A stretch of 64,000 bases of DNA from Helicobacter sp. (GTDB lineage Bacteria; Campylobacterota; Campylobacteria; Campylobacterales; Helicobacteraceae): the NCBI RefSeq assembly GCF_022770205.1, contig NZ_JALEIK010000016.1, forward strand, positions 1 to 64,000, in the 5' to 3' direction. The notes under the pieces were generated by a model. The model did no database searches and was not told where the DNA came from. It saw nothing but the letters and a program-made list of their open reading frames with translations. The position numbers and the translations under genes are program-made. Below are positions 1 through 64,000 of this stretch, in pieces; the stretch's first letter is position 1, and each line of letters begins with the position of its first letter.

Positions 1-3000
1 GGTGAAGAATCTACTCCTACTCTTACTACTTTCTTTGACAACCAAAAAGGAGGTTTAATCTCTGGCGGAACAATCACATTAAATAATTTAAATAAATTTA
101 CCAATGCAGGCACAATGCATAAAACCAATATCACATTAAATGAAAATCAAAGTGTGGAATCTTTCATTAACTCTGGAACATTCTCTGGTGCAACAATCGC
201 AGCAAACGGTTTAAATGCAAAAATCAAAGATTTCACAAACTCTGGCTTAATCAATGCAGGAACCATTACAGATAGAATCACTACCTTTAAAAACTCTGGC
301 ACAATTAGTGGCTCTTCCATCTCTTTTAATGGCTCTACATTTAACAATGAAAAAACAGGTTTAATTGCTAGTGGAACACTCACAATAAGCAATGCTGATG
401 TTACCAATGCAGGTGTGATTAAAGATACTAAATTCACAGGCACAAACATTAAAACTTTCACAAACGAAGGCACAATTCAAGCTCAACAAAATAATAATAA
501 TAAAGGAAGCTTGATTGTTACTGCGACAGATTTTACAAACAAAGGATTGATTGATATCCATAGCGGAGGAGGAGCTACTCTTTCAATCACAGCAGATACC
601 TTCAAAAATGAAAATGGCACGATTAAAGTGACTAATAGCGATGACAAGGGATTAACAATCATTGCGAAAAAAGGATTTGACAACGTTGCTGGAATCATTG
701 CAACAAGTGGAAATGGCTCTTCAATTGGCTCTATCACTCTACAAAACGCAGACGATCCAATAAAAGCGGATTTTACAGCTAGCAACTCTGGAACAATCCA
801 AGTGAAGCAAATCCTAGTGAATAATACCATTGCATCTTTCACAAACTCTGGCTTAATCTCAGGTGGAGCAATTTCAGGTGGATCTCTTGGCGCAAATAAT
901 ATGATAACTGCGGGCATTAAAACTTTCACAAATGAAGCAGATGGTGCAATCAAAAGCGTAACAATTGGCAAGGGTTTAACCATCTCTAGCTTTAGTAACG
1001 TAGGAAGCATTACAAGCTCTACACTCTCACTTGGCGACACTGCAAGGAATCCTTCTGCGACATTCTCAAACTCTGGCTTAATCAATAAAGGAACCATTGA
1101 AGTTAGTGGCGTGCTAACAACTTTTACAAACTCTGGAACAATCCGAGGCACTGAAATTAGTGGCGGAGGAAACATTCAAGAGTTAACAAACTCTGGCTCT
1201 ATGGACTTTAAAGCAAGCAACATCCAAGTTGGAAAACTTAGCAACACTGCTGGTATCTTTACACTATCTGGCACTGGCACTTTAAATATCCAAGATGCTT
1301 TTGACAATGCAGAAGGTGCGCAACTAACAACTAATAGCGCTAATGGTGGTAAAGAAACCATTGATTTAGGTAATGCTCGATTAGCAAAAGCAGTTGTGTC
1401 TAAAACAACCTTTAACAACGAAGGAATTATTGCAGGCAATACTAAGCTTGAAATCACAACAAAGAATGGTTGGGCAAAAACCTTTACAAACTCTGGCTTG
1501 ATTGAAAAAGTAACATTAACAAGTGGAAGCTCTACAAATGGTATTGTAACCTTCACAAACTCTGGAACAATTGATAATGCGACAATTACTACGAATTTTG
1601 TGAATTTCAATAACACAGAAAAAGGCTCCATTGAATTAGGTGAGAATTCAGTAATCAATCTTTTAGGTGCAGTGGATAAAACAGCAAGCTTTAACAATGC
1701 AGGAACAATTGCACTCAACGGATCTGCTATCAAAGTTTCTGAAGGCACAAAAGCAACCATTATCAACACAGGAACGATTGACTTAGGAATCAAGGCTGGC
1801 ACTGGTGCGCATTTTGATGTAACAGATGCAAAAACACAAGATGCAATCGTGGTTAAAGAATGGCATTTGTCTAATCTTACAAGTGCAGATGTTTATAACA
1901 ATAAATCAACTTCAGATGGCACGGATAAAATCATTGTCAAAGGATTTAATAATGGAGTAAATCAAAGTCTAAGATTTGAAAACGCTTCCATTGTGATTGA
2001 TCCTACTAAGAATCCTAATATGGCAATAGGCGAAGCCTTTAGACTTGATCAAATCGTTGTTGATGAGAGTGGTGCTGCTGTGCAAGAGCTTAAAGGTGAT
2101 GTTTATGATAAGGTTGCTGCTGCGCAAAAAGCAGGCACAACAGATCCAAGACTTGTAACCATTAATAGCGTAACTTCTACTGATCCTGTTTTTGTCGTTA
2201 CTGGAGTGGATGCTTATAGCGGTAAGGAAAATAAAAAAGTAGGCGAGGAAGAAGGTGAAGGCAAAGTTGTTGCAGGAGATGGAATCATTGATAGCTTCCA
2301 AATCGGTGTGAATGCTGCTAATGGTGCTGGTGCGGTTGCAACACAAGGTGCAGTGAGCGCAAATATCACAAGAAGTGCATTTGTAGGTAGCGTTGTGGGC
2401 AATGCTGTGAATACTGCTTTAGCAACACTAGGCGGTGCTAGAGTGAGCTATAATGATGAGGATGTAGATTTTAGCAAGTTAGAAAAATATGCACAAGTTG
2501 GCTCTGATGTTACAGATAGAACTTACGCAAAAGATTCTACAATCTTTATAATGCCATATTACAGAAGCTCAAGCGTAGATTTACCAACAAATCAAAGCTT
2601 AGATGGCGACACTTATGGTTTAATCGGTGGAGTCCAAAAAGGTTTAGGCAATGCGGGCATTCTTGGCTTCTTCTTAGGCTATGAAAGGACAAGTGCTAGT
2701 GCTACAAATTTAGATCAAGACGATAACACATTCTTTGCTGGGGTGAACTACTACAAAACATTGGGTGGAACATCTACTTATGATTACTATGCAAAAGGAA
2801 TGTTAAGATTCTCTAGCACATCAAGCGACATTACGCAAAAAATGATAAATGGCGACACAAAAAGAAGCCCGGACTCTACAAGCTATGGTGTAGAAGCAGG
2901 TGTTGGCGTGAATTTCTATCAAGATATCCACACTATCACTCCTGAAGTTGGCTTAAGCTTTGATAGAGTGAGCGTTGATGGTCTAAATAGCGCAGGCGTC

Positions 3001-3318
3001 CAATCTTTTGATAACGATATTAATCTCATTGTTGGTAAAGTAGGGCTAAATTGGTTAGCACAATTTACAGATACAGTTAGCACTAACTTTGGGGTAGGTA
3101 TCAGATACAATTTCAAAGATTCCTTTGATGCAAGGGTAAAAATTAATGAAACAACATACAACACAAAAAGTGAGCTAGATAGTTTCTACTATTACTTAAA
3201 TGCAGGTGTTAATTTCGCTCTTACACCAAATTGGGAATTATCATTCCTATACAATGGTGATTTCTCAAGCAACACAGCATCACATAGTGGATTTGTAAAA
3301 TTAGGTTATTGGTGGTAA
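1..3318 (+). CDS. Autotransporter adhesin, 3-prime part (N-terminus outside window)
   Basis: The reading frame is open from base 1, so the first 1105 or more codons shown are the C-terminal part of a larger secreted protein; the signal peptide is missing. About 770 residues form a passenger rich in Asn, Ser, Gly and Thr, with at least 18 copies of a motif like FTNSGTI/FTNSGLI/FNNEGII at irregular 20-50 residue spacing, which is typical of a beta-helix stalk. A short acidic linker (about residue 745) leads to a C-terminal domain of roughly 280 residues with alternating aromatic strands ending in Tyr-Trp-Trp, as expected for a type V beta-barrel that inserts in the outer membrane. Expected role is surface adhesion or cell-cell contact; the ligand cannot be read from sequence. 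A strong terminator follows. Confidence 0.85.
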   Translation, partial: GEESTPTLTTFFDNQKGGLISGGTITLNNLNKFTNAGTMHKTNITLNENQSVESFINSGTFSGATIAANGLNAKIKDFTNSGLINAGTITDRITTFKNSGTISGSSISFNGSTFNNEKTGLIASGTLTISNADVTNAGVIKDTKFTGTNIKTFTNEGTIQAQQNNNNKGSLIVTATDFTNKGLIDIHSGGGATLSITADTFKNENGTIKVTNSDDKGLTIIAKKGFDNVAGIIATSGNGSSIGSITLQNADDPIKADFTASNSGTIQVKQILVNNTIASFTNSGLISGGAISGGSLGANNMITAGIKTFTNEADGAIKSVTIGKGLTISSFSNVGSITSSTLSLGDTARNPSATFSNSGLINKGTIEVSGVLTTFTNSGTIRGTEISGGGNIQELTNSGSMDFKASNIQVGKLSNTAGIFTLSGTGTLNIQDAFDNAEGAQLTTNSANGGKETIDLGNARLAKAVVSKTTFNNEGIIAGNTKLEITTKNGWAKTFTNSGLIEKVTLTSGSSTNGIVTFTNSGTIDNATITTNFVNFNNTEKGSIELGENSVINLLGAVDKTASFNNAGTIALNGSAIKVSEGTKATIINTGTIDLGIKAGTGAHFDVTDAKTQDAIVVKEWHLSNLTSADVYNNKSTSDGTDKIIVKGFNNGVNQSLRFENASIVIDPTKNPNMAIGEAFRLDQIVVDESGAAVQELKGDVYDKVAAAQKAGTTDPRLVTINSVTSTDPVFVVTGVDAYSGKENKKVGEEEGEGKVVAGDGIIDSFQIGVNAANGAGAVATQGAVSANITRSAFVGSVVGNAVNTALATLGGARVSYNDEDVDFSKLEKYAQVGSDVTDRTYAKDSTIFIMPYYRSSSVDLPTNQSLDGDTYGLIGGVQKGLGNAGILGFFLGYERTSASATNLDQDDNTFFAGVNYYKTLGGTSTYDYYAKGMLRFSSTSSDITQKMINGDTKRSPDSTSYGVEAGVGVNFYQDIHTITPEVGLSFDRVSVDGLNSAGVQSFDNDINLIVGKVGLNWLAQFTDTVSTNFGVGIRYNFKDSFDARVKINETTYNTKSELDSFYYYLNAGVNFALTPNWELSFLYNGDFSSNTASHSGFVKLGYWW
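235..1569 (+). repeat. Intragenic repeats coding the NSG motif
   Basis: Short near-identical DNA copies encode the passenger repeats. Examples of ACAAACTCTGGCTT are at 235, 841 and 1486 (variant at 1066), and of ACAAACTCTGGAACA at 1126 and 1555. Identity at DNA level, not just protein level, suggests the repeats can recombine and change passenger length. Confidence 0.75.
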
Positions 3319-3391
3319 GAATCTTAGAGCTTAGGCTCTAGGATGCTTACTAAATGTATTGATTCATTATTTTCTCTATTATCTCCAATAT

Positions 3392-3424
3392 CCCCAAGTT
3401 AGATTCTAACTTGGGGATTTTATT
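3392..3424 (+). terminator. Rho-independent terminator after the autotransporter
   Basis: CCCCAAGTTA and TAACTTGGGG form a perfect 10-bp stem with a 5-base loop, followed directly by an AT/T-rich run. It lies 73 bases after the autotransporter stop codon. Confidence 0.85.
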
Positions 3425-3654
3425 TTCTCCATTTTTCTTAATGCTAGACTAAAATTTGCTAAACACATTGTATCGCATTTGCTTGCTTTTGACTCCACTT
3501 AAGGCGGAGCGTTTTCTTTTAGATTCCATTTGTGAAAATTGATTCGTTTGCTTTTTATTTCACTTCACTTTCACTTATTGCTTAAAATTATTTGTAACAC
3601 ACGCCAAGTCTGTTGTGTTAAATTAGTAAAATGCGCTGGGGCTTCTCACTCCAC
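3425..3654. other. Non-coding gap between convergent genes
   Basis: AT-rich spacer between the autotransporter terminator and the uvrA stop codon. I see only weak hairpins (for example AACACA/TGTGTT at 3596-3619) and one copy of the window-wide motif (GATTCCA near 3524). No ORF, tRNA or repeat is evident. Confidence 0.6.
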
Positions 3655-6495
3655 TTAGTGTGATGGTGTTGTTTGGATTTTTAATTCTTTTGCTAGGAAT
3701 TTTCCTGTGTGGCTACCTGTTTTTTTATGCCTTTTAGCAACTCTCTCTGGTGTGCCGCTATCTACCACTAAACCGCCTTTGCTCCCACCTTCTGGTCCAA
3801 TATCTATGATAAAATCAGCATTTTTTATCATATCTAAATTGTGTTCAATCACAATCACGCTATTGCCTAAATCCGTCAAATGGTGCAACACACGCACAAG
3901 CCTATCCACATCGGCAAAATGTAAGCCTGTGGTTGGTTCATCTAAGATGTAAAGCGTTTTGCCTGTGTCTTTGCGACTAAGTTCTTTTGCAAGCTTAATT
4001 CTCTGGGCTTCTCCGCCACTTAGTGTAATGGCGTTTTGTCCTAGTGTGATATAACCTAAACCTACATCTTGAAGGGTTTTTAGTTTTTGGTAGATTTTTG
4101 GAATCTTAGCAAAAAACTCACAAGCTTCATCAACGCTTAAAGCAAGCACTTCAGCGATATTTTTGCCTTTATAAACAATTTCTAGGGTTTGTGCGTTATA
4201 GCGCGTGCCATTACACGCATCGCATTTGACTAAAATATCAGGCAGAAAGTGCATTTCTATCTTTATCTCCCCTTCACCCATACACTTTTCACAACGCCCA
4301 CCCTTAACATTAAAGCTAAAGCGACTGATTCCATAATTTCTAATTTGCGCTTCCTTAGTTTGCGCAAAGATGTTTCTAATCTCATCCATTGCGCCTGTGT
4401 AAGTTGCTGGGTTTGAGCGCGGAGTGCGTCCTATTGGGCTTTGATCAAGGTAAATCACTTTATCTAGCTTTTCTAAGCCTAGAATTTCTACTCCATCTAT
4501 TTTTTTAACCTTTTTGCTATGATTAAGTAGCTCTTGTGCGACTGGAAGTAGGGTTTGTAAAATTAAAGAGCTTTTGCCACTGCCACTTACACCTGTGATA
4601 CAGACAAAATTTTTTAAAGGAATCTTCACACTTAGATTGTGGATATTGTTAATATTCACATTGCAAATTTCAATCCATTCTTCTTGCTTCCTTCGCACAA
4701 AATATTCAATCTTTTTTTCTCCATTTAAATATTGCGCGGTTTGTGTTTTACTCTTTAAAAGCTGTGTGAGATTCCCACTAAAAACAACTTCTCCGCCAAA
4801 CTTTCCTGCTCCTGGTCCAATATCTACAATGAAATCGGCGTGTTCAATGGTTTCTTTATCGTGTTCTACAACGATGACGGAATTTCCTTTTTGTTGCAAG
4901 CTTCTTAGGGTTTTAATGAGCTTCAAGGTGTCTCTCTCGTGAAGTCCAATGCTAGGCTCATCTAACACATACATTACTCCTGTAAGTCCGCTACCAATTT
5001 GACTTGCGATTCTAATGCGCTGAGACTCCCCACCGCTAATGCTTCTTGCATCGCGCCCTAAGCTTAAATACCCTAAGCCCACATCATAAAGGAAGTATAA
5101 ACGCTCGCAAATCTCTTTTAAAATCGGCTCTGCTATCATTTTTTCTTGTGTGTTTAAATGCGTGAAGTTTTTGGAGTTTGCAAAGAATCTATAGCATTCT
5201 TCAATGGGTAAATCTAGCAAATTTCCGATGTTTTTATTGCAGACTTTAACAGCTAGGCTTTGTGGAAGTAAGCGGTGTCCATTGCAGGATTCGCAAGTCT
5301 TCTCACTCATATAATCGCTTAAATCTTTATTATCCTTAAACATATCATAAGCAATGGCAATTACGCCTGCAAAAGGGCGTTTAAGCATTGTTCCCTTCCA
5401 TTTAAATGCTAAGGCATCATTGCTGCCATAGAGAATAAGTTTTTTTGTGTGCTCTTCTAAGTCTTCAAATGTTGCTTTAGGGTTAATTGCATTTGCAAGG
5501 CAAAAGGAGCGGAATAGCTCGTTGTAGTAGCTTTTATTAAAGCCATAAAAGATTTTGATTCCACCTTCTGCTAAAGGAAGGTTTTTATCGAGCACTTTTT
5601 TTGTGTCAATGGTGTAGCGGATTCCTAAGCCATCGCATTTTGGGCAAGCACCTTTGGGGGAGTTAAACGAAAAGCTAAGGGGTTCTAGGGGAGTGAAAGA
5701 AACCTTGCAATCAAAGCAGGCTAAATGCTCGCTAAAATGGATAAGCTTAGACTTTTCTTCGCTTAGAATTTCAATTTCTACTTCTCCATAGGATTCCTTT
5801 AAGGCTTTTTCAATGGCTTCTGCGATTCTTTCTTTATTATCAGTTTTGACTACAATGCGATCAATCACAACTTTAATCGTGTGTTTTTTTGTTTTGGCAA
5901 GTTTGATTTCTTCGTCTAAGCGCACTAAAACACCATTGATTTGTGCCCGCACATAGCCTTTTTGACGCAAGGATTCTAATTTGTCTTGGAAACTTCCCTT
6001 TTTGTCGCGGATTATTGGAGATAGGATTAGAATTTTAGAATCCTCTTTGATTTTTAGCACTTCTGCAATAATATCGCTTGCGTGCATTTGGGAAATAGGC
6101 TTGCCACATAAATGGCAGTGTTGCACACCAATGCGTGCAAAGAGTAGGCGGAAGTAGTCATAAATCTCTGTGATTGTGCCAACGGTGGAGCGGGGATTTT
6201 TGCTTGTTGTTTTTTGATCAATAGCAATGGCAGGCGTTAAACCTTCAATTTTATCCACATCAGGTTTGCCAATCTTGTCTAAAAACTGCCTAGCATAGCT
6301 TGAAAGTGATTCTATGTAGCGGCGTTGCCCTTCTGCATAGAGTGTATCAAAGGCTAGCGTGCTTTTGCCGCTTCCACTAAGCCCCGTTAGCACAACAAGT
6401 TTATTTTTAGGAATGCTTAGGCTGATATTTTTAAGATTATTTTCTTTGGCATTTGTGATGATGATGTGGTTTAGCGGAGAGTCCGGAGAATTCAA
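3655..6495 (-). CDS. uvrA: Excinuclease ABC subunit A
   Basis: UvrA is the damage-recognising ATPase of nucleotide excision repair and works as a dimer that loads UvrB on distorted DNA. The 946 residues match the family length. Two ABC ATPase halves are visible: Walker A GLSGSGKST at residues 38-46 and GVSGSGKSS in the second half, each with an ISGGE or LSGGE signature, and Cys-rich zinc modules such as CHLCGKP, CPKCDGLG and CEKCMGEGE. The start is a TTG at 6495, preceded by AAAGG at good spacing; no better ATG lies upstream. The gene is transcribed divergently from the aminotransferase at 6600. Confidence 0.97.
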   Translation of the reverse strand: MNSPDSPLNHIIITNAKENNLKNISLSIPKNKLVVLTGLSGSGKSTLAFDTLYAEGQRRYIESLSSYARQFLDKIGKPDVDKIEGLTPAIAIDQKTTSKNPRSTVGTITEIYDYFRLLFARIGVQHCHLCGKPISQMHASDIIAEVLKIKEDSKILILSPIIRDKKGSFQDKLESLRQKGYVRAQINGVLVRLDEEIKLAKTKKHTIKVVIDRIVVKTDNKERIAEAIEKALKESYGEVEIEILSEEKSKLIHFSEHLACFDCKVSFTPLEPLSFSFNSPKGACPKCDGLGIRYTIDTKKVLDKNLPLAEGGIKIFYGFNKSYYNELFRSFCLANAINPKATFEDLEEHTKKLILYGSNDALAFKWKGTMLKRPFAGVIAIAYDMFKDNKDLSDYMSEKTCESCNGHRLLPQSLAVKVCNKNIGNLLDLPIEECYRFFANSKNFTHLNTQEKMIAEPILKEICERLYFLYDVGLGYLSLGRDARSISGGESQRIRIASQIGSGLTGVMYVLDEPSIGLHERDTLKLIKTLRSLQQKGNSVIVVEHDKETIEHADFIVDIGPGAGKFGGEVVFSGNLTQLLKSKTQTAQYLNGEKKIEYFVRRKQEEWIEICNVNINNIHNLSVKIPLKNFVCITGVSGSGKSSLILQTLLPVAQELLNHSKKVKKIDGVEILGLEKLDKVIYLDQSPIGRTPRSNPATYTGAMDEIRNIFAQTKEAQIRNYGISRFSFNVKGGRCEKCMGEGEIKIEMHFLPDILVKCDACNGTRYNAQTLEIVYKGKNIAEVLALSVDEACEFFAKIPKIYQKLKTLQDVGLGYITLGQNAITLSGGEAQRIKLAKELSRKDTGKTLYILDEPTTGLHFADVDRLVRVLHHLTDLGNSVIVIEHNLDMIKNADFIIDIGPEGGSKGGLVVDSGTPERVAKRHKKTGSHTGKFLAKELKIQTTPSH

Positions 6496-6564
6496 AGTTA
6501 GCCTTTAAAGTAAAATAAACTGGCAATTATAACAAACTTAATAAGAAGTTAGTTAAACTTGCGA

Positions 6565-6570
6565 TATAAT
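6565..6570 (+). promoter_or_regulatory. Putative -10 box for the aminotransferase/epimerase pair
   Basis: A perfect TATAAT lies 30 bases upstream of the ATG at 6600, followed by TTAAGGAAG as ribosome-binding site. Epsilonproteobacterial sigma-70 promoters are known to rely mainly on the -10 box, so no -35 is expected. Confidence 0.5.
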
Positions 6571-6599
6571 TAGTAAAAATTTATTTTAAGGAAGTTTTT

Positions 6600-7712
6600 A
6601 TGTTGCTTTTTACTCCGGGTCCAACACCTGTTCCAGAATTTGTCCGTGTAGCGATGAGTGAGCCTACCATTCACCACCGCACGCCTGAGTTTGAAGAGAT
6701 TTTTGCTAAAACGCGTATATTATTAAAAGATGTGATTGGTTTGCCTGAAGTGCTAATGCTTGCAAGCTCTGGTAGTGGAGCAATGGAAGCTTGTGTAACT
6801 TCTTTGTGTGCAAAAAAACTCTTAAGCGTTAATAGCGGAAAGTTTGGGGAGAGATTTGGCAAGATTGCTAAGGCTTATGGGATTCCTAATGTTGAAATTA
6901 AGAATCCTTGGGATATTCCTGCAAGTTTAGAGCAAGTGATGGATGCGCTCAAAGCAAATCCGGATATTGATGCGTTTTGCATTCAAGTGTGTGAGAGTGC
7001 TGGGGGCTTAAGGCATTCTTATGAAGTGCTTGCAAGGGCGGTTAAAGAGCATAATCCTGAGATTATGGTCATCGTTGATGGGATTACTGCATTAGGGGTA
7101 GAAGAGCTAGATGTCAGTTGTGTAGATGCACTTATTGGTGGTTCGCAAAAGGCTTTTATGCTCCCTCCGGGACTTAGTCTTATTGGACTTAGTCAAAAAG
7201 CAGTGGAAAAAATCCAAGAGCGCGATGTGGGATTTTATTTTAATCTCAAAACAGAATTAAAAAATCAGGATAAAAACACAACAGCTTGGACTGCGCCAAC
7301 AACTCTTATTATTGGGCTTTATGCGTTTTTAGAAAGAGCAAAAGAGATGGGCTATGCTACCATTTACCATCAAGTTAGGGCGCGCTCTATGGCGTGTGAT
7401 GCTGCAATGGAGGGGATAGAGCTTAAGATTTATCCAACAATGCCAGCTTTAAGTATGACTTGTGTGCACCATACACAAAGCGATGCGCTTAGAAAAGTGC
7501 TAAAAGAGAATTATGGCGTTAATATTGCTGGTGGGCAGGATGATTTAAAGGGTAAGATTTTTAGGATTAATCATATGGGAATGATTCCTGTTAGTGAGAT
7601 TTCGTGGGTTGTCAATGCGGTGGAATTAAGTCTGGATGTGCTTGGGATTCGTAAGTTTAATGGGCTTGCTAATCAAATTTTTGTAGAACAATATTTTAAA
7701 GTCTTAAAGTAA
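6600..7712 (+). CDS. Class V aminotransferase (alanine/serine-glyoxylate aminotransferase-like)
   Basis: A PLP-dependent aminotransferase of 370 residues. The N-terminus [11 protein letters not shown] is the hallmark start of the alanine-glyoxylate/serine-pyruvate subgroup, and the probable Schiff-base lysine is K184 in [15 protein letters not shown] (about 56-63) would bind the cofactor phosphate, and IVDGITALG (about 158-166) contains the ring-contacting Asp. Substrate is uncertain; relatives are annotated as serine-glyoxylate aminotransferase, phosphoserine aminotransferase-like or hydrogenase small subunit by old transfer. The epimerase starts 5 bases downstream, so the two are probably co-transcribed. 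Confidence 0.85.
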
Positions 7713-7717
7713 TAGGA

Positions 7718-8770
7718 ATGAAAATTTTAGTCACAGGAGTGGCGGGGTTTATTGGGGCGTTTCTTGCTAAGAAGTTGCTAGAGCGCGGAGATGAAGTTGT
7801 AGGGCTTGATTGCATTAATGCTTATTATGATGTTCGCCTTAAATATGGGCGTTTAGAAAATGCAGGGATTGCGCAAAATGCGATTGCCTATAATGCGTTG
7901 GCGCAGAGTGTAAAATATCCTAATTATCATTTTATTAAGTTAAACTTAGAAGATAAAGAGAATCTTTTTGAACTTTTTGAAAATGAGAAATTTGATAAAG
8001 TGTGTAATCTCGCTGCACAAGCGGGTGTGCGGTATTCTTTAGTGAATCCTTATGCGTATGTGGAAAGTAATATTGTGGGATTTGTGAATATCCTAGAAGC
8101 GTGCAGACACCATAATATCAAGCATTTAGCCTATGCGTCAAGCTCTTCTGTGTATGGATTAAATGAAAATATGCCCTTTAGTACAAGCGATAATGTGGAT
8201 CATCCTATTAGTTTATATGCTGCTAGTAAAAAGAGTAATGAGTTGATGGCGCACACTTATTCTTATCTTTTTGGATTGCCCACAACAGGATTGCGCTTTT
8301 TTACGGCTTATGGTCCTTGGGGGCGTCCGGATATGGCGTTATTTTTATTCACAAAAGCGATTTTGGAAGGCAAGCCCATTGCTGTGTTTAATCACGGAGA
8401 AATGCTAAGGGATTTTACTTATATTGATGATATTATAGAAGGTGTTGTGCGTGTGATTGATAATCCTGCAGAGCCAAATGTGCATTGGAGCGGAAAGACT
8501 CCAACTCCCAATAGCTCTAAGGCTCCTTATAAAATCTATAACATTGGCAATAATAATCCCGTGCGACTAATGGATTTTATTGAAGCAATTGAAAAAGAGC
8601 TAGGCATAAAAGCGCGAAAAAATATGCTTCCACTTCAGCCTGGAGATGTGCTAGCAACTTATGCGGATGTTGATGATTTTGTGCATACACTAGGATATAA
8701 ACCAAAGACTAGCATACAAGAAGGGATTAGAAATTTTGTGGCGTGGTATAGGGAGTTTTTTCAAGTTTAG
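7718..8770 (+). CDS. NAD-dependent epimerase, probable UDP-glucuronate 4-epimerase
   Basis: An extended short-chain dehydrogenase of 350 residues. The Rossmann motif GVAGFIG is at residues 7-13, the catalytic Ser region ASSSSVYG at about 140-147 and the YxxxK pair at Y167/K171. The long insert after the first helix, the [15 protein letters not shown] stretch and the RDFTYIDDI motif fit the UDP-glucuronate 4-epimerase group (CapI/LspL-like) rather than GalE. The product, UDP-galacturonate, would feed capsule or lipopolysaccharide synthesis. It follows the aminotransferase by 5 bases with AGG just before the ATG. Confidence 0.85.
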
Positions 8771-8891
8771 GATTCCACTTCTAGGGTATTTTGCAAAGAC
8801 TTCAGAATGAAGGCGAGTAACTAAAATTTCAAAAGGGGAAATGCAAGCATTTAAATTTTAAAAGCAATAAGGAGAGTTGGAATCTAAAATG

Positions 8892-9191
8892 CTAAATCTC
8901 TAAAAAGCTTTCTAAAAGTGTGTGGTGCAACACAGGTGTGAACTCTAAAATTTGGTAAGTTGCAGCATTGTTTTGTGCATAAGGGTCGTGCTTGAAGAAT
9001 TCTTCTGCACATTCTTTAGAGTCAAATTTTCCAATGACGATTCCACCTGTTTTTGGGTTTTGTGGTCCGCTAGCTAGTAGATATCCGCTTTCATAGCCCT
9101 TGCTTAAAAATGCGCGATGCTGCGATAGGATTTCTTCAATAGCATTGAGCGGTTTTGTATAAGCGATTAAAATTACAAATAAATTTTTCAT
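8892..9191 (-). CDS. YciI family protein
   Basis: A 99-residue protein of the YciI/DGPF-like alpha-beta fold. The pattern of an N-terminal strand, then HRAFL, then YLLASGPQ and a later GGIVIGKF strand is typical; the family has a conserved His-Asp pair (H in HRAFL and D in KHDPY here) thought to be an active site, but the reaction is unknown. I chose the ATG at 9191 with AAAGGCAGAG upstream; a start at 9215 would overlap the HIT stop as ATGTGA and add eight charged residues. It follows the HIT gene and is probably co-transcribed. Confidence 0.8.
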   Translation of the reverse strand: MKNLFVILIAYTKPLNAIEEILSQHRAFLSKGYESGYLLASGPQNPKTGGIVIGKFDSKECAEEFFKHDPYAQNNAATYQILEFTPVLHHTLLESFLEI

Positions 9192-9211
9192 TCTCTGCCT
9201 TTGTTTAGGAA

Positions 9212-9592
9212 TCACATTCCCTTTTTCGCTTCTTCTAGGCGTTCTTTTTCAGAAACATTTTGCGCTAAATTATCCCAGCGCAATTTTGCACCGCCTAGGA
9301 TGTGGAAGTGTAAATAAGGAATCTCTTGTCCGCCGTCAATTCCTACATTGCTAACAATGCGATAACCACTTTTATCAAGCCCTAAGACTCTAGCAACTTC
9401 TTGGATAAAACTTGTTAATCCTGCCATTTCTTGTGGGTTTAGCTCTTGAAAATCTTTTGCAAATTTTTTGGGGATTGCTAAAACATGGATGGGAGCTTTT
9501 GGTGCAATGTCGTGGAATGCTAAAAAATCATCGTTTTCTAACACTTTATTGCAGGGGAGTTCGCCTTTAAGAATTTTCTCAAATACACTCAT
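9212..9592 (-). CDS. HIT family nucleotide-binding hydrolase
   Basis: Histidine-triad protein of the HINT/PKCI branch, about 126 residues from the ATG at 9592. The HxHxH active-site motif is seen as LHFHILGG, with the upstream VSNVGIDGGQEIPYLHFH block typical of adenosine 5-prime phosphoramidases. An upstream reading-frame extension to 9703 has no family similarity and would run into the pheS promoter, so I reject it. H. pylori has the same HIT gene beside pheS. The role in bacteria is poorly defined. Confidence 0.93.
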   Translation of the reverse strand: MSVFEKILKGELPCNKVLENDDFLAFHDIAPKAPIHVLAIPKKFAKDFQELNPQEMAGLTSFIQEVARVLGLDKSGYRIVSNVGIDGGQEIPYLHFHILGGAKLRWDNLAQNVSEKERLEEAKKGM

Positions 9593-9667
9593 TGTTTTGC
9601 CTTTTTTATGGATTAGAATTTTCTGTAATTTTACCGAAATATTAAGCAAAGTAAAAATATTTTTTAA

Positions 9668-9673
9668 TACAAT
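9668..9673 (+). promoter_or_regulatory. Putative -10 box for the pheS operon
   Basis: TACAAT followed 30 bases later by the pheS ATG at 9703; AGCAGG serves as ribosome-binding site. This would head the long pheS-pheT-aroA-ispH run. Confidence 0.35.
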
Positions 9674-9702
9674 CTCATTATTATTTTGTGAGCAGGAAAA
9701 CA

Positions 9703-10698
9703 ATGGAAGCTATATTTTCTAAGATTAATAATGCGCAAACCACAGCAGAGCTAGAAGAAATCCGCATTGCAGTAATGGGGAAGAAGGGTAGTTTAACGGC
9801 GAAATTTGCGGAGCTTAAAACTTGCGATGCAGAAACTAAAAAGGCACTTGCAAAAGAGTTAAATGCCTTAAAAATGCGTTTTGAAAAAGCTTTAGCAGAG
9901 AGAAAAGAAATCTTAAGCTTAAAAGAATTAGAAGCAAAATTAAGTGCTGAAAAAATAGATGTCTCACTTTTTAGCTCTAGCAGTTTAAAGGGCGCAAATC
10001 ACCCTGTAATGCTGATGTTAGATAGAATCGTAGAATATTTTGTGGGAATGAATTTTGCTCTTGAAATGGGTCCTTTGGTAGAGGATGATTTTCATAATTT
10101 TGAAGCTTTAAATCTGCCAAAATACCATCCCGCAAGGGATATGCAAGATACCTTTTATTTGAAAGATGGGAAGCTTTTGCGCACTCACACTTCGCCTGTG
10201 CAGATTCGCACAATGGAATCCCAAATTCCACCTATCCGTATGATTTGCCCGGGGAATGTGTTTAGATGTGATTATGACTTAACGCATACGCCGATGTTTC
10301 ATCAAGTAGAAGGGCTTGTGGTGGAGAAGGGTAAGGATTCTGTGAGTTTTGCGCATTTGAAATTTATTTTAGAGGACTTTTTGCAATATATGTTTGGTGC
10401 AGTTAAAGTGCGATTCCGCTCTAGCTTTTTTCCTTTTACAGAGCCTAGTGCAGAAGTGGATATGAGTTGTATTTTTTGCAAAGGGGAGGGTTGTCGTGTG
10501 TGCTCGCACACAGGGTGGCTAGAAGTGCTTGGATGTGGTGTTGTGGATGCGAATGTTTTTAAGGCGGTGGGTTATGAAGATGTTAGTGGCTATGCCTTTG
10601 GGCTAGGCGTGGAGCGTTTTGCGATGCTTGCGTATAATGTGCCGGATTTAAGGGCATTTTTTGAGAGTGATTTAAGAATTTTGGAGCAATTTAAATGA
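9703..10698 (+). CDS. pheS: Phenylalanine-tRNA ligase alpha subunit
   Basis: Catalytic alpha subunit of the cytoplasmic alpha2-beta2 Phe-tRNA synthetase, 331 residues. Class II motif 2 is visible ([11 protein letters not shown]) with the [10 protein letters not shown] block, and motif 3 [10 protein letters not shown] near the C-terminus. [14 protein letters not shown] and the following Cys residues are typical of the family. The ATG at 9703 is chosen over a GTG at 9688 because AGCAGGAAA lies just before it. The stop overlaps the pheT start as ATGA, which implies translational coupling. Confidence 0.97.
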
Positions 10699-13055
10699 TT
10701 TTTACGCGCAATAGTTTAAGCCAAATTTTGTCATTAGAGAATATCACTGATGCAATGCTATGTAGCACTTTAAACAAGATTGGATTAGAGGTGGAATCTT
10801 TTTGTGTGAGGGTTGCGCCAAAGCGAGTTGTTGTGGGGAAGATTTTGGAATGTCAAAAGCATCCGGATGCAACAAAGCTCAATGTTGCGCAAGTGGCAAT
10901 TGGTGGCAAAGAGGGGGCGTATGCAATGCGTCAAATTGTGTGCGGTGCGCAAAATGCAAGAGAGGGTATTTATGTAGCAGTTGCGCTTGAAGGGGCAGAA
11001 CTTCCTGATATTACTATTAAAAAGGCGATGCTTAGAGGGGTGGAGAGTTGTGGAATGCTCTGCTCCACAACAGAGCTTGGATTCCCAAAGGTAAATGATG
11101 GAATCGTAGAATTAGATTCTAGTATTGGAGAGTTGGTTATTGGTAAGGAACTTAGCGAATACCCTGTGTTTAATGATGCAGTCTATGAGATTTCCATTAC
11201 GCCAAATCGTGGGGATTGTATGAGTTTAATGGGAGTTGCTAGGGATTTAAGTGTGGCATTTGAACTTGAGCTAAAACCGCTTAATCCGTCAAAGGTTTCT
11301 GAAAATGCTCCGGGGATTGGGCGTGTGTTACAAATTGTAGCAAATGATAAGCACGATGCGTCTTTACTCTTTCAAGCAATGGAGACTAAGCCTAGTGTGT
11401 TGCCTTTGTGTGTGAATTTGTTTTTAGCGTATAATGGAATCTTAGAAAATGCTTGGTTAAAAGATGCAATCAATTTTAGCACGCTTTTTAGCGGAGTCAT
11501 TTTAAATGCTTATCCGCAGAGTTTTTGTCAGCTTGATGGACAAAAAGTTATTTTGACACTCAAAAAAGATGCGCAGGGGTTTGAGAGCATTTACCACGAA
11601 AATGAAAAGTTATCTACTATTGGTGTGGATCTTTGCACTTATGCAAGCAAAGAATCTTTTGTGAAGGAAAAAGAATTTATTGTGCTTGAGGCAAGTTATA
11701 TTCCTCCGGAAATTATTGCGCAAAAAGCAATGGAGACAAAGGTAAAAGTGGATGTTAAGGTATTCCAGCGCACATCTAGGGGGAGCTCTCCGGATTTAGC
11801 AGCGGGGCTTTCTGTGCTATCAAGTTTGCTTTTAGGAGAAGAGGGAGTTTTATACACAGATGCACAAGAGCTTATTGAGGTGCAACCAAAAAATCCCATT
11901 ACTATTGATTTGGAGTTAATGGCGCATATTATTGGTGTGCGTTTGGAAAAATTAAAAGTGGTAAATATTTTAAAGGGGCTTGGCTTTGGAGTGGAGATTT
12001 CAAGTGATGAAAATTTTATCATTGCAAAACCTCCCTTGTTTCGTCACGATATTGTGGGGCTACAAGATGTGGCTGAGGAGGTTATTCGTTTTTATGGAAT
12101 TGATAATGTGCCTAGTGTGCCGCTTGTGTTTGCGCAAAATTTTCAAAGCAATACTGCTTCAAGGGAATATTATTTTAGGAGAAAAATCGCACAAAAAGCT
12201 ATTGGTGCAGGATTTAATGAGGCGTTACATTTTGTGTTTGAGGATAGGGAGAAGCTTCAGGGTTATGGATTTGCAGTGTTAGATGATGCGCTAGATTTGC
12301 TAAATCCTATTACACAGGATTTAAACACTTTGCGTAGCACGCTTTTGCTTGGGCTTTTGAGGGCAGTTGAACGCAATTGTAAGAATGGTTTTAATGCAGT
12401 GAGTCTTTTTGAAATGGGTGCCGTGTATGATAAGAAGCGCAAAGAGGGGATGCGTTTAGCATTTGTCCAAAGTGGATTGCTTTGTGAGGAGCGTTTTCCT
12501 AATGCAAAGGGCGTGAAGGGAAGCTATTTTGGGTTTTGCGATAGAATTGCGTGCGTGATTGGAGGATTTAGTTTAGAGCCATTGGAATCCAAAATTAAGC
12601 TATTCCATAGTGGGCAATGTGCAAAGATGATCCAAAATGGCAAGGAAATAGGGCTAATTGCAACATTGCATCCGCAAGTTGCTAGTGAGTTTGGTTTAGA
12701 GGAAACTTATCTTTGTGAGTTAAATATGGAATCACTAAGGGAAGAGATTCCGCAAGTGCAGATGTATTCAAAGTTTCAAAAAACACAGAGAGATTTAAGT
12801 GTGGTTTTGGATAAAAGCATTCCTTATTATAAAGTTAGAAGTTGTATTGAAGGCTTAAAAGTGCCTAGTGTAGTGGGGTTTTATCCGTTAGATCTTTATC
12901 AAGATTCCACATTGCAGGATAGGATTAGCTTAACAATTCGCTTCACCTTGCAGTCTAGTGTTAAAACTTTAGAGGAAAAAGATATTAATGCGGCAATGGA
13001 AATTGTGCTAGAGGGGCTTAAAAAAGCTTTTGGGGCGGAATTACGATGCAGTTAG
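10695..13055 (+). CDS. pheT: Phenylalanine-tRNA ligase beta subunit
   Basis: The 786-residue beta subunit pairs with PheS; it carries the editing site and binds the tRNA. Domains in order are an EMAP-like tRNA-binding domain (about 40-150), B3/B4 editing region (about 200-380), B5 region (about 400-470), a catalytic-like core (about 490-670, including [12 protein letters not shown]) and a C-terminal anticodon-binding FDX-ACB domain ([16 protein letters not shown] onward). Start ATGA overlaps the pheS stop. The editing region is divergent, as is usual in Campylobacterota. aroA begins 10 bases before its end. Confidence 0.97.
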
Positions 13056-14350
13056 AAGTCAGCAAAACACAAGGATTTAAACTTGATACAGATAAAATCG
13101 CATCGGATAAATCCCTATCGCATCGTTGTGCGATGTTTGCATTTCTTAGTGATAAGCCTAGTTTTGTAAGAAATTATTTAGAGGGTGAGGATACGCTAGA
13201 CACGCTAGAGATTGCTAAAAAATTAGGCTTAAAGGTTGAAAAACACGGTGGGGGATTGTTGCTAACACCGCCAAAACATATTCAAGAGCCTAATACGATT
13301 CTATATTGTGGTAATGCAGGGACAGCAATGCGTTTGTATCTTGGACTTTTAAGTGCGCAGAGTGGAATCTTTATTTTAAGTGGGGATGTGTATCTTAATA
13401 AACGCCCTATGAAGCGAGTTGTTGAACCTTTAAGAAGCATTGGCGCGGAGATATTAGGCAGGAGTGAAGGGGAGTTTGCGCCTTTGGTGATCAAGGGGAA
13501 TCCTAAGTTGGAATCCTTTTTTTACACGAGTAAGATTCCAAGTGCACAAGTGAAGTCTGCAATGCTTTTGAGTGCGCTTTTTGCTAAGGGAGAGAGTGTT
13601 TATAGAGAGCCTGAGTTAAGCCGTGATCATAGTGAGAAAATGTTAAGGGGAATGGGGGCGGAGATAGAATCTAAAGTAGAAGCAAATGGTGCAGTGGAGA
13701 TTAGAATACAGCCCTTAAGAAATAGATTAAATCCATTAAATTTAGAGATTCCAGCCGATCCTTCTAGCGCATTTTTCTTTGCAGTAGCAGTTGCAATTAC
13801 ACCAAATGCTAGTGGAATTTTGCGCAATGTGTTGTTAAATAAAACGCGCATTGAAGCCTTTAGGGTGCTTGAAAAAATGGGCGTTGGGATAGTTTATAAA
13901 GAGGTTTCAAAAACTTATGAAAGCATAGGAGAGATTATCATTAATGCACCAAAAACTCTGCAAGCTGTGGAATTAAACGAGAAGATTGCGTGGCTTATTG
14001 ATGAGATTCCAGCACTTGCTATTGCAATGGCTTGTGCAAAGGGAGAGAGTGTGGTAAGAAATGCAAAAGAATTGCGTGTAAAAGAGACGGATAGAATTAA
14101 AGCTGTGGTAGAGAATCTTAGGCTTTGTGGAATTCAAGCGCAAGAATTGGATGATGGATTCTGTGTTGTAGGTGGGGAGCTTAAGAGGGCTTGTGTGGAG
14201 AGCTTTGGTGATCATAGGATTGCGATGAGTTTTGCAATTGCGGGATTAAGGAGTGGAATGGAGATTAAGAATGCGGAGTGCATTAATGTTTCTTTTCCAA
14301 ATTTTTTAGAGATTTTAGATACAATGACAAGAATTTGTCAAAAAGGGTAA
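13046..14350 (+). CDS. aroA: 3-phosphoshikimate 1-carboxyvinyltransferase (EPSP synthase)
   Basis: Sixth step of the shikimate pathway, joining PEP to shikimate-3-phosphate. The 434 residues show the conserved YCGNAGTAMRL block (PEP/phosphate binding), RPMKRVVEPL, the substrate-binding SAQVKSA, and the KETDRI signature. The start overlaps pheT by 10 bases. Gene order pheT-aroA-ispH is that of H. pylori. Confidence 0.97.
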   Translation: MQLEVSKTQGFKLDTDKIASDKSLSHRCAMFAFLSDKPSFVRNYLEGEDTLDTLEIAKKLGLKVEKHGGGLLLTPPKHIQEPNTILYCGNAGTAMRLYLGLLSAQSGIFILSGDVYLNKRPMKRVVEPLRSIGAEILGRSEGEFAPLVIKGNPKLESFFYTSKIPSAQVKSAMLLSALFAKGESVYREPELSRDHSEKMLRGMGAEIESKVEANGAVEIRIQPLRNRLNPLNLEIPADPSSAFFFAVAVAITPNASGILRNVLLNKTRIEAFRVLEKMGVGIVYKEVSKTYESIGEIIINAPKTLQAVELNEKIAWLIDEIPALAIAMACAKGESVVRNAKELRVKETDRIKAVVENLRLCGIQAQELDDGFCVVGGELKRACVESFGDHRIAMSFAIAGLRSGMEIKNAECINVSFPNFLEILDTMTRICQKG

Positions 14351-14352
14351 GC

Positions 14353-15177
14353 GTGGAAGTAAAATTAGCAAAAAATTATGGATTTTGTTTTGGCGTGAAG
14401 CGCGCTATTGAATTGGCGCAAAAAAAACCCAATGGCATAACTTTAGGACCTTTAATCCATAATGCAAAAGAGATTAATCGCTTAAAAGAGAAATTTAATG
14501 TTGTTGTCAATGAAAACATTCAAGCAATTCCACAAGATGCAGAAGTGATTATTCGCACACACGGAATCCCAAAGCAAGATTTACAAAAGCTTAAGGAAAA
14601 AACAAAAAATATCACGGATGCAACTTGTCCTTATGTTACAAAACCACAAAAAATTTGTGAGGATATGAGTGCTAAGGGCTATCAGATTGTGATTTTTGGG
14701 GATATGAAACATCCAGAGGTTAAAGGTGTGATGAGCTATTGTGCTGATGAACCATTGGTGGTAGAAGATTTAGAATCGCTAAAAAAGGCTAAATTGCGCG
14801 ATAGAGTTGCCCTAGTTTCACAAACGACAAAAAATATCAATTTATTTTTAGAAATTGCCAATTATCTGATTAGCCATTGTTCAGAATGTAGAGTGTTTAA
14901 TACGATTTGTAATGCGACATTTGATAATCAAGATTCTGCTAGAAATTTAGCAAAAGAAGTTGATGTGATGGTGATTGTTGGCGGTAAAAATTCATCAAAC
15001 ACGAAGCAGCTTTATAATATTTCTAAGGAATATTGTAGGGATTGTTATTTGATAGAGGATTTTTTAGAATTGGATTTTAAATGGTTTATTGGTAAGCAAT
15101 TGTGTGGAGTTACTGCTGGTGCTTCCACTCCTAATTGGATTATTGATAAAGTTGTCAATACGATTAAAGCTCTCTAA
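14353..15177 (+). CDS. ispH: 4-hydroxy-3-methylbut-2-enyl diphosphate reductase
   Basis: Last enzyme of the MEP isoprenoid pathway, a 3Fe/4Fe-4S protein that makes IPP and DMAPP. The three cluster cysteines are seen in GFCFG, DATCPYV and CNAT, together with the IRTHGIP motif. About 274 residues from a GTG at 14353, which sits 2 bases after the aroA stop with AAAAGGG as ribosome-binding site; a TTG at 14335 is possible but would place the start inside aroA and lengthen the N-terminus beyond the conserved start. Confidence 0.95.
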   Translation: MEVKLAKNYGFCFGVKRAIELAQKKPNGITLGPLIHNAKEINRLKEKFNVVVNENIQAIPQDAEVIIRTHGIPKQDLQKLKEKTKNITDATCPYVTKPQKICEDMSAKGYQIVIFGDMKHPEVKGVMSYCADEPLVVEDLESLKKAKLRDRVALVSQTTKNINLFLEIANYLISHCSECRVFNTICNATFDNQDSARNLAKEVDVMVIVGGKNSSNTKQLYNISKEYCRDCYLIEDFLELDFKWFIGKQLCGVTAGASTPNWIIDKVVNTIKAL

Positions 15178-15240
15178 ATTTTATACTTTTAAAAGGGTAG
15201 ATTGATTAGAATTTCAAAATTTATTTTTTAAAGGGCATAG

Positions 15241-16923
15241 ATGGCTGTTGTAGGAATTAATACAGAAGAGTTAGAAAAGATTGTGATTGATGAGAATGAG
15301 GATTTCGCATCAATGTTTGAACAATTTGAGAAAAAAGAGAATGAGCGTATTTCTGAGGGAAATATTGTTGCCATTGAGAATAATCAAGTCATTATTGCTG
15401 TTCCGGGTGAAAAGAAAGAGGGGATTGTAGTGCTTGATGAAATTTTAGATGCGCAAGGGAATTTGCTGTTTAAAGTGGGCGATACTCTGCCAATTGTGAT
15501 TACAGGCAGACGCAATGAGCAGCCCATTGTTTCTTATAAAAAAGCGATTCGCAGGGAGAAAATGCGCCAATACATTCAAAGTTTGAGTGGTGCATATAAA
15601 GATAAAATTGTAGAAGGCGTTGTTGTGAAACGCAATAAAGGTGGATATGTTGTTGATGGTGGTGGTATAGAATTTTTTATGCCAAAATTTGCTGCTGCGT
15701 TTAAAGAGGGCAGTAAGGTTGAGGGTAAGAAAATTAAAGCTTGTATTCTTAATGTTAAGCCTGAGGAGGATAGCATTGTGATTTCCCGTAAGCGTTTATT
15801 TGAGCTTGAAAATACGGCGAAAAAAGATACTTTGGATAATCTCTTAAAAGAAGAGGGTGTCCTAGAAGGTAAAGTGAAGAAAATCACAAGTTTTGGAATG
15901 TTTGTTGATGTTAATGGCGTGGAAGGTTTGGTGCATTATACGGAAATTAGCTATAAAGGACCTGTTAATCCTTCTAAACTCTACAAAGAAGAGGATATAG
16001 TGCCCATTAAGATTCTAAACTACGACAAAGAAAAGCGCCGTTTAGCTCTTTCTATTAAAGCAACAACAGAAGATCCCTGGAAGGAAGTTGAAAACGAGCT
16101 TGAGGTGGGCGATGCGATTAAAGTTATAGTTAGCAATATTGAACCTTATGGTGTGTTTGTGGATTTAGGAAATGATATTGAAGGGTTTTTGCATATTTCT
16201 GAAATTTCTTGGAATAAAAACATTCAAAACCCAGAGGAGTTTTTAAAAGTTGGGCAAGAAATTGATGTCGAAGTCATTGAGATTGATTCAAAAGAGCGTC
16301 GTTTAAGGGTGTCCTTAAAGAAGCTTTTGGATAAGCCATTTGAGCAATTTGTAAAAAAACATAAAGAGGGTGAAGTTTTAGAAGGTGTTGTTGCGACTTT
16401 AACAGATTTTGGCGCATTTGTGAAGCTTGATGGCATTGATGGTTTATTACACAATGAAGATGCGTATTGGAATAAAAACGAAAAATGCAAGGATTTAATG
16501 AAAATTGGCGAAAGTGTTGAGGTAAAAATTGCTAAAATTGATCGTCAAAAAGAGCGCATTTCTTTAACGCGCAAAGGATTAATTGCATCTCCTGTTGATG
16601 AGTTTGCAAAAAAATATTCATTGGATGACGCTGTAACTGGGATTGTTAGAGATGTGAAAGATTTTGGTGTATTTATTAAAATTGATAATGAAATGGATGC
16701 GTTAATCCGTAATGAAGATTTAATCCCCCTTAAAAAAGAAGAAATTAAAACTGGCGATAAAATTGATGGTGTGATTTCTTTAATTGATGCGCCAAATAAT
16801 AGAATCCGTGTTTCTGTGCGTCGTTTAGAGAGACAAAAAGAAAAGACAAATCTTAAAAATTTCAACGATAATGCAAGCGATAAGATGACATTAGGGGATA
16901 TTATTAAGGATCAAATTTCTTAG
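15241..16923 (+). CDS. rpsA: 30S ribosomal protein S1
   Basis: 560 residues with six successive S1 (OB-fold) RNA-binding repeats, recognisable by recurring G(M/V)FVDV and RRLALS/RRLRVS/ERISLT strands; the last four are the best conserved. S1 binds mRNA leaders and helps initiation on weakly structured ribosome-binding sites. AAAGGG lies 7 bases before the ATG. The coding sequence is unusually poor in the window-wide TGGAATC motif, consistent with strong codon selection in a highly expressed gene. Confidence 0.97.
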   Translation: MAVVGINTEELEKIVIDENEDFASMFEQFEKKENERISEGNIVAIENNQVIIAVPGEKKEGIVVLDEILDAQGNLLFKVGDTLPIVITGRRNEQPIVSYKKAIRREKMRQYIQSLSGAYKDKIVEGVVVKRNKGGYVVDGGGIEFFMPKFAAAFKEGSKVEGKKIKACILNVKPEEDSIVISRKRLFELENTAKKDTLDNLLKEEGVLEGKVKKITSFGMFVDVNGVEGLVHYTEISYKGPVNPSKLYKEEDIVPIKILNYDKEKRRLALSIKATTEDPWKEVENELEVGDAIKVIVSNIEPYGVFVDLGNDIEGFLHISEISWNKNIQNPEEFLKVGQEIDVEVIEIDSKERRLRVSLKKLLDKPFEQFVKKHKEGEVLEGVVATLTDFGAFVKLDGIDGLLHNEDAYWNKNEKCKDLMKIGESVEVKIAKIDRQKERISLTRKGLIASPVDEFAKKYSLDDAVTGIVRDVKDFGVFIKIDNEMDALIRNEDLIPLKKEEIKTGDKIDGVISLIDAPNNRIRVSVRRLERQKEKTNLKNFNDNASDKMTLGDIIKDQIS

Positions 16924-16939
16924 AGCTTAGGAGTTATTT

Positions 16940-17419
16940 GTGCAAGTAAGGTTGTTAATTGGCATTTTTTCAATCTTTACTTGTTTGTTATTGTTTGTTT
17001 TAATGCGTAACTATATTGGTGCGATAAATATCTATGAACTTCCAGAAATTAGTCCTTATGAGCTTGCAAAACCTAGTGATTTACAGCACGCCCATTCACC
17101 TGATTGGCTAGATCGTTTGTCTAGTCAGAGTGAGAGAGAGTTTATTTATCCTACTTCTGAATTACAAGTGAAGCTTTTGTATGCAAATAATGCAAAAAAG
17201 AGTATAAAAGAAGTCTTTAGGGTTTCAGTGGGCGTGATTAACGATTATCAGTTTTTTTGCATTAATCAGGTTTTTGGAGCACATAATATTGAATATTCTT
17301 ATTATAAAATCGGTGAAAACATTTGGCTAGTTGTTGCTACGGAGGATGAAAATTATTTGCGCAGTGTTTTAGATAAACTTAAGCATTACGCAATTGATTA
17401 TACTTTATCTAAAACCTAA
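16940..17419 (+). CDS. Conserved hypothetical protein between rpsA and serA
   Basis: A 159-residue protein with one N-terminal membrane segment (about residues 4-23) and the remainder predicted outside the cytoplasm. It starts at a GTG with GGAG 6 bases upstream. I do not recognise a domain. It sits exactly where H. pylori has a hypothetical gene between rpsA and serA, so it is a conserved Helicobacter protein. The C-terminal half (YQFFCINQVFG... to the end) looks like a compact alpha-beta domain. Sixteen bases separate its stop from the serA start, with a strong GGAGG site between them. Confidence 0.75.
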   Translation: MQVRLLIGIFSIFTCLLLFVLMRNYIGAINIYELPEISPYELAKPSDLQHAHSPDWLDRLSSQSEREFIYPTSELQVKLLYANNAKKSIKEVFRVSVGVINDYQFFCINQVFGAHNIEYSYYKIGENIWLVVATEDENYLRSVLDKLKHYAIDYTLSKT

Positions 17420-17434
17420 GAAACGGAGGAGTTA

Positions 17435-19018
17435 ATGTCAAAATATACAATTATCGTTTGTGATCCTATCCATCAGAGTGGCTTGGATTTATTAGCAAGA
17501 GATTCTGAAGTTACGCTGTTAAATTTAGCAGATTTGCCAAAAGATGCGCTTAAGAAGGAATTGCATAAGGCAGATGTTGCAATCACTAGAAGCTCTACTG
17601 ATGTAGATGTTAGCTTTTTGGATTCCGCTTCTAAGTTGCGCGCTGTTGTGCGTGCTGGTGTTGGTGTGGATAATGTAGATATTGAAAACTCTAGCAAAAG
17701 AGGTGTTGTGGTGATGAATGTGCCAACAGCAAATACCATTGCCGCTGTGGAGCTAACTTGTGCGCATATTTTAAGTGCGATTCGCAATCTTCCTGATGCT
17801 AATGCGCAGTTAAAGGCAGAGCGCAAATGGAAGCGTGAGGACTGGTATGGCACAGAGCTTAAGGATAAAAAGCTAGGAATTATTGGTTTTGGGAATATTG
17901 GAAGCCGTGTTGGAAAGCGTATGAAGGCTTTTGAAATGGAAGTGATGGCTTATGATCCTTATATCAATCCTACAAAGGCAACAGATGTTGGGATTAAATA
18001 CACAAGGAATTTTGATGACATTTTAAAATGCGATATTATCACAATCCACACGCCAAAAAATAAAGAAACCATCAATATCATTGACGCGCCACAGATTGCA
18101 AAAATGAAAGAGGGCGTGATTTTGATTAATTGTGCGCGTGGTGGATTGTATAATGAAGATGCACTCTATGCAGCATTGGAATCTGGAAAAGTGCGATGGG
18201 CTGGGATTGATGTTTTCACAAAAGAACCCGGCACGAGTAATAAACTTTTGGATTTAAAGAATATTTATGTTACACCACACATTGGAGCAAATACGCTAGA
18301 ATCCCAAGAGAAAATCGCAATCCAAGCAGCTGAAGCAGCATTAGAAGCAGCGCGAGGTTCAAGTTTTCCTAATGCGCTAAATTTGCCCATTAAAGAAAAT
18401 GAATTGCCAAGCTTTATGCATGCCTATTTAGAGCTTGTGCAAAAAATGGCATTTTTTGCAATTCAGGTAAATAAAGATGCAGTGCGCTCTATCACGCTAG
18501 AAGCAGAAGGTGAGATTAAAGAATATCTTGCATCGCTGTCAACCTTTGCGCTTGTTGGAATCTTAAATGCAACAGTTGGCGATAAAGTGAATTATGTCAA
18601 TGCTCCCTATGTGGCACAAGAGAGAGGGATTGAAGTGGAGCTTGTAGGTAGGGAGTCTCAGGGTGTTTATAAGAATAGAATTAAACTCACTCTTCTTACA
18701 CAGAAGGGAACATTTAGTGTAAGCGGAGCAGTGTTTAATGAGGATACACCAAAAATTGTGAATATTAATAACTTTGCTCTTGATATTGCGCCAAAAGGCA
18801 AAATGATTCTTTTTAGAAATGATGATACACCGGGTGTTATAGGCTTTGTTGGGACGACTTTAGCAAAGCATAACATTAACATTGCAGACTTCCGATTGGG
18901 GCGTTATGGTAGGGAGGCGTTAGCGTTAATCATTGTTGATGATGCAGTTTCTCAAAGTGTGCTTGATGAGCTTTCTAGTTTGGAGGCTTGTATTTCTATC
19001 AAATATGCTGTTTTATAG
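17435..19018 (+). CDS. serA: D-3-phosphoglycerate dehydrogenase
   Basis: First step of serine synthesis. The 527 residues fit the long (type 1) form: substrate and NAD domains with GFGNIGSRVG (about 150-159), catalytic Arg in NCARGGLYNEDAL, His in TPHIGA, an intervening domain (about 320-445), and a C-terminal ACT domain starting near LFRNDDTPGVIG that probably binds serine for feedback control. Strong ribosome-binding site CGGAGGAG before the ATG. The 3-prime end overlaps the convergent ogt gene by 6 bases. Confidence 0.97.
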   Translation: MSKYTIIVCDPIHQSGLDLLARDSEVTLLNLADLPKDALKKELHKADVAITRSSTDVDVSFLDSASKLRAVVRAGVGVDNVDIENSSKRGVVVMNVPTANTIAAVELTCAHILSAIRNLPDANAQLKAERKWKREDWYGTELKDKKLGIIGFGNIGSRVGKRMKAFEMEVMAYDPYINPTKATDVGIKYTRNFDDILKCDIITIHTPKNKETINIIDAPQIAKMKEGVILINCARGGLYNEDALYAALESGKVRWAGIDVFTKEPGTSNKLLDLKNIYVTPHIGANTLESQEKIAIQAAEAALEAARGSSFPNALNLPIKENELPSFMHAYLELVQKMAFFAIQVNKDAVRSITLEAEGEIKEYLASLSTFALVGILNATVGDKVNYVNAPYVAQERGIEVELVGRESQGVYKNRIKLTLLTQKGTFSVSGAVFNEDTPKIVNINNFALDIAPKGKMILFRNDDTPGVIGFVGTTLAKHNINIADFRLGRYGREALALIIVDDAVSQSVLDELSSLEACISIKYAVL

Positions 19019-19507
19019 CTTCCATAAGCCCTTTTTGGGTTTGTATCCTTCTAATTTCAATAATTCTATCTTTTTTTGGATTCCGCTTGCATAGCCATTG
19101 ATTGCACCATTTGCGCTAATGACTCTGTGGCAGGGGATGAGGATTGCGATGGGATTGTGGTGGTTTGCACTTCCAATGGCGCGTGCGGATTTTGGGTTAC
19201 CTATGATGTCTGCGATTTTTCCATAACTCAAAGTCTCTCCATAAGGAATTGTGCATAAAATTTTCCAAACACTTTTTTGAAATGCTGTTCCTTTTGGGTT
19301 TAGTGGCAGTGTAAAAACTTGGCGTTTTTGAGTTAAATATTCTTTAAGTTGTGAAAAAGTAGCAAGCGTTAAAGGGCTTTGCTTATGTGATTGGAGATAA
19401 AGTTGTGAAATATTTTGTCTAAAGCGCACTTCTAAAATTTCCTCTCCGTTATCCATTACCAAAATTTCCCCTAAGGGAGAATTTTGGATTCCAACATATT
19501 GCGTCAT
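19013..19507 (-). CDS. ogt: Methylated-DNA-protein-cysteine methyltransferase
   Basis: Suicide repair protein that moves the methyl group from O6-methylguanine to its own cysteine. The active-site PCHRV motif is at residues 125-129 (C126), with the Asn-hinge/Arg-finger region [13 protein letters not shown] just before it. 164 residues, normal for the Ogt class without an Ada domain. Starts within the stop region of dnaJ (ATGA-type overlap), suggesting co-transcription. Confidence 0.94.
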
Positions 19508-20616
19508 TTAAACCAATTTTTAATCTTATCCATTAAGCCTTCGTGGCAGGCAATGGGCTTAGAGTCTTCATACCCAAAGGATTTGTGGAGTTCTGTAAGA
19601 AGTGTGCGTTGATTTTCCTCTAGTTTTTCTGGATAAACAATATTTACAACTGCGATGAAATTTCCTCTTTTATCCCTATTAACACTTTTAACTCCTTCTC
19701 CGTAAAACACAAATTGCTGCTTGTCTTTTACGCCAATTGGGATTTTTAGTTCTAATTCTTTTGTGAGTGCTGGAATTTTAATGTTTCCACCAAGCATTAC
19801 AAGAGTAAAAAACACGGGCACCTCTAGGTAGATGTCATTGTGGTGGCGGATAAAATGTGCATCCTCTTTGGCAAAAATCTCCACATATAAATCCCCACGC
19901 GTGCCATCTGGCATTTTATTTCCACGCCCTTGCACACGCATTTGATTGTTGCTATCTATGCCTTCTGGAATATTGATTTCAAATCTTTCTTTTTCATTTT
20001 GATACCCCTTACTAGAGCATTTAGGGCATTTCTCCGCTGCCATTTCTCCGCTGCCATAGCATTTAGAACAAGTTTGTGCAAAGGTCATAAAACCTTGTGA
20101 AAATGTTTCTCTACCGCTTCCCTTACAAGTGCTACAAGTTGTGATTTTGCCATCTTTTGCGCCTGTGCCTTTGCATTCTTGACAAGCACTTTTATAAGGG
20201 ATTTCAATTTCTTTTTTGCATCCAAAAACGGCTTCTTCAAAACTGATTTCAAGCTCTATTGCTAAATCGCGCGGATATTTTTCATTCCTTTTTTGCCTTG
20301 AAGTCCTACTAGATCTGCTAAAGCCACCAAAAACAGAGTTAAAAATATCAAAAATACTGCCTTCTATGTCACTAAATCCAAAACCACTAGATTCTAAGCC
20401 TTTTTTGCCATAAGCGTCGTAGATTTGGCGTTTTTCTTTATCGCTTAAGACTTGGTAGGCTTCATTGATTTTTTTGAACATCTCTTCGGCATTTTTATCC
20501 CCTGGGTTTCTATCAGGGTGGTATTTGAGTGCCATTTTGCGATAGGCTTTTTTGACTTCTTCGCCACTTGCTGTGCGTTGAACTTCTAAGACTTCATAAT
20601 AATCAAATTCTTCCAA
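19504..20616 (-). CDS. dnaJ: Chaperone protein DnaJ
   Basis: Hsp40 co-chaperone of DnaK, about 370 residues. Order: J domain with HPD (about 33-35), Gly/Phe-rich region with [10 protein letters not shown], zinc-finger domain with four CxxC(x)GxG-type repeats ([32 protein letters not shown]), then the substrate-binding C-terminal domains. The start is a TTG at 20616 giving [10 protein letters not shown], with AGGAG 5 bases upstream; the reading frame runs further to 20664 but that extension is not part of the family. Confidence 0.95.
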
Positions 20617-20735
20617 AACAACTCCTAAATATTGCAAAATAAAATAGGGCATATTGTAGCGCAATAAAGTTTTATAAGGAGTTAAATTCGCTTAAGTGCG
20701 TGCTGTAATTTATAGATTTTTAATCCTAATTTATT

Positions 20736-20741
20736 TATAAT
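20736..20741 (+). promoter_or_regulatory. Putative -10 box for recR
   Basis: TATAAT in a very AT-rich tract 35 bases before the recR ATG. It lies in the divergent spacer between dnaJ and recR. Confidence 0.4.
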
Positions 20742-20775
20742 TATTGCTGATTATGATATTTTTGGTAGAAGTTGT

Positions 20776-21348
20776 ATGAAGTCTTATCCTGAAAATTTTG
20801 CAAAACTTGTGGAATCCTTAGAGAAAATTCCAAGCATTGGGCGAAAGTCTGCAATGCGTTTAGCCTACTTTTTAGCATTTGAAGATAAGTTTAGTGCCTT
20901 GCAGGTTGCACACAATATAGAACGCTGCGTCCAAGAGTTGCGCACTTGTGAGGAGTGTGGAGGAATTACAAATCAGCTAGTTTGTGGGATTTGTTTAGAT
21001 GCTACACGCAATAATGGTGAGCTTTGCATTGTGGCAAATCCTAGAGAAATATTTTTGTTAGAAGAAAGCGGAGAGTTTTTAGGAAAGTATTTTGTGCTTG
21101 ATAGCCTTGAAAAGTTGGATTTAGAAAAATTAGAGAAGAGTATTGTGAAATTTAGAATCAAAGAGATTATTTTTGCTTTTAGTCCATCGCTTGGAAGTGA
21201 TAGTGTGATGTTATATTTGGAGGATAAGCTAGAGCATTTTGGATTACATTTTACAAAAATTGCACAAGGGATTCCCACAGGAGTGAGTTTAGAAAATGTG
21301 GATCAACTCTCCATCATTCGTGCTTTGCAGGCACGCATTAAGATTTAA
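20776..21348 (+). CDS. recR: Recombination mediator protein RecR
   Basis: Ring-forming partner in the RecFOR pathway that loads RecA on gapped DNA. 190 residues: N-terminal helix-hairpin-helix (LEKIPSIGRKSAMRLA), a C4 zinc finger (CEECGG ... CGICLD), and a Toprim domain starting near LCIVANPREIF and ending with PTGVSLENVD, which contains the Walker-like features of the family. Confidence 0.95.
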   Translation: MKSYPENFAKLVESLEKIPSIGRKSAMRLAYFLAFEDKFSALQVAHNIERCVQELRTCEECGGITNQLVCGICLDATRNNGELCIVANPREIFLLEESGEFLGKYFVLDSLEKLDLEKLEKSIVKFRIKEIIFAFSPSLGSDSVMLYLEDKLEHFGLHFTKIAQGIPTGVSLENVDQLSIIRALQARIKI

Positions 21349-21357
21349 AGGGATAAG

Positions 21358-22584
21358 ATGTTAGAAATTATTAATAACTTAAATGGGTACATCGTTGTTG
21401 TGGGTGTTATTTTATTTTTAAGTGTATATGCAAGCAAAATTTCTGAAAAAATTGGACTTCCCTTATTATTGATTTTCTTAATTTTAGGAATGCTTTTAGG
21501 AAGTGATGGGATTGCAGGAATTGACTTTGACAACACACTTTTAGCTCAAGCAGTAGGTTCAATTGCGCTGATTTTTATTTTATATAGCGGAGGATTAGAC
21601 ACACATTGGGAACAAATTAAACCTGTGATGGTGAGCGGAATTATGCTCGCAACACTTGGAGTTTTAGCAACTGCATTGGTGTTGGCAGGATTTTTTTATT
21701 TCATATGGAATGTAACATTATTAGAAGCATTATTGCTTGGCTCTATTGTGTCCTCAACAGATGCAGCGGCTGTTTTTATGATTTTACGCTCACAAAAAAT
21801 AAGACTAAAGCATAATATCAAGCCACTTTTAGAATTGGAATCAGGGAGCAATGATCCTATGGCAATTTTCTTAACCATTACGGTGTTGCAACTTATTATT
21901 ATGCAAGATAGCACATCGCCTTGGGAATGGGTTGTGCAATTTGTAGCGCAATTTGCCATTGGAGGCGCACTTGGACTTTTTTGTGGATATATGTTTCCAA
22001 AAATCTGCACAAAGGCAAACATTTCTCAACCCGGACTTTATCCATTAATCAGCATTGCATGGCTTTTTATGATATTTGGACTCTCTGCCTTGCTTGGAGG
22101 GAATGGATATTTAAGTGTGTATATTGCAGGGATTATGATAAATAAATTTGCATTTCCTTATAAGTCTCATATCATTGCATTCCACGATGCTATTGCGTGG
22201 ATGATGCAAATTACAGTGTTTTTAGTGCTTGGATTGCTTGTGTTTCCCTCACAATTACCTGAAGTTGCCTTACAAGCCTTAGCACTTGTGTTTGTGCTAA
22301 TGTTTATTGCGCGTCCATTGGGAGTTTTTACATCTTTAATAACAAGCCGATACAACAATAAAGAAAAACTCTTCATTTCTTGGGTAGGTTTGCGTGGAGC
22401 TGTGCCAATTATCTTAGCAACCTATCCTTTTGTGTATCGTTTAGAACAAGCACAATTCATCTTCAATGTGGTGTTTTTTATGGTGTTTATTTCTGTATTG
22501 GTGCAAGGAATGACTTTAGGCTTTGCAGCAAGGACTTTAGGTATTGTTGAAAATGAAAATATAGAATCCAAAGAAGATTCTTAA
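21358..22584 (+). CDS. Cation/proton antiporter, CPA1/NhaP type
   Basis: An integral membrane protein of 408 residues with about 12 hydrophobic segments. The key transport motif of the family is visible: SSTDAAAVFMILR, with the following LELESGSNDPMAIFL (Asn-Asp pair). It resembles the NhaP2/CvrA potassium-proton group but lacks the C-terminal TrkA-C and CorC-like cytoplasmic domains found in E. coli, so it is a membrane-only form. Ion preference (K, Na) cannot be decided. It starts 9 bases after recR, and its end overlaps the convergent pseudouridine synthase by 4 bases. Confidence 0.88.
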   Translation: MLEIINNLNGYIVVVGVILFLSVYASKISEKIGLPLLLIFLILGMLLGSDGIAGIDFDNTLLAQAVGSIALIFILYSGGLDTHWEQIKPVMVSGIMLATLGVLATALVLAGFFYFIWNVTLLEALLLGSIVSSTDAAAVFMILRSQKIRLKHNIKPLLELESGSNDPMAIFLTITVLQLIIMQDSTSPWEWVVQFVAQFAIGGALGLFCGYMFPKICTKANISQPGLYPLISIAWLFMIFGLSALLGGNGYLSVYIAGIMINKFAFPYKSHIIAFHDAIAWMMQITVFLVLGLLVFPSQLPEVALQALALVFVLMFIARPLGVFTSLITSRYNNKEKLFISWVGLRGAVPIILATYPFVYRLEQAQFIFNVVFFMVFISVLVQGMTLGFAARTLGIVENENIESKEDS

Positions 22585-23441
22585 AGATTATCCTTAAAAA
22601 TAAATGCACTAGGTTCCTCTGCTATGAAATCATAGCCTAGCAAGGCAATGCGGCGTGCGTGGAGTAAAATGCGATTTGCAGGCTTTGCTCCATAGAGAGT
22701 ATCGCCAATGATTGGGTGCTTGATATGGGCTAGATGGGCACGGATTTGATGGGTTTTGCCTGTTTTTATCTCTATGTCTAGTTTTGTTTTCTTGCCAGAG
22801 ATTTCAAGGGGAGTGATGTGTGTGATTGCCTTTTGTCCCGTGTTTGTCTTGCTAACACTTACCTTTGCAGAGTTGCCTTTTTTGATGATTAAGGGGGCTG
22901 TGATTTCGCATTCTTCCTCTAATATTCCTTCTACAATGGCTGTGTATTGCTTTAAGACTTGGAGTTGTTTGAATGCTTCTTTTGCGCGCAAATGAAAAGG
23001 GCTATTTTCTTTAACAAGCAATAAGATTCCGCTTGTTTCTTTATCTAGGCGGTGTAAAAGTGTCCATTGTGGATAGTTTTTAGCAACTTCTTCGCTTGTA
23101 AGAAAGGCGGGTTTTTCAAGGGCTAAAATGTTTGTGTCTTGAAAAATCTCTTGAATGTTTTGGATTTGTTGAATACTAAAGTGTGCGTTTGGGGAGAGTA
23201 GCCCTCTTGCAAGTAGAATCTTTTTGCCCTTGATACTCACTAATCCCCTATCAATTAGGGCTTTAGCTGCGTTGTTGGAGATGTTTTCTTGTAAGGCTAG
23301 AAGTTTATAGGCTTTTTGTGCGTTTTTAGGGAGTTTTAGGGGTGGTGTAAGGTTGTCTTTTTTTGTTTGTGATGGCTTTTTAAAAAAGCTGGAATCTTTT
23401 TTGTAGTTTTTTGTAGTTTTTGAGAATTTGTTGGGATTCAT
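22581..23441 (-). CDS. RluA family RNA pseudouridine synthase
   Basis: 286 residues. N-terminal S4-like region (ALIDRGLVSIKGKKIL) and catalytic core with the HRLDKETSGILLL motif carrying the essential Asp. It modifies uridines in rRNA (RluC/RluD-like); the exact site is not readable. The extra basic N-terminal tail (about 45 residues, rich in Lys, Ser, Thr) is unusual but common in Helicobacter. Start ATGA overlaps the waaA stop, so the pair is translationally coupled. The H. pylori order is the same. Confidence 0.92.
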   Translation of the reverse strand: MNPNKFSKTTKNYKKDSSFFKKPSQTKKDNLTPPLKLPKNAQKAYKLLALQENISNNAAKALIDRGLVSIKGKKILLARGLLSPNAHFSIQQIQNIQEIFQDTNILALEKPAFLTSEEVAKNYPQWTLLHRLDKETSGILLLVKENSPFHLRAKEAFKQLQVLKQYTAIVEGILEEECEITAPLIIKKGNSAKVSVSKTNTGQKAITHITPLEISGKKTKLDIEIKTGKTHQIRAHLAHIKHPIIGDTLYGAKPANRILLHARRIALLGYDFIAEEPSAFIFKDNL

Positions 23442-24670
23442 TTGGGTTCCTTTAAGGTTTGAATGATTTTTGTAAGATCTAGTTTTTGCGTGATATAAGA
23501 GTTTTCTAGCGGAGTTTGTAGAATTTCTGTGAGCGATTCTATCTTACAAATGACACAATTTTTGACACTTAAAAAGAGTGTTTGTTGATTAAAGATATAA
23601 GGACCGCTGATTAATTTTGTGTGAAAGTAGGCAGGTTCAATGGGATTGTGTCCGCCGATGTTTGGCAAAAAACTTCCACCTAGAATAACAGCATCTGCGA
23701 TTGCATAGAGATTATTAAGCTCTCCTAAAGAATCTAATAAAATAAAGGGGGCATTGAGTGCGTTTTGTATGCCTTGTGCAGATGTTTTGACTAAAGGCGG
23801 GAGATGATTATCTTTTAAGATGGCATTGAGTGTTTGTTCCACTTCTAAAAAGCGCTCTGGGTGGCGTGGAGCAAAGAGAAAATGCGGTGTATTGTGCGTA
23901 AGATTTTGTGGAGTTGGAATCGTTTTTTTAAAAAAAGATTCCAAAATACTTTGTAAAATCAATGTTTCCTCGCTTTGGTTATTTTTGCTATGTGTGCTAG
24001 CGATAATCCATAAGGGAGCATTAGGGGGAGTGTAATGCGTGCTAACTTGTGGAATCTCAGCAAGTTTAAGATTGCCATAAACTTCTACATTTTGCGCCCC
24101 TAGGGATTCTAGGCGTTCTTTATCCCTTTGACTTTGGGAGAATATTTTGTGGAGATAGCTAAAAAGTTTTGCATAAAAAAAGCGGAATCGTAAATAGCGC
24201 GGATAGGAGCGTGTAGAGATTCTAGCATTGATTAAGAGTGTTTTGCCTCCTTTAGAGTGTGTGTAAAAGAGTGGCATTAGCCAAAGTTCTGCTTCTGTTA
24301 GGGTTAGGGAGATGATTGTCTTGTTTTTTAACCAAAAGGGAATGAAGCTTTCAAAGGGTAAATAAGCAATAGTGCAGTTTGGATAGAGTGTTTTAGCAAG
24401 CGTAAAGCCTGTTTGGGTGGTGGTGGTGAGTAAAATTTTTGTTGGATGTTTAAGGTTATTTTGTAATGTGTTAATGATGCTTTGAAGGGATTTTACTTCA
24501 CCAAAGGAGCAGGCGTGCAACCAATAATATTGACCTTTTGGTAATGGGGTGGGAATAAAAAAACGCTTTTTTAAGGAAACTTTGTATTTTGGTTTAAAGC
24601 TTAGAAAAAATAAAAAGGGCAGGGCGCAAAGATGCACCATACACATTAAGAGATAATAGCCATAAACCAT
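23438..24670 (-). CDS. waaA: 3-deoxy-D-manno-octulosonic acid (Kdo) transferase
   Basis: Adds Kdo to lipid A precursor at the inner membrane. 410 residues: N-terminal membrane anchor (about 3-22), then a GT-B glycosyltransferase with HACSFGEVKSL, the TEAELWLMP block containing the family acidic residue, and the nucleotide-binding PLVKTSAQG... to GSFLPNIGGHNPIEPA region. The body contains a striking 31-base near-palindrome at 23914-23944. It is followed by the RluA gene and preceded by the zinc-ribbon gene. Confidence 0.95.
   Translation of the reverse strand: MVYGYYLLMCMVHLCALPFLFFLSFKPKYKVSLKKRFFIPTPLPKGQYYWLHACSFGEVKSLQSIINTLQNNLKHPTKILLTTTTQTGFTLAKTLYPNCTIAYLPFESFIPFWLKNKTIISLTLTEAELWLMPLFYTHSKGGKTLLINARISTRSYPRYLRFRFFYAKLFSYLHKIFSQSQRDKERLESLGAQNVEVYGNLKLAEIPQVSTHYTPPNAPLWIIASTHSKNNQSEETLILQSILESFFKKTIPTPQNLTHNTPHFLFAPRHPERFLEVEQTLNAILKDNHLPPLVKTSAQGIQNALNAPFILLDSLGELNNLYAIADAVILGGSFLPNIGGHNPIEPAYFHTKLISGPYIFNQQTLFLSVKNCVICKIESLTEILQTPLENSYITQKLDLTKIIQTLKEPK
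23914..23944. repeat. 31-base near-palindrome inside waaA built from two TTGGAATC copies
   Basis: TTGGAATC at 23914-23921, then one G, seven T and seven A, then GATTCCAA at 23937-23944. Apart from the single G, the two arms are perfect inverted copies. It codes for Leu-Glu-Ser-Phe-Phe-Lys-Lys-Thr-Ile-Pro on the minus strand. Confidence 0.8.
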
Positions 24671-24680
24671 ACATCAAGGA

Positions 24681-25385
24681 TTAATTTTCGTTATAAAGGA
24701 TTCTGCCGCAATGTGGGCAAGTGGTGATGTCATCAGAGCGGATAACATCGGAGTAGATTTTATCGTTTAAGCGGATAAAACAGCCTCCACAAGCTTGGCG
24801 TGTTACAGGCACAACGCTTGTATTTTTTGCCCATTTGCGGATTTTTTCATAAAAAGAGATGATTTTTTGGTCCATTTTGCTAATTAATGCTTCTTTTTGG
24901 GTAAAGATTTTTTTTTGTTCGTTTTTGACTTTTTGCACTTCTCCTTCTACTTTTTGTGCAATCTCTTTTTTATCTTCCTTTAATGCTTTAATGCTATGCT
25001 CTAGTTCTTTTAAAGCCTCTTTTTTGTTGTTTAAGATTCCATTTAAGCGTGCAATTTCTTCGTTAGCAAAGGTGATTTGTTCTTTTGCTAATTCTTCTTC
25101 TAGGCTTAGGGCTTTGCTTTCTTTTTCTGTTTTGATGAGTTTTGTTTTGTTAGCAATTTCTTCAAGTTTTAATGACAAATCTTCTAAATGGTTTTCATTT
25201 TTTTGAATGGACAGCGCAATGTCGTTAGAAGTTGTGTTTAACTCTTCTTCTTGGTGGTTTAATTTTGCTTCTTCTTCCTCTATTGCACTTAATTCTTTTT
25301 TTGCTTCTTTAATGCGTGGTTCAAAAGAATCAATTTCTTTATCAAGATTTGCAATCTCTATTAATTGGCTTAAATGCTTATTCAT
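24681..25385 (-). CDS. Coiled-coil zinc-ribbon protein, FlgZ/HP0958-like
   Basis: 234 residues. About residues 5-175 are a long heptad-rich coiled coil (many Glu, Lys, Leu), followed by a C4 zinc ribbon (CGGC ... CPHC). The family is known from H. pylori HP0958, which stabilises sigma-54 (RpoN) and binds flaA mRNA, so a role in flagellar gene expression is likely. It lies between waaA and the NIF3 gene exactly as in H. pylori. Assignment rests on architecture and synteny. Confidence 0.85.
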   Translation of the reverse strand: MNKHLSQLIEIANLDKEIDSFEPRIKEAKKELSAIEEEEAKLNHQEEELNTTSNDIALSIQKNENHLEDLSLKLEEIANKTKLIKTEKESKALSLEEELAKEQITFANEEIARLNGILNNKKEALKELEHSIKALKEDKKEIAQKVEGEVQKVKNEQKKIFTQKEALISKMDQKIISFYEKIRKWAKNTSVVPVTRQACGGCFIRLNDKIYSDVIRSDDITTCPHCGRILYNEN

Positions 25386-25412
25386 TAAACAGCTCCAAAG
25401 GTTAAATTATTT

Positions 25413-26138
25413 TTAGATAAAACTAAAGGGATTTTGTGAAGGCAAAATTATAGCTTTATAGCCATAATTTGTCAAAATTGGGGATAGAATTTCCCCAAAA
25501 TAGCACTCTAATTCATAATGTCCGCAATCAATGATGTTAATCCCTAATGCCTGTGCTTCCATCGCTTCGTGGTATTTTACATCTCCTGTAATAAGACAAT
25601 CCATTGCCTTAAGTTCTCTTACAAAACTCCCACCACTTCCTGTAACTAAGGCAACTCTTTGTGGGGTTTTAAAATTGCCCTGCGTGAATTTAAGGGTTGG
25701 AATTGCTAGTTTTTCTTTTACACATTGTGCCAGCGATTCTATGGAATCTTCCCATAAAAAGCGCACAGCAAAGTCTTCTTGTGCGTAAGTTTTAATGCCT
25801 AGTTTTTGCACAACAGAATTTCCAAAATGCGTTTTGTCAAAATTTGTGTGCATTGCGATGAGTTGGATATTCTTTTTGGTTGCAAGCTCTAAGAGTTTAG
25901 CAGGATAAGCGGTAAAGTCTAGCTGTTTAAGTGGAGAAAAAATTAAGGGGTGATGCGTGATAAGCATAGAGTTGGAATCCATTTTTTCAAGGTTTTCTAA
26001 AGTGGCTTCAAGGCTAAGGTAAATCTGAGAAAACTCCCTATTGAACGCACCTAGAATTAGTCCAGAATTATCCCATTTTTCTTGGAGCGCAAAAGGGCTA
26101 ATGGAATCTAAAGTTTCTAAAAGTTTTAATGTTTGCAT
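25413..26138 (-). CDS. NIF3/YbgI family dinuclear metal protein
   Basis: 241 residues, the short form without the central PII-like insert. Metal-binding residues are visible as LITHHPLIF near residue 58, AMHTNFD near 95 and CGHYELECYFGE near the C-terminus. Members form hexameric rings; they are often called GTP cyclohydrolase 1 type 2 homologues, but the physiological reaction is not established. It sits 3 bases after glyQ. Confidence 0.9.
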   Translation of the reverse strand: MQTLKLLETLDSISPFALQEKWDNSGLILGAFNREFSQIYLSLEATLENLEKMDSNSMLITHHPLIFSPLKQLDFTAYPAKLLELATKKNIQLIAMHTNFDKTHFGNSVVQKLGIKTYAQEDFAVRFLWEDSIESLAQCVKEKLAIPTLKFTQGNFKTPQRVALVTGSGGSFVRELKAMDCLITGDVKYHEAMEAQALGINIIDCGHYELECYFGEILSPILTNYGYKAIILPSQNPFSFI

Positions 26139-26141
26139 CAG

Positions 26142-27023
26142 TTATTTTCTTTGCGCTTTTTCTAGGCGTTCTTGGCGTAAAGGTTCTTGCTCTTTGTAAA
26201 GCATTGCGCAAGCCTTTGAGAGTTCGCGGATTTTTAAAATGTAGTTTTGGCGTTCAGTTGCAGAAATTGCCTTTCTTGCATCAAGCACATTAAATAAATG
26301 GCTTGCAAGCATCGCACAATCATAAGCAGGCAATGGCAATCCTGCTTCAAGTGAGCGGTTGCCTTCTTGTTGCATTTTTGCAAAAAAATCAAAAAGCATT
26401 GCGGTGTCTGCTACTTCAAAATTATATTTTGAAAACTCAAACTCACCTTCTAAATGCACATCTGCATAAGTGTAATTTGGATTCCATTTAATATCAAATA
26501 TATTTTCTACACCTTGGAGATACATTGCAAGGCGTTCTGTGCCATAAGTGATTTCCACTGCCACAGGTTCGCAAGGGATTCCACCAACTTGCTGAAAATA
26601 GGTAAATTGCGTAACTTCCATTCCATCAAGCCACACTTCCCAGCCTAGCCCCCAAGCACCAAGTGTTGGAGATTCCCAATTGTCTTCAATGAAACGCACA
26701 TCGTGGTCTTTTAGATTAAGCCCTAAATATTCTAAACTCTTTAAATAAAGCTCTTGAATGTTATTTGGGCTAGGTTTGATTAAAACTTGGAATTGATAAT
26801 AACTTCCTAAGCGGTTTGGATTCTCTCCATAGCGTCCATCTGTTGGACGGCGTGAAGGCGCAACATAAGCCACACTCCAAGGTTTAGAATCTAAACTTCT
26901 AAGCAATGTTGCGGGGTGGAATGTGCCAGCCCCTGCGGGAATATCATAAGGCTGTATAATAAGGCAGTTTTGTTGATGCCAAAATTCTTGTAATTTTAAG
27001 AGTAAGTCAGAAAAGTAAAGCAT
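26142..27023 (-). CDS. glyQ: Glycine-tRNA ligase alpha subunit
   Basis: 293 residues, the catalytic subunit of the bacterial alpha2-beta2 glycyl-tRNA synthetase. Conserved block [19 protein letters not shown] at the N-terminus, [16 protein letters not shown] (motif 2) and [17 protein letters not shown]. The beta subunit gene glyS is not in this window, as in H. pylori where the two are separate. Confidence 0.97.
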
Positions 27024-27032
27024 TATAAATCC

Positions 27033-28493
27033 TTATAACCATTGTAAAATATTATCCATTAATTCTTCTTTATTTATCACTTTATTGTGGATTTCTTTTT
27101 GATTAAATAAAGCATTAATTTGTTTAGGGATTTGAATTTTATAATTTTGTGCAAGGGTTTGTAGAGCTTCTTTGTCGCTTAAATCACCTAAATCAAGGGC
27201 TTTTGCAAGCGTTGGGGCAAACTTCGTCCATTCCGCTGTGGAGCAAAGCACGCATTTTGCGTTGGGGTGTTTGGTTTGGATGGTTGCATAAGCCTTGATT
27301 CCACAAGCTGTGTGTGGGTCTATAATAAAGCCTTGTTTAGCGTATTTTTTGATGGTTTCTAAGCAAAAGTTATCATCACAATTTGTCGCACCAAAATAGC
27401 TCTGCACCCACATTAGCTCTTCTTTATTTAAAGCGTATCTACCGCTTTGCTCTAAGGATTCCATTAATTCCCGTGTGCGATGGGAGTTAAAAAGCGCAAA
27501 GAGCATCCGTTCAATATTAGAGCTTTTTAAAATATCCATTGCAGGAGAGTAAGTTTTCTTTAGAGATTTATTAGAAATATCATACACGCCGGTGTTGATA
27601 AACTCTGTTAAAATATTGTTTGCATTAGAGGCAATCCAAATGCGTTCAATGGGAAAGCCCATAAGTTTTGCATAAAATGCACCAAGTGCATTACCAAAAT
27701 TTCCGCTAGGCACGATGGTATGGACTTTTTCGCTTTTATACACTTGCAAGCTTGCATAAATGTGGTAGATGATTTGAAAAGCGATTCTGCCAAAATTTAC
27801 GCTATTTGCAGCACTTAGTGCAATATTTTTTGATTTTAGAGTTGCATTAAAATGTGAATCTTTTAATAGATTTTTTAGCAAAGTTTGTGCGTCATCAAAA
27901 TCCCCATTGATTCCAAAAACCGCGATATTATTTGCATTGATGGTTGTCATTTGCAAGCGTTGCACATCGCTTGTTCCACCTTTTGGATAGATGCATACCA
28001 CCTTAATATTTGGCTGATTTGCAAAGCTTTGCAAAGTTGCTGGACCTGTATCACCACTAGTTGCTACTAAAACTAAATAATTTTGCGCATTCTTATTATT
28101 TTGTAGAAATGCACTAAAGAGCAAACCAAAGGGTTGCAATGCCATATCTTTAAAAGCGCGCGTTGGACCACAATAGAGTTTTTGAACACTTAAATAAGGT
28201 GTCATAGGATACATTGGTGCGGGAGTGGATTTGTCATCAAAATTTTGATAGAGGCTTAATGCTTTACATAAAAGCTCTTTTGGGATATTTAAGCCTAATG
28301 CATCAAAAATAGTGTGTGTGAGTTCTTCATAGTTCAGTTTAGCAAATGCTTTTATTTCCTCATTACTAAATTTTGGGAGTTTTTCTAATGTATATAATCC
28401 ACCATAAGAAGCACTTGGGTTAAGGATGGCGTCTTTAAAGGTAATGCTTAAATTTTCTCCGCCACGAGTGCTTGTAAAATATTGAGTTTGCAC
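27033..28493 (-). CDS. thrC: Threonine synthase
   Basis: PLP enzyme converting O-phosphohomoserine to threonine. 486 residues with the N-terminal STRGGE start, the PLP lysine in RAFKDMALQ and the phosphate-binding ATSGDTGPA loop. The gene lies 9 bases upstream of glyQ in the same direction. Length and motifs match the long (class 2, E. coli/yeast-like) threonine synthases. Confidence 0.96.
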   Translation of the reverse strand: MQTQYFTSTRGGENLSITFKDAILNPSASYGGLYTLEKLPKFSNEEIKAFAKLNYEELTHTIFDALGLNIPKELLCKALSLYQNFDDKSTPAPMYPMTPYLSVQKLYCGPTRAFKDMALQPFGLLFSAFLQNNKNAQNYLVLVATSGDTGPATLQSFANQPNIKVVCIYPKGGTSDVQRLQMTTINANNIAVFGINGDFDDAQTLLKNLLKDSHFNATLKSKNIALSAANSVNFGRIAFQIIYHIYASLQVYKSEKVHTIVPSGNFGNALGAFYAKLMGFPIERIWIASNANNILTEFINTGVYDISNKSLKKTYSPAMDILKSSNIERMLFALFNSHRTRELMESLEQSGRYALNKEELMWVQSYFGATNCDDNFCLETIKKYAKQGFIIDPHTACGIKAYATIQTKHPNAKCVLCSTAEWTKFAPTLAKALDLGDLSDKEALQTLAQNYKIQIPKQINALFNQKEIHNKVINKEELMDNILQWL

Positions 28494-28560
28494 GCAAGTC
28501 CTTTATCTTAAGAAGTTGAAAGAAACTTGCGTATTGTATCTTAATAGTCTAAATAAGCCT

Positions 28561-29295
28561 TTAAAAAGGCCAGATGGATTCAACAAGTTTTGTCCCCCAG
28601 CCTTTTTCTGTGTTGCGCTTTAGTTCCCCTTGTGTGTCATACATAATCTTTGCATCAGCAATAAAGCGCGATTCAATGGTGTTATCGCGGGCAATATCAT
28701 TAGGGCGCACAACACCGCTTAAATGGATGATTTGTTTCTCTCCGTTAATGAGCACTTCGCGGCTTCCTTCAATGAAATAGTTTCCGTTTTGGAGCACTTT
28801 AATAATGCGTGCTGCAATGGTTGTGGAGAATGTTTCTTGGCGGTTTTGTGAGCCTGAGCCTTGGAATGTGGAAGTATTTTGTCCTGTGGTAATTCCAAAG
28901 CCAGTGAGATTGTTTAGCTTATTAGCAAGGTTGCTAATGCTTTGACTTGGTCCGCCAAATGTAATTCCTGGTCCTGTGAGTGTTGCGCTTGAAGTTTCAT
29001 TGAGATTTTTATTTGCACTTGAAGTTGCTTGCGCGGTTTGGTTAATGATTACGGTGACTAAATCGTTTAATTGCATAGCGCGACGGTCTGAAAAGAGCAA
29101 GTTATCGCCCTGCCCAAAGATACTTCCGGGGTTTCCAAAGTTGTCTTCTTCTTCCCTAGGGGGCAGCTCTTCAACATAGGCTGGTGGTTTAAAAGAGATT
29201 TGTGGATCTGTGGTGGCGCAGGCGGTAAAGAAGGTTACCATTGCTAGAGTAGAAAACACGATAAACAGAGTATTTTGGGGTTTTAGATTTTCCAT
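28561..29295 (-). CDS. flgH: Flagellar L-ring protein FlgH
   Basis: Outer-membrane lipoprotein that forms the L ring around the flagellar rod. About 244 residues from the ATG at 29295, preceded by AAAGGA at 7-base spacing. The signal sequence ends with a lipobox-like FTAC. Family blocks LFSDRRAMQLNDLVTVII, NASSANKN-like ATSSANKNLNE, and the C-terminal VVRPNDI are clear. A reading-frame extension to 29358 is not used. Confidence 0.95.
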   Translation of the reverse strand: MENLKPQNTLFIVFSTLAMVTFFTACATTDPQISFKPPAYVEELPPREEEDNFGNPGSIFGQGDNLLFSDRRAMQLNDLVTVIINQTAQATSSANKNLNETSSATLTGPGITFGGPSQSISNLANKLNNLTGFGITTGQNTSTFQGSGSQNRQETFSTTIAARIIKVLQNGNYFIEGSREVLINGEKQIIHLSGVVRPNDIARDNTIESRFIADAKIMYDTQGELKRNTEKGWGTKLVESIWPF

Positions 29296-29485
29296 TATGA
29301 TTCCTTTAGCACATCCTTGTGCAAATTTTATAGAGGCTTTAAGCAAAGAGTATTCCAAAATGAAAAATTTAAAAAAGTTGGAATCTAAATTCCTAGAAAT
29401 GATTGAAAAAACTTTCTGTAAAAGAGATATAAATTAAAATAAGGTAAAATTGTAGAGTTTTTGCGTGTTTTTAAGGAAATAACAA

Positions 29486-30889
29486 ATGGAAAATCGTTTT
29501 GAACTTCTTTATAAAAAATTAAAAGATATTGTTGATGTTGGGCGTTTTAGCCCTGCAATGATTAAAGTGATGCTTGATAATTTAGAGTTTATGTCTGCTT
29601 GGTTGGAATCTAAAACATTTAAAAAGCGTTATGCAAAGCTTCCTTATCCACCGCTTATTAATCCTAAAGATTTAGATTATACGCAACTCCATCCTTCGTG
29701 TGCTTGGGATTTAAATTTACCACTTCCTTATGTGGATATTGTGTTTTTAAGAAGTCACGCAAGCGGAGCAACAGGAATGAATGTGTTTTTACAAAAATGC
29801 GGTGGGATACAGATTTATTGTGAGAATTTCTATGGTTTAGATGCGCGTGGAGTTTATATGGATGTGTATTTAAAAATCCTAGAAGCTAGGAAAAAGATGC
29901 AAGCAAGTAGTCGGGGGGGGGGGGATAAATTTATCTTTTTAGTCGTCTCTGATTATGCATTTGAAGGGGATTATAAAAAATATTTTGCATTAATGCCAAA
30001 TGTGCCAGCGATGAATTTAGTAAGAGATCCCATTTTGATTCTTACAAGCCTTTTAAACTATAAAAGACAGAGAGATTTTAGGGAAATTTTCACGCTAGCG
30101 TGCAATCCTTTTGCGATTTTAGAAAATCGTGTGGGATATGGCTTTTATACGGATATTAAGCCTATGCCTAGCTTGGAATCCCTGCCGTTTTGGTGCTTTG
30201 ATAAAATGATGTGTTTTCACGATGCTTTAATGCTTAAAGATTGCGTGCAGTTGCGTGATGTGTATTATTTGGATATGCAAGAGATTATTGGAAAAAATGC
30301 GCATAAGGCTTTTATAAAACTTGCGCGGTATTTTGGATTAGAGATTCCACAAGATTGTGATGAGAGGTTTTTTGAGCGGAGGATTGCGGATTTTGAGTTT
30401 TTATTACCCCTTCATATTTATGCGCATTCAAGCGATATAGAGAAATTGCGCTATGGATTTAGCAATGATTTAGACGCTTTGCAATTAGAGGGTGGAGTTA
30501 CGGTAAGTATTAGAACTTGCTATGCTTTAGAGAACGATGAAGAGAATGTGGATATTACGCATTTGTTTTTTGAAGAAGCCATAGAGCCTATTATCATTAC
30601 GATTCCTTTAAAAGATTATGAACGCTTTTTAAAAGAGGCGCAATTAAGGCAGGTTGTTGGTGAGTATATGCAAATCTTTGTGAAAGAAGTTTTTGCAAAA
30701 AGAGATAGAGAAATTGCAAAAAGGATTGCTCCAAAAACCTTGCTAGAGTATTTTCAAACAAATGCGTTTATGCATCAAGCCTTTAAGGAAGCAACAGAGA
30801 GATATTTAGAAGTGTTGCGCGTAAAAAGTCCTAAAATTATAGAATCCTGGGTGTATTATAAGGAGTTTTTAGCACTTAAGGCAGTGTGA
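29486..30889 (+). CDS. DUF2972 family protein, phase-variable by poly-G (ON)
   Basis: 467 residues, no signal peptide or membrane segment seen. I recognise the DUF2972 type, found mainly in Campylobacter and Helicobacter with unknown function. A run of 12 G at 29913-29924 codes for Arg-Gly-Gly-Gly about residues 143-146; at 12 the frame is open to the end, while 11 or 13 G would meet a stop within six codons. Two segments look like sulfotransferase PAPS-binding loops: FLRSHASGATGMNVFL (about 87-102) and NLVRDPILILTSLLNY (about 177-192). The pattern is suggestive, not proof. The 3-prime end overlaps lnt (convergent) by 14 bases. The upstream spacer has a weak -10 (TAAAAT, 29445-29450). Confidence 0.8.
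   Translation: MENRFELLYKKLKDIVDVGRFSPAMIKVMLDNLEFMSAWLESKTFKKRYAKLPYPPLINPKDLDYTQLHPSCAWDLNLPLPYVDIVFLRSHASGATGMNVFLQKCGGIQIYCENFYGLDARGVYMDVYLKILEARKKMQASSRGGGDKFIFLVVSDYAFEGDYKKYFALMPNVPAMNLVRDPILILTSLLNYKRQRDFREIFTLACNPFAILENRVGYGFYTDIKPMPSLESLPFWCFDKMMCFHDALMLKDCVQLRDVYYLDMQEIIGKNAHKAFIKLARYFGLEIPQDCDERFFERRIADFEFLLPLHIYAHSSDIEKLRYGFSNDLDALQLEGGVTVSIRTCYALENDEENVDITHLFFEEAIEPIIITIPLKDYERFLKEAQLRQVVGEYMQIFVKEVFAKRDREIAKRIAPKTLLEYFQTNAFMHQAFKEATERYLEVLRVKSPKIIESWVYYKEFLALKAV
29913..29924 (+). repeat. Poly-G tract (12 G) in the DUF2972 gene
   Basis: Twelve consecutive G in a 37% GC genome, within a coding region. Homopolymeric G tracts of this length are the standard contingency-locus device in Campylobacter and Helicobacter. 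Current length keeps the frame ON. Confidence 0.95.
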
Positions 30890-32273
30890 AGTCTTTTGAA
30901 GCGTTGCTAGAGTGGTAGATTGTGGTGTTGTGGTTTTTGGAAAAATAGAGCATTAGAAGTTTTTGTAAGGTGGGTTCAATGCTTGGCGCAAACCACGCAT
31001 TGTTACTAATGGCAATAAGGTTGCTAGGGGAGTTTGTGTAAAATTCATCTCTTGTTGCTTCATAGCAAATAGCAATTTGGAAGCGTTGGTTTTTAATCCA
31101 CGCAAAATTTGGCGTTTTAAAATCCTGCGTAATAAAGTCTTCTGCGCCATCAAAAAACATTTTGTTTATCCGCTTTGCTAGAAAATCTGGCAAAGGAATT
31201 TTCTCGCCAAAAGGCACTAAAATTTGCTTGTGAAAGACTTGCATTTCTCCATTTTCAAACAAATACGCGCTGTTAAAAAAGCGTGGTTTTTCTTGTGTGG
31301 AATCTTGAAAAATTGCTCCGGTTAAAATTGCGATTCCTTTGCTATATTCTTTTAATTTTTCTATTAGTGTTGGTTCTAAGTTTAAGCTAAGGGGAAAGGC
31401 GGTTTCTGGCAAAACAACAAGATCATAGCCTGCGTTTTTAGCGTCTAAAATTGCGTCAAAATTTTGTGTAAGAATGCTTGGCATTTGACTTATTTGCCAG
31501 CGTTCATCTTGAGGGATTTCAAAGCGTGTGGTTTTGATTTTTAGTGATATTATGTTAGAATCTTTTTTGATTTCTGCATTGTGTGGGAGTAAAAGAGTAA
31601 AAGCACAAAGCCAAATTAAGCTTGTTTTGTAGAGTTTTTTAGCCAAAAGTGCGCTTAAAATAATTATCGCACAAAGAAGCAAAAAAAGCGTGAATTTAGA
31701 AGGGAAAAAGTAGCTTTTAGTTAAAACAGATTCCATAATTAACCAATTGAAGCCAAAGGGGTGGATAAAGCTTGATAAAGTCAGTAAAATCAGGCGATAA
31801 AAGGGATTTGAAAAAAAGCAAAAGAGATAAAAAAGCGCGCCATACACTGCAAAAAACACAATCCAAACAAGTGGAATGAAATACGACAAATCATAAAATC
31901 TAAAGCTAAAGCCCACCCAATAAAACCATAAAATTCCTAGCATTCCTCCACAGATAAACGCTCCTAAGCGCGAAAGTTTAAGATATAAAAAGAATCCAAA
32001 AATCGCAAAAAGTGTGGAGTAAAGCGGGAGGTTTTTATTGCCTAAGAAATGCTCTAAATAAATAAACGCACTTAAACAAACTGCGCATAAAATGCCTGCT
32101 AGGATTCCATAGAGCCTATTTGTTAGCACTTCTTGGCTTAAAATTGCTCTAAAAAAATCCTTTTTCATTTTTAAGCTTGCTTGTATTTTGGATTCCAACT
32201 TTTGATTTATGGAATCTTTTTTGCGCTTGGATTGCGTAATTTTAAGGTTTATGGAGATGCGTTTTGCACTCAC
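30876..32273 (-). CDS. lnt: Apolipoprotein N-acyltransferase
   Basis: Third enzyme of lipoprotein maturation, in the inner membrane. 465 residues: several N-terminal membrane segments (about 50-230) then a nitrilase-like periplasmic domain with the Glu-Lys-Cys triad in LPETAFPLS, VPFGEKIP and IAICYEATRDE. A GTG at 32273 overlaps the yajQ stop (GTGA); an internal ATG at 32168 would remove a charged N-terminal stretch of 35 residues and is an equally plausible start. The C-terminus overlaps the DUF2972 gene. Confidence 0.92.
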   Translation of the reverse strand: MSAKRISINLKITQSKRKKDSINQKLESKIQASLKMKKDFFRAILSQEVLTNRLYGILAGILCAVCLSAFIYLEHFLGNKNLPLYSTLFAIFGFFLYLKLSRLGAFICGGMLGILWFYWVGFSFRFYDLSYFIPLVWIVFFAVYGALFYLFCFFSNPFYRLILLTLSSFIHPFGFNWLIMESVLTKSYFFPSKFTLFLLLCAIIILSALLAKKLYKTSLIWLCAFTLLLPHNAEIKKDSNIISLKIKTTRFEIPQDERWQISQMPSILTQNFDAILDAKNAGYDLVVLPETAFPLSLNLEPTLIEKLKEYSKGIAILTGAIFQDSTQEKPRFFNSAYLFENGEMQVFHKQILVPFGEKIPLPDFLAKRINKMFFDGAEDFITQDFKTPNFAWIKNQRFQIAICYEATRDEFYTNSPSNLIAISNNAWFAPSIEPTLQKLLMLYFSKNHNTTIYHSSNASKDFTLP

Positions 32274-32773
32274 GCAAAGTTTCCAAAACTTAATGCAACT
32301 TCTAATTCCATTTTGCGCAAATGCGCAATAACTTTTTGTAGCTCATCAATATCCTTTGCTTTAACGCGGATTTCATTGCCTTGGATTTGTGTGCTGACTT
32401 TAAATTTTTCATTTTTGATTGCCGTATTGATTGCCTTTGCGTTTTTGTCATCTAGGGTGTCGTTGAGTTTATAGGTGATTTTGGTGTTGCCACCACTTGC
32501 GGATTCTTCTTTTAGCTCTTTTAGGACTTTTAAGGAGAGATTGCGTTTAATAAGTTTGGAATCCAAAATGTCTTTGATTGCCTTTGCCTTGTTAGTGCTT
32601 GTGGCTAAAATGCTTAGAATTTTGTCTTTTTCATTGAAGTTTAGCTCTTTTGCTTTGTCGTCTTTAAAGTCAAAGCGGTTGTCAATCTCTTTTTTTGCTT
32701 GTTCTAGTGCGTTTTTAAACTTTTGAAGATCTACTTTTGCCGAAATGTCAAAACTATGCTCTTTTGCTGCCAT
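32270..32773 (-). CDS. YajQ family nucleotide-binding protein
   Basis: 167 residues from the ATG at 32773, which has AAAGGAT upstream and begins AAKEHSFDIS, the usual family start. YajQ proteins are small cytoplasmic proteins reported to bind nucleotides or cyclic di-GMP and RNA in some species; the role in Helicobacter is unknown. The stop overlaps the lnt start. Confidence 0.92.
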   Translation of the reverse strand: MAAKEHSFDISAKVDLQKFKNALEQAKKEIDNRFDFKDDKAKELNFNEKDKILSILATSTNKAKAIKDILDSKLIKRNLSLKVLKELKEESASGGNTKITYKLNDTLDDKNAKAINTAIKNEKFKVSTQIQGNEIRVKAKDIDELQKVIAHLRKMELEVALSFGNFA

Positions 32774-32887
32774 TTTTATCCTTTTTCTAAAAAATCTAAA
32801 ACTATGCGTAAAACATTGTAGCATAAATTTTTATTTTATTTTGGTTTGTGTAAAATAAGCTTTCATTTATTTTTTATAAGGTGCGTG

Positions 32888-33439
32888 ATGGATTTTAGTT
32901 GGTTTGATGGTATTGTTGGAATCTTAATTTTACTGCTTGCGATACGCGGTGTGATGAATGGGTTTATTCGGGAGTTTTTCGGACTAGCTGGAATTGTTGG
33001 TGGTGTGTATGTGGCTTCTGTGTATAGCGGAAGTGTTGGGGTTTGGATTAGCGCAAATGTGTATGCGTTTAAGAATCCTTCTGCAATGACATTAATTGGG
33101 TTTTTGGTGCTGCTTGTTGTGATTTGGGTGAGTGCGCTGCTGATTGCTGAAGTGCTACAAAAATTGGTGCGCTTAAGCGCATTAAGTGCTGTTGATCGTT
33201 TATTTGGCTTTGTTTTTGGAGCTTTGAAAGTTTTTGTGATTTTTTCTATCATTATTGCAGCACTTACAAATGTCCAATTTGTTAGAAGTTTTATTGAAAG
33301 CAAAACGCAAAATAGCTATTTGTATCCGATGTTAAAAAGCACGGGGGAGGCGATTATTAAGCTTGATTTTGTGCAAGATGCAAAGCCTGTGTTAGAAAAT
33401 TTAGATAAAGTGGAGATTTTAGGAAGTGGCAATGTTTGA
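32888..33439 (+). CDS. CvpA family membrane protein
   Basis: About 183 residues from the ATG at 32888 (AAGG upstream), with four hydrophobic segments and the family start [17 protein letters not shown]. CvpA was named for colicin V production; its general function is unclear. Its end overlaps the lysS start by 8 bases, and H. pylori has the same cvpA-lysS-glyA order. Confidence 0.88.
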
Positions 33440-34934
33440 AAATGATATGTATGTGGCAGGACGGATTGCAAAGGCTGATGCACTGCGTGAAATAGGAATT
33501 AATCCTTATGGTAATGGAATCATAAAAGAGAGTAGCACACAAGAGTTTTTGCAAGCTTTTAAGGGTGTGCAAGATCTGCAAGAGAGAAAAGACACTACTA
33601 AAAGCGCGCAAGTTGCGGGGAGAATTAAGTTTATTCGTTTAATGGGCAAGGCTGCGTTTATTAAGATTGAGGATTATAGCGGTGTGTTGCAAGTGTATCT
33701 TTCTAAAAATGAGTTAGATGAAAATTTTGAAGTGTTTAAAAAATACATTGAAGTGGGCGATATTGTGGTAGCAAGGGGCTTTCCTTTTGTTACTAAAACA
33801 GGAGAGTTAAGCCTGCACGCTTTGGAATTTAAGATTCTAACTAAAGCCATTTCACCCTTGCCTGAGAAGTTTCACGGATTAGTGGATATTGAGTTGCGCT
33901 ATCGCCAAAGGTATTTGGATTTAATTATGAATAGCAAGGTGCGTGATAGCTTTATTTTGCGCTCGCGCATTGTGTCTTGTGTGCGTAAATTCTTTGAATC
34001 TAAGGAATTTTTAGAAGTAGAAACGCCGATGATGCACCCCATTCCCGGTGGTGCTAATGCCAAGCCCTTTGTAACCTATCACAATGCCTTAAATGTAGAA
34101 CGCTATCTTAGAATTGCTCCAGAGCTTTATTTAAAAAGACTGATTGTTGGGGGCTTTGAAGCGGTTTTTGAAATTAATCGCAATTTTAGAAATGAAGGAA
34201 TGGATCACTCGCATAATCCGGAATTTACGATGATTGAATTTTACTGGGCGTATAAGGACTATAAGGATTTAATTGCGCTAACTAAAGAGTTGTTTTATTA
34301 TTTGTTAGAAATGCTAGATTTACCCAAGCAATTAGAATTTAATGGTAAAAGCATTGATTTTGGCGCATTTAGGGAGATTAGCTATGAAGATGCGCTTGTA
34401 GAGATTGGCGGAATCCCTAGAGATGTGGCGATAGATGAGAATGCGCTGTATGAATATTTGCTAAAAAACAATGTAAAGTTGGAATCCAAAATGGAGCTAG
34501 GCAGACTACAAAGTGAAGCATTTGACGCATTTGTAGAAGAAAAGTTAATTAATCCTACATTCATTACAGATTTCCCTATTGCCATTAGTCCGCTTGCAAG
34601 GCGCAATGATACAAATCCTTGCATTGCAGATAGGTTTGAGTTATTTATTGGCGGAAGTGAGATTGCAAATGGTTTTAGTGAGTTAAATGATCCCCTAGAT
34701 CAACTAGAGCGTTTCAAGGCGCAAGTTGCAGCAAAGGAGGCAGGAGATGAAGAAGCACAATATATGGACGAGGATTATATCACCGCTCTTTCTTATGGTA
34801 TGCCGCCAACTGCTGGGGAAGGAATAGGGATTGATAGGCTTGTAATGCTTTTAACTGGCAGCACAAGCATTAAAGATGTGATTTTATTCCCCGCTTTAAA
34901 GCCACAGAAAAAAGAAATAAAGGACGAAAAATGA
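33432..34934 (+). CDS. lysS: Lysine-tRNA ligase
   Basis: Class II LysRS of 500 residues: an N-terminal OB-fold anticodon-binding domain (about 55-150), class II motif 2 ([25 protein letters not shown], about 253 onward) and C-terminal [10 protein letters not shown] (motif 3). The ATG at 33432 has AGGA 7 bases before it; a GTG at 33426 adds only two residues. Stop overlaps glyA as ATGA. Confidence 0.97.
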
Positions 34935-36181
34935 GCTATGTTTTACAACAGACGGATTCTAAGATTTTAGAGTTGATTAACCAAGAATTAGAGCGTCAAA
35001 ATACGCATTTAGAGATGATTGCAAGTGAGAATTTTACCTTTCCTAGCGTGATGGAGGCAATGGGAAGTGTTTTAACAAACAAATACGCTGAAGGTTATCC
35101 CTATAAGCGTTATTATGGGGGTTGTGAGTTTGTAGATAAGATTGAAGAAATTGCAATTGAGAGAGCAAAAGAGCTTTTTGGTTGTGCCTTTGCAAATGTT
35201 CAGCCACACTCAGGCAGTCAAGCAAATGCAGCGGTGTATTCCGCACTTTTAAAGCCTTATGATAAGATTTTAGGAATGGATTTAAGCCACGGCGGGCATT
35301 TGACACACGGCGCGAAGGTTAGCATTACAGGGCAAATGTATCAAAGCTTTTTTTATGGTGTGGAGCTTGATGGATTCATTAATTATGATAAAGTTGCTGA
35401 AATTGCAAAAGTGGTGAAGCCAAATTTAATCGTGTGTGGGTTTAGCGCGTATTCAAGAGTGCTAGATTTTGCTAGGTTTAGGGAGATTGCTAATAGTGTG
35501 GGGGCAATTTTAATGGCAGATGTAGCACACATTGCAGGGCTTGTGGTAGCAGGAGAGTATGCAAATCCTTTCCCCTATGCAGATGTGGTTACAACAACAA
35601 CGCATAAAACACTAAGGGGTCCTAGGGGTGGACTTGTTTTAACAAACAATGAAGACTATGCTAAGAAAATTGATAAAGCGGTGTTTCCGGGTATGCAAGG
35701 CGGACCACTAATGCATATTATTGCTGGCAAGGCGGTAGGCTTTGGAGAGAATCTTAAGCCTTCTTGGAAGGAATACGCAAAGCAAGTTAAGACAAATGCG
35801 AAGGTTTTAGCAAGTGTTTTAATGCAAAGGGGATATAAAATTGTAAGTGATGGCACAGATAATCATTTAGTGCTATTGTCTTTGCTAGATAAAGAATTTA
35901 GCGGAAAAGACGCAGATTTAGCACTTGGGAATGCAGGCATCACTATCAATAAGAACACAGTTCCCGGAGAAACAAGGAGTCCTTTTGTTACAAGCGGTGT
36001 TAGAATTGGTTCTCCCGCACTAACGGCTAGGGGCTTTAAGGAGAAGGAATTTGACATTGTGGCAAATAAAATTGCTGATGTTTTAGATGATATTCAAAAC
36101 ACGCAAAAACAAGAGAAAATAAAAATGGAATTAAAGGAACTTGCGCTACAATTCCCAGTTTATAACAAAGCAATTTTCTAA
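34931..36181 (+). CDS. glyA: Serine hydroxymethyltransferase
   Basis: PLP enzyme interconverting serine and glycine with tetrahydrofolate, the main source of one-carbon units. 416 residues, with the PLP lysine in [14 protein letters not shown] and the conserved [11 protein letters not shown]-terminal block. Translationally coupled to lysS through the ATGA overlap. Confidence 0.97.
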
Positions 36182-36193
36182 AGGAGTGATGCG

Positions 36194-36739
36194 GTGGTAA
36201 CTGATATGGATTTGAAATTAATCAAAATGATTACTTCGCATTATTGGATTAAAGAGTCTGGATTAGGAACAAAGATTCAACATAATGGGAGAATCTTTTA
36301 TGATAAATTCAAAAGAGTAGATGAGTCTATTAGTAGAAATCTGTTGCAAAGCCACTTTAAAAAAGAAATTACCATTGCTCACTCGCTAATTAACGCACAA
36401 GATAAGGTGGAAAATATTGTATTTGATTACAATGGATTTAACGCAGAGCGCTTTTGGCATAGGGCGCAGTTATTATTGCGTGAAGAAGGGTTTATTAATT
36501 TCACAGCCTATGCAACAAAAACACCCGGGCATTTACATTTGTATGTGCATAAGGGACACACGACTTTTCAAGAGGCTTGCCAATTAGCAAAAATGCTTGG
36601 TGCGAAGCTTGCGCAAAAAATGCCAACAGAATGGAAAATGTTTCCTTCTTTGGATATTCCGCGTAGTTTTAACATTTTAGCGATTCCGTATGAAGTGTAT
36701 CAAAAGGAACGCGGTGCATCTTGGTCAAGACATATGTAA
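36194..36739 (+). CDS. DUF1882 domain protein
   Basis: 181 residues starting at GTG 36194, with AAGGAG 7 bases upstream. It matches the DUF1882 type that I recall only from Campylobacterota, in the same place after glyA as in H. pylori. The sequence has a conserved-looking [13 protein letters not shown] stretch (about 114-126) with several His residues, which could bind metal or RNA, but no function is known. The next gene starts 10 bases downstream. Confidence 0.78.
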
Positions 36740-36749
36740 AGGAGAGAAA

Positions 36750-37559
36750 ATGACAGAATTAGAGCCAAAAAAAGAGCAAAGAGAATTAGAATTAGATGAT
36801 TTATTGATTAGCAGTGCTGATGATACTGATGAAGCGAAGAGTGGTGGCGGTAAGAAAATTGTATTGTTAAGTGCTATTGGTGTGCTGTTATTTGCTGTTG
36901 TGATTTTGGTGGTGTATATGCTTCAAAATGATTCCAAGAAAGAAGAGGTGCAAATGGAGGTGCAAAAGCCATTAGAGCGTGTTGAGCAGCAAATTCCAAA
37001 TACACAGATGTCAAATGCACAAACTAATGATTTTGGTCAAGAGCCAATTCAAGGAGGTGGAAATGCTGATGATCAATTCCAAAGAATTATTGAACAAATT
37101 AAAGCAGAACAAGCAAAACAAAATGCCCAAAACCTTCCAAGTGTGCCAGAGTCAAATACGGAATCCAAAATGGAATCTAAACAAGATCCAAAGCCCACAG
37201 AGCCGCTAAAACCTGTAACTCCGCCACAAATAACAAAACCGCAAACACCAAAGGTAGAATCCCCTAAGCAAAATCCAGCTGATTCTTTTAAAGATGTGAA
37301 GGTAAGTGATCCGGCGTTACAGGGAAGTGAAGCAACAAAAGGTTTTTATGTGCAGGTGGGTTCTTTTAATAAGTTTTCACCAAATAAGGAATTATTGAGC
37401 TTGATTGAATCAAGTAAATTAAGTTATCGTATGCAAAAATCTGGAGACAATAATCGTCTATTAATCGGACCTTTTGCAACAAGACAGGAAGCGCAGAGTA
37501 GATTAAGCGAAATCCGTGAAAAAATCAATAAAGATTCCTTTATTAAAGAAGTTAAATAG
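36750..37559 (+). CDS. SPOR domain membrane protein
   Basis: 269 residues from the ATG at 36750 (AAAGGAG upstream). Order: acidic cytoplasmic N-terminus (1-40), one membrane segment (about 43-63), a Gln/Pro-rich periplasmic linker (about 65-185), then a C-terminal SPOR domain (GFYVQVGSFNKFS to the end). SPOR domains bind denuded peptidoglycan at division sites, so a cell-envelope or division role is likely. Follows the DUF1882 gene closely. Confidence 0.85.
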   Translation: MTELEPKKEQRELELDDLLISSADDTDEAKSGGGKKIVLLSAIGVLLFAVVILVVYMLQNDSKKEEVQMEVQKPLERVEQQIPNTQMSNAQTNDFGQEPIQGGGNADDQFQRIIEQIKAEQAKQNAQNLPSVPESNTESKMESKQDPKPTEPLKPVTPPQITKPQTPKVESPKQNPADSFKDVKVSDPALQGSEATKGFYVQVGSFNKFSPNKELLSLIESSKLSYRMQKSGDNNRLLIGPFATRQEAQSRLSEIREKINKDSFIKEVK

Positions 37560-37646
37560 TTTATATCTTTTTGACTTCTTTTGGTTTAGAATTGTAAAAG
37601 TTTTAATGATAGGTTTATATTAATTTGTATTTAAAGGAGTTATTTA

Positions 37647-38711
37647 ATGGGTGTTTTAAATTTAGTTCAACCTGGAGTTGTTAGTGGCGATAAACTCAAT
37701 CTTATCTATGAATATGCTAAAAATGAGGGTTTTGCTATCCCTGCGGTTAATGTTGTTAATACAAGCTCCATCAATGCAGTTTTAGAAAGTGCGAAGAGGG
37801 TGAATTCTCCTGTTATCCTTCAATTTTCTAATGGGGGAGCTAAATTTTATGCGGGTAAGACTTGTCCTAATGGAGAGGTTTTAGGTGCCATTAGTGGTGC
37901 GCAACATACGCATCTATTGGCTAAATCTTATGGTGTGCCTGTGATTTTACATACAGATCATGCTGCTAGAAAGCTTTTACCTTGGATTGATGCCTTAATT
38001 TTAGCCAATGCTGAATTTAAGCAAAAAAATGGGCAGGCTTTATTTAGTTCTCATATGTTGGATTTGAGTGAAGAGGATTTAGAAGGTAATCTAAGCACTT
38101 GTGAGGAATATCTTAAGAAGTTGGATGCCTTAAACATTTGCCTTGAATTAGAGTTGGGTTGCACGGGAGGAGAGGAAGATGGTGTGGATAATACAAATAT
38201 TGACAATGCCAGACTTTATACTCAACCTGAAGATGTTGCCCTTGCTTATGAGAGATTAACTAAGATTAGTGATAAATTTTCCATAGCAGCAAGCTTTGGT
38301 AATGTTCATGGGGTTTATAAGCTCGGAAATGTGAGTCTTCAACCTGAGATTCTTAAAAATTCTCAATGTTTTGTTAAGGAAAAATTTAGACTTTCTAAAG
38401 ACAAGCCCATTAATTTTGTTTTTCACGGTGGCAGTGGCAGTGAGTTAGCTGATATTAGGGAGGCAGTGAGTTATGGAGTTATCAAAATGAATATTGACAC
38501 CGATACGCAGTGGGCATTTTGGGATGGAGTGCGTAGATATGAGGTAGAAAATAGCGCTTATTTGCAAGGGCAAATTGGTAATCCTGAAGGCGAAGATAAG
38601 CCAAATAAAAAATATTATGATCCAAGAGTGTGGTTAAGAGCAGGTGAGGAAAATATGATAAAAAGATTAGAGCTTGCATTCGAACATTTAAATTGTGTGA
38701 ATAGAAACTAG
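37647..38711 (+). CDS. fba: Fructose-bisphosphate aldolase, class II
   Basis: Zinc-dependent aldolase of 354 residues, cleaving or making fructose-1,6-bisphosphate. Zinc and substrate motifs: LHTDHAARKLLPW, ELELGCTGGEEDG and FHGGSGS. The length and the insert match the E. coli FbaA/Campylobacter type (class IIA), not the shorter ~307-residue class IIB enzyme I recall from H. pylori. It starts the sugar locus, lies outside TGGAATC-rich DNA, and converges on gluP. Strong AAAGGAG ribosome-binding site. Confidence 0.95.
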   Translation: MGVLNLVQPGVVSGDKLNLIYEYAKNEGFAIPAVNVVNTSSINAVLESAKRVNSPVILQFSNGGAKFYAGKTCPNGEVLGAISGAQHTHLLAKSYGVPVILHTDHAARKLLPWIDALILANAEFKQKNGQALFSSHMLDLSEEDLEGNLSTCEEYLKKLDALNICLELELGCTGGEEDGVDNTNIDNARLYTQPEDVALAYERLTKISDKFSIAASFGNVHGVYKLGNVSLQPEILKNSQCFVKEKFRLSKDKPINFVFHGGSGSELADIREAVSYGVIKMNIDTDTQWAFWDGVRRYEVENSAYLQGQIGNPEGEDKPNKKYYDPRVWLRAGEENMIKRLELAFEHLNCVNRN

Positions 38712-38720
38712 ATTAAGAAG

Positions 38721-38750
38721 ATGCCAAAAATGAAAAATCATTTTTGGCAT
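38721..38750. terminator. Bidirectional terminator between fba and gluP
   Basis: ATGCCAAAAATGA, a 4-base AAAA loop, and TCATTTTTGGCAT make a perfect 13-bp stem, between the convergent fba and gluP stop codons. Confidence 0.75.
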
Positions 38751-38763
38751 ATTATCCCAAAAG

Positions 38764-39963
38764 TTATCTTGGTTGATAGCCTTTGAGTGCGAAAAATAAG
38801 ATATAGAAATAGCATAGCAAAGGTATAACATAAGATAATAATAAAGTGGAATAATCAGCTACTAATCCTTGTATCGGAGGAATGATTGCTCCACCTACGA
38901 TTGCCATACAAATAAGACCAGAGGCTTGACTGGTGAATTTACCAAGATTTTTAGTTGCCAAAGAAAAGATAGTTGGGAACATAATTGAGTTAAAAAATCC
39001 CACAGCAATTAATGCAACCATCGCCACCTTGCCACCAACTAAAACAGCTAAAATAATGAGTAGAGAGCTTATAATCGCATTAAAGGCTAAACATTTATTG
39101 GGTGCAATTTTAGTCATTAAGGCACTACCAATGAAGCGTCCAACCATAGCTCCTCCCCAATAAAATGCTATGTATTTAGCACCAGAAACATGGTCAATTT
39201 GTGCCACTTGTTCCATCGTTAAAATCAAAAACGAACCTATGGATACTTCTGCGCCCACATAAAAGAAAATTCCAGCAGCACCTAAAACTAAATGTGGATA
39301 TTGGAACATACTCACTCTACCATCTTGATTTTCATTACTGATTCGTTCAGCTTTTTCGCGCACATCAGGCAATTTTAAGAGATATACTACCACAGCTAAA
39401 ATGATTAAGACTCCAGCTATTCCAAGATAGGGCAGTTGCACTGATTCTGCTTCTTGCGCCTTGCTAACATAAGACGCTGTGTCTGAGAGTATAAACATAG
39501 CTCCAAAAAGTGGACCTAGTGTTGTCCCTAAAGAGTTAAAAGCTTGCACTAAGGTTAAAGCAGATGCTTCTTTGCCGGGTGCTAATAGGGTTACAAAAGG
39601 ATTTCCAGCTGTTTGGAGTAAAACAACACCACTAGCTAGAACAAATAGTGCTCCAAGAAAAATAGGATATGAAGCTGTGGAGGCTGCAGGATAAAATAAA
39701 ATACATCCTAAAGCTGTTAAAATAAAGCCACCTATAACCCCCAAAGGATAACCAATTTTTTCCAAGAGTTTTCCAAAAAAGCCACCAGTAATAAAATATG
39801 CCCCAAAAAAGCAAAATTGTATCAACGCCGCCTCAAAATAATTTAAGTCAAAGATGATCTTTAAATGTGGTATCAAGATATCATTTAATACCGTAATAAA
39901 CCCCATTGCAAAAAACAAAGCCGTTAGGGTTACCAATGCGAAATTGCTGGATTTTGTTTGCAT
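38764..39963 (-). CDS. gluP: Glucose/galactose transporter (FHS family MFS)
   Basis: A 399-residue sugar-proton or sugar-sodium symporter of the fucose-galactose-glucose (FHS) branch of the MFS, with 12 hydrophobic segments. The N-terminus FALVTLTALFFAMGFITVLND and LLQTAGNPFVTLL block are typical of GluP/FucP. It supplies glucose to the Glk enzyme encoded two genes upstream. Last gene of the pgl-glk-pgi-gluP operon, 10 bases after pgi; good AAAGGAAG site. Confidence 0.93.
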   Translation of the reverse strand: MQTKSSNFALVTLTALFFAMGFITVLNDILIPHLKIIFDLNYFEAALIQFCFFGAYFITGGFFGKLLEKIGYPLGVIGGFILTALGCILFYPAASTASYPIFLGALFVLASGVVLLQTAGNPFVTLLAPGKEASALTLVQAFNSLGTTLGPLFGAMFILSDTASYVSKAQEAESVQLPYLGIAGVLIILAVVVYLLKLPDVREKAERISNENQDGRVSMFQYPHLVLGAAGIFFYVGAEVSIGSFLILTMEQVAQIDHVSGAKYIAFYWGGAMVGRFIGSALMTKIAPNKCLAFNAIISSLLIILAVLVGGKVAMVALIAVGFFNSIMFPTIFSLATKNLGKFTSQASGLICMAIVGGAIIPPIQGLVADYSTLLLSYVIPLLCYFYILFFALKGYQPR

Positions 39964-39973
39964 TTTTCTTCCT

Positions 39974-41617
39974 TTAAATTGAATTAAATCGTTTATAGAT
40001 TTGGATTAAATTTGTTGTAGAGCTGTCGTGTTCTTGTCTTTCTCCTCCTTTCAATTCTGTTAAAATTGTGCCTGCTAATTCTTTTCCTAGCTCCACTCCC
40101 CACTGATCAAAGCTATTAACATCCCATAGCACACCTTGCACAAAGATTTTATGCTCATAAAGTGCTACTAGTGAGCCTATGCTTTTTGGGTTAATTGTGT
40201 CTAGCAAAAGAATATTGCTAGGTCTATTGCCTGAAAAGACTCTATGCACAGCTAGCTTGTCAATTTCTTCTTCTGTGAAGCCTTGTTTTCGCATTTGCTC
40301 CTTTACTTCTTCAAGACTTCTGCCCTGCATAAAGGCTTCAGCTTGCGCAAACACATTGCTTAGTAAAATATCGTGGTGCTCGGCAAAATGTCCTTTTCTA
40401 CTTAAAGAAGCTATCAAATCAATAGGGCTTAGATGCGTCCCTTGATGGAGAAGCTGAAAAAAGGCGTGTTGAGCGTTAATGCCAGTATCTCCCCAAATGA
40501 TAGGACCTGTATCGTAATCCACTCCAATGCCACTTTTAGTGATTTGTTTTCCATTGCTTTCCATATCAAGTTGCTGTATAAACTTTGGAAAATAACGCAA
40601 CAAAGAATCATAAGGAGCTATGATATGTGAGCCAGCATCAAAAAAATTGATATACCAAATTCCAATAAGAGCCATTAAAATGGGTATATTGCTTTCAAAA
40701 GGTTGGGTGCGAAAGTGTGTATCCATTACAAAAGCACCTTCAAGTAAAGTGGTAAAATTTTCCTTGCCAAGATAAATGATGATTGCTAAACCTATTGCAG
40801 ACCATAAGCTATAACGACCTCCAACCCAGTTCCAAAATTCAAACATATTATCCACATCAATACCAAATTCCCTTACTGCTTCTTTGTTTGTAGAAACAGC
40901 CACAAAGTGTTTAGCAATATGCGCTTCATCAAGGGCGTGGCGCAAAAACCATTTTCTAGCACTAAGAGCATTTGTGAGTGTTTCTTGTGTAGAAAAAGTT
41001 TTTGAGGCTACAATAAAAAGTGTACTTTCTGGATGTACTTTTGAGAGCACACTTTCTAATTGGATTCCATCTACATTGGAAACAAAATGCATATTTAAGC
41101 GAGGATGTCCAAAGTTTTTCAACGCTTTGCATACCATTAAAGCACCCAAATCAGATCCCCCTATGCCGATATTAACCACATCTGTAATGACTTGATGGGT
41201 GTAGCCAAGCCAAGAACCAACTCTTAGGGCATCGGAAAAATTTTCCATTTTTGTTAGCACTTCTCTAATGCTAGGCATAATATCAACGTCATCAATTTTA
41301 ACAGGGGAATTTCTCTCTCTATTCCTTAGTGCTGTGTGTAAGACGGCTCTATTTTCTGTGGTGTTAATCTTATTGCCTTCAAACATAGCATCAATTTTTT
41401 CTTTTAGTTTGCATTCATTAGCTAATGCAAAAAGCAATCTTAAAGTCTCATCATCTAAACGATTTTTAGAATAATCCAGTTTCAAGTCCCCATTTTGCAG
41501 AAAATACCGCTGTCCTCTATTTTTATCCTCTCTAAACCAAGCACGCATATGCTTATTTTTAACTAATTCAAAATGTTGCTTTAGGGCTTTGTAGGAATTT
41601 AATTGTGTTAAGCCCAT
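39974..41617 (-). CDS. pgi: Glucose-6-phosphate isomerase
   Basis: 547 residues, the standard long Pgi. Signature motifs [23 protein letters not shown] and the [13 protein letters not shown] block. It interconverts glucose-6-phosphate and fructose-6-phosphate, here linking the Entner-Doudoroff enzymes with Fba and gluconeogenesis. The ATG shares a base with the glk stop (TAATG). Confidence 0.96.
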
Positions 41618-42612
41618 TATCTAACTCCTAGTTCTATGAGGTGATTTTCTAAAGCCACTCCTACCCCATAAATACCGGAATATTTAGCTAAAACCACATA
41701 AACAGGAATAGCGGCTAAATAGGCATCAAACCTGCCCTTGTCTTCAAAGCGGGTTCTAAAGGGTGAAGTTTTAAAATAATTAATAAAGCGAGGAATAATT
41801 CCTCCGCATAAATATACCCCACCTCTAGCCCCTAAGGTTAAAGCTAAATCTGATGAAACTGTGCCAAGCATAGCGCAGAATATATCAAGGGTAAGCCTAC
41901 AAAGTGGAGATTTGCCACTTAAGGCATGTTCGCTGATGAGTTCTGGGCTTAACTTTTGGTTATTAATGCCTTCCCTGTGTGCTAGAGCTTCGTAGATTAA
42001 AACTAATCCAGATCCACTTAAAAAACGCTCGGCTGATACATGTCCATATTTTTTCTTTGCATATTGCCAAATCACTACTTCAGTATCATCAAAAGGTGCA
42101 AAACTCACATGTCCGCCTTCGCCAGCTAAGGCGACATGGCTATTCTCATTGTAAGGGATGAGTCCGCTTACTCCAAGTCCCGTTCCTGGACCCAAAACTG
42201 CTTTTGGAGCATCTAAATCACAAGAGTGTCCTCCAACTTGCATTAATTCTTTGGGGGACATTTTTGATACAGCATAGGCTTGTGCGGTAAAGTCATTGAT
42301 GAGAAGAAGAACATCTAAATTGAGGGCTTGTCTTGTGGTTTCTATAGAAAAAGCCCAATGATGATTTGTCATTTGTACCCAATCTCCAACCACAGGATTA
42401 GCAATAGCAAAAGCACCAAATTTAATGGACGGATTATTGACTTTATTGAGATAACTCTTAACAGCATCAACAACGGTGTTGTAGTCATTGCAAGATAACA
42501 CCTCTATGTGTTCAACTTTGTTGGCTTCTGTTTGAAGAGCAAAGCGTGCATTAGTGCCACCAATATCAGCTAAAATGCGTGGGTAGGAATTTTTATTTTG
42601 AGAAATAGACAT
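41617..42612 (-). CDS. glk: Glucokinase
   Basis: 331-residue ATP-dependent glucokinase with the phosphate-1 motif [11 protein letters not shown] and adenosine motif [12 protein letters not shown]. Phosphorylates glucose imported by GluP. Overlaps pgl by 20 bases and pgi by one, so the operon is tightly coupled. Confidence 0.96.
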
Positions 42613-43270
42613 CGCAATTTACCTCTTTAGAATGGAGTATATAAGAAATAGGAAGATTAATATTGATATTTTTTGCTGCTTCATTAAAAATTTGCTTTTT
42701 TTCATCACCGATGATAAGCAAAAAAAGTTTATCGCATTTTTGTAAAGCAGAGAGAGACATAGATAGCCTTTTGTGTGGGGCATTTTGTGGCTCAATAAAA
42801 ACTATATTTTGTTCTGTGGTTAAGGATTCTTTAAAATCTAAAGCATTGGGAAACAAGGAGGCTGTATGTCCATCGTTTCCCATACCAAGAATAGCTAAAT
42901 TAGGTTGTTTATAAGTGTGATTGGCTTCCTTGAGTATAACATCAATAGGGGAAAGTGAGTTAAAAAAAGGAGTGAAATTAGCAACTTTTGCTGAGTTTTG
43001 TAAAAAATAATTTTTAATAACACCAGCATTACTATCGGGATGGTGTGATTCAACCAATCTTTCATCTACTAAAGAGATGTTACATTTTTGCCATTCACAT
43101 TCAAAAGTGCTGAGAATTTTTAAAAAATCTAAAGGGGATTTTCCTCCAGAAAACGCAATGTTAATAGAATCTTTTTGCTTAAGTTCTTTTTGAATGGAGT
43201 TAATTACAGCTTGAGCTAGAGCTGTGCTAACCTGCGTTGTATTTTTAAATTCGTAAAGTTGAAACGCCAT
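42593..43270 (-). CDS. pgl: 6-phosphogluconolactonase
   Basis: 225-residue DevB/Pgl-type lactonase, motifs [16 protein letters not shown] and [14 protein letters not shown]. It opens the lactone made by Zwf. First gene of the pgl-glk-pgi-gluP operon; the ribosome-binding site is weak, with a likely promoter at 43319-43324. Confidence 0.94.
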
Positions 43271-43313
43271 ATTACTATTGAACCCTACCTTACTTTTATG
43301 TGTTGTGTCTATC

Positions 43314-43338
43314 TAAGAATTATATCTGTAAATTCTTA
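43314..43338 (-). promoter_or_regulatory. Promoter of the pgl operon inside an inverted repeat
   Basis: On the minus strand a TATAAT lies at 43324-43319, about 50 bases before the pgl ATG. It sits within TAAGAATT ... AATTCTTA, an 8-bp inverted repeat with a 9-base spacer. An inverted repeat over the -10 box could be an operator; it could equally be a terminator for zwf, which ends 81 bases away in the same direction. Confidence 0.4.
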
Positions 43339-43418
43339 AGACAAGGAGTAACGATAGGTAAAATTTTAGAAATTTAAGACATAAGTGTTTTAGTATTGCT
43401 CATTTAGGCTGATCAAAG

Positions 43419-44810
43419 TTAAGGATTGTGCCATTCATAACCGGATTGTTGAATTAATTTATCAGCTTCTTTTGGACCAAAACTTCCCGCAGGATAGTTA
43501 TACAAAGGGGTTTTGTCTGTATTCCAATTTTGTAAGATGGGTTCTACCCAAGCCCAAGCCGCTTCAAGCTCTTCTTTATGGTTAAAAGAAGCTTGATTTC
43601 CTTCAATCACATCTAAAATCAGTTTCTCATAGGGTTGCATACTTTCTTCATTGAGCTTTAAGTGGAGAGTTTTTTCTTCGCTTTGGGTCGTGTTTCCGCT
43701 TTTTTTGATATTTAAACTTAAGTTTAATTTATGTTCAGGTTGTAGGTGTATGATTAGTCTATTGGCATAATTGTCTTTCTTGTTTTTAAAGTGAAATACG
43801 AGTTGGACGAAAGAGTGCGCCATTCTTTTGCCTGTTCTAAGGTAAAAGGGTACTCCAAGCCAATTTTTATCTAAAAGCTCTGCCCTTAGAGCTACAAAGC
43901 TCTCTGTTGTGCTATTTTTTCTTACCTTTTCTTCTTCTAAATAGCCTTTAAGTCCAGCATTTGCGCTGTATTGTGCTCTTACTACTTGTGTGGCTATGTC
44001 TTCATCGTTTAGCGGTTTAAGCTTTTTAAAAAGTTCTAGCTTTGCTTTTCTTAGTTGTTCAGCGTTTAAGATTGGAGGTAATTGCATTGTGATAAGTGAG
44101 AAAATTTGTAACATATGATTTTGTAGCATATCGCGTAAAGCTCCGGCATTATCATAAAATTCACCTCTGCCTTCAACTCCTAGAGTTTCAAAAACGCTAA
44201 GTTCAACACAGGCGATATGCTCTTTGCTCCAAAGCCCAGCTAAAAGAGGATTTGAAGTTCTTAGTGTGAGTAAATTTTGCACACTTTCTTTGCCTAGATA
44301 ATGATCTATTCTATAAATTTGATTTTCATTATAAAAGTCCATTAAGGATGTATTAATGTCTTTACAAGATTGCAAATCAACGCCCAAAGGCTTTTCTAAA
44401 ATGATTTTTACAGCTTCTTTATTAAGCCCTACAAGAGCTAAATTTTTACAAGCTGTGATAAAAAATTCAGGCGAAATGGAGAAATAAATCACTATGTTTT
44501 GTGCGTTTAAAGCTATGTTTTGGCGGAGCATAGAAAAGTCGTCAGCCTTATTTAAATTAATACTTAAATAGCTAATGTGTTGCACAAAGCTTTGCCATTT
44601 TTCTTCATCTAAATGCTTAATGTGAAATTTAGAATTGGCATTAAGTTTTTCTAGGAATTCCTGTGTGCTAAGAGCTGTTCTGCTTGTTGCTATGATTCCT
44701 TTAAGCGCATTAAAATAACCATCCACATAGGCTTGATAGAGTGCGGGGAAAATCTTCCGCATTGCTAAGTCTCCTGTGGCACCAAATAGAATAAAAGTGA
44801 AACCTTGTAT
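43419..44810 (-). CDS. zwf: Glucose-6-phosphate 1-dehydrogenase with an ATA start codon
   Basis: NADP-dependent first step of the pentose phosphate and Entner-Doudoroff routes. The first ATG (44762) lies after the nucleotide-binding loop. The open frame upstream codes for QGFTFILFGATGDLA, the essential Rossmann motif, so the true start must be earlier. No ATG, GTG or TTG fits; an ATA at 44810 lies 6 bases after AGGA (44817-44820). From there the protein is 463 residues. The RIDHYLGKE motif with the catalytic Lys is intact. Separated from pgl by 148 bases. Confidence 0.9.
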   Translation of the reverse strand: MQGFTFILFGATGDLAMRKIFPALYQAYVDGYFNALKGIIATSRTALSTQEFLEKLNANSKFHIKHLDEEKWQSFVQHISYLSINLNKADDFSMLRQNIALNAQNIVIYFSISPEFFITACKNLALVGLNKEAVKIILEKPLGVDLQSCKDINTSLMDFYNENQIYRIDHYLGKESVQNLLTLRTSNPLLAGLWSKEHIACVELSVFETLGVEGRGEFYDNAGALRDMLQNHMLQIFSLITMQLPPILNAEQLRKAKLELFKKLKPLNDEDIATQVVRAQYSANAGLKGYLEEEKVRKNSTTESFVALRAELLDKNWLGVPFYLRTGKRMAHSFVQLVFHFKNKKDNYANRLIIHLQPEHKLNLSLNIKKSGNTTQSEEKTLHLKLNEESMQPYEKLILDVIEGNQASFNHKEELEAAWAWVEPILQNWNTDKTPLYNYPAGSFGPKEADKLIQQSGYEWHNP

Positions 44811-44816
44811 GATATT

Positions 44817-44820
44817 TCCT
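44817..44820 (-). promoter_or_regulatory. Ribosome-binding site deciding the zwf start
   Basis: AAAGGAA on the minus strand, with AGGA ending 6 bases before ATA 44810. Its position supports translation starting upstream of the GATGDLA motif, not at the internal ATG 48 bases further on. Confidence 0.65.
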
Positions 44821-44860
44821 TTAGAAGTGATTTTATGTCTTAGTTTGAAATTTTAGGGGA

Positions 44861-44875
44861 AATTATAGCATAATT
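44861..44875. promoter_or_regulatory. Overlapping divergent promoters of zwf and edd
   Basis: The 15-base palindrome AATTATAGCATAATT supplies a minus-strand TATAAT (44867-44862) for zwf and a plus-strand CATAAT (44869-44874) for edd. The two -10 boxes lie almost back to back, so RNA polymerase could hardly occupy both at once. Confidence 0.45.
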
Positions 44876-44903
44876 CTAAACTCTTGCGAATTAAAGGATA
44901 AAA

Positions 44904-46706
44904 ATGGTTACAAAAAAATTAAAACAAATTACAGATACAATAATAGAGCGCAGCAAAGATACTCGCCAAGCCTACCTTGAACGCTTGACTCATTATAAAA
45001 AAAAGATAAAGCGACAAGATTTAGGTTGTGCGAATTTGGCGCACGCTTATGCAAGCATTCCAAAGCATATCAAGGAGAGTTTAAGCGCAAATGAGGTTTT
45101 GAATTTTGCTATCCTTTCTTCTTATAATGATATGCTCTCAGCCCACCAACCTTTTAAGCATTATCCCGATCTCATCAAACAAGAGTTATTTAAGCATCAA
45201 GCCTTAGCGCAGTTTGCGGGTGGGACGCCTGCTATGTGTGATGGTATCACTCAAGGGTATGAAGGTATGGAGCTAAGTTTGTTTTCTAGGGATGTGATTG
45301 CTATGAGTGTTGCAATAGCATTGTCGCATAATGTTTTTGATGGGGCGTTTTATCTTGGGGTTTGTGATAAAATCGTGCCCGGACTTTTGATAGGGGCTTT
45401 GAGTTTTGGATATTTGCCAAGTATTTTTGTGCCTTCAGGTCCTATGACTAGCGGGCTTTCCAATGATGAAAAATCAAAAACGCGCCAACTCTTTGCAGAG
45501 GGTAAAATTTCACGCGACAAGTTGCTTGAAAGTGAGATGCGCTCTTACCACGATGTAGGCACTTGCACCTTCTATGGTACGGCAAATTCTAATCAAATGA
45601 TGATGGAATTTATGGGCTTGCATCTTCCAAATTCTGCTTTTATCAATCCTAACACACCTTTAAGAGAGGCTTTAGTTAAAGAAGCTGCTAGGCATATGGT
45701 AAGTCAAAAAGTGAAGCCCTTAGGTGAGTTGCTTAGTGAGAAAAATATTATTAATGCTATGGTTGGGCTTATGGCAACGGGGGGTTCTACCAATCACACC
45801 ATCCATTTAATCGCCATCGCTAGGGCTGCTGGAATCCTTATTAATTGGGATGATTTTGATGCGATTTCTAGTGTGATTCCGCTTTTAGCTAGGGTTTATC
45901 CTAATGGCAAGGCGGATGTGAATCAGTTTGAGGCAGCAGGTGGTTTAGCCTTTGTGATAAGTGAGCTTTTAAAAGAAGGCTTGCTACATAATGATGTGGA
46001 TACGATTATGGGGGAGGGGATGGACTTTTATACACGGAATCCTTTTTTGCTTGATGGCAAAATTGTGTATCAAAAAGGCGTGGAGCAAAGCAAGGAAGAG
46101 AGCATATTGCGCGGCGTGAAGCAGCCTTTTTCTTGTGATGGGGGGCTTAAAATTTTGCGTGGAAATATGGGTAGGGCGGTGATTAAAATTTCTGCTGTCA
46201 AAGAGGAGCATAGAGTGATTAAAGCTCCTGCTATGGTTTTTCACTCCCAGCAAGAGCTTTTGGAGCGTTTTGAAAATAAGCAGTTACAAAAAGATTTTGT
46301 TGCAATTTTGCCTTATCAAGGAGCTAGAGCTAATGGTATGCCAGAACTCCATAAGCTTACCCCCGTACTTGGTAGCTTACAAGATCAAGGTTTTAAGGTA
46401 GCTTTGGTAACAGATGGTAGAATGTCAGGAGCATCAGGAAAAATTCCAGCAGCCATTCATACTAGCCCAGAAGCTTTGCTAGGTGGCAATATTGCTAAGG
46501 TTAGAGATGGGGATATGATAATTTTAGATGCTCAAAATGGTATTTTGCAAGCTTTAGTGGAGGAAAAGGAGTGGGAGAATAGAGAGAGTGTGTATGCTGT
46601 TGATGCAGAGATTTTTGGCTGTGGCAGGGAGCTTTTTGCAGCTTTAAGAGCGCAAAGCTCAAGTGCTGAAACAGGAGCAATGAGCTTTGGAGGATATTTT
46701 AAATAA
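44904..46706 (+). CDS. edd: 6-phosphogluconate dehydratase
   Basis: Key Entner-Doudoroff enzyme producing KDPG from 6-phosphogluconate; 600 residues with a 4Fe-4S cluster. Cys-containing motifs GGTPAMCDGITQG and YHDVGTCTFYGTANSNQ, and LMATGGSTNHT are clear. Divergent from zwf and followed 32 bases later by eda. Confidence 0.96.
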   Translation: MVTKKLKQITDTIIERSKDTRQAYLERLTHYKKKIKRQDLGCANLAHAYASIPKHIKESLSANEVLNFAILSSYNDMLSAHQPFKHYPDLIKQELFKHQALAQFAGGTPAMCDGITQGYEGMELSLFSRDVIAMSVAIALSHNVFDGAFYLGVCDKIVPGLLIGALSFGYLPSIFVPSGPMTSGLSNDEKSKTRQLFAEGKISRDKLLESEMRSYHDVGTCTFYGTANSNQMMMEFMGLHLPNSAFINPNTPLREALVKEAARHMVSQKVKPLGELLSEKNIINAMVGLMATGGSTNHTIHLIAIARAAGILINWDDFDAISSVIPLLARVYPNGKADVNQFEAAGGLAFVISELLKEGLLHNDVDTIMGEGMDFYTRNPFLLDGKIVYQKGVEQSKEESILRGVKQPFSCDGGLKILRGNMGRAVIKISAVKEEHRVIKAPAMVFHSQQELLERFENKQLQKDFVAILPYQGARANGMPELHKLTPVLGSLQDQGFKVALVTDGRMSGASGKIPAAIHTSPEALLGGNIAKVRDGDMIILDAQNGILQALVEEKEWENRESVYAVDAEIFGCGRELFAALRAQSSSAETGAMSFGGYFK

Positions 46707-46738
46707 AGCTTAAGAAAATTTAAATATTAAGGATAAGA

Positions 46739-47362
46739 ATGCAAGCGATAGATATTTTACAGATTAATAAAATCATACCTGTGATTACGATTTATGATTT
46801 AAAAACAAGTGTGGATTTAGCTAGGGCTCTGGTAGCTGGTGGTATAGAAATTTTAGAAATTACTCTAAGAACCAAAGATGCACTTGAAGCGATACGCCTT
46901 ATAGCAAATGAAGTGCCAAATGTCGTTGTGGGGGCTGGCACGGTGCTAAATGCTAAAATGCTTGAAGAAGCCAAGAAGGCAGGAGCTAAGTTTGCTATTA
47001 GCCCCGGGCTAAATGCTATCTTTGCAAAAGAGGCTAAGGAGGTGGATTTACCACTAATTCCCGGCGTGGCGACGGCTAGTGAGTTAATGCTAGCATTAGA
47101 ATTTGACTTTAGGGCTTTAAAGTTTTTTCCTGCGCAAAGTGCTGGGGGCGTCGATTTGCTAAAGTCCCTTGCCGCGCCATTTCCTAGCGTTAAATTTTGT
47201 CCAACGGGGGGAATAAACTTAGAGAATATGCAGACATATTTGGGGCTTGAAAATGTGCTGTGTGTAGGTGGTTCTTGGCTTAGTCCTAAGGATTTAGTGC
47301 TAGCAAAACAATGGGATAGCATTAGTCAGTTAGCTAGAGAGAGTCTTGTCAAAGCACTTTAA
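46739..47362 (+). CDS. eda: KDPG aldolase (2-dehydro-3-deoxyphosphogluconate aldolase)
   Basis: 207 residues, class I TIM-barrel aldolase splitting KDPG into pyruvate and glyceraldehyde-3-phosphate. The Schiff-base Lys is in ALKFFPAQSAGG, with EITLRT (Glu base) and ISPGLN blocks. Last gene of the sugar locus. Confidence 0.95.
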   Translation: MQAIDILQINKIIPVITIYDLKTSVDLARALVAGGIEILEITLRTKDALEAIRLIANEVPNVVVGAGTVLNAKMLEEAKKAGAKFAISPGLNAIFAKEAKEVDLPLIPGVATASELMLALEFDFRALKFFPAQSAGGVDLLKSLAAPFPSVKFCPTGGINLENMQTYLGLENVLCVGGSWLSPKDLVLAKQWDSISQLARESLVKAL

Positions 47363-47537
47363 TTATTGGAAGTGCGGTTAGGTAGTTAGAATGTTATTGG
47401 CGATGGAATCCATTGTTTGACTGCATAAGAAATTTGCTTATGGAGAGTAGAATATGTTACAATCTATGGACGCAACCATCCTAAAGCCTCAGCGGTGGAT
47501 GCGTGAAATTATGTTAAATCATTTTAAAAGGAAGGTA

Positions 47538-48927
47538 ATGCAGCAGTTAAGTTTTATTAAGTTTAAAACCTCTATTAAAGCAGAGGATTATCTCATATTA
47601 AGGGAGATTTTACAAGAAGATGTAGAGATTGCATTTGTTAGTGATTTTTATAGTGTAGATTTTTTTAATTACTTATACAGGTGCGGGGGGGGGGGATTAT
47701 TGTAGCTTTTAACATAGATTTAGCTGATTTAGAGATTGAGTCTATAAAAAAGTCATTTTAGCACAAGAAAATAGTTATTTTGCCTTCCGTAATCCTTATG
47801 AAAAAATTAAGGATTCCATCTTTTTTAAGCTTGTAAGCTTAGATAATTTCTCGCGTTATGCCACAGAATATGCTTATAAAAATCAAATTTTAGAAAAACA
47901 TTTGCGCAACGCAATGCACTCTAGGTGGGATAGTGTTTATAAAACGCAATTTTTTGAGGATAGGAGATTGTATAATCTTTCAATGCAGTGGAATGTGGTG
48001 AAAGACTCTTATTTTAAATATCCGCGTGAAATTTGGATTGCATTATTAAATACTTGTAATACAAATTGTTTGTTTTGTCCTTGGTTTGGCTTTAGTCTAA
48101 GCAAAACGCTGCGCAATGATTACTTTAAAACAGATAAAAAAATTGCGACTGCACAAGTTGAAAACATCTTGCAATATGCAGGTAAGGCTAGGGCTAAATG
48201 CATTTTTTCAGGTCCGGGAGATCCGCTTTTAGATGAACGCTTAGGAAACTTTGTAAAGCACGCAAAAGAATATGGGGTTTCATCTGTGGAGATTGCCACA
48301 AATGGAGTTTTATTAACGCCAAAGAAATTTTTAGAGTTAGTTATATCTGGGGTGGATTCTTGGGTGATTAGTGTGTTGTTTACAAAAGAAACTTATGAGA
48401 GATGTGAAGAGGGATTTTTTGAAGTTTTTAAACAAAATTTAATAGAAATTGCTAAACTGATTGAAAGCTTAAAACCATCGCTATCAATACATTTTGCTAT
48501 TATGTATGAAGAGCATAGGATGGTAGAAATGCTTGTGTTTTGGAATCGTATTGTAAGTTTATCTCATCGTATCAAAGTAACTTCTAGTTGTTGTACAGGC
48601 TGTGCAGGAGCAAATGGAGAATATGTTGATTAGACGAATACTGCTGCGATTAGAGCGGCACAGCAAAGGCATTCTTGTAGCGCACCTTTTGGAAGCCTTT
48701 ATGTTTTTCCAAGTGGAGATGTTGCGCATTGTGAGCACCAAAGGGGCTATTTGGGCAGAGAAGATGTTGAGAAATTTTGTTTAGGGAATGTGTATGAACA
48801 GGATTTAGAAGAAATATGGAATGGAATAGCGCACAAGCGTTTTTGTCAAGCGCATCAAAATATGGATTTTATGCAGCAAGAAACTGCTCTTTGTCATTCT
48901 TGTATTGCGTGGTGGAATGAAGTTTGA
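47538..48927 (+). pseudogene. Radical SAM/SPASM protein, poly-G OFF and further damaged
   Basis: Reading across frames restores a protein of about 460 residues. From the ATG at 47538 (AAGGAAGG upstream) the frame runs into 11 G at 47685-47695 and stops within three codons. A 12th G would open a plausible continuation (IIVAFNIDLAD), which then needs one more base near the A6 run at 47746-47751. The next frame carries the CxxxCxxC cluster motif (NTCNTNCLFCPW) and ends at an in-frame TAG (48631-48633). Beyond it the same frame continues with a SPASM-like tail (SCSAPFGSLYVFPSGDVAHC, GNVYEQDLEEIWN, CHSC) to the TGA at 48925. Function unknown; at least three lesions. Confidence 0.8.
47685..47695 (+). 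repeat. Poly-G tract (11 G) in the radical SAM gene
   Basis: Eleven consecutive G. The frame would be restored at this point by 12 G, the length seen ON in the DUF2972 gene at 29913. Confidence 0.95.
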
Positions 48928-48935
48928 AGGGGAAA

Positions 48936-50105
48936 TTAGTGTATCCCTTTAATTTTATCCAACCATTCCTTAAGGGTTTTTTCAAAGCCCTTTGGAAGCC
49001 ATTTGACAAATTTTAAATCCCTATTTAAATAGCCTTGCTCTACATAGCCGCCAAAGTCGTGTGGGTAGAGATAACCTTTGTGAAAGTGCTTAATGTGGGG
49101 TGGAATCTCTTCATTGGGGTGCTTTTCTACATAATCTAGGGCTGTGTTGATGGCTAGATACGCACAATTTGACTTAGGGCTAGCACAAAGGTAAATCACG
49201 CATTGGCTAAGGATGATCCTAGCTTCTGGATAGCCGATTTTTGCAACGCTTTGCATTGTGGAGTTTGCTAAGTTTAGGGCGTTTGGGTTTGCATTGCCAA
49301 TGTCTTCGCTTGCTAAAATCACAAGTCTTCTTGCAATGAATTCTGGATTCTCTCCCCCTTGAATGAGTCTTGCAAGGTAATAAATTGCTGCATTTTCATC
49401 ACTCCCGCGGATGCTTTTAAGCATTGCTGAGATTAAATCATAATGCGCATCTAGCTCGCTAGTGCCGCTTGGTGCAGTTTTGCGCAAAGATTTTAACAGC
49501 TCCACATTTAGCGGTAATTGCGTGCTTTGTGCGCAATCTAGTAAGTTTAGCATTGCTCTTGCATCGCCACCACTAGTTTGGATAAGAAAATTTTGCACTT
49601 CTTCATTGAGTGCAAATGGCTTTAAAATCTGCTCTAGCTCCTTTGTGTTTAAGGGCTTAAATGCAAACACCATAGAGCGCGAACGGATTGCTTGTGTGAG
49701 TGCAAAATAGGGATTTTCCGTAGAAGCTCCTAGGATTAAAGCGGTGTGATTTTCCATAATAGGAAGTAACATTTCTTGCTGGGTTTTACTAAGCCTATGC
49801 ACTTCATCAATGAAAATTAAGGGTTTTTGTAAAGTGTTATGGTGTGCTGTTAAAATCTTACGCAAATCTTCGGATTTAAAATTTGTCGCATTGAGTGCAT
49901 AAAAAGGGGAATCCATAGTCTTAGCAATGAGCATTGCTGCGCTTGTTTTGCCACTTCCTGGTGGTCCAAAGAAAAAGGAATGCGGAATCTTTTTTGTCAA
50001 AATTAATCGCATAAAGGGTGCATTTTCTCCAAAAAGATGTGTTTGTCCGATGAATTGCTGAAAGTTTTTAGGTCTTTTGTTGTATGCTAAATCTTGCATT
50101 TTCAT
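48936..50105 (-). CDS. rarA: Replication-associated recombination protein A (RarA/MgsA)
   Basis: AAA+ ATPase of the clamp-loader type acting at stalled forks. 389 residues with Walker A GPPGSGKTS, Walker B FIDEVHR, sensor 1 GASTENPYF and a C-terminal tetramerisation region including HPNEEIPPH and YLYPHDF. An alternative ATG lies two codons in. Confidence 0.93.
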   Translation of the reverse strand: MKMQDLAYNKRPKNFQQFIGQTHLFGENAPFMRLILTKKIPHSFFFGPPGSGKTSAAMLIAKTMDSPFYALNATNFKSEDLRKILTAHHNTLQKPLIFIDEVHRLSKTQQEMLLPIMENHTALILGASTENPYFALTQAIRSRSMVFAFKPLNTKELEQILKPFALNEEVQNFLIQTSGGDARAMLNLLDCAQSTQLPLNVELLKSLRKTAPSGTSELDAHYDLISAMLKSIRGSDENAAIYYLARLIQGGENPEFIARRLVILASEDIGNANPNALNLANSTMQSVAKIGYPEARIILSQCVIYLCASPKSNCAYLAINTALDYVEKHPNEEIPPHIKHFHKGYLYPHDFGGYVEQGYLNRDLKFVKWLPKGFEKTLKEWLDKIKGIH

Positions 50106-50121
50106 TCTTTTAAGGATAGGT

Positions 50122-50211
50122 ATGACAAAGTTTGTTCCTTTATTGCTTGGGATTTTCGCTGCATTTATGGTGCTTTTTATGATGTATGGTGTGGGAAATC
50201 CGATTTTTTAA
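50122..50211 (+). CDS. Possible 29-residue membrane peptide
   Basis: ATG at 50122 preceded by AAGGATAGG, ending in TAA at 50209-50211. The peptide is nearly all one hydrophobic segment (about residues 4-24, PLLLGIFAAFMVLFMMYG). It lies between divergently placed rarA and the convergent thiE. Too short to recognise; coding status depends on the good ribosome-binding site and the clear membrane-segment composition. Confidence 0.45.
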   Translation: MTKFVPLLLGIFAAFMVLFMMYGVGNPIF

Positions 50212-50227
50212 AATGATTTTAGAGTGT

Positions 50228-50860
50228 CTAAGTGCATTTTTCTCTTCTCCAAGCCTGCATTAAATTTTTAACATTTTGCGTGATGTCTCCTTGCCAAATG
50301 CTACGAATGCACGCTACCATTTGCGCATCTTTAATGCGTGCAATATTATCTTTTTGGATTCCGCCTATGGCACATATTGGGAGTCCTAGACTTTGGGCTT
50401 GCGTGAAAATATCTAGGGAAATTGTTTTAGCATTGGGTTTTGTGTGTGAGGGGAAGCAAGCTCCAAAAGCAATGTAATCTGCTCCAGCAAGGGCAGCATT
50501 TTTTGCTAGGTTTAAATCTCCGTAGCAAGAAACGCCTAGGATTCCATTAAATTTAGAGCGAATTTTTTTGAGCTCATCTTTGCTATAAGGTGTATTGTCT
50601 TCCTTTTTGCCAATGTGCAATCCTTGCGCTTGTAGAGAGATGGCAAGATCTATGCGATCGTTTAAGAGGAAGGAGATATTGTGTTTTTGACAAAGCTGCA
50701 TTAAAGGCGTGCATAAGGAAGCTAAGGCGGAATCTTGCGTGTTTTTATCGCGCAGTTGAAAAAGTGTGATTCCGCCTTTTATGGCTTGTATGAGTGCATT
50801 TTCTAGGGTTGGGTAGGGGGTTAGTGTTGTATCGCTGATAGCATAGATTCCGCATAGCAT
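50228..50860 (-). CDS. thiE: Thiamine-phosphate synthase
   Basis: Couples HMP-PP with thiazole phosphate to give thiamine monophosphate. 210 residues, TIM barrel with LFQLRDKN, FLLNDRIDLA and the GIGQxD-like AQGLHIGK stretch, then GVSCYGDLNLA and YIAFGACFPS. No TPP riboswitch is visible in the 64 bases upstream. Confidence 0.9.
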   Translation of the reverse strand: MLCGIYAISDTTLTPYPTLENALIQAIKGGITLFQLRDKNTQDSALASLCTPLMQLCQKHNISFLLNDRIDLAISLQAQGLHIGKKEDNTPYSKDELKKIRSKFNGILGVSCYGDLNLAKNAALAGADYIAFGACFPSHTKPNAKTISLDIFTQAQSLGLPICAIGGIQKDNIARIKDAQMVACIRSIWQGDITQNVKNLMQAWRREKCT

Positions 50861-50895
50861 TTTGCTAAATCCTAATCAAAAATATTTTAAAATTC

Positions 50896-50901
50896 TATAC
50901 T
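50896..50901 (+). promoter_or_regulatory. Putative -10 box for hypF
   Basis: TATACT 29 bases upstream of the hypF ATG, in an AT-rich spacer shared with thiE. Confidence 0.35.
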
Positions 50902-50924
50902 TTAATTGATAAAGAGAGTTTGAA

Positions 50925-53285
50925 ATGTCAAAGATTCCGCATATAACTTATGAGTTTGAGTTGCAAGGTGTGGTGCAGGGCGTTGGATTTCGTCCTTTTG
51001 TGTATAGAATTGCTAAGGAATGCGGAGTCTTTGGAAATGTGCGCAATACGACTGCTGGTGTAACAATTCTAGCGCAAGGCACTAAGAAGGCTTTGGAGTG
51101 TTTTGAAAAGGCTTTGCAGACTCCCCCTAAGGTTGCAAAAGTGACTAAAATTTTTAAACAAGAAATTAAAAATGCGGAATCCTTTTTTGACTTTAGCATC
51201 ATGCAAAGCACACAGGGGAATGGATTAGGTGCAACAATCCCAGCAGATATTGCGCTTTGTGAAGAATGCTTAAGAGAAATGCAGAATCCAAAAAATCGTC
51301 GCTTTGGCTATGCGTTTATAAGTTGCACAAATTGTGGCGGGAGATATAGTTTAATAAAAACACTTCCTTATGATAGGCAAAGCACAGCAATGGCAGATTT
51401 TGTGATGTGTAAAGCGTGTCAAGATGAGTATAATGATCCTAATTCTAGGAGATTCCATTCAGAAATTAATTGTTGCTATGATTGTGGTCCAAGATTGTTT
51501 TTTACTGAGAATTTAGAGGCATATAAGGAATGCACAGAGGATTTTGTTTTATGCAAGAGGCTTGGAGAAGATTGTATGCAAAACCCTTTAGAGAGAGCGG
51601 TAGAATACCTAAAAGCAGGAAAGATTTTAGCAATCAAGGGGATTGGGGGGTATGCGCTTGTGTGTAATGGGCTAGATTCTCAGGCGATTTTAGCATTAAG
51701 GAAGCGTAAGAATCGCCCTAGAAAGCCTTTTGCTTTGATGTGTAAAAATACGGAAATGGCGGAATCTTATGTGCATTTAAGCGCATTGCAAAAAGAGATT
51801 TTAAATTCTAGTGCTGCACCAATTTTGCTTTGTGATTTTAAAGATAACATCTCTTTGCCGCTTTCTATCATTGCTCCTAAACTTGCTACTTTGGGTATTA
51901 TTTTGCCCTATGCGCCTTTGCATTATTTATTGTTTGAAAAGCTTAATTTTCCATTAATTTTTACAAGTGCTAATGTAAGTGGAGAGCCAATTATTAAGGA
52001 TTTTTCTCAAATTGTTGAAGCTTTTGAGGGAGTGTGTGAGGGAGTGCTATTTTATAATCGTAATATTTTAAATCCCATTGATGATAGTTTAGTGCGTGTT
52101 ATTACGCATAAGGGTAAAGAGCAAATGCAGGTTTTGCGCCGTGCGCGCGGATTTTTATCGGAGATTACCCTGCCATTTAAAAGTGCGCAGGATTTTATTG
52201 CGCTTGGGGCGCAACAAAAGGCAACTTTTTGTTTAAAAATACAAAACAAGGTTTTGCTTAGTCCGCATTTGGGAGATTTAGAGAATATTGAGAGTGTGGA
52301 GAATTTTTTAAAGACACAAAAATTATTTTTAACACAATATAAAATTGCTCCTAAAAATTTTGTGCTAGATTTGCATCCAAATTATGCTCAAAGGGGGTTT
52401 ATTAGCGATGCAAAAAGGATAGAATGCGTGCAACATCATTTTGCACACTTGCTCTCTAATGTGGTAGAGAATAGGATTGATAAGAAGGTTTTGGGTGTCA
52501 TTTTTGATGGAACAGGATATGGCGATAGTAGCAAGGATAGGCAGGGGATGATATGGGGAGGTGAGTTTTTAGAGTGGAATCCTAAAAAGCCTTTGGAATA
52601 TCAGCGTGTTGCGTATTTTGATGCTTTGATGCTTTTAGGAGGAGAGAGGGCGATTGAGGATATTAGAAGGCTTGGATTATCTTTGATTTTTGAGAGTTTT
52701 AAGGGAGAGTATAAAACGCTTGATTTATCCTTGTTTAAGGAGTTTTCACAAGAGGAATTAGAGATTTTTTATGCCTTAAATGCAAAACAATCAAGGGTAA
52801 GAGTGCCTTGTAATAGTGTAGGGAGGCTTTTTGATGGAGTTAGTGCGCTTTGTGGTGTTTGTGTGCAAAGTAGTTATGAGGGAGAGGGGGGGATGGTGTT
52901 AGAATCCTTTGCTTTAAACGCTTTGAAAAAGTTGGAATCTAAAAAATTAAGAGCGTATTCTTATACAATCCAAGAAGGTGTGGTAAATTATCAGTCTATG
53001 GTTAGGGAGATTTGCAAAGAGCTAGAGTCGGGTGTGGAAGTGTGCGAGATTGCATTAAGATTCCATATTACGCTTGCTAGTGTGATTGCAGAAATTGCTA
53101 AGGATTACACGCATATTGCATTAAGTGGGGGATGTTTTCAAAATGCTCTTTTAACGCAACTTGTTTTAGAAAAGCTTGTGGGCAAAGAGGTGTATCTTAA
53201 TGGAGAGATTCCGTGTAATGATGGCGGCATTAGTGTAGGGCAAGCGTATTTTATGGAGTTGTTTTATGCACAGCTAACGCGCTAA
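50925..53285 (+). CDS. hypF: Carbamoyltransferase HypF (NiFe hydrogenase maturation)
   Basis: Makes the carbamoyl-AMP and transfers carbamoyl to HypE, the source of hydrogenase CN ligands. 786 residues in the standard order: acylphosphatase domain (QGVVQGVGFRPFVYRIA, about 13-29), two Cys4 zinc fingers (CEECLREM ... CTNCGGRYS, CKACQDEY ... CCYDCGPRL), YrdC-like domain (about 235-400) and Kae1-like C-terminal domain (VQHHFAHLLS). Other hyp genes are outside the window. The end overlaps the convergent SDR gene by 35 bases. Confidence 0.95.
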   Translation: MSKIPHITYEFELQGVVQGVGFRPFVYRIAKECGVFGNVRNTTAGVTILAQGTKKALECFEKALQTPPKVAKVTKIFKQEIKNAESFFDFSIMQSTQGNGLGATIPADIALCEECLREMQNPKNRRFGYAFISCTNCGGRYSLIKTLPYDRQSTAMADFVMCKACQDEYNDPNSRRFHSEINCCYDCGPRLFFTENLEAYKECTEDFVLCKRLGEDCMQNPLERAVEYLKAGKILAIKGIGGYALVCNGLDSQAILALRKRKNRPRKPFALMCKNTEMAESYVHLSALQKEILNSSAAPILLCDFKDNISLPLSIIAPKLATLGIILPYAPLHYLLFEKLNFPLIFTSANVSGEPIIKDFSQIVEAFEGVCEGVLFYNRNILNPIDDSLVRVITHKGKEQMQVLRRARGFLSEITLPFKSAQDFIALGAQQKATFCLKIQNKVLLSPHLGDLENIESVENFLKTQKLFLTQYKIAPKNFVLDLHPNYAQRGFISDAKRIECVQHHFAHLLSNVVENRIDKKVLGVIFDGTGYGDSSKDRQGMIWGGEFLEWNPKKPLEYQRVAYFDALMLLGGERAIEDIRRLGLSLIFESFKGEYKTLDLSLFKEFSQEELEIFYALNAKQSRVRVPCNSVGRLFDGVSALCGVCVQSSYEGEGGMVLESFALNALKKLESKKLRAYSYTIQEGVVNYQSMVREICKELESGVEVCEIALRFHITLASVIAEIAKDYTHIALSGGCFQNALLTQLVLEKLVGKEVYLNGEIPCNDGGISVGQAYFMELFYAQLTR

Positions 53286-53997
53286 AACTTTGGCTTGTTG
53301 GCATCATTTCTAAGGTGTTGATGTTGATGTGTTTTGGTGGAGTTGCAACCCAATACACTGCTTCTGCAATGTCTTGTGGTTGAAGTGCCTGACTATTTTG
53401 ATAGAGTGCATCAGCACGCGCTTTATCTCTTTTAAAACGCACGAGTGAAAACTCACTCTCTGCAAGCCCGGGCTGTATATCGCTTACTCTTACATTTGTG
53501 CCTGCCAAATCTGCACGCAATCCTAGTGCAAACTGTCTAACAAAAGCTTTTGTTGCCCCATAGACATTGCCACCGGGATAAGGGTATTTCCCAGCAATAG
53601 AACCTAAAGTGATGATGTGTCCGTTTTTGCGCTCCACCATTTGTGGCAATAGGAGATGCGTAAGGTAGCTAAGGGCTGTAATATTAACGCTAATCATTTG
53701 CTCTCAGTCGTTAAAATCACACTTTTGCGCAGGTTCAATACCTAGCGCAAGCCCTGCATTATTAACCAAAACATCAATTTCTTGAAAATCTTTTGGCAGG
53801 GAAGAGAGTGCATTTTTTAAGGCATCTTTATTGCAAATATCGCAGGGTAAGATGACGCATTGTGGAATCTCTTTTGCTAACAATTCTAAGCGTTCTTTAC
53901 GCCTTGCAAGTGCGATGACTTGATGCCCGTTTGCGCCAAATTTTCTAGCAATTTCTCTACCAAAGCCGCTAGATGCTCCTGTTACTAAAATAACCAT
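53251..53997 (-). pseudogene. YdfG-like short-chain dehydrogenase interrupted by an in-frame TGA
   Basis: The two pieces 53997-53704 and 53697-53251 are one 248-codon SDR gene in a single frame. N-terminal TGASSGFGREIA, NNAGLALG, catalytic YGATKAF and C-terminal NINTLEMMPTSQS match the NADP-dependent 3-hydroxy acid dehydrogenase YdfG family. A TGA at 53706-53704 falls in FND-stop-EQMISVN, where relatives have Trp (TGG). One G to A change explains it. The rest of the frame looks intact, so the loss is recent, a variant, or a sequence error. It follows the TPR lipoprotein gene by 10 bases. Confidence 0.88.
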
Positions 53998-54007
53998 TGT
54001 CTTTTCC

Positions 54008-55315
54008 TTATGGGTTGCAATTTAGAATTTTTTTGTAATGTGTTTTTAACTCTTCTTCTTTTTGTATTTCCGAATTTGGAATCTTTTCTATTATTGTTTT
54101 AGCATTTTGGCAATCTTTGAGTTTAAAATATCCCCAAGCAAGAGAATCTAAATAATAGGCGTTGCTAGGGTCTTCTTCTAGGGCTTTTTGCACATATTTT
54201 ATGCCTTTTTGAATGCGCATAGAGTCGTTAAAATCGTGGTCAATCATTAAGTAGCCTAGATAATTCCAATAGAGTGCTTCATTGGTTTTTAATGCAGCTT
54301 CCTTTAAATCGTTTTCTATGGCTTGGAGATAAGTTTTTGTGCGTGTTTTTGAATTTTCATAAGAAAGCATTGCTTTGTAGGCTAAGAAATTGGAATCTTG
54401 CGTGTTTTGATAGATGATTTCTGCTTGCTTGATGGTTTTTTGTGTGTCTTTTTGTAAGCGGTAGATTTCAAAGAGTAAGGCATTGCGCATAGCAATATTA
54501 GAGTGCTTTAGCAAAAAAGATTCCGCTAAATCTAAATGTTTAGTTTTTGTATAAATTTCTAATACAAGGCGCGCATAATCTTGCGCATTGGTTTCTTCAA
54601 AAAGCAATGCGTAAATGCGTGCAGCATCTAAATAGAGTTTAGATTCCAGATAAATTGCAGCGAGTTTATCCCCGATAGATTTTGTGATTTCTTGTGTTTT
54701 GATATGGGTTTCATAGAGAGATATGGCAGTTTTAGAATCTTTTAAGAATAAAAGATGTGTGGTGGCAAGTTTGTCTAGCAAAATTGGATTGGGATTGAGA
54801 TGATAAGCAAGTTGTAAGTATTTACTAGCATTTTTGTAGTCTTGGCGTAGAAAATATACAGAGGAGATTAGTTCATAGCTCTCAGCATTTTTGTGGTATT
54901 GTAAAAGTAATTTAGCTTCTTTTAAGGCTAAGTCAAATTGCTTGGTGTTTGTTAAGATTCCAATAAGCACGCTACGCACCATTTCATCTTTTGGGTATTT
55001 TTCTAAAAATGCATAGGCTTCTTTTTGTGCTTCTTGGAGTTTGTTTTGTGCGACTAAAATCCCTAAAATTTCTTTGAGATAGTTTGGGTTTGGGTTAATT
55101 ATATAAGCATTGGCAAAGGCTGTTTGTGCGCTATCATAATCGTTTGTATCTAATGCTGCATAAGCCTGTATGATGAAAATATCTTCAAGATTCTCTACTT
55201 CTTTAAAATTAGGATTTTTTAAAGTCATTAAATCTTGCTTGAAGCAACCTGAAAATCCAATCAATAGTGCAATAGTGTTTATAAAGAGAATAAGATGTTT
55301 ATTTTTTAACCACAC
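54008..55315 (-). CDS. TPR-repeat lipoprotein
   Basis: 435 residues. Signal peptide with lipobox GFSGC (Cys about residue 24), then tandem TPR-like helical pairs through to the C-terminus (for example YELISSVYFLRQDYKNASKYLQ). Probably anchored in the outer membrane facing the periplasm as a scaffold protein; partner unknown. Overlaps the Cys-cluster gene by 17 bases, so it belongs to the flgP-flgQ run by position only. Confidence 0.85.
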   Translation of the reverse strand: MWLKNKHLILFINTIALLIGFSGCFKQDLMTLKNPNFKEVENLEDIFIIQAYAALDTNDYDSAQTAFANAYIINPNPNYLKEILGILVAQNKLQEAQKEAYAFLEKYPKDEMVRSVLIGILTNTKQFDLALKEAKLLLQYHKNAESYELISSVYFLRQDYKNASKYLQLAYHLNPNPILLDKLATTHLLFLKDSKTAISLYETHIKTQEITKSIGDKLAAIYLESKLYLDAARIYALLFEETNAQDYARLVLEIYTKTKHLDLAESFLLKHSNIAMRNALLFEIYRLQKDTQKTIKQAEIIYQNTQDSNFLAYKAMLSYENSKTRTKTYLQAIENDLKEAALKTNEALYWNYLGYLMIDHDFNDSMRIQKGIKYVQKALEEDPSNAYYLDSLAWGYFKLKDCQNAKTIIEKIPNSEIQKEEELKTHYKKILNCNP

Positions 55316-55667
55316 CGATACATTCCTTTTCTAGTTCGTCAAAATGTTCTTTGTAGTAGTCCCAAAAAGGGAAGGCTACGCATTGTTTTGGGCGTTTAGG
55401 ATAGATTTGACAGATTCCATCTTTAAAGAACACACAAGAGTAAGTTTTATTATCTTGTGTGATGTCCAATAAAGAATAGCGATAGCCCACTTTCTTGACA
55501 TAATTTTGGCAAAATGTGTCAAAATCTAGCCCGAGAAACTCAGCAATTTCTTCAATTTCTTTGGGTGTAACAAAGACATATCCGCTCTCACCCGTGCAAC
55601 ATTTTCCGCCACATTCCTTACATTTGCTAGGGTCAAAGTGGTATTGAAAATCAGAATGCTCTAACAT
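55299..55667 (-). CDS. YkgJ family cysteine-cluster protein
   Basis: 122 residues with CKECGGKCC near residue 15 and CVFFKDGICQIYPKRPKQC later, eight Cys in family spacing, probably binding a metal or Fe-S cluster. Function unknown in the family. It overlaps the methyltransferase upstream by 7 bases and the TPR gene downstream by 17. Confidence 0.85.
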   Translation of the reverse strand: MLEHSDFQYHFDPSKCKECGGKCCTGESGYVFVTPKEIEEIAEFLGLDFDTFCQNYVKKVGYRYSLLDITQDNKTYSCVFFKDGICQIYPKRPKQCVAFPFWDYYKEHFDELEKECIGVVKK

Positions 55668-56359
55668 TTAATGCTCCAAGTGTTTGCGTGGTGATAGATT
55701 GCCTGCACTTCTTGTGTGAAATGCTGCCCTTTTTTCTCGCTTAAATGCGTGAAAAGGGGAGGTTGAATTTCACATTGGCTTTTAGAATTTTTTCTAGCAC
55801 GGCATAATACCAAAGTCGCGCTTTTTTCTGCCTTTGGATGCACAAAACGCACAGAAATTGGCGGAATCTTAAAGTGTTGCAATGTGCTAAAAAGGCTAAA
55901 AATCGCCTTTGCATCGTAGCAAAAAATAAACTCTCCTTTAGGCTTTAAAAGTGTATTGACTTTTTTTGCTAGATCAAAAAAGGGAAGATTTTCTGCATAA
56001 CGCGCACTAAAAATATCAGAATTTTTGGATTTCATCACACCATCGTGATAGAAAGGGGGGTTGCTTAAGATTGCATCAAAGGTTTGCATTTTGGATTCCA
56101 AAAAATCCGCGCAGATTAAATTTGCTTGGATTTTATTAATGCGTAAATTTTGCGCACAAAGTTCTACCATTTTAGGGTTTTTCTCAACCATTGTAAGTTG
56201 TAGTGGCAAATCCCTAGCACAAAGCATTCCTAGGATTCCACAACCTGCACCAATGTCTAAAAGCGTGGAATGTTTTTTTAAAAAAGGCATTGCAAAATGG
56301 TGCAAAAACAAAGTGTCGCTGTTGTAGCAATAGCCATCTTTTGGTTGGTAAATTTGCAT
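55661..56359 (-). CDS. TrmN6-like methyltransferase
   Basis: 232 residues with SAM motif LDIGAGCGILGM (about 36-47) and the N6-adenine motif NPPFY (about 100-104). This matches the tRNA1(Val) m6A37 methyltransferase (TrmN6/YfiC) group; the substrate in Helicobacter is not certain. Sits 7 bases after the FlgQ-like gene. Confidence 0.82.
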   Translation of the reverse strand: MQIYQPKDGYCYNSDTLFLHHFAMPFLKKHSTLLDIGAGCGILGMLCARDLPLQLTMVEKNPKMVELCAQNLRINKIQANLICADFLESKMQTFDAILSNPPFYHDGVMKSKNSDIFSARYAENLPFFDLAKKVNTLLKPKGEFIFCYDAKAIFSLFSTLQHFKIPPISVRFVHPKAEKSATLVLCRARKNSKSQCEIQPPLFTHLSEKKGQHFTQEVQAIYHHANTWSIKC

Positions 56360-56366
56360 AGGATTC

Positions 56367-56870
56367 CTAATGGATTTGCAGAGAAAAAATTGTTTTTTTC
56401 TCTAAATTTTTAACTTCTAAGGTTATAGAATCTTGTGTGGTGCTGTAATTTAGCTCTAACCCTTCACGCATAATTATTTGCAAAAAGCCATTTTGGATTC
56501 TAACTTTATTTTCTCCGCTAAAAATTTCTTGCCCTTTTAAAACCACCTGAAAGTCTAGTTCTCTAAAAGTATCGCTTCCAAAAAATTTGCGCACAATGGA
56601 ATCTTTTGCATAGCATTCCCCATTTAGACAAATTTTATCTTTGTAACAATCCATTTTAAGGAGGGCTGTCCCCGCATTAAAAATCTCTAAGCTTGTGTAA
56701 TTAGGATAAGACTTAACAAAGCCTAAATCATAGAATCTAAAATCTTTAGTAGAGAAAAAAATCGTTTTGGTTGTAGAGTTTTGTAGGATGGGCGTTTTAG
56801 CGCATCCAAATGCAAAAAGCACCACAAAAGTAGTGCTTAAAATTGCTCGCCAGTTAATACGCGATACCAT
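56367..56870 (-). CDS. FlgQ-like lipoprotein
   Basis: 167 residues with a signal peptide and lipobox FAFGC (Cys about residue 23). By position next to an FlgP-like gene it corresponds to C. jejuni flgQ, needed for motility. Overlap with the FlgP-like gene is 34 bases. Similarity is inferred from context; I do not recognise a domain. Confidence 0.65.
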   Translation of the reverse strand: MVSRINWRAILSTTFVVLFAFGCAKTPILQNSTTKTIFFSTKDFRFYDLGFVKSYPNYTSLEIFNAGTALLKMDCYKDKICLNGECYAKDSIVRKFFGSDTFRELDFQVVLKGQEIFSGENKVRIQNGFLQIIMREGLELNYSTTQDSITLEVKNLEKKTIFSLQIH

Positions 56871-57397
56871 CGTTTTCCATCAAGTTTAAGTTCCATACTG
56901 ACTTGGCAGAGACCATCTTTATACACGGTTTCTACAATTTCAGCATTACGAATCACTGCTAACACTTTTGTTTTAACCGTGGAGTTCTTTAGCATCATAT
57001 CACGCACTGTATCTTGTGCATTAACGCGGATTCCATACATTTTTTCACCAATTTGGCGGTAAGCATCCACGATTGCTGCACGCTTTGCAAGTGCTAGAGC
57101 TTGCGCAGGAGATGCTGTAGATTCTGGCGCTACACCCATTCCTACTGCACTAATTTCAATAATGCTAGAAGGTGTGATAATAGGGGCATTTGGGATTACA
57201 ATATCATCTCCACCAACTTCTACTCCTTGAAGATTAGAAGGGGTGTTTGAATTCCTTCCATAAGATGCGCTTTGGAATCCTGCATTTCCTATTGGACTTA
57301 CAGATGCACTACTTGTTGTTGAATTTACTTGAGCAGCAAGCAAATTACTTCCTAAAAGCATTCCTGCTAAGACTAATGAAATTGATGTTTTTGTCAT
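56837..57397 (-). CDS. FlgP/LPP20-like outer-membrane protein
   Basis: 186 residues from the ATG at 57397 (AAGGATC upstream). N-terminal signal segment (MLLGSNLLAA), then a low-complexity Ser/Thr/Asn stretch and a C-terminal LPP20-type domain (ALAKRAAIVDAYRQIGEKMYGIRV). FlgP forms the basal disk of the Campylobacter flagellar motor. No Cys follows the signal, so this copy would not be a lipoprotein. Placed between maf and the FlgQ-like gene. Confidence 0.75.
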   Translation of the reverse strand: MTKTSISLVLAGMLLGSNLLAAQVNSTTSSASVSPIGNAGFQSASYGRNSNTPSNLQGVEVGGDDIVIPNAPIITPSSIIEISAVGMGVAPESTASPAQALALAKRAAIVDAYRQIGEKMYGIRVNAQDTVRDMMLKNSTVKTKVLAVIRNAEIVETVYKDGLCQVSMELKLDGKRWYRVLTGEQF

Positions 57398-57428
57398 TTT
57401 GATCCTTTTTGGTATTAAGATACTTGCA

Positions 57429-59381
57429 TTAAGCAATTGGCGTTCCATATTTTTCAAAAAGTGTTTCGCGCAGAGATTTTATCATTTTATCCATCGCTAT
57501 AAGATAAAGTTCGCCACTTTTTTCCCAAAGATGTTGCATATTATTATAAGGAAGATGTAAGGAGCAAAATGCGATTGTATAGAGAAAATGGCTTAGAGTG
57601 CCACCAAAAAGAATGCTAATAAAAGGATTGCTTAAGGATTCTTTGGCAATCACTCCATAGGCTTTGTCTAGGGCGACAAATAAATCTTGTTTTGACAAAA
57701 CTTGTATTTTAAAAATATCGTGCATTTTGTTTTTAAAAGCTAGAATTTCAAAAGCATATTTTTCCGTTTCTTTTGTGTAGAATCCTGTTTTTTGTGGATT
57801 TTTAAAAAGGGATTTGATTTGCTTTAGTGCTGTTTTTTTATTGATTGTTTTAAGTTCAAATTCTTCGTGATGTGTGGGTTGTGCACCATTGATTCTAGCA
57901 CCATCGTTTAAATTTAAAATGTGAAAAGGTTTGAGTGCATTAAAGGTTTCTTCTAAGGCAGCTTTTGAGAGAGAAAACAGAGCGTCTGAATAAATATCAT
58001 CGCTAAAATTTCCAGTTACAGGATAGGCGTATTCTGGAATCTTTTTTTCTTCTTCTCCGTAATAAGAGTTTTTAGCGTGCTTGCTAAAGCCTTTTTTGTA
58101 GCCACAATCTAGCCCGCATAAAATCACATCACTGCCTAGATAACTCGCTAATGCTGCTCCGGCATTGCCTACAAGAGGCGCAGTGAATTGCACTCTAAAG
58201 CTAGGAGCATTTAAGTTAGCAGCACTGCTTCCATCGCGTTCAAAGAGATAGAGCTCTTTTGCAAGCTCTTTTGCTGTTTTGTCTAGCACGCTTGCAGCGA
58301 TTAAAGGAATATCATCTAGTGGGGCAGATTTTAAGACTTCACCTAAATAATTGTGGCGTTCAATTTCTATTTGAAAATCTGGTTTGATTCCATTATTTAG
58401 TAAAGGTTTTAATGCAGTGCCACAGCTAAAAATAATCATTTTATTTTGATTTTTTTTAATGAAAGGAAGTAGAAAGTCAAGGCTTGGTCCGTTTGCTACC
58501 ACACAAATGGGTGCATTGACGCGTTTTGGTTGGATGAGCATTTTATGAATGGGAAAGGAGAGTTTATTTTTAATGCCTAGCATTTCATCTTCAAAGGTTC
58601 CCCAACCGCGCAGAGTTTGAGAATGCACTTCAAAAACAATATCACGCGCATTTTGTGTTGTTGGGGTTTGGTAAAGCATTAATTCAAAGCGGATAAGAGA
58701 AGTGCTAATTTTGCGCGTTAAAAAAAAGTTTTGGATGTATTCTTTTTTCATAATGCTTTCTAAAAAGATGTAGCCCGCTTTATTTTGCACTTTGCTAAAA
58801 AGCAAAGGAAAATCTACAAAAAAGCAAGCAATTCTAAATAAATCTAGGGATTCTTCAAAAATAAAAAAATTATGGATTGTTGCATAATTTTCAATCAAAA
58901 TTTGCAAAAAGATTCCACCTCCAAGTCCAAATAAATTTAAACTTGGTAAAAAATCACTGGGTAGATGATAATCAGCAATGCCATTATTTTGGAATGCATA
59001 ATTTAAGATTCCATTGACTAGTATTTGACTATATGGAAACTCTTCTCCTATAAGGGAAGGTTTTTCTCCAACAATGCGATTCCATTTTTCATTAATTGGG
59101 GGATTATAAGCACAATTTTTATGCACATCTAGCATTGTAGATTTTCCCTCTATAACTGCATACATTAAAACATTTTGTTTGAAATTTAAAATATTGACAC
59201 CTTCTTTTCCGATATAGAGTTGATATTCTTTAGCGGGAGCTTGTAAAGCTTGGAAGAGATTAGGATAATTTGCAAAAAAAGCTAAATTGTTTTGGAAGCG
59301 TGCATTGCAGAAAGATTCTATTGCTTTTGGAGAGTGGTTTTCTAGCATCTCTATAATGGTTTGTTTTGGGTTTGCGTGCAT
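57429..59381 (-). CDS. Motility accessory factor (Maf) glycosyltransferase-like protein
   Basis: 650 residues with a central DUF115 domain; CVVANGPSLDFLLPFIK (about 291-307) and GNAGAALASYLGSDVILCGLD (about 402-422) are the conserved parts. Maf proteins are known to transfer pseudaminic or legionaminic acid to flagellin in Campylobacter, Helicobacter and Aeromonas. Which sugar is used is unknown. It lies 31 bases before the FlgP-like gene in the same direction, linking glycosylation and motor genes. Confidence 0.85.
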   Translation of the reverse strand: MHANPKQTIIEMLENHSPKAIESFCNARFQNNLAFFANYPNLFQALQAPAKEYQLYIGKEGVNILNFKQNVLMYAVIEGKSTMLDVHKNCAYNPPINEKWNRIVGEKPSLIGEEFPYSQILVNGILNYAFQNNGIADYHLPSDFLPSLNLFGLGGGIFLQILIENYATIHNFFIFEESLDLFRIACFFVDFPLLFSKVQNKAGYIFLESIMKKEYIQNFFLTRKISTSLIRFELMLYQTPTTQNARDIVFEVHSQTLRGWGTFEDEMLGIKNKLSFPIHKMLIQPKRVNAPICVVANGPSLDFLLPFIKKNQNKMIIFSCGTALKPLLNNGIKPDFQIEIERHNYLGEVLKSAPLDDIPLIAASVLDKTAKELAKELYLFERDGSSAANLNAPSFRVQFTAPLVGNAGAALASYLGSDVILCGLDCGYKKGFSKHAKNSYYGEEEKKIPEYAYPVTGNFSDDIYSDALFSLSKAALEETFNALKPFHILNLNDGARINGAQPTHHEEFELKTINKKTALKQIKSLFKNPQKTGFYTKETEKYAFEILAFKNKMHDIFKIQVLSKQDLFVALDKAYGVIAKESLSNPFISILFGGTLSHFLYTIAFCSLHLPYNNMQHLWEKSGELYLIAMDKMIKSLRETLFEKYGTPIA

Positions 59382-59469
59382 TATTATCCTTAGAAATTAG
59401 AGATGGCAAATTTTAGCAGAAATTTTTAAAACCTTTTACAAAAGACAAAACATTTAAGTTTTTAAAGTT

Positions 59470-59475
59470 TATAAT
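59470..59475 (+). promoter_or_regulatory. Putative -10 box for prs
   Basis: TATAAT 34 bases upstream of the prs ATG at 59509, in the spacer between divergent maf and prs. Confidence 0.45.
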
Positions 59476-59508
59476 TTAGGCTTTGATTTTATAGAAGTGA
59501 GGCTGTTT

Positions 59509-60438
59509 ATGCAAAATTACAAGATTTTTACTGGGAGTGCGCATATAGAGTTCTCCAAATATGTTGCTAGGGTTTTGGATATTGAATTATCTGATGCAGA
59601 AGTTACACGCTTTAGTGATGGAGAGATTAGTGTTCGCTTATGTGAGAGTGTGCGCGGTAAAGATGTTTTTGTAATTCAACCAACCTGTGCGCCAACAAAT
59701 GATAATTTAATGGAGCTATTAGTGATGATAGATGCGTTAAAAAGGAGCTCTGCAAAAAGCATTAATATCATTATGCCTTATTTTGGTTATGCTAGACAAG
59801 ATAGAAAGGCAGCCCCACGCGTGCCAATTACAGCAAAGCTTGTGGCAGATTTATTGCAATGTGCGGGAATTTCACGCTTAATCACTATGGATTTGCACGC
59901 GGGGCAAATTCAAGGCTTTTTTGATGTTCCTGTGGATAATTTGTATGGTTCTATTGTGTTTAAAGAACACATAATGGAGAAAAATCTTAAAAATCCTATT
60001 GTTGCAAGTCCAGATATTGGTGGAGTGGCACGCGCTAGATATTTTGCAAAACTTTTGGGGCTTGATATTGTGATTATTGATAAAAGGCGTGAAAAGGCAA
60101 ATGAGAGTGAAGTGATGAATGTGATTGGAAGCGTGGAAGGTAAAGATGTGATTTTAATTGATGATATGATTGATACTGCTGGAACAATGGTGAAAGCTGC
60201 AAGTGCTTTTAAGCAAAAGGGGGCTACAAGTGTGATTGCGCTTGGCACACACGCTGTTTTTAGTGGTCCAGCTTATGAAAGAATTGCAAGTAGCGAGATT
60301 GATGAGGTGATTGTTACAGATACGATTCCCTTGCAACAAAGCTGTGAAAAGATTAAAATCTTAAGTGTCGCGCCTTTGTTTGCTGAAGTGATTAGAAGGA
60401 TAAATAATGATGAGAGCGTTAATTCTCTTTTTGCTTAA
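59509..60438 (+). CDS. prs: Ribose-phosphate pyrophosphokinase
   Basis: Makes PRPP for nucleotide, His and Trp synthesis. About 309 residues from ATG 59509 (GAGG upstream; a GTG at 59497 adds four). Conserved [11 protein letters not shown] (metal-binding His/Asp) and the PRPP loop [14 protein letters not shown]. The cyclophilin gene starts 32 bases before its end. Confidence 0.96.
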
Positions 60439-60994
60439 TGTTTTTGGTGCGTTGTTTTTAAATGCGCAACAAATTCAAAACGCAGAAAAAATTAAAGAAG
60501 CTAAGGTGCTTCAAGCCGTGTTAGAAACAACTTCAGGTAAAATCACTCTAGATTTATTCCCACAAGTTGCGCCAAAAGCGGTGGAAAACTTTGTAACACA
60601 TATTAACAATGGATATTACAATGGAATCCTTTTTCATCGCGTGATTCGTAAATTTATGATTCAAGGCGGAGATCCAACAGGAACAGGGCGTGGCGGTGAG
60701 TCTATTTGGGGAGAGGATTTTGAAGATGAAATTGTCAAAGGATATGCCTTTGATAGAGCAGGCATTTTAGCAATGGCAAATGCAGGGGCTAACACAAATG
60801 GGAGTCAATTTTTCATCACAACAACACGCACTCCGCATTTAAATGGGAAGCACACAATTTTTGGCGAAATTAGTAAAGAGCATCAAGAAGAGAGCTTTAA
60901 GACATTGCGTAAAATAGAATACACACCAACAGATTATGCGGATAAACCACTAAAAGAGCAAAAAATCTTAAAAGCCTATATCATCGCTCCTTAA
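60407..60994 (+). CDS. Peptidyl-prolyl cis-trans isomerase, cyclophilin type, exported
   Basis: 195 residues: N-terminal signal peptide (about 1-20, ending LNAQ), then a cyclophilin domain with [22 protein letters not shown], the catalytic Arg and Phe residues, and SQFFITT. Likely a periplasmic folding helper. Its start lies inside prs, an unusually large overlap of 32 bases; a second ATG is one codon later. Confidence 0.92.
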
Positions 60995-61521
60995 GACTTT
61001 GGGCGAAAGGCTTTGATAACCTTAGGGTTTGTTTCTAAATACGCCGCGCCGATTAAATCAAGGCAATAAGGCACAGCGGGAAAAACAGCGTCTAAGCATT
61101 CTCTAATGGATTTTGGTTTGCCCGGGAGATTAATAATTAGGCTTTTGTGATAAATCCCCGCACTTTGGCGCGATAAAATCGCCGTTGGGATATATTGTAA
61201 GCTAGTTTGGCGCATAAGCTCACCAAAGCCCGGGAGCATTTTCTCACACACAGCTTCTGTGGCTTCTGGTGTAACATCGCGTGGAGCAGGACCTGTGCCA
61301 CCTGTGGTTATGATTAAATCGCATTGCTCTTTATCTGCAAGTGTGATGAGTTGCTCTTTAATGGATTCTAAATTATCAGCAATCACGCAATAGTTATAAG
61401 TAAATGGCGTAATAAGGTATTCTTGTAGGGTTTCTAAAATTGTTTTGCCTGAAATGTCTTCATAAATCCCTGCACTTGCGCGATCTGATAGAGTTAGGAT
61501 TCCAATTTTTGCTTGTTCCAT
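60991..61521 (-). CDS. mog: Molybdopterin adenylyltransferase
   Basis: 176 residues; MoCF domain with [12 protein letters not shown] and the nucleotide-binding [17 protein letters not shown] motif. Adenylates molybdopterin before metal insertion. It lies with moaE and moaD but is separated from moaE by 96 bases, and overlaps the convergent cyclophilin by 4. Confidence 0.92.
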
Positions 61522-61617
61522 TCTATGTCCTTAATGTAGGTGTTAATCTACCCTTTTAATGCTAAAATCTGTTGCGACTGCTTGAATAAAGGGTAAAAAG
61601 AGAGTGTCAAAAAATCT

Positions 61618-62079
61618 CTAGTCACTTAAAAGTCCGCTATGTGGGAGATGATGACTGCGTTCTTTGGCGTAAATGCGCTGTCCGTCTTTTAAATTATATT
61701 TCCAAATGGGTGCATTGTGCTTAAAGTCTTCAATAAAATCTTCAAAAATCTCTAAGCTTGCACGCCTTTGAGAGCTAAAAACTCCTGCCATATAGGGGCT
61801 TTGATGGTTTAGCACATTGCCTTTTGAGTGTGCCATTTTAAGATAAGCATTGCATTTTTGCGCCTTTTTACACCATCTATTAAGCCATTGCTCTAAAAGC
61901 GGTGTGTAAATGTCAAAACTAAGCCCTTCACAACCATTTTCAGCACGCACGATTCCGGTAAATATAAGATTTGCGCCAAAGTTATGCTCCGCCCCAAAGG
62001 CACACCATTTTGCATAAATCTCTGTGGTGTTTAATGCGCCTTCAAAGAGCAATAAGGAATCTTGTAATAAATCTTGCAT
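61618..62079 (-). CDS. moaE: Molybdopterin synthase large subunit
   Basis: 153 residues from the ATG that shares a base with the moaD stop (TAATG); an ATG at 62091 is the alternative. Core features FTGIVRAENG, SSQRRASLE and the catalytic Lys in APIWK are visible. By eye the His of the E. coli AHRSS motif is Gln here; the Arg that follows and the catalytic Lys are kept. Confidence 0.9.
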   Translation of the reverse strand: MQDLLQDSLLLFEGALNTTEIYAKWCAFGAEHNFGANLIFTGIVRAENGCEGLSFDIYTPLLEQWLNRWCKKAQKCNAYLKMAHSKGNVLNHQSPYMAGVFSSQRRASLEIFEDFIEDFKHNAPIWKYNLKDGQRIYAKERSHHLPHSGLLSD

Positions 62080-62300
62080 TAACCGCCACATACAGGAGGA
62101 AGTAGGGCGATTTTATCGCCGTCTTTAATGGGGGTATCTAAAGAGGAGATGATTGTATGATTAAGAGCAATAGCGCAATCTTTTAACCAAGCGTTAATCT
62201 CAGGGATTGCTTGGAGTTCTTCTTTTAATGCATATAGTGTTGTGGCATTACTTTTGTGGGTTTTGTTTCCAAGCGGACCTAAAAATTCAACTTCTACCAT
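62079..62300 (-). CDS. moaD: Molybdopterin synthase sulfur carrier subunit
   Basis: 73-residue ubiquitin-like sulfur carrier ending in the required Gly-Gly (VCGG), which becomes the thiocarboxylate used by MoaE. Directly upstream of and coupled to moaE. Confidence 0.92.
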   Translation of the reverse strand: MVEVEFLGPLGNKTHKSNATTLYALKEELQAIPEINAWLKDCAIALNHTIISSLDTPIKDGDKIALLPPVCGG

Positions 62301-62308
62301 AATGTGTC

Positions 62309-62674
62309 TTATTGGAGTAATTCAATGCGTTCTTCTTGCATTTCATAAGGGATTTTTGGGTTTGGTTTTGTGGTAGGATTCATTGCTTTTGTTTTAACTT
62401 TTTGTGTTTGTTTTGGTGCTAATTTTGAAGGTGTTTTAGGTAGGCGATTAACAGAGATAATTTTTCCAGTTCTGCCATCAACGAAAAATGCAGAATCCTT
62501 AGGGTATTTTTGCATTTCGCGCTTTAATGCTTCATCAAAAGGAGTCAAGAGGGAAACCAATTTGTTTTTTGAGGCTTTTGGGAGCGTTTGCACAAAATTG
62601 TCCGCATAAAGAATAGTGCTTGCAAGAGAGGCGATTAAGCAAGCTATTAGGCTTTTTTTAAGTTGAATTTGCAT
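62309..62674 (-). CDS. Small exported protein of unknown function
   Basis: About 121 residues from the ATG at 62674 (AAGGA 7 bases upstream). Signal peptide (about 1-22, ending LYAD), then VDGRTGKIISVNRLP and a Lys/Pro/Thr-rich tail. I recognise no domain. Nine bases separate it from moaD, but a link to molybdopterin is not evident. Confidence 0.65.
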   Translation of the reverse strand: MQIQLKKSLIACLIASLASTILYADNFVQTLPKASKNKLVSLLTPFDEALKREMQKYPKDSAFFVDGRTGKIISVNRLPKTPSKLAPKQTQKVKTKAMNPTTKPNPKIPYEMQEERIELLQ

Positions 62675-62747
62675 TAAGGAATCCTTAAAAATGAATTTAG
62701 CTATAATTTTATAACAAATCACATAAAAAAGCAAAAAGGAATGTTTA

Positions 62748-63119
62748 ATGGAGATTATTGCAACACAAAATGCACCACAGGCGATTGGTCCTTACTCTCA
62801 GGCAGTTAGGGCAAATGGAATGCTCTATACTTCAGGGCAAATTGGACTCACTCCGCAAGGAGAGCTACTAGGCGATATTAGCGTGCAAACAAGACAGGTT
62901 TTAAATAATCTTAAAGAAGTCTTAAGGGCAGGCAATAGTAGTATGGATAGGGTTATTAAAACAACGATTTTTTTAAGCGATATGGAAGATTTTGGAATCG
63001 TAAATACAATTTATGCGGAATTTTTTGGGGAGCATAAGCCTGCTAGAAGCACAGTTGCAGTCAAAACATTGCCCAAAAATGCGCTCATAGAGATTGAATG
63101 TATTGCACTTACAAATTAA
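62748..63119 (+). CDS. RidA family reactive-intermediate deaminase
   Basis: 123 residues, YjgF/RidA type: QAIGPYSQAV, GQIGLTPQGEL, the conserved Arg in ARSTVAVKTLPKNALIEIECIA. Hydrolyses enamine/imine intermediates made by PLP enzymes such as threonine dehydratase. Divergent from the upstream exported protein. Confidence 0.94.
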   Translation: MEIIATQNAPQAIGPYSQAVRANGMLYTSGQIGLTPQGELLGDISVQTRQVLNNLKEVLRAGNSSMDRVIKTTIFLSDMEDFGIVNTIYAEFFGEHKPARSTVAVKTLPKNALIEIECIALTN

Positions 63120-63202
63120 AGTTTTATTAATAAAAATTAAGGTAGAATCCAACCTTTTATTGTTTAAAATAAAAAATAACTTCAAATTTTAAGGAATTGT
63201 AT

Positions 63203-63514
63203 ATGTATGCAATCATTGCGAATGGAGGCAAACAATACAAGGTGAGTGAGGGCGATATTATTTTGCTAGATTGCTTAAACCTTGAGCCAAAGTCAAAAGT
63301 TGAAGTAGCTGAAGTTTTAGCCATCTGTAAAGATGATGATATTAAGCTTGGTACACCTTATGTAAGCGGTGCAAAAGTTGAGCTTGAAGTCATCAATGAA
63401 GGCAGAGGCAGAAAAGTCATTACTTTTAAGAAACGCCGTAGAAAAGATAGTAAAACTAAGCGCGGTTTTAGAAGAGATTTTACGCGTGTGCGTGTGGTAA
63501 AAATCTTAGGCTAG
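63203..63514 (+). CDS. rplU: 50S ribosomal protein L21
   Basis: 103 residues from ATG 63203 (AAGGA upstream); [14 protein letters not shown] start and [22 protein letters not shown]-terminal block are diagnostic. First of the rplU-rpmA-obg group. Confidence 0.97.
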
Positions 63515-63537
63515 ATTGCAACATTTAAGGAGTTAGA

Positions 63538-63795
63538 ATGGCACATAAGAAAGGTCAGGGTAGCACTCAGAATAACCGCGATTCTGCGGGACGCCGTTTA
63601 GGTGTTAAGAAATTTGGTGGGCAGTTTGTGCGTGCGGGAAATATTATTATCCGTCAAAGAGGGACAAAAGTGCATCCCGGAAATAATGTAGGAATGGGTA
63701 AGGATCACACAATTTTTGCATTAATTGATGGGATTGTTTCTTTTGAGAGAAAAGATAGGAATCGCAAAAAAGTTTCTATTCTTCCAGCTTCTTAA
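63538..63795 (+). CDS. rpmA: 50S ribosomal protein L27
   Basis: 85 residues beginning [15 protein letters not shown], with [17 protein letters not shown]. Follows rplU by 23 bases with AAGGAG. Confidence 0.98.
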
Positions 63796-63810
63796 GCTTT
63801 CTGTATTTTT

Positions 63811-64000
<190 letters not shown>

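Follow-up and report, generated by a model that had tools for sequence, protein, structure and literature searches.

We have examined a 64,000-nucleotide stretch of Helicobacter sp. DNA (the window), which is part of contig C18 in a genome of 1.61 Mb assembled in 38 contigs. Base-by-base checking placed a radical SAM/SPASM gene at 47538-48927 on the forward strand, from an ATG at 47538 to a TGA at 48925-48927, and a AAGGAAGG stretch was seen by eye ahead of the ATG. The gene is interrupted by an 11-G tract whose two sides lie in different frames, by a one-base frame break at a run of six A, and by an in-frame TAG (Table 1), which are the three defects named by the sequence-only reading. The frame entering the tract closes at TAG 47703-47705. 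The third frame is open from 47740 to 48630 (297 aa), and the stretch from 48634 to 48924 is open in the same frame as the core piece upstream of the TAG. Since the orthologues align across all pieces, these breaks interrupt one gene. It had been proposed that 12 G would restore the frame. On the one hand, the flanks of the tract are indeed out of register; on the other hand, the A6 and TAG lesions lie outside the tract, and therefore a change of tract length could not by itself restore a single open frame. The gene is OFF by its tract and carries two further disabling lesions in the assembly, and since slippage in the tract cannot repair these breaks, we read the copy as a pseudogene.

Table 1. 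Positions of the radical SAM/SPASM gene pieces, of the neighbouring genes and of the family members with a tract in the SPASM part
Feature	Stretch	Position	Strand	Remarks
SPOR-like gene (by eye)	window	36690-37559		adjoins rarA in H. turcicus (empty site)
gluP-type transporter, pgi, glk, pgl, zwf, edd	window	38764-46706		rest of the Entner-Doudoroff locus
eda	window	46739-47362	+	last gene of the Entner-Doudoroff locus; context
N-terminal 49 codons before the tract, frame 1	window	47538-47684	+	aligns with orthologue starts in H. turcicus and G018
Poly-G tract, 11 G	window	47685-47695	+	flanks in different frames (OFF)
Short middle piece, 16 codons, frame 2	window	47696-47743	+	homologous to the post-tract strand of relatives
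A6 run	window	47746-47751	+	one-base frame break relative to orthologues
Radical SAM core piece, frame 3	window	47752-48630	+	PF04055, CNTNCLFC
In-frame TAG	window	48631-48633	+	sense codon there in both orthologues
C-terminal SPASM piece, 97 codons and stop TGA	window	48634-48927	+	PF13186
rarA-like AAA ATPase gene	window	48936-50105	-	RarA-type NCBIfam matches below cut-offs
Member with SPASM-part tract	L077	8211-9518	-	
Member with SPASM-part tract	L076	11765-13288		
Member with SPASM-part tract	L155	7743-9305		

Runs of at least eight G or C occur just twice in the 64-kb window, and the 11-G tract is one of them; by arithmetic on composition only, with G near 0.19, about 1e-3 runs of 11 G would be expected. 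The first poly-G gene of the window, at 29486-30889 (+), has 12 G at 29913-29924 and forms one open frame of 467 aa, so that it is ON in this assembly.

The domain matches support the assignment to the radical SAM superfamily and its SPASM subfamily. The third-frame piece matched Radical_SAM (Pfam PF04055) at 40.3 bits against a cut-off of 29.5, and the piece after the TAG matched SPASM (PF13186) at 45.5 bits against 21.5. The CxxxCxxC motif is present as CNTNCLFC. TIGR04085 (NCBIfam) fell just below its cut-off (26 against 27). Among the best 25 of 34 NCBIfam families for the core piece none reached its cut-off, and the top family, TIGR04317, scored 57 against 380 bits, so that no named radical SAM equivalog could be assigned among these 25. 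The gene thus shares with radical SAM/SPASM enzymes both domains over cut-off and the CxxxCxxC motif, but it has an additional, tract-bearing N-terminal part and fits no NCBIfam model among those best 25. A GPGE motif is common to H. turcicus and the genomes G018, G009 and G014; the window copy has GPGD, a change that is possibly harmful.

A PDB sequence search with the H. turcicus orthologue returned five solved sequences at E up to 0.01, all weak and restricted to the core, and no solved structure of close kin was among them. Residues 112-222 align with BlsE (cytosylglucuronate decarboxylase, 7vob) and residues 117-223 with BtrN (4m7t), at E values of 4e-4 to 1e-3 that cover the core only and give no basis for claiming a common function. 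BlsE and BtrN act on sugars. The third kind of match, 8wm2, is named just 'Fe-S radical SAM'. The predicted structure of the H. turcicus downstream frame, made from a two-row alignment, was poor (pLDDT 45).

We searched 19 genomes of the genus, own genome included, with the 297-aa piece (E <= 1e-20) and found matches in nine of them. The closest orthologues were those of H. turcicus (G016, also L052; 73-75%) and G018 (72%), and over the whole gene the window copy is 72% and 70% identical to these two. Both are OFF in their assemblies, with 49-50 codons before the tract out of register, and both are otherwise intact, the post-tract frame being open for 421-422 aa to the end. The sequence-only reading had advised a search for intact homologues; these two answer to it apart from their tracts, and five other family members read ON. 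The intragenic tract is conserved and its length differs among the orthologues (11 G in the window and in G018, 13 G in H. turcicus), and on this basis we classed the gene as a putative phase-variable gene.

In total, 18 members from the genus search and one further G018 copy from an order-wide search make up a family of 19, window gene included. A tree of 21 rows was built from 18 of these members (one fragment was left out) and three further radical SAM proteins encoded in the own genome. The window gene, H. turcicus and G018 formed one clade (100/99), and G009, G014 and a G007 copy join them in a larger clade of six rows (100/99). In the order-wide search, 199 genomes were queried with the G009 protein (E <= 1e-25) and members turned up in four, all of the window's own genus, and a scan of genome contigs for relatives found H. 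turcicus alone.

In every one of the 19 members a run of 10-14 G lies within or next to the gene. The tract lies before the radical SAM core in 16 members and inside the SPASM part in three, which are copies from G008, G001 and G018 (Table 1). By our reading it stands directly before a strand motif (AFNxDL, FNYPL or similar) in 12 of the 16, and probably in a 13th; in two others it is shifted towards the core by about 20 codons relative to the remaining long members, and in one it is near the N-terminus. Among the 16 members with a pre-core tract, five are ON and ten are OFF, and the last is truncated at the end of its contig. The ON fraction of 5/15 equals the random-phase expectation of one in three. 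Eight of the ten OFF members are otherwise intact, so an OFF state does not imply decay; damage was seen in the other two, namely the window gene and the fragment G001:C85. Where the tract lies in the SPASM part, its length would alter the C-terminus. Two of these three members read through to the full C-terminus, and the G008 copy stops just past the tract.

A phase-variable radical SAM enzyme had been called unusual. This view fails because all 19 family members have a tract, seven of the 25 PF04055 hits in the own genome have poly-G in or beside the frame, and two C. fetus genes carry it as well. Contig C28 of the own genome holds two paralogues, one ON and one OFF. The C. fetus genes, CFT03427_1545 (G 9-10) and CFT03427_1558 (G 9), are listed as phase-variable radical SAM genes in a table of species-specific core phasomes, at the 87.5 level, which also lists poly-G methyltransferases, a short-chain dehydrogenase and a formyltransferase-domain gene (PMC6321876). 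They share the radical SAM superfamily and a poly-G tract with the window gene, but they belong to another genus, their tracts are shorter, and the window copy has the extra disabling lesions; the likeness is that of their description in that table.

The poly-G phasome described for H. canadensis shows the same mechanism and similar tract lengths. All translational candidates there are poly-G, with a read-level spread of, for example, G9-14 for a G11 tract (PMC2823697). The term 'radical SAM' is absent from the main text on that phasome, and the parts of PMC2823697 consulted describe no broken radical SAM gene for H. canadensis.

The genes around the homologues give an indication of function. 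Neighbourhoods that look glycan-type surround 14 of the 18 members whose surroundings were read, four by Pfam and ten by eye, G001:C85 being outside this count. The members in the window, H. turcicus and G018, and the copy G007:C8, stand alone among ordinary genes. By Pfam, the G009 member is accompanied by UDP-GlcNAc 2-epimerase, Gfo/Idh/MocA oxidoreductases, a hexapeptide transferase, a DegT aminotransferase, asparagine synthase and a formyltransferase. The G014 member adjoins an asparagine synthase, and the two C28 paralogues lie with asparagine synthase and a glycosyltransferase (both by Pfam). In one G007 locus, 18 kb of sequence contain 11 G/C tracts. The scan around homologues took in 19 proteins, among them the G014 member itself, and six of these matched no Pfam family. 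As most of the neighbourhoods read look like poly-G-rich loci of glycan type, we infer a role on a glycan precursor. The substrate is most likely a sugar or another surface-glycan precursor, which would undergo SAM-radical chemistry.

Elsewhere in the own genome, the first 20 kb of the 22.7-kb contig C13 (L039, 1-20000) hold 13 G tracts of 9-13 and six radical SAM hits, which are interspersed with genes that by eye resemble those for methyltransferases, transketolases and formyltransferases; this would be a dense phase-variable locus of glycan type.

The window copy differs in its genomic place from both orthologues. A mutS2-like gene (by eye) and tRNA-Pro/tRNA-His flank it in H. turcicus and G018, whereas its neighbours in the window genome are eda and the rarA-like gene. 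In the own genome, the mutS2 side of the old site is found at the end of C5 (L110) and the tRNA side at the end of C21 (L151). Each of these contigs breaks off in autotransporter-like sequence (by eye), which suggests that a repetitive gene now occupies the mutS2/tRNA site. The gap between the SPOR-like gene and rarA (window 37560-48935) is itself variable: it is empty in H. turcicus, holds a chemoreceptor-like gene (by eye) in G018, and in the window measures 11.4 kb, with fba, the gluP/pgi/glk/pgl/zwf/edd/eda locus and the radical SAM gene.

The sugar locus had been described as imported. It is patchy, with an Edd at >=79% identity in three of the 19 genus genomes, own included, and matches of just 33-36% in the other 16, and it is absent at this site from H. 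turcicus, where the SPOR-like gene and rarA are adjacent, and from G018. Such a distribution would be expected of an imported island, and import from outside is one possible origin; the island proteins are 57-84% identical to those of G001 and G008, a range that brackets the 75% of RarA in the same genomes.

The radical SAM gene adjoins the Entner-Doudoroff genes, as had been read. In G008 (L150) no radical SAM gene lies beside eda; at L150 8936-8945, directly after eda, a G10 tract opens an autotransporter-like frame (by eye). G001 (L149) is uninformative on the gene after eda, since only about 123 bases of contig follow eda there. We regard the radical SAM gene and the Entner-Doudoroff locus as neighbours here, for which a functional link would be conjecture. 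The identity of the radical SAM gene to its two orthologues is at the low end of the 72-97% seen for the flanking genes, and horizontal import of this gene alone, although possible, would not be needed.

We compared selection on the window, H. turcicus and G018 copies with a codon model over 451 codons; its rates are three-species rates with near-saturated synonymous sites. Omega was 0.097 on the window branch and 0.122 on the other branches (difference p = 0.58), and an omega of 1 on the window branch was rejected (p = 4e-5). The part after the TAG taken alone gave an omega of 0.078, with 1 again rejected (p = 0.009). Relaxed selection on the window branch, by which an old decaying pseudogene would be recognised, was therefore not detected. 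The best estimate of the neutral share of this branch is 0 with an upper limit of about 0.08, which by arithmetic leaves room for roughly 40 neutral changes and is compatible with a short neutral phase. Amino-acid changes private to the window copy number 21, against 45 in H. turcicus and 56 in G018, and private synonymous codons 36, against 42 and 31.

Six genes served as controls. The rarA-like gene had a higher omega in the window (0.142 against 0.044, p = 0.014). A similar but non-significant tendency was seen in the SPOR-like gene and w32888, and no difference in the remaining three. If anything, selection is thus less relaxed on the broken radical SAM gene than on some of its intact neighbours. 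This signature of purifying selection points to damage that would be recent, or to lesions that may be assembly or sequencing errors.

The genome has further broken genes. A ydfG-like short-chain dehydrogenase gene at 53251-53997 (-) has a lone TGA at 53704-53706, where H. turcicus and G012 have Trp, and is intact in the rest. A bioB-like biotin synthase gene (by eye) on contig C25 (L042, about 6850-7750) has one in-frame TAA and is otherwise intact, with the nearest G/C run 5 kb off. A second damaged radical SAM gene, C5:227820 (L043 6188-7374, -), is frameshifted, lies in an apparent sugar-gene cluster and has no poly-G nearby. We considered whether TAG might be recoded and rejected this, as bioB is broken by TAA and ydfG by TGA, and the SPOR-like gene of the window itself ends in TAG. 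When 17 window genes were compared with syntenic relatives, 16 covered at least 0.95 of the relative's frame and ydfG was split; two antisense shadow frames were left out of this comparison, and a few of the relatives' frames were cut at the ends of fetched stretches.

Taken together, we consider it probable that the window holds a poly-G phase-variable gene for a radical SAM/SPASM enzyme that modifies surface glycans, and that this copy was inactivated recently and has moved beside the Entner-Doudoroff genes. In the relatives, slippage of the G tract in the N-terminal domain would control, at translation, the production of the full enzyme of about 460-540 aa. Once produced, the enzyme would most likely apply SAM-radical chemistry to a sugar or to some other surface-glycan precursor. 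In the window strain, the gene would have moved from the mutS2/tRNA-Pro-His site to the gap between eda and rarA and gained two lesions outside the tract, so that the full protein would be made at no tract length.

A rival account is that the A6 break and the TAG both arose as errors of sequencing or assembly and that this is an ordinary phase-variable radical SAM gene which is merely OFF. The A6 lesion, a one-base change in an A run, is of the classic error type, the assembly is a draft in 38 contigs, and the gene keeps its purifying selection along its entire length, including the part after the TAG. However, the TAG is a substitution and not a run-length error. The assembly error rate also looks low, since 16 of 17 window genes cover their relatives' frames, and yet two lesions fall within 1.4 kb here. 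We consider this account unlikely.

The sequence-only reading had held that the gene was first switched OFF, lost selection and then decayed. The gene is both OFF and damaged, the G001:C85 fragment is another OFF member with damage, and the codon model leaves room for neutrality over at most about 8% of the branch. Nevertheless, most OFF members with a pre-core tract are otherwise intact, a slipping tract gives a reversible OFF state, and the window copy has no excess of amino-acid change. Tract-free genes of the same genome are broken too, and as lone lesions have hit ydfG and bioB, which have no switch, being switched off and then neglected is weakened as a special cause. The order in which the tract went OFF and the lesions arose cannot be read from the sequence, but on these grounds the proposed course of events was not upheld, and we regard it as quite improbable.

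It is also conceivable that the pieces still work, the core (47740-48630) or the SPASM piece being made from internal starts, or some full product arising by frameshifting or readthrough. The pieces remain conserved, and the ORF list holds an internal TTG start at 47902. Against this, the TAG separates SPASM from the core, two breaks would have to be passed, and in the undamaged family members the frame always runs from core to SPASM without a stop, so that we give this idea very little credence. The recently inactivated, relocated copy is the reading that we prefer.

We also put forward, tentatively and as a possibility that may well prove wrong, a broader reading. The family may be a radical SAM/SPASM clade limited, in the genomes searched here, to one genus, with poly-G built into every member, that toggles an undescribed radical modification of surface glycans; the window copy would have been lost by ordinary mutation while its paralogues go on switching. 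As part of the same tentative reading, the tract would have been kept mostly at one position before the strand, among members that are about 30% identical, and would have moved into the SPASM part in a few.

In summary, the single gene carries little weight. It would be one more broken phase-variable gene and ordinary as a pseudogene. As most of its OFF relatives are otherwise intact, and as its own sequence bears the signature of purifying selection, an OFF state in an assembly should not be taken as the first step of decay. The family is the better lead, with its G tracts in all 19 members found and its members mostly in loci that look glycan-type. The tracts in this clade suggest that radical chemistry is among the surface features varied by these bacteria, which can be tested on the intact homologues.
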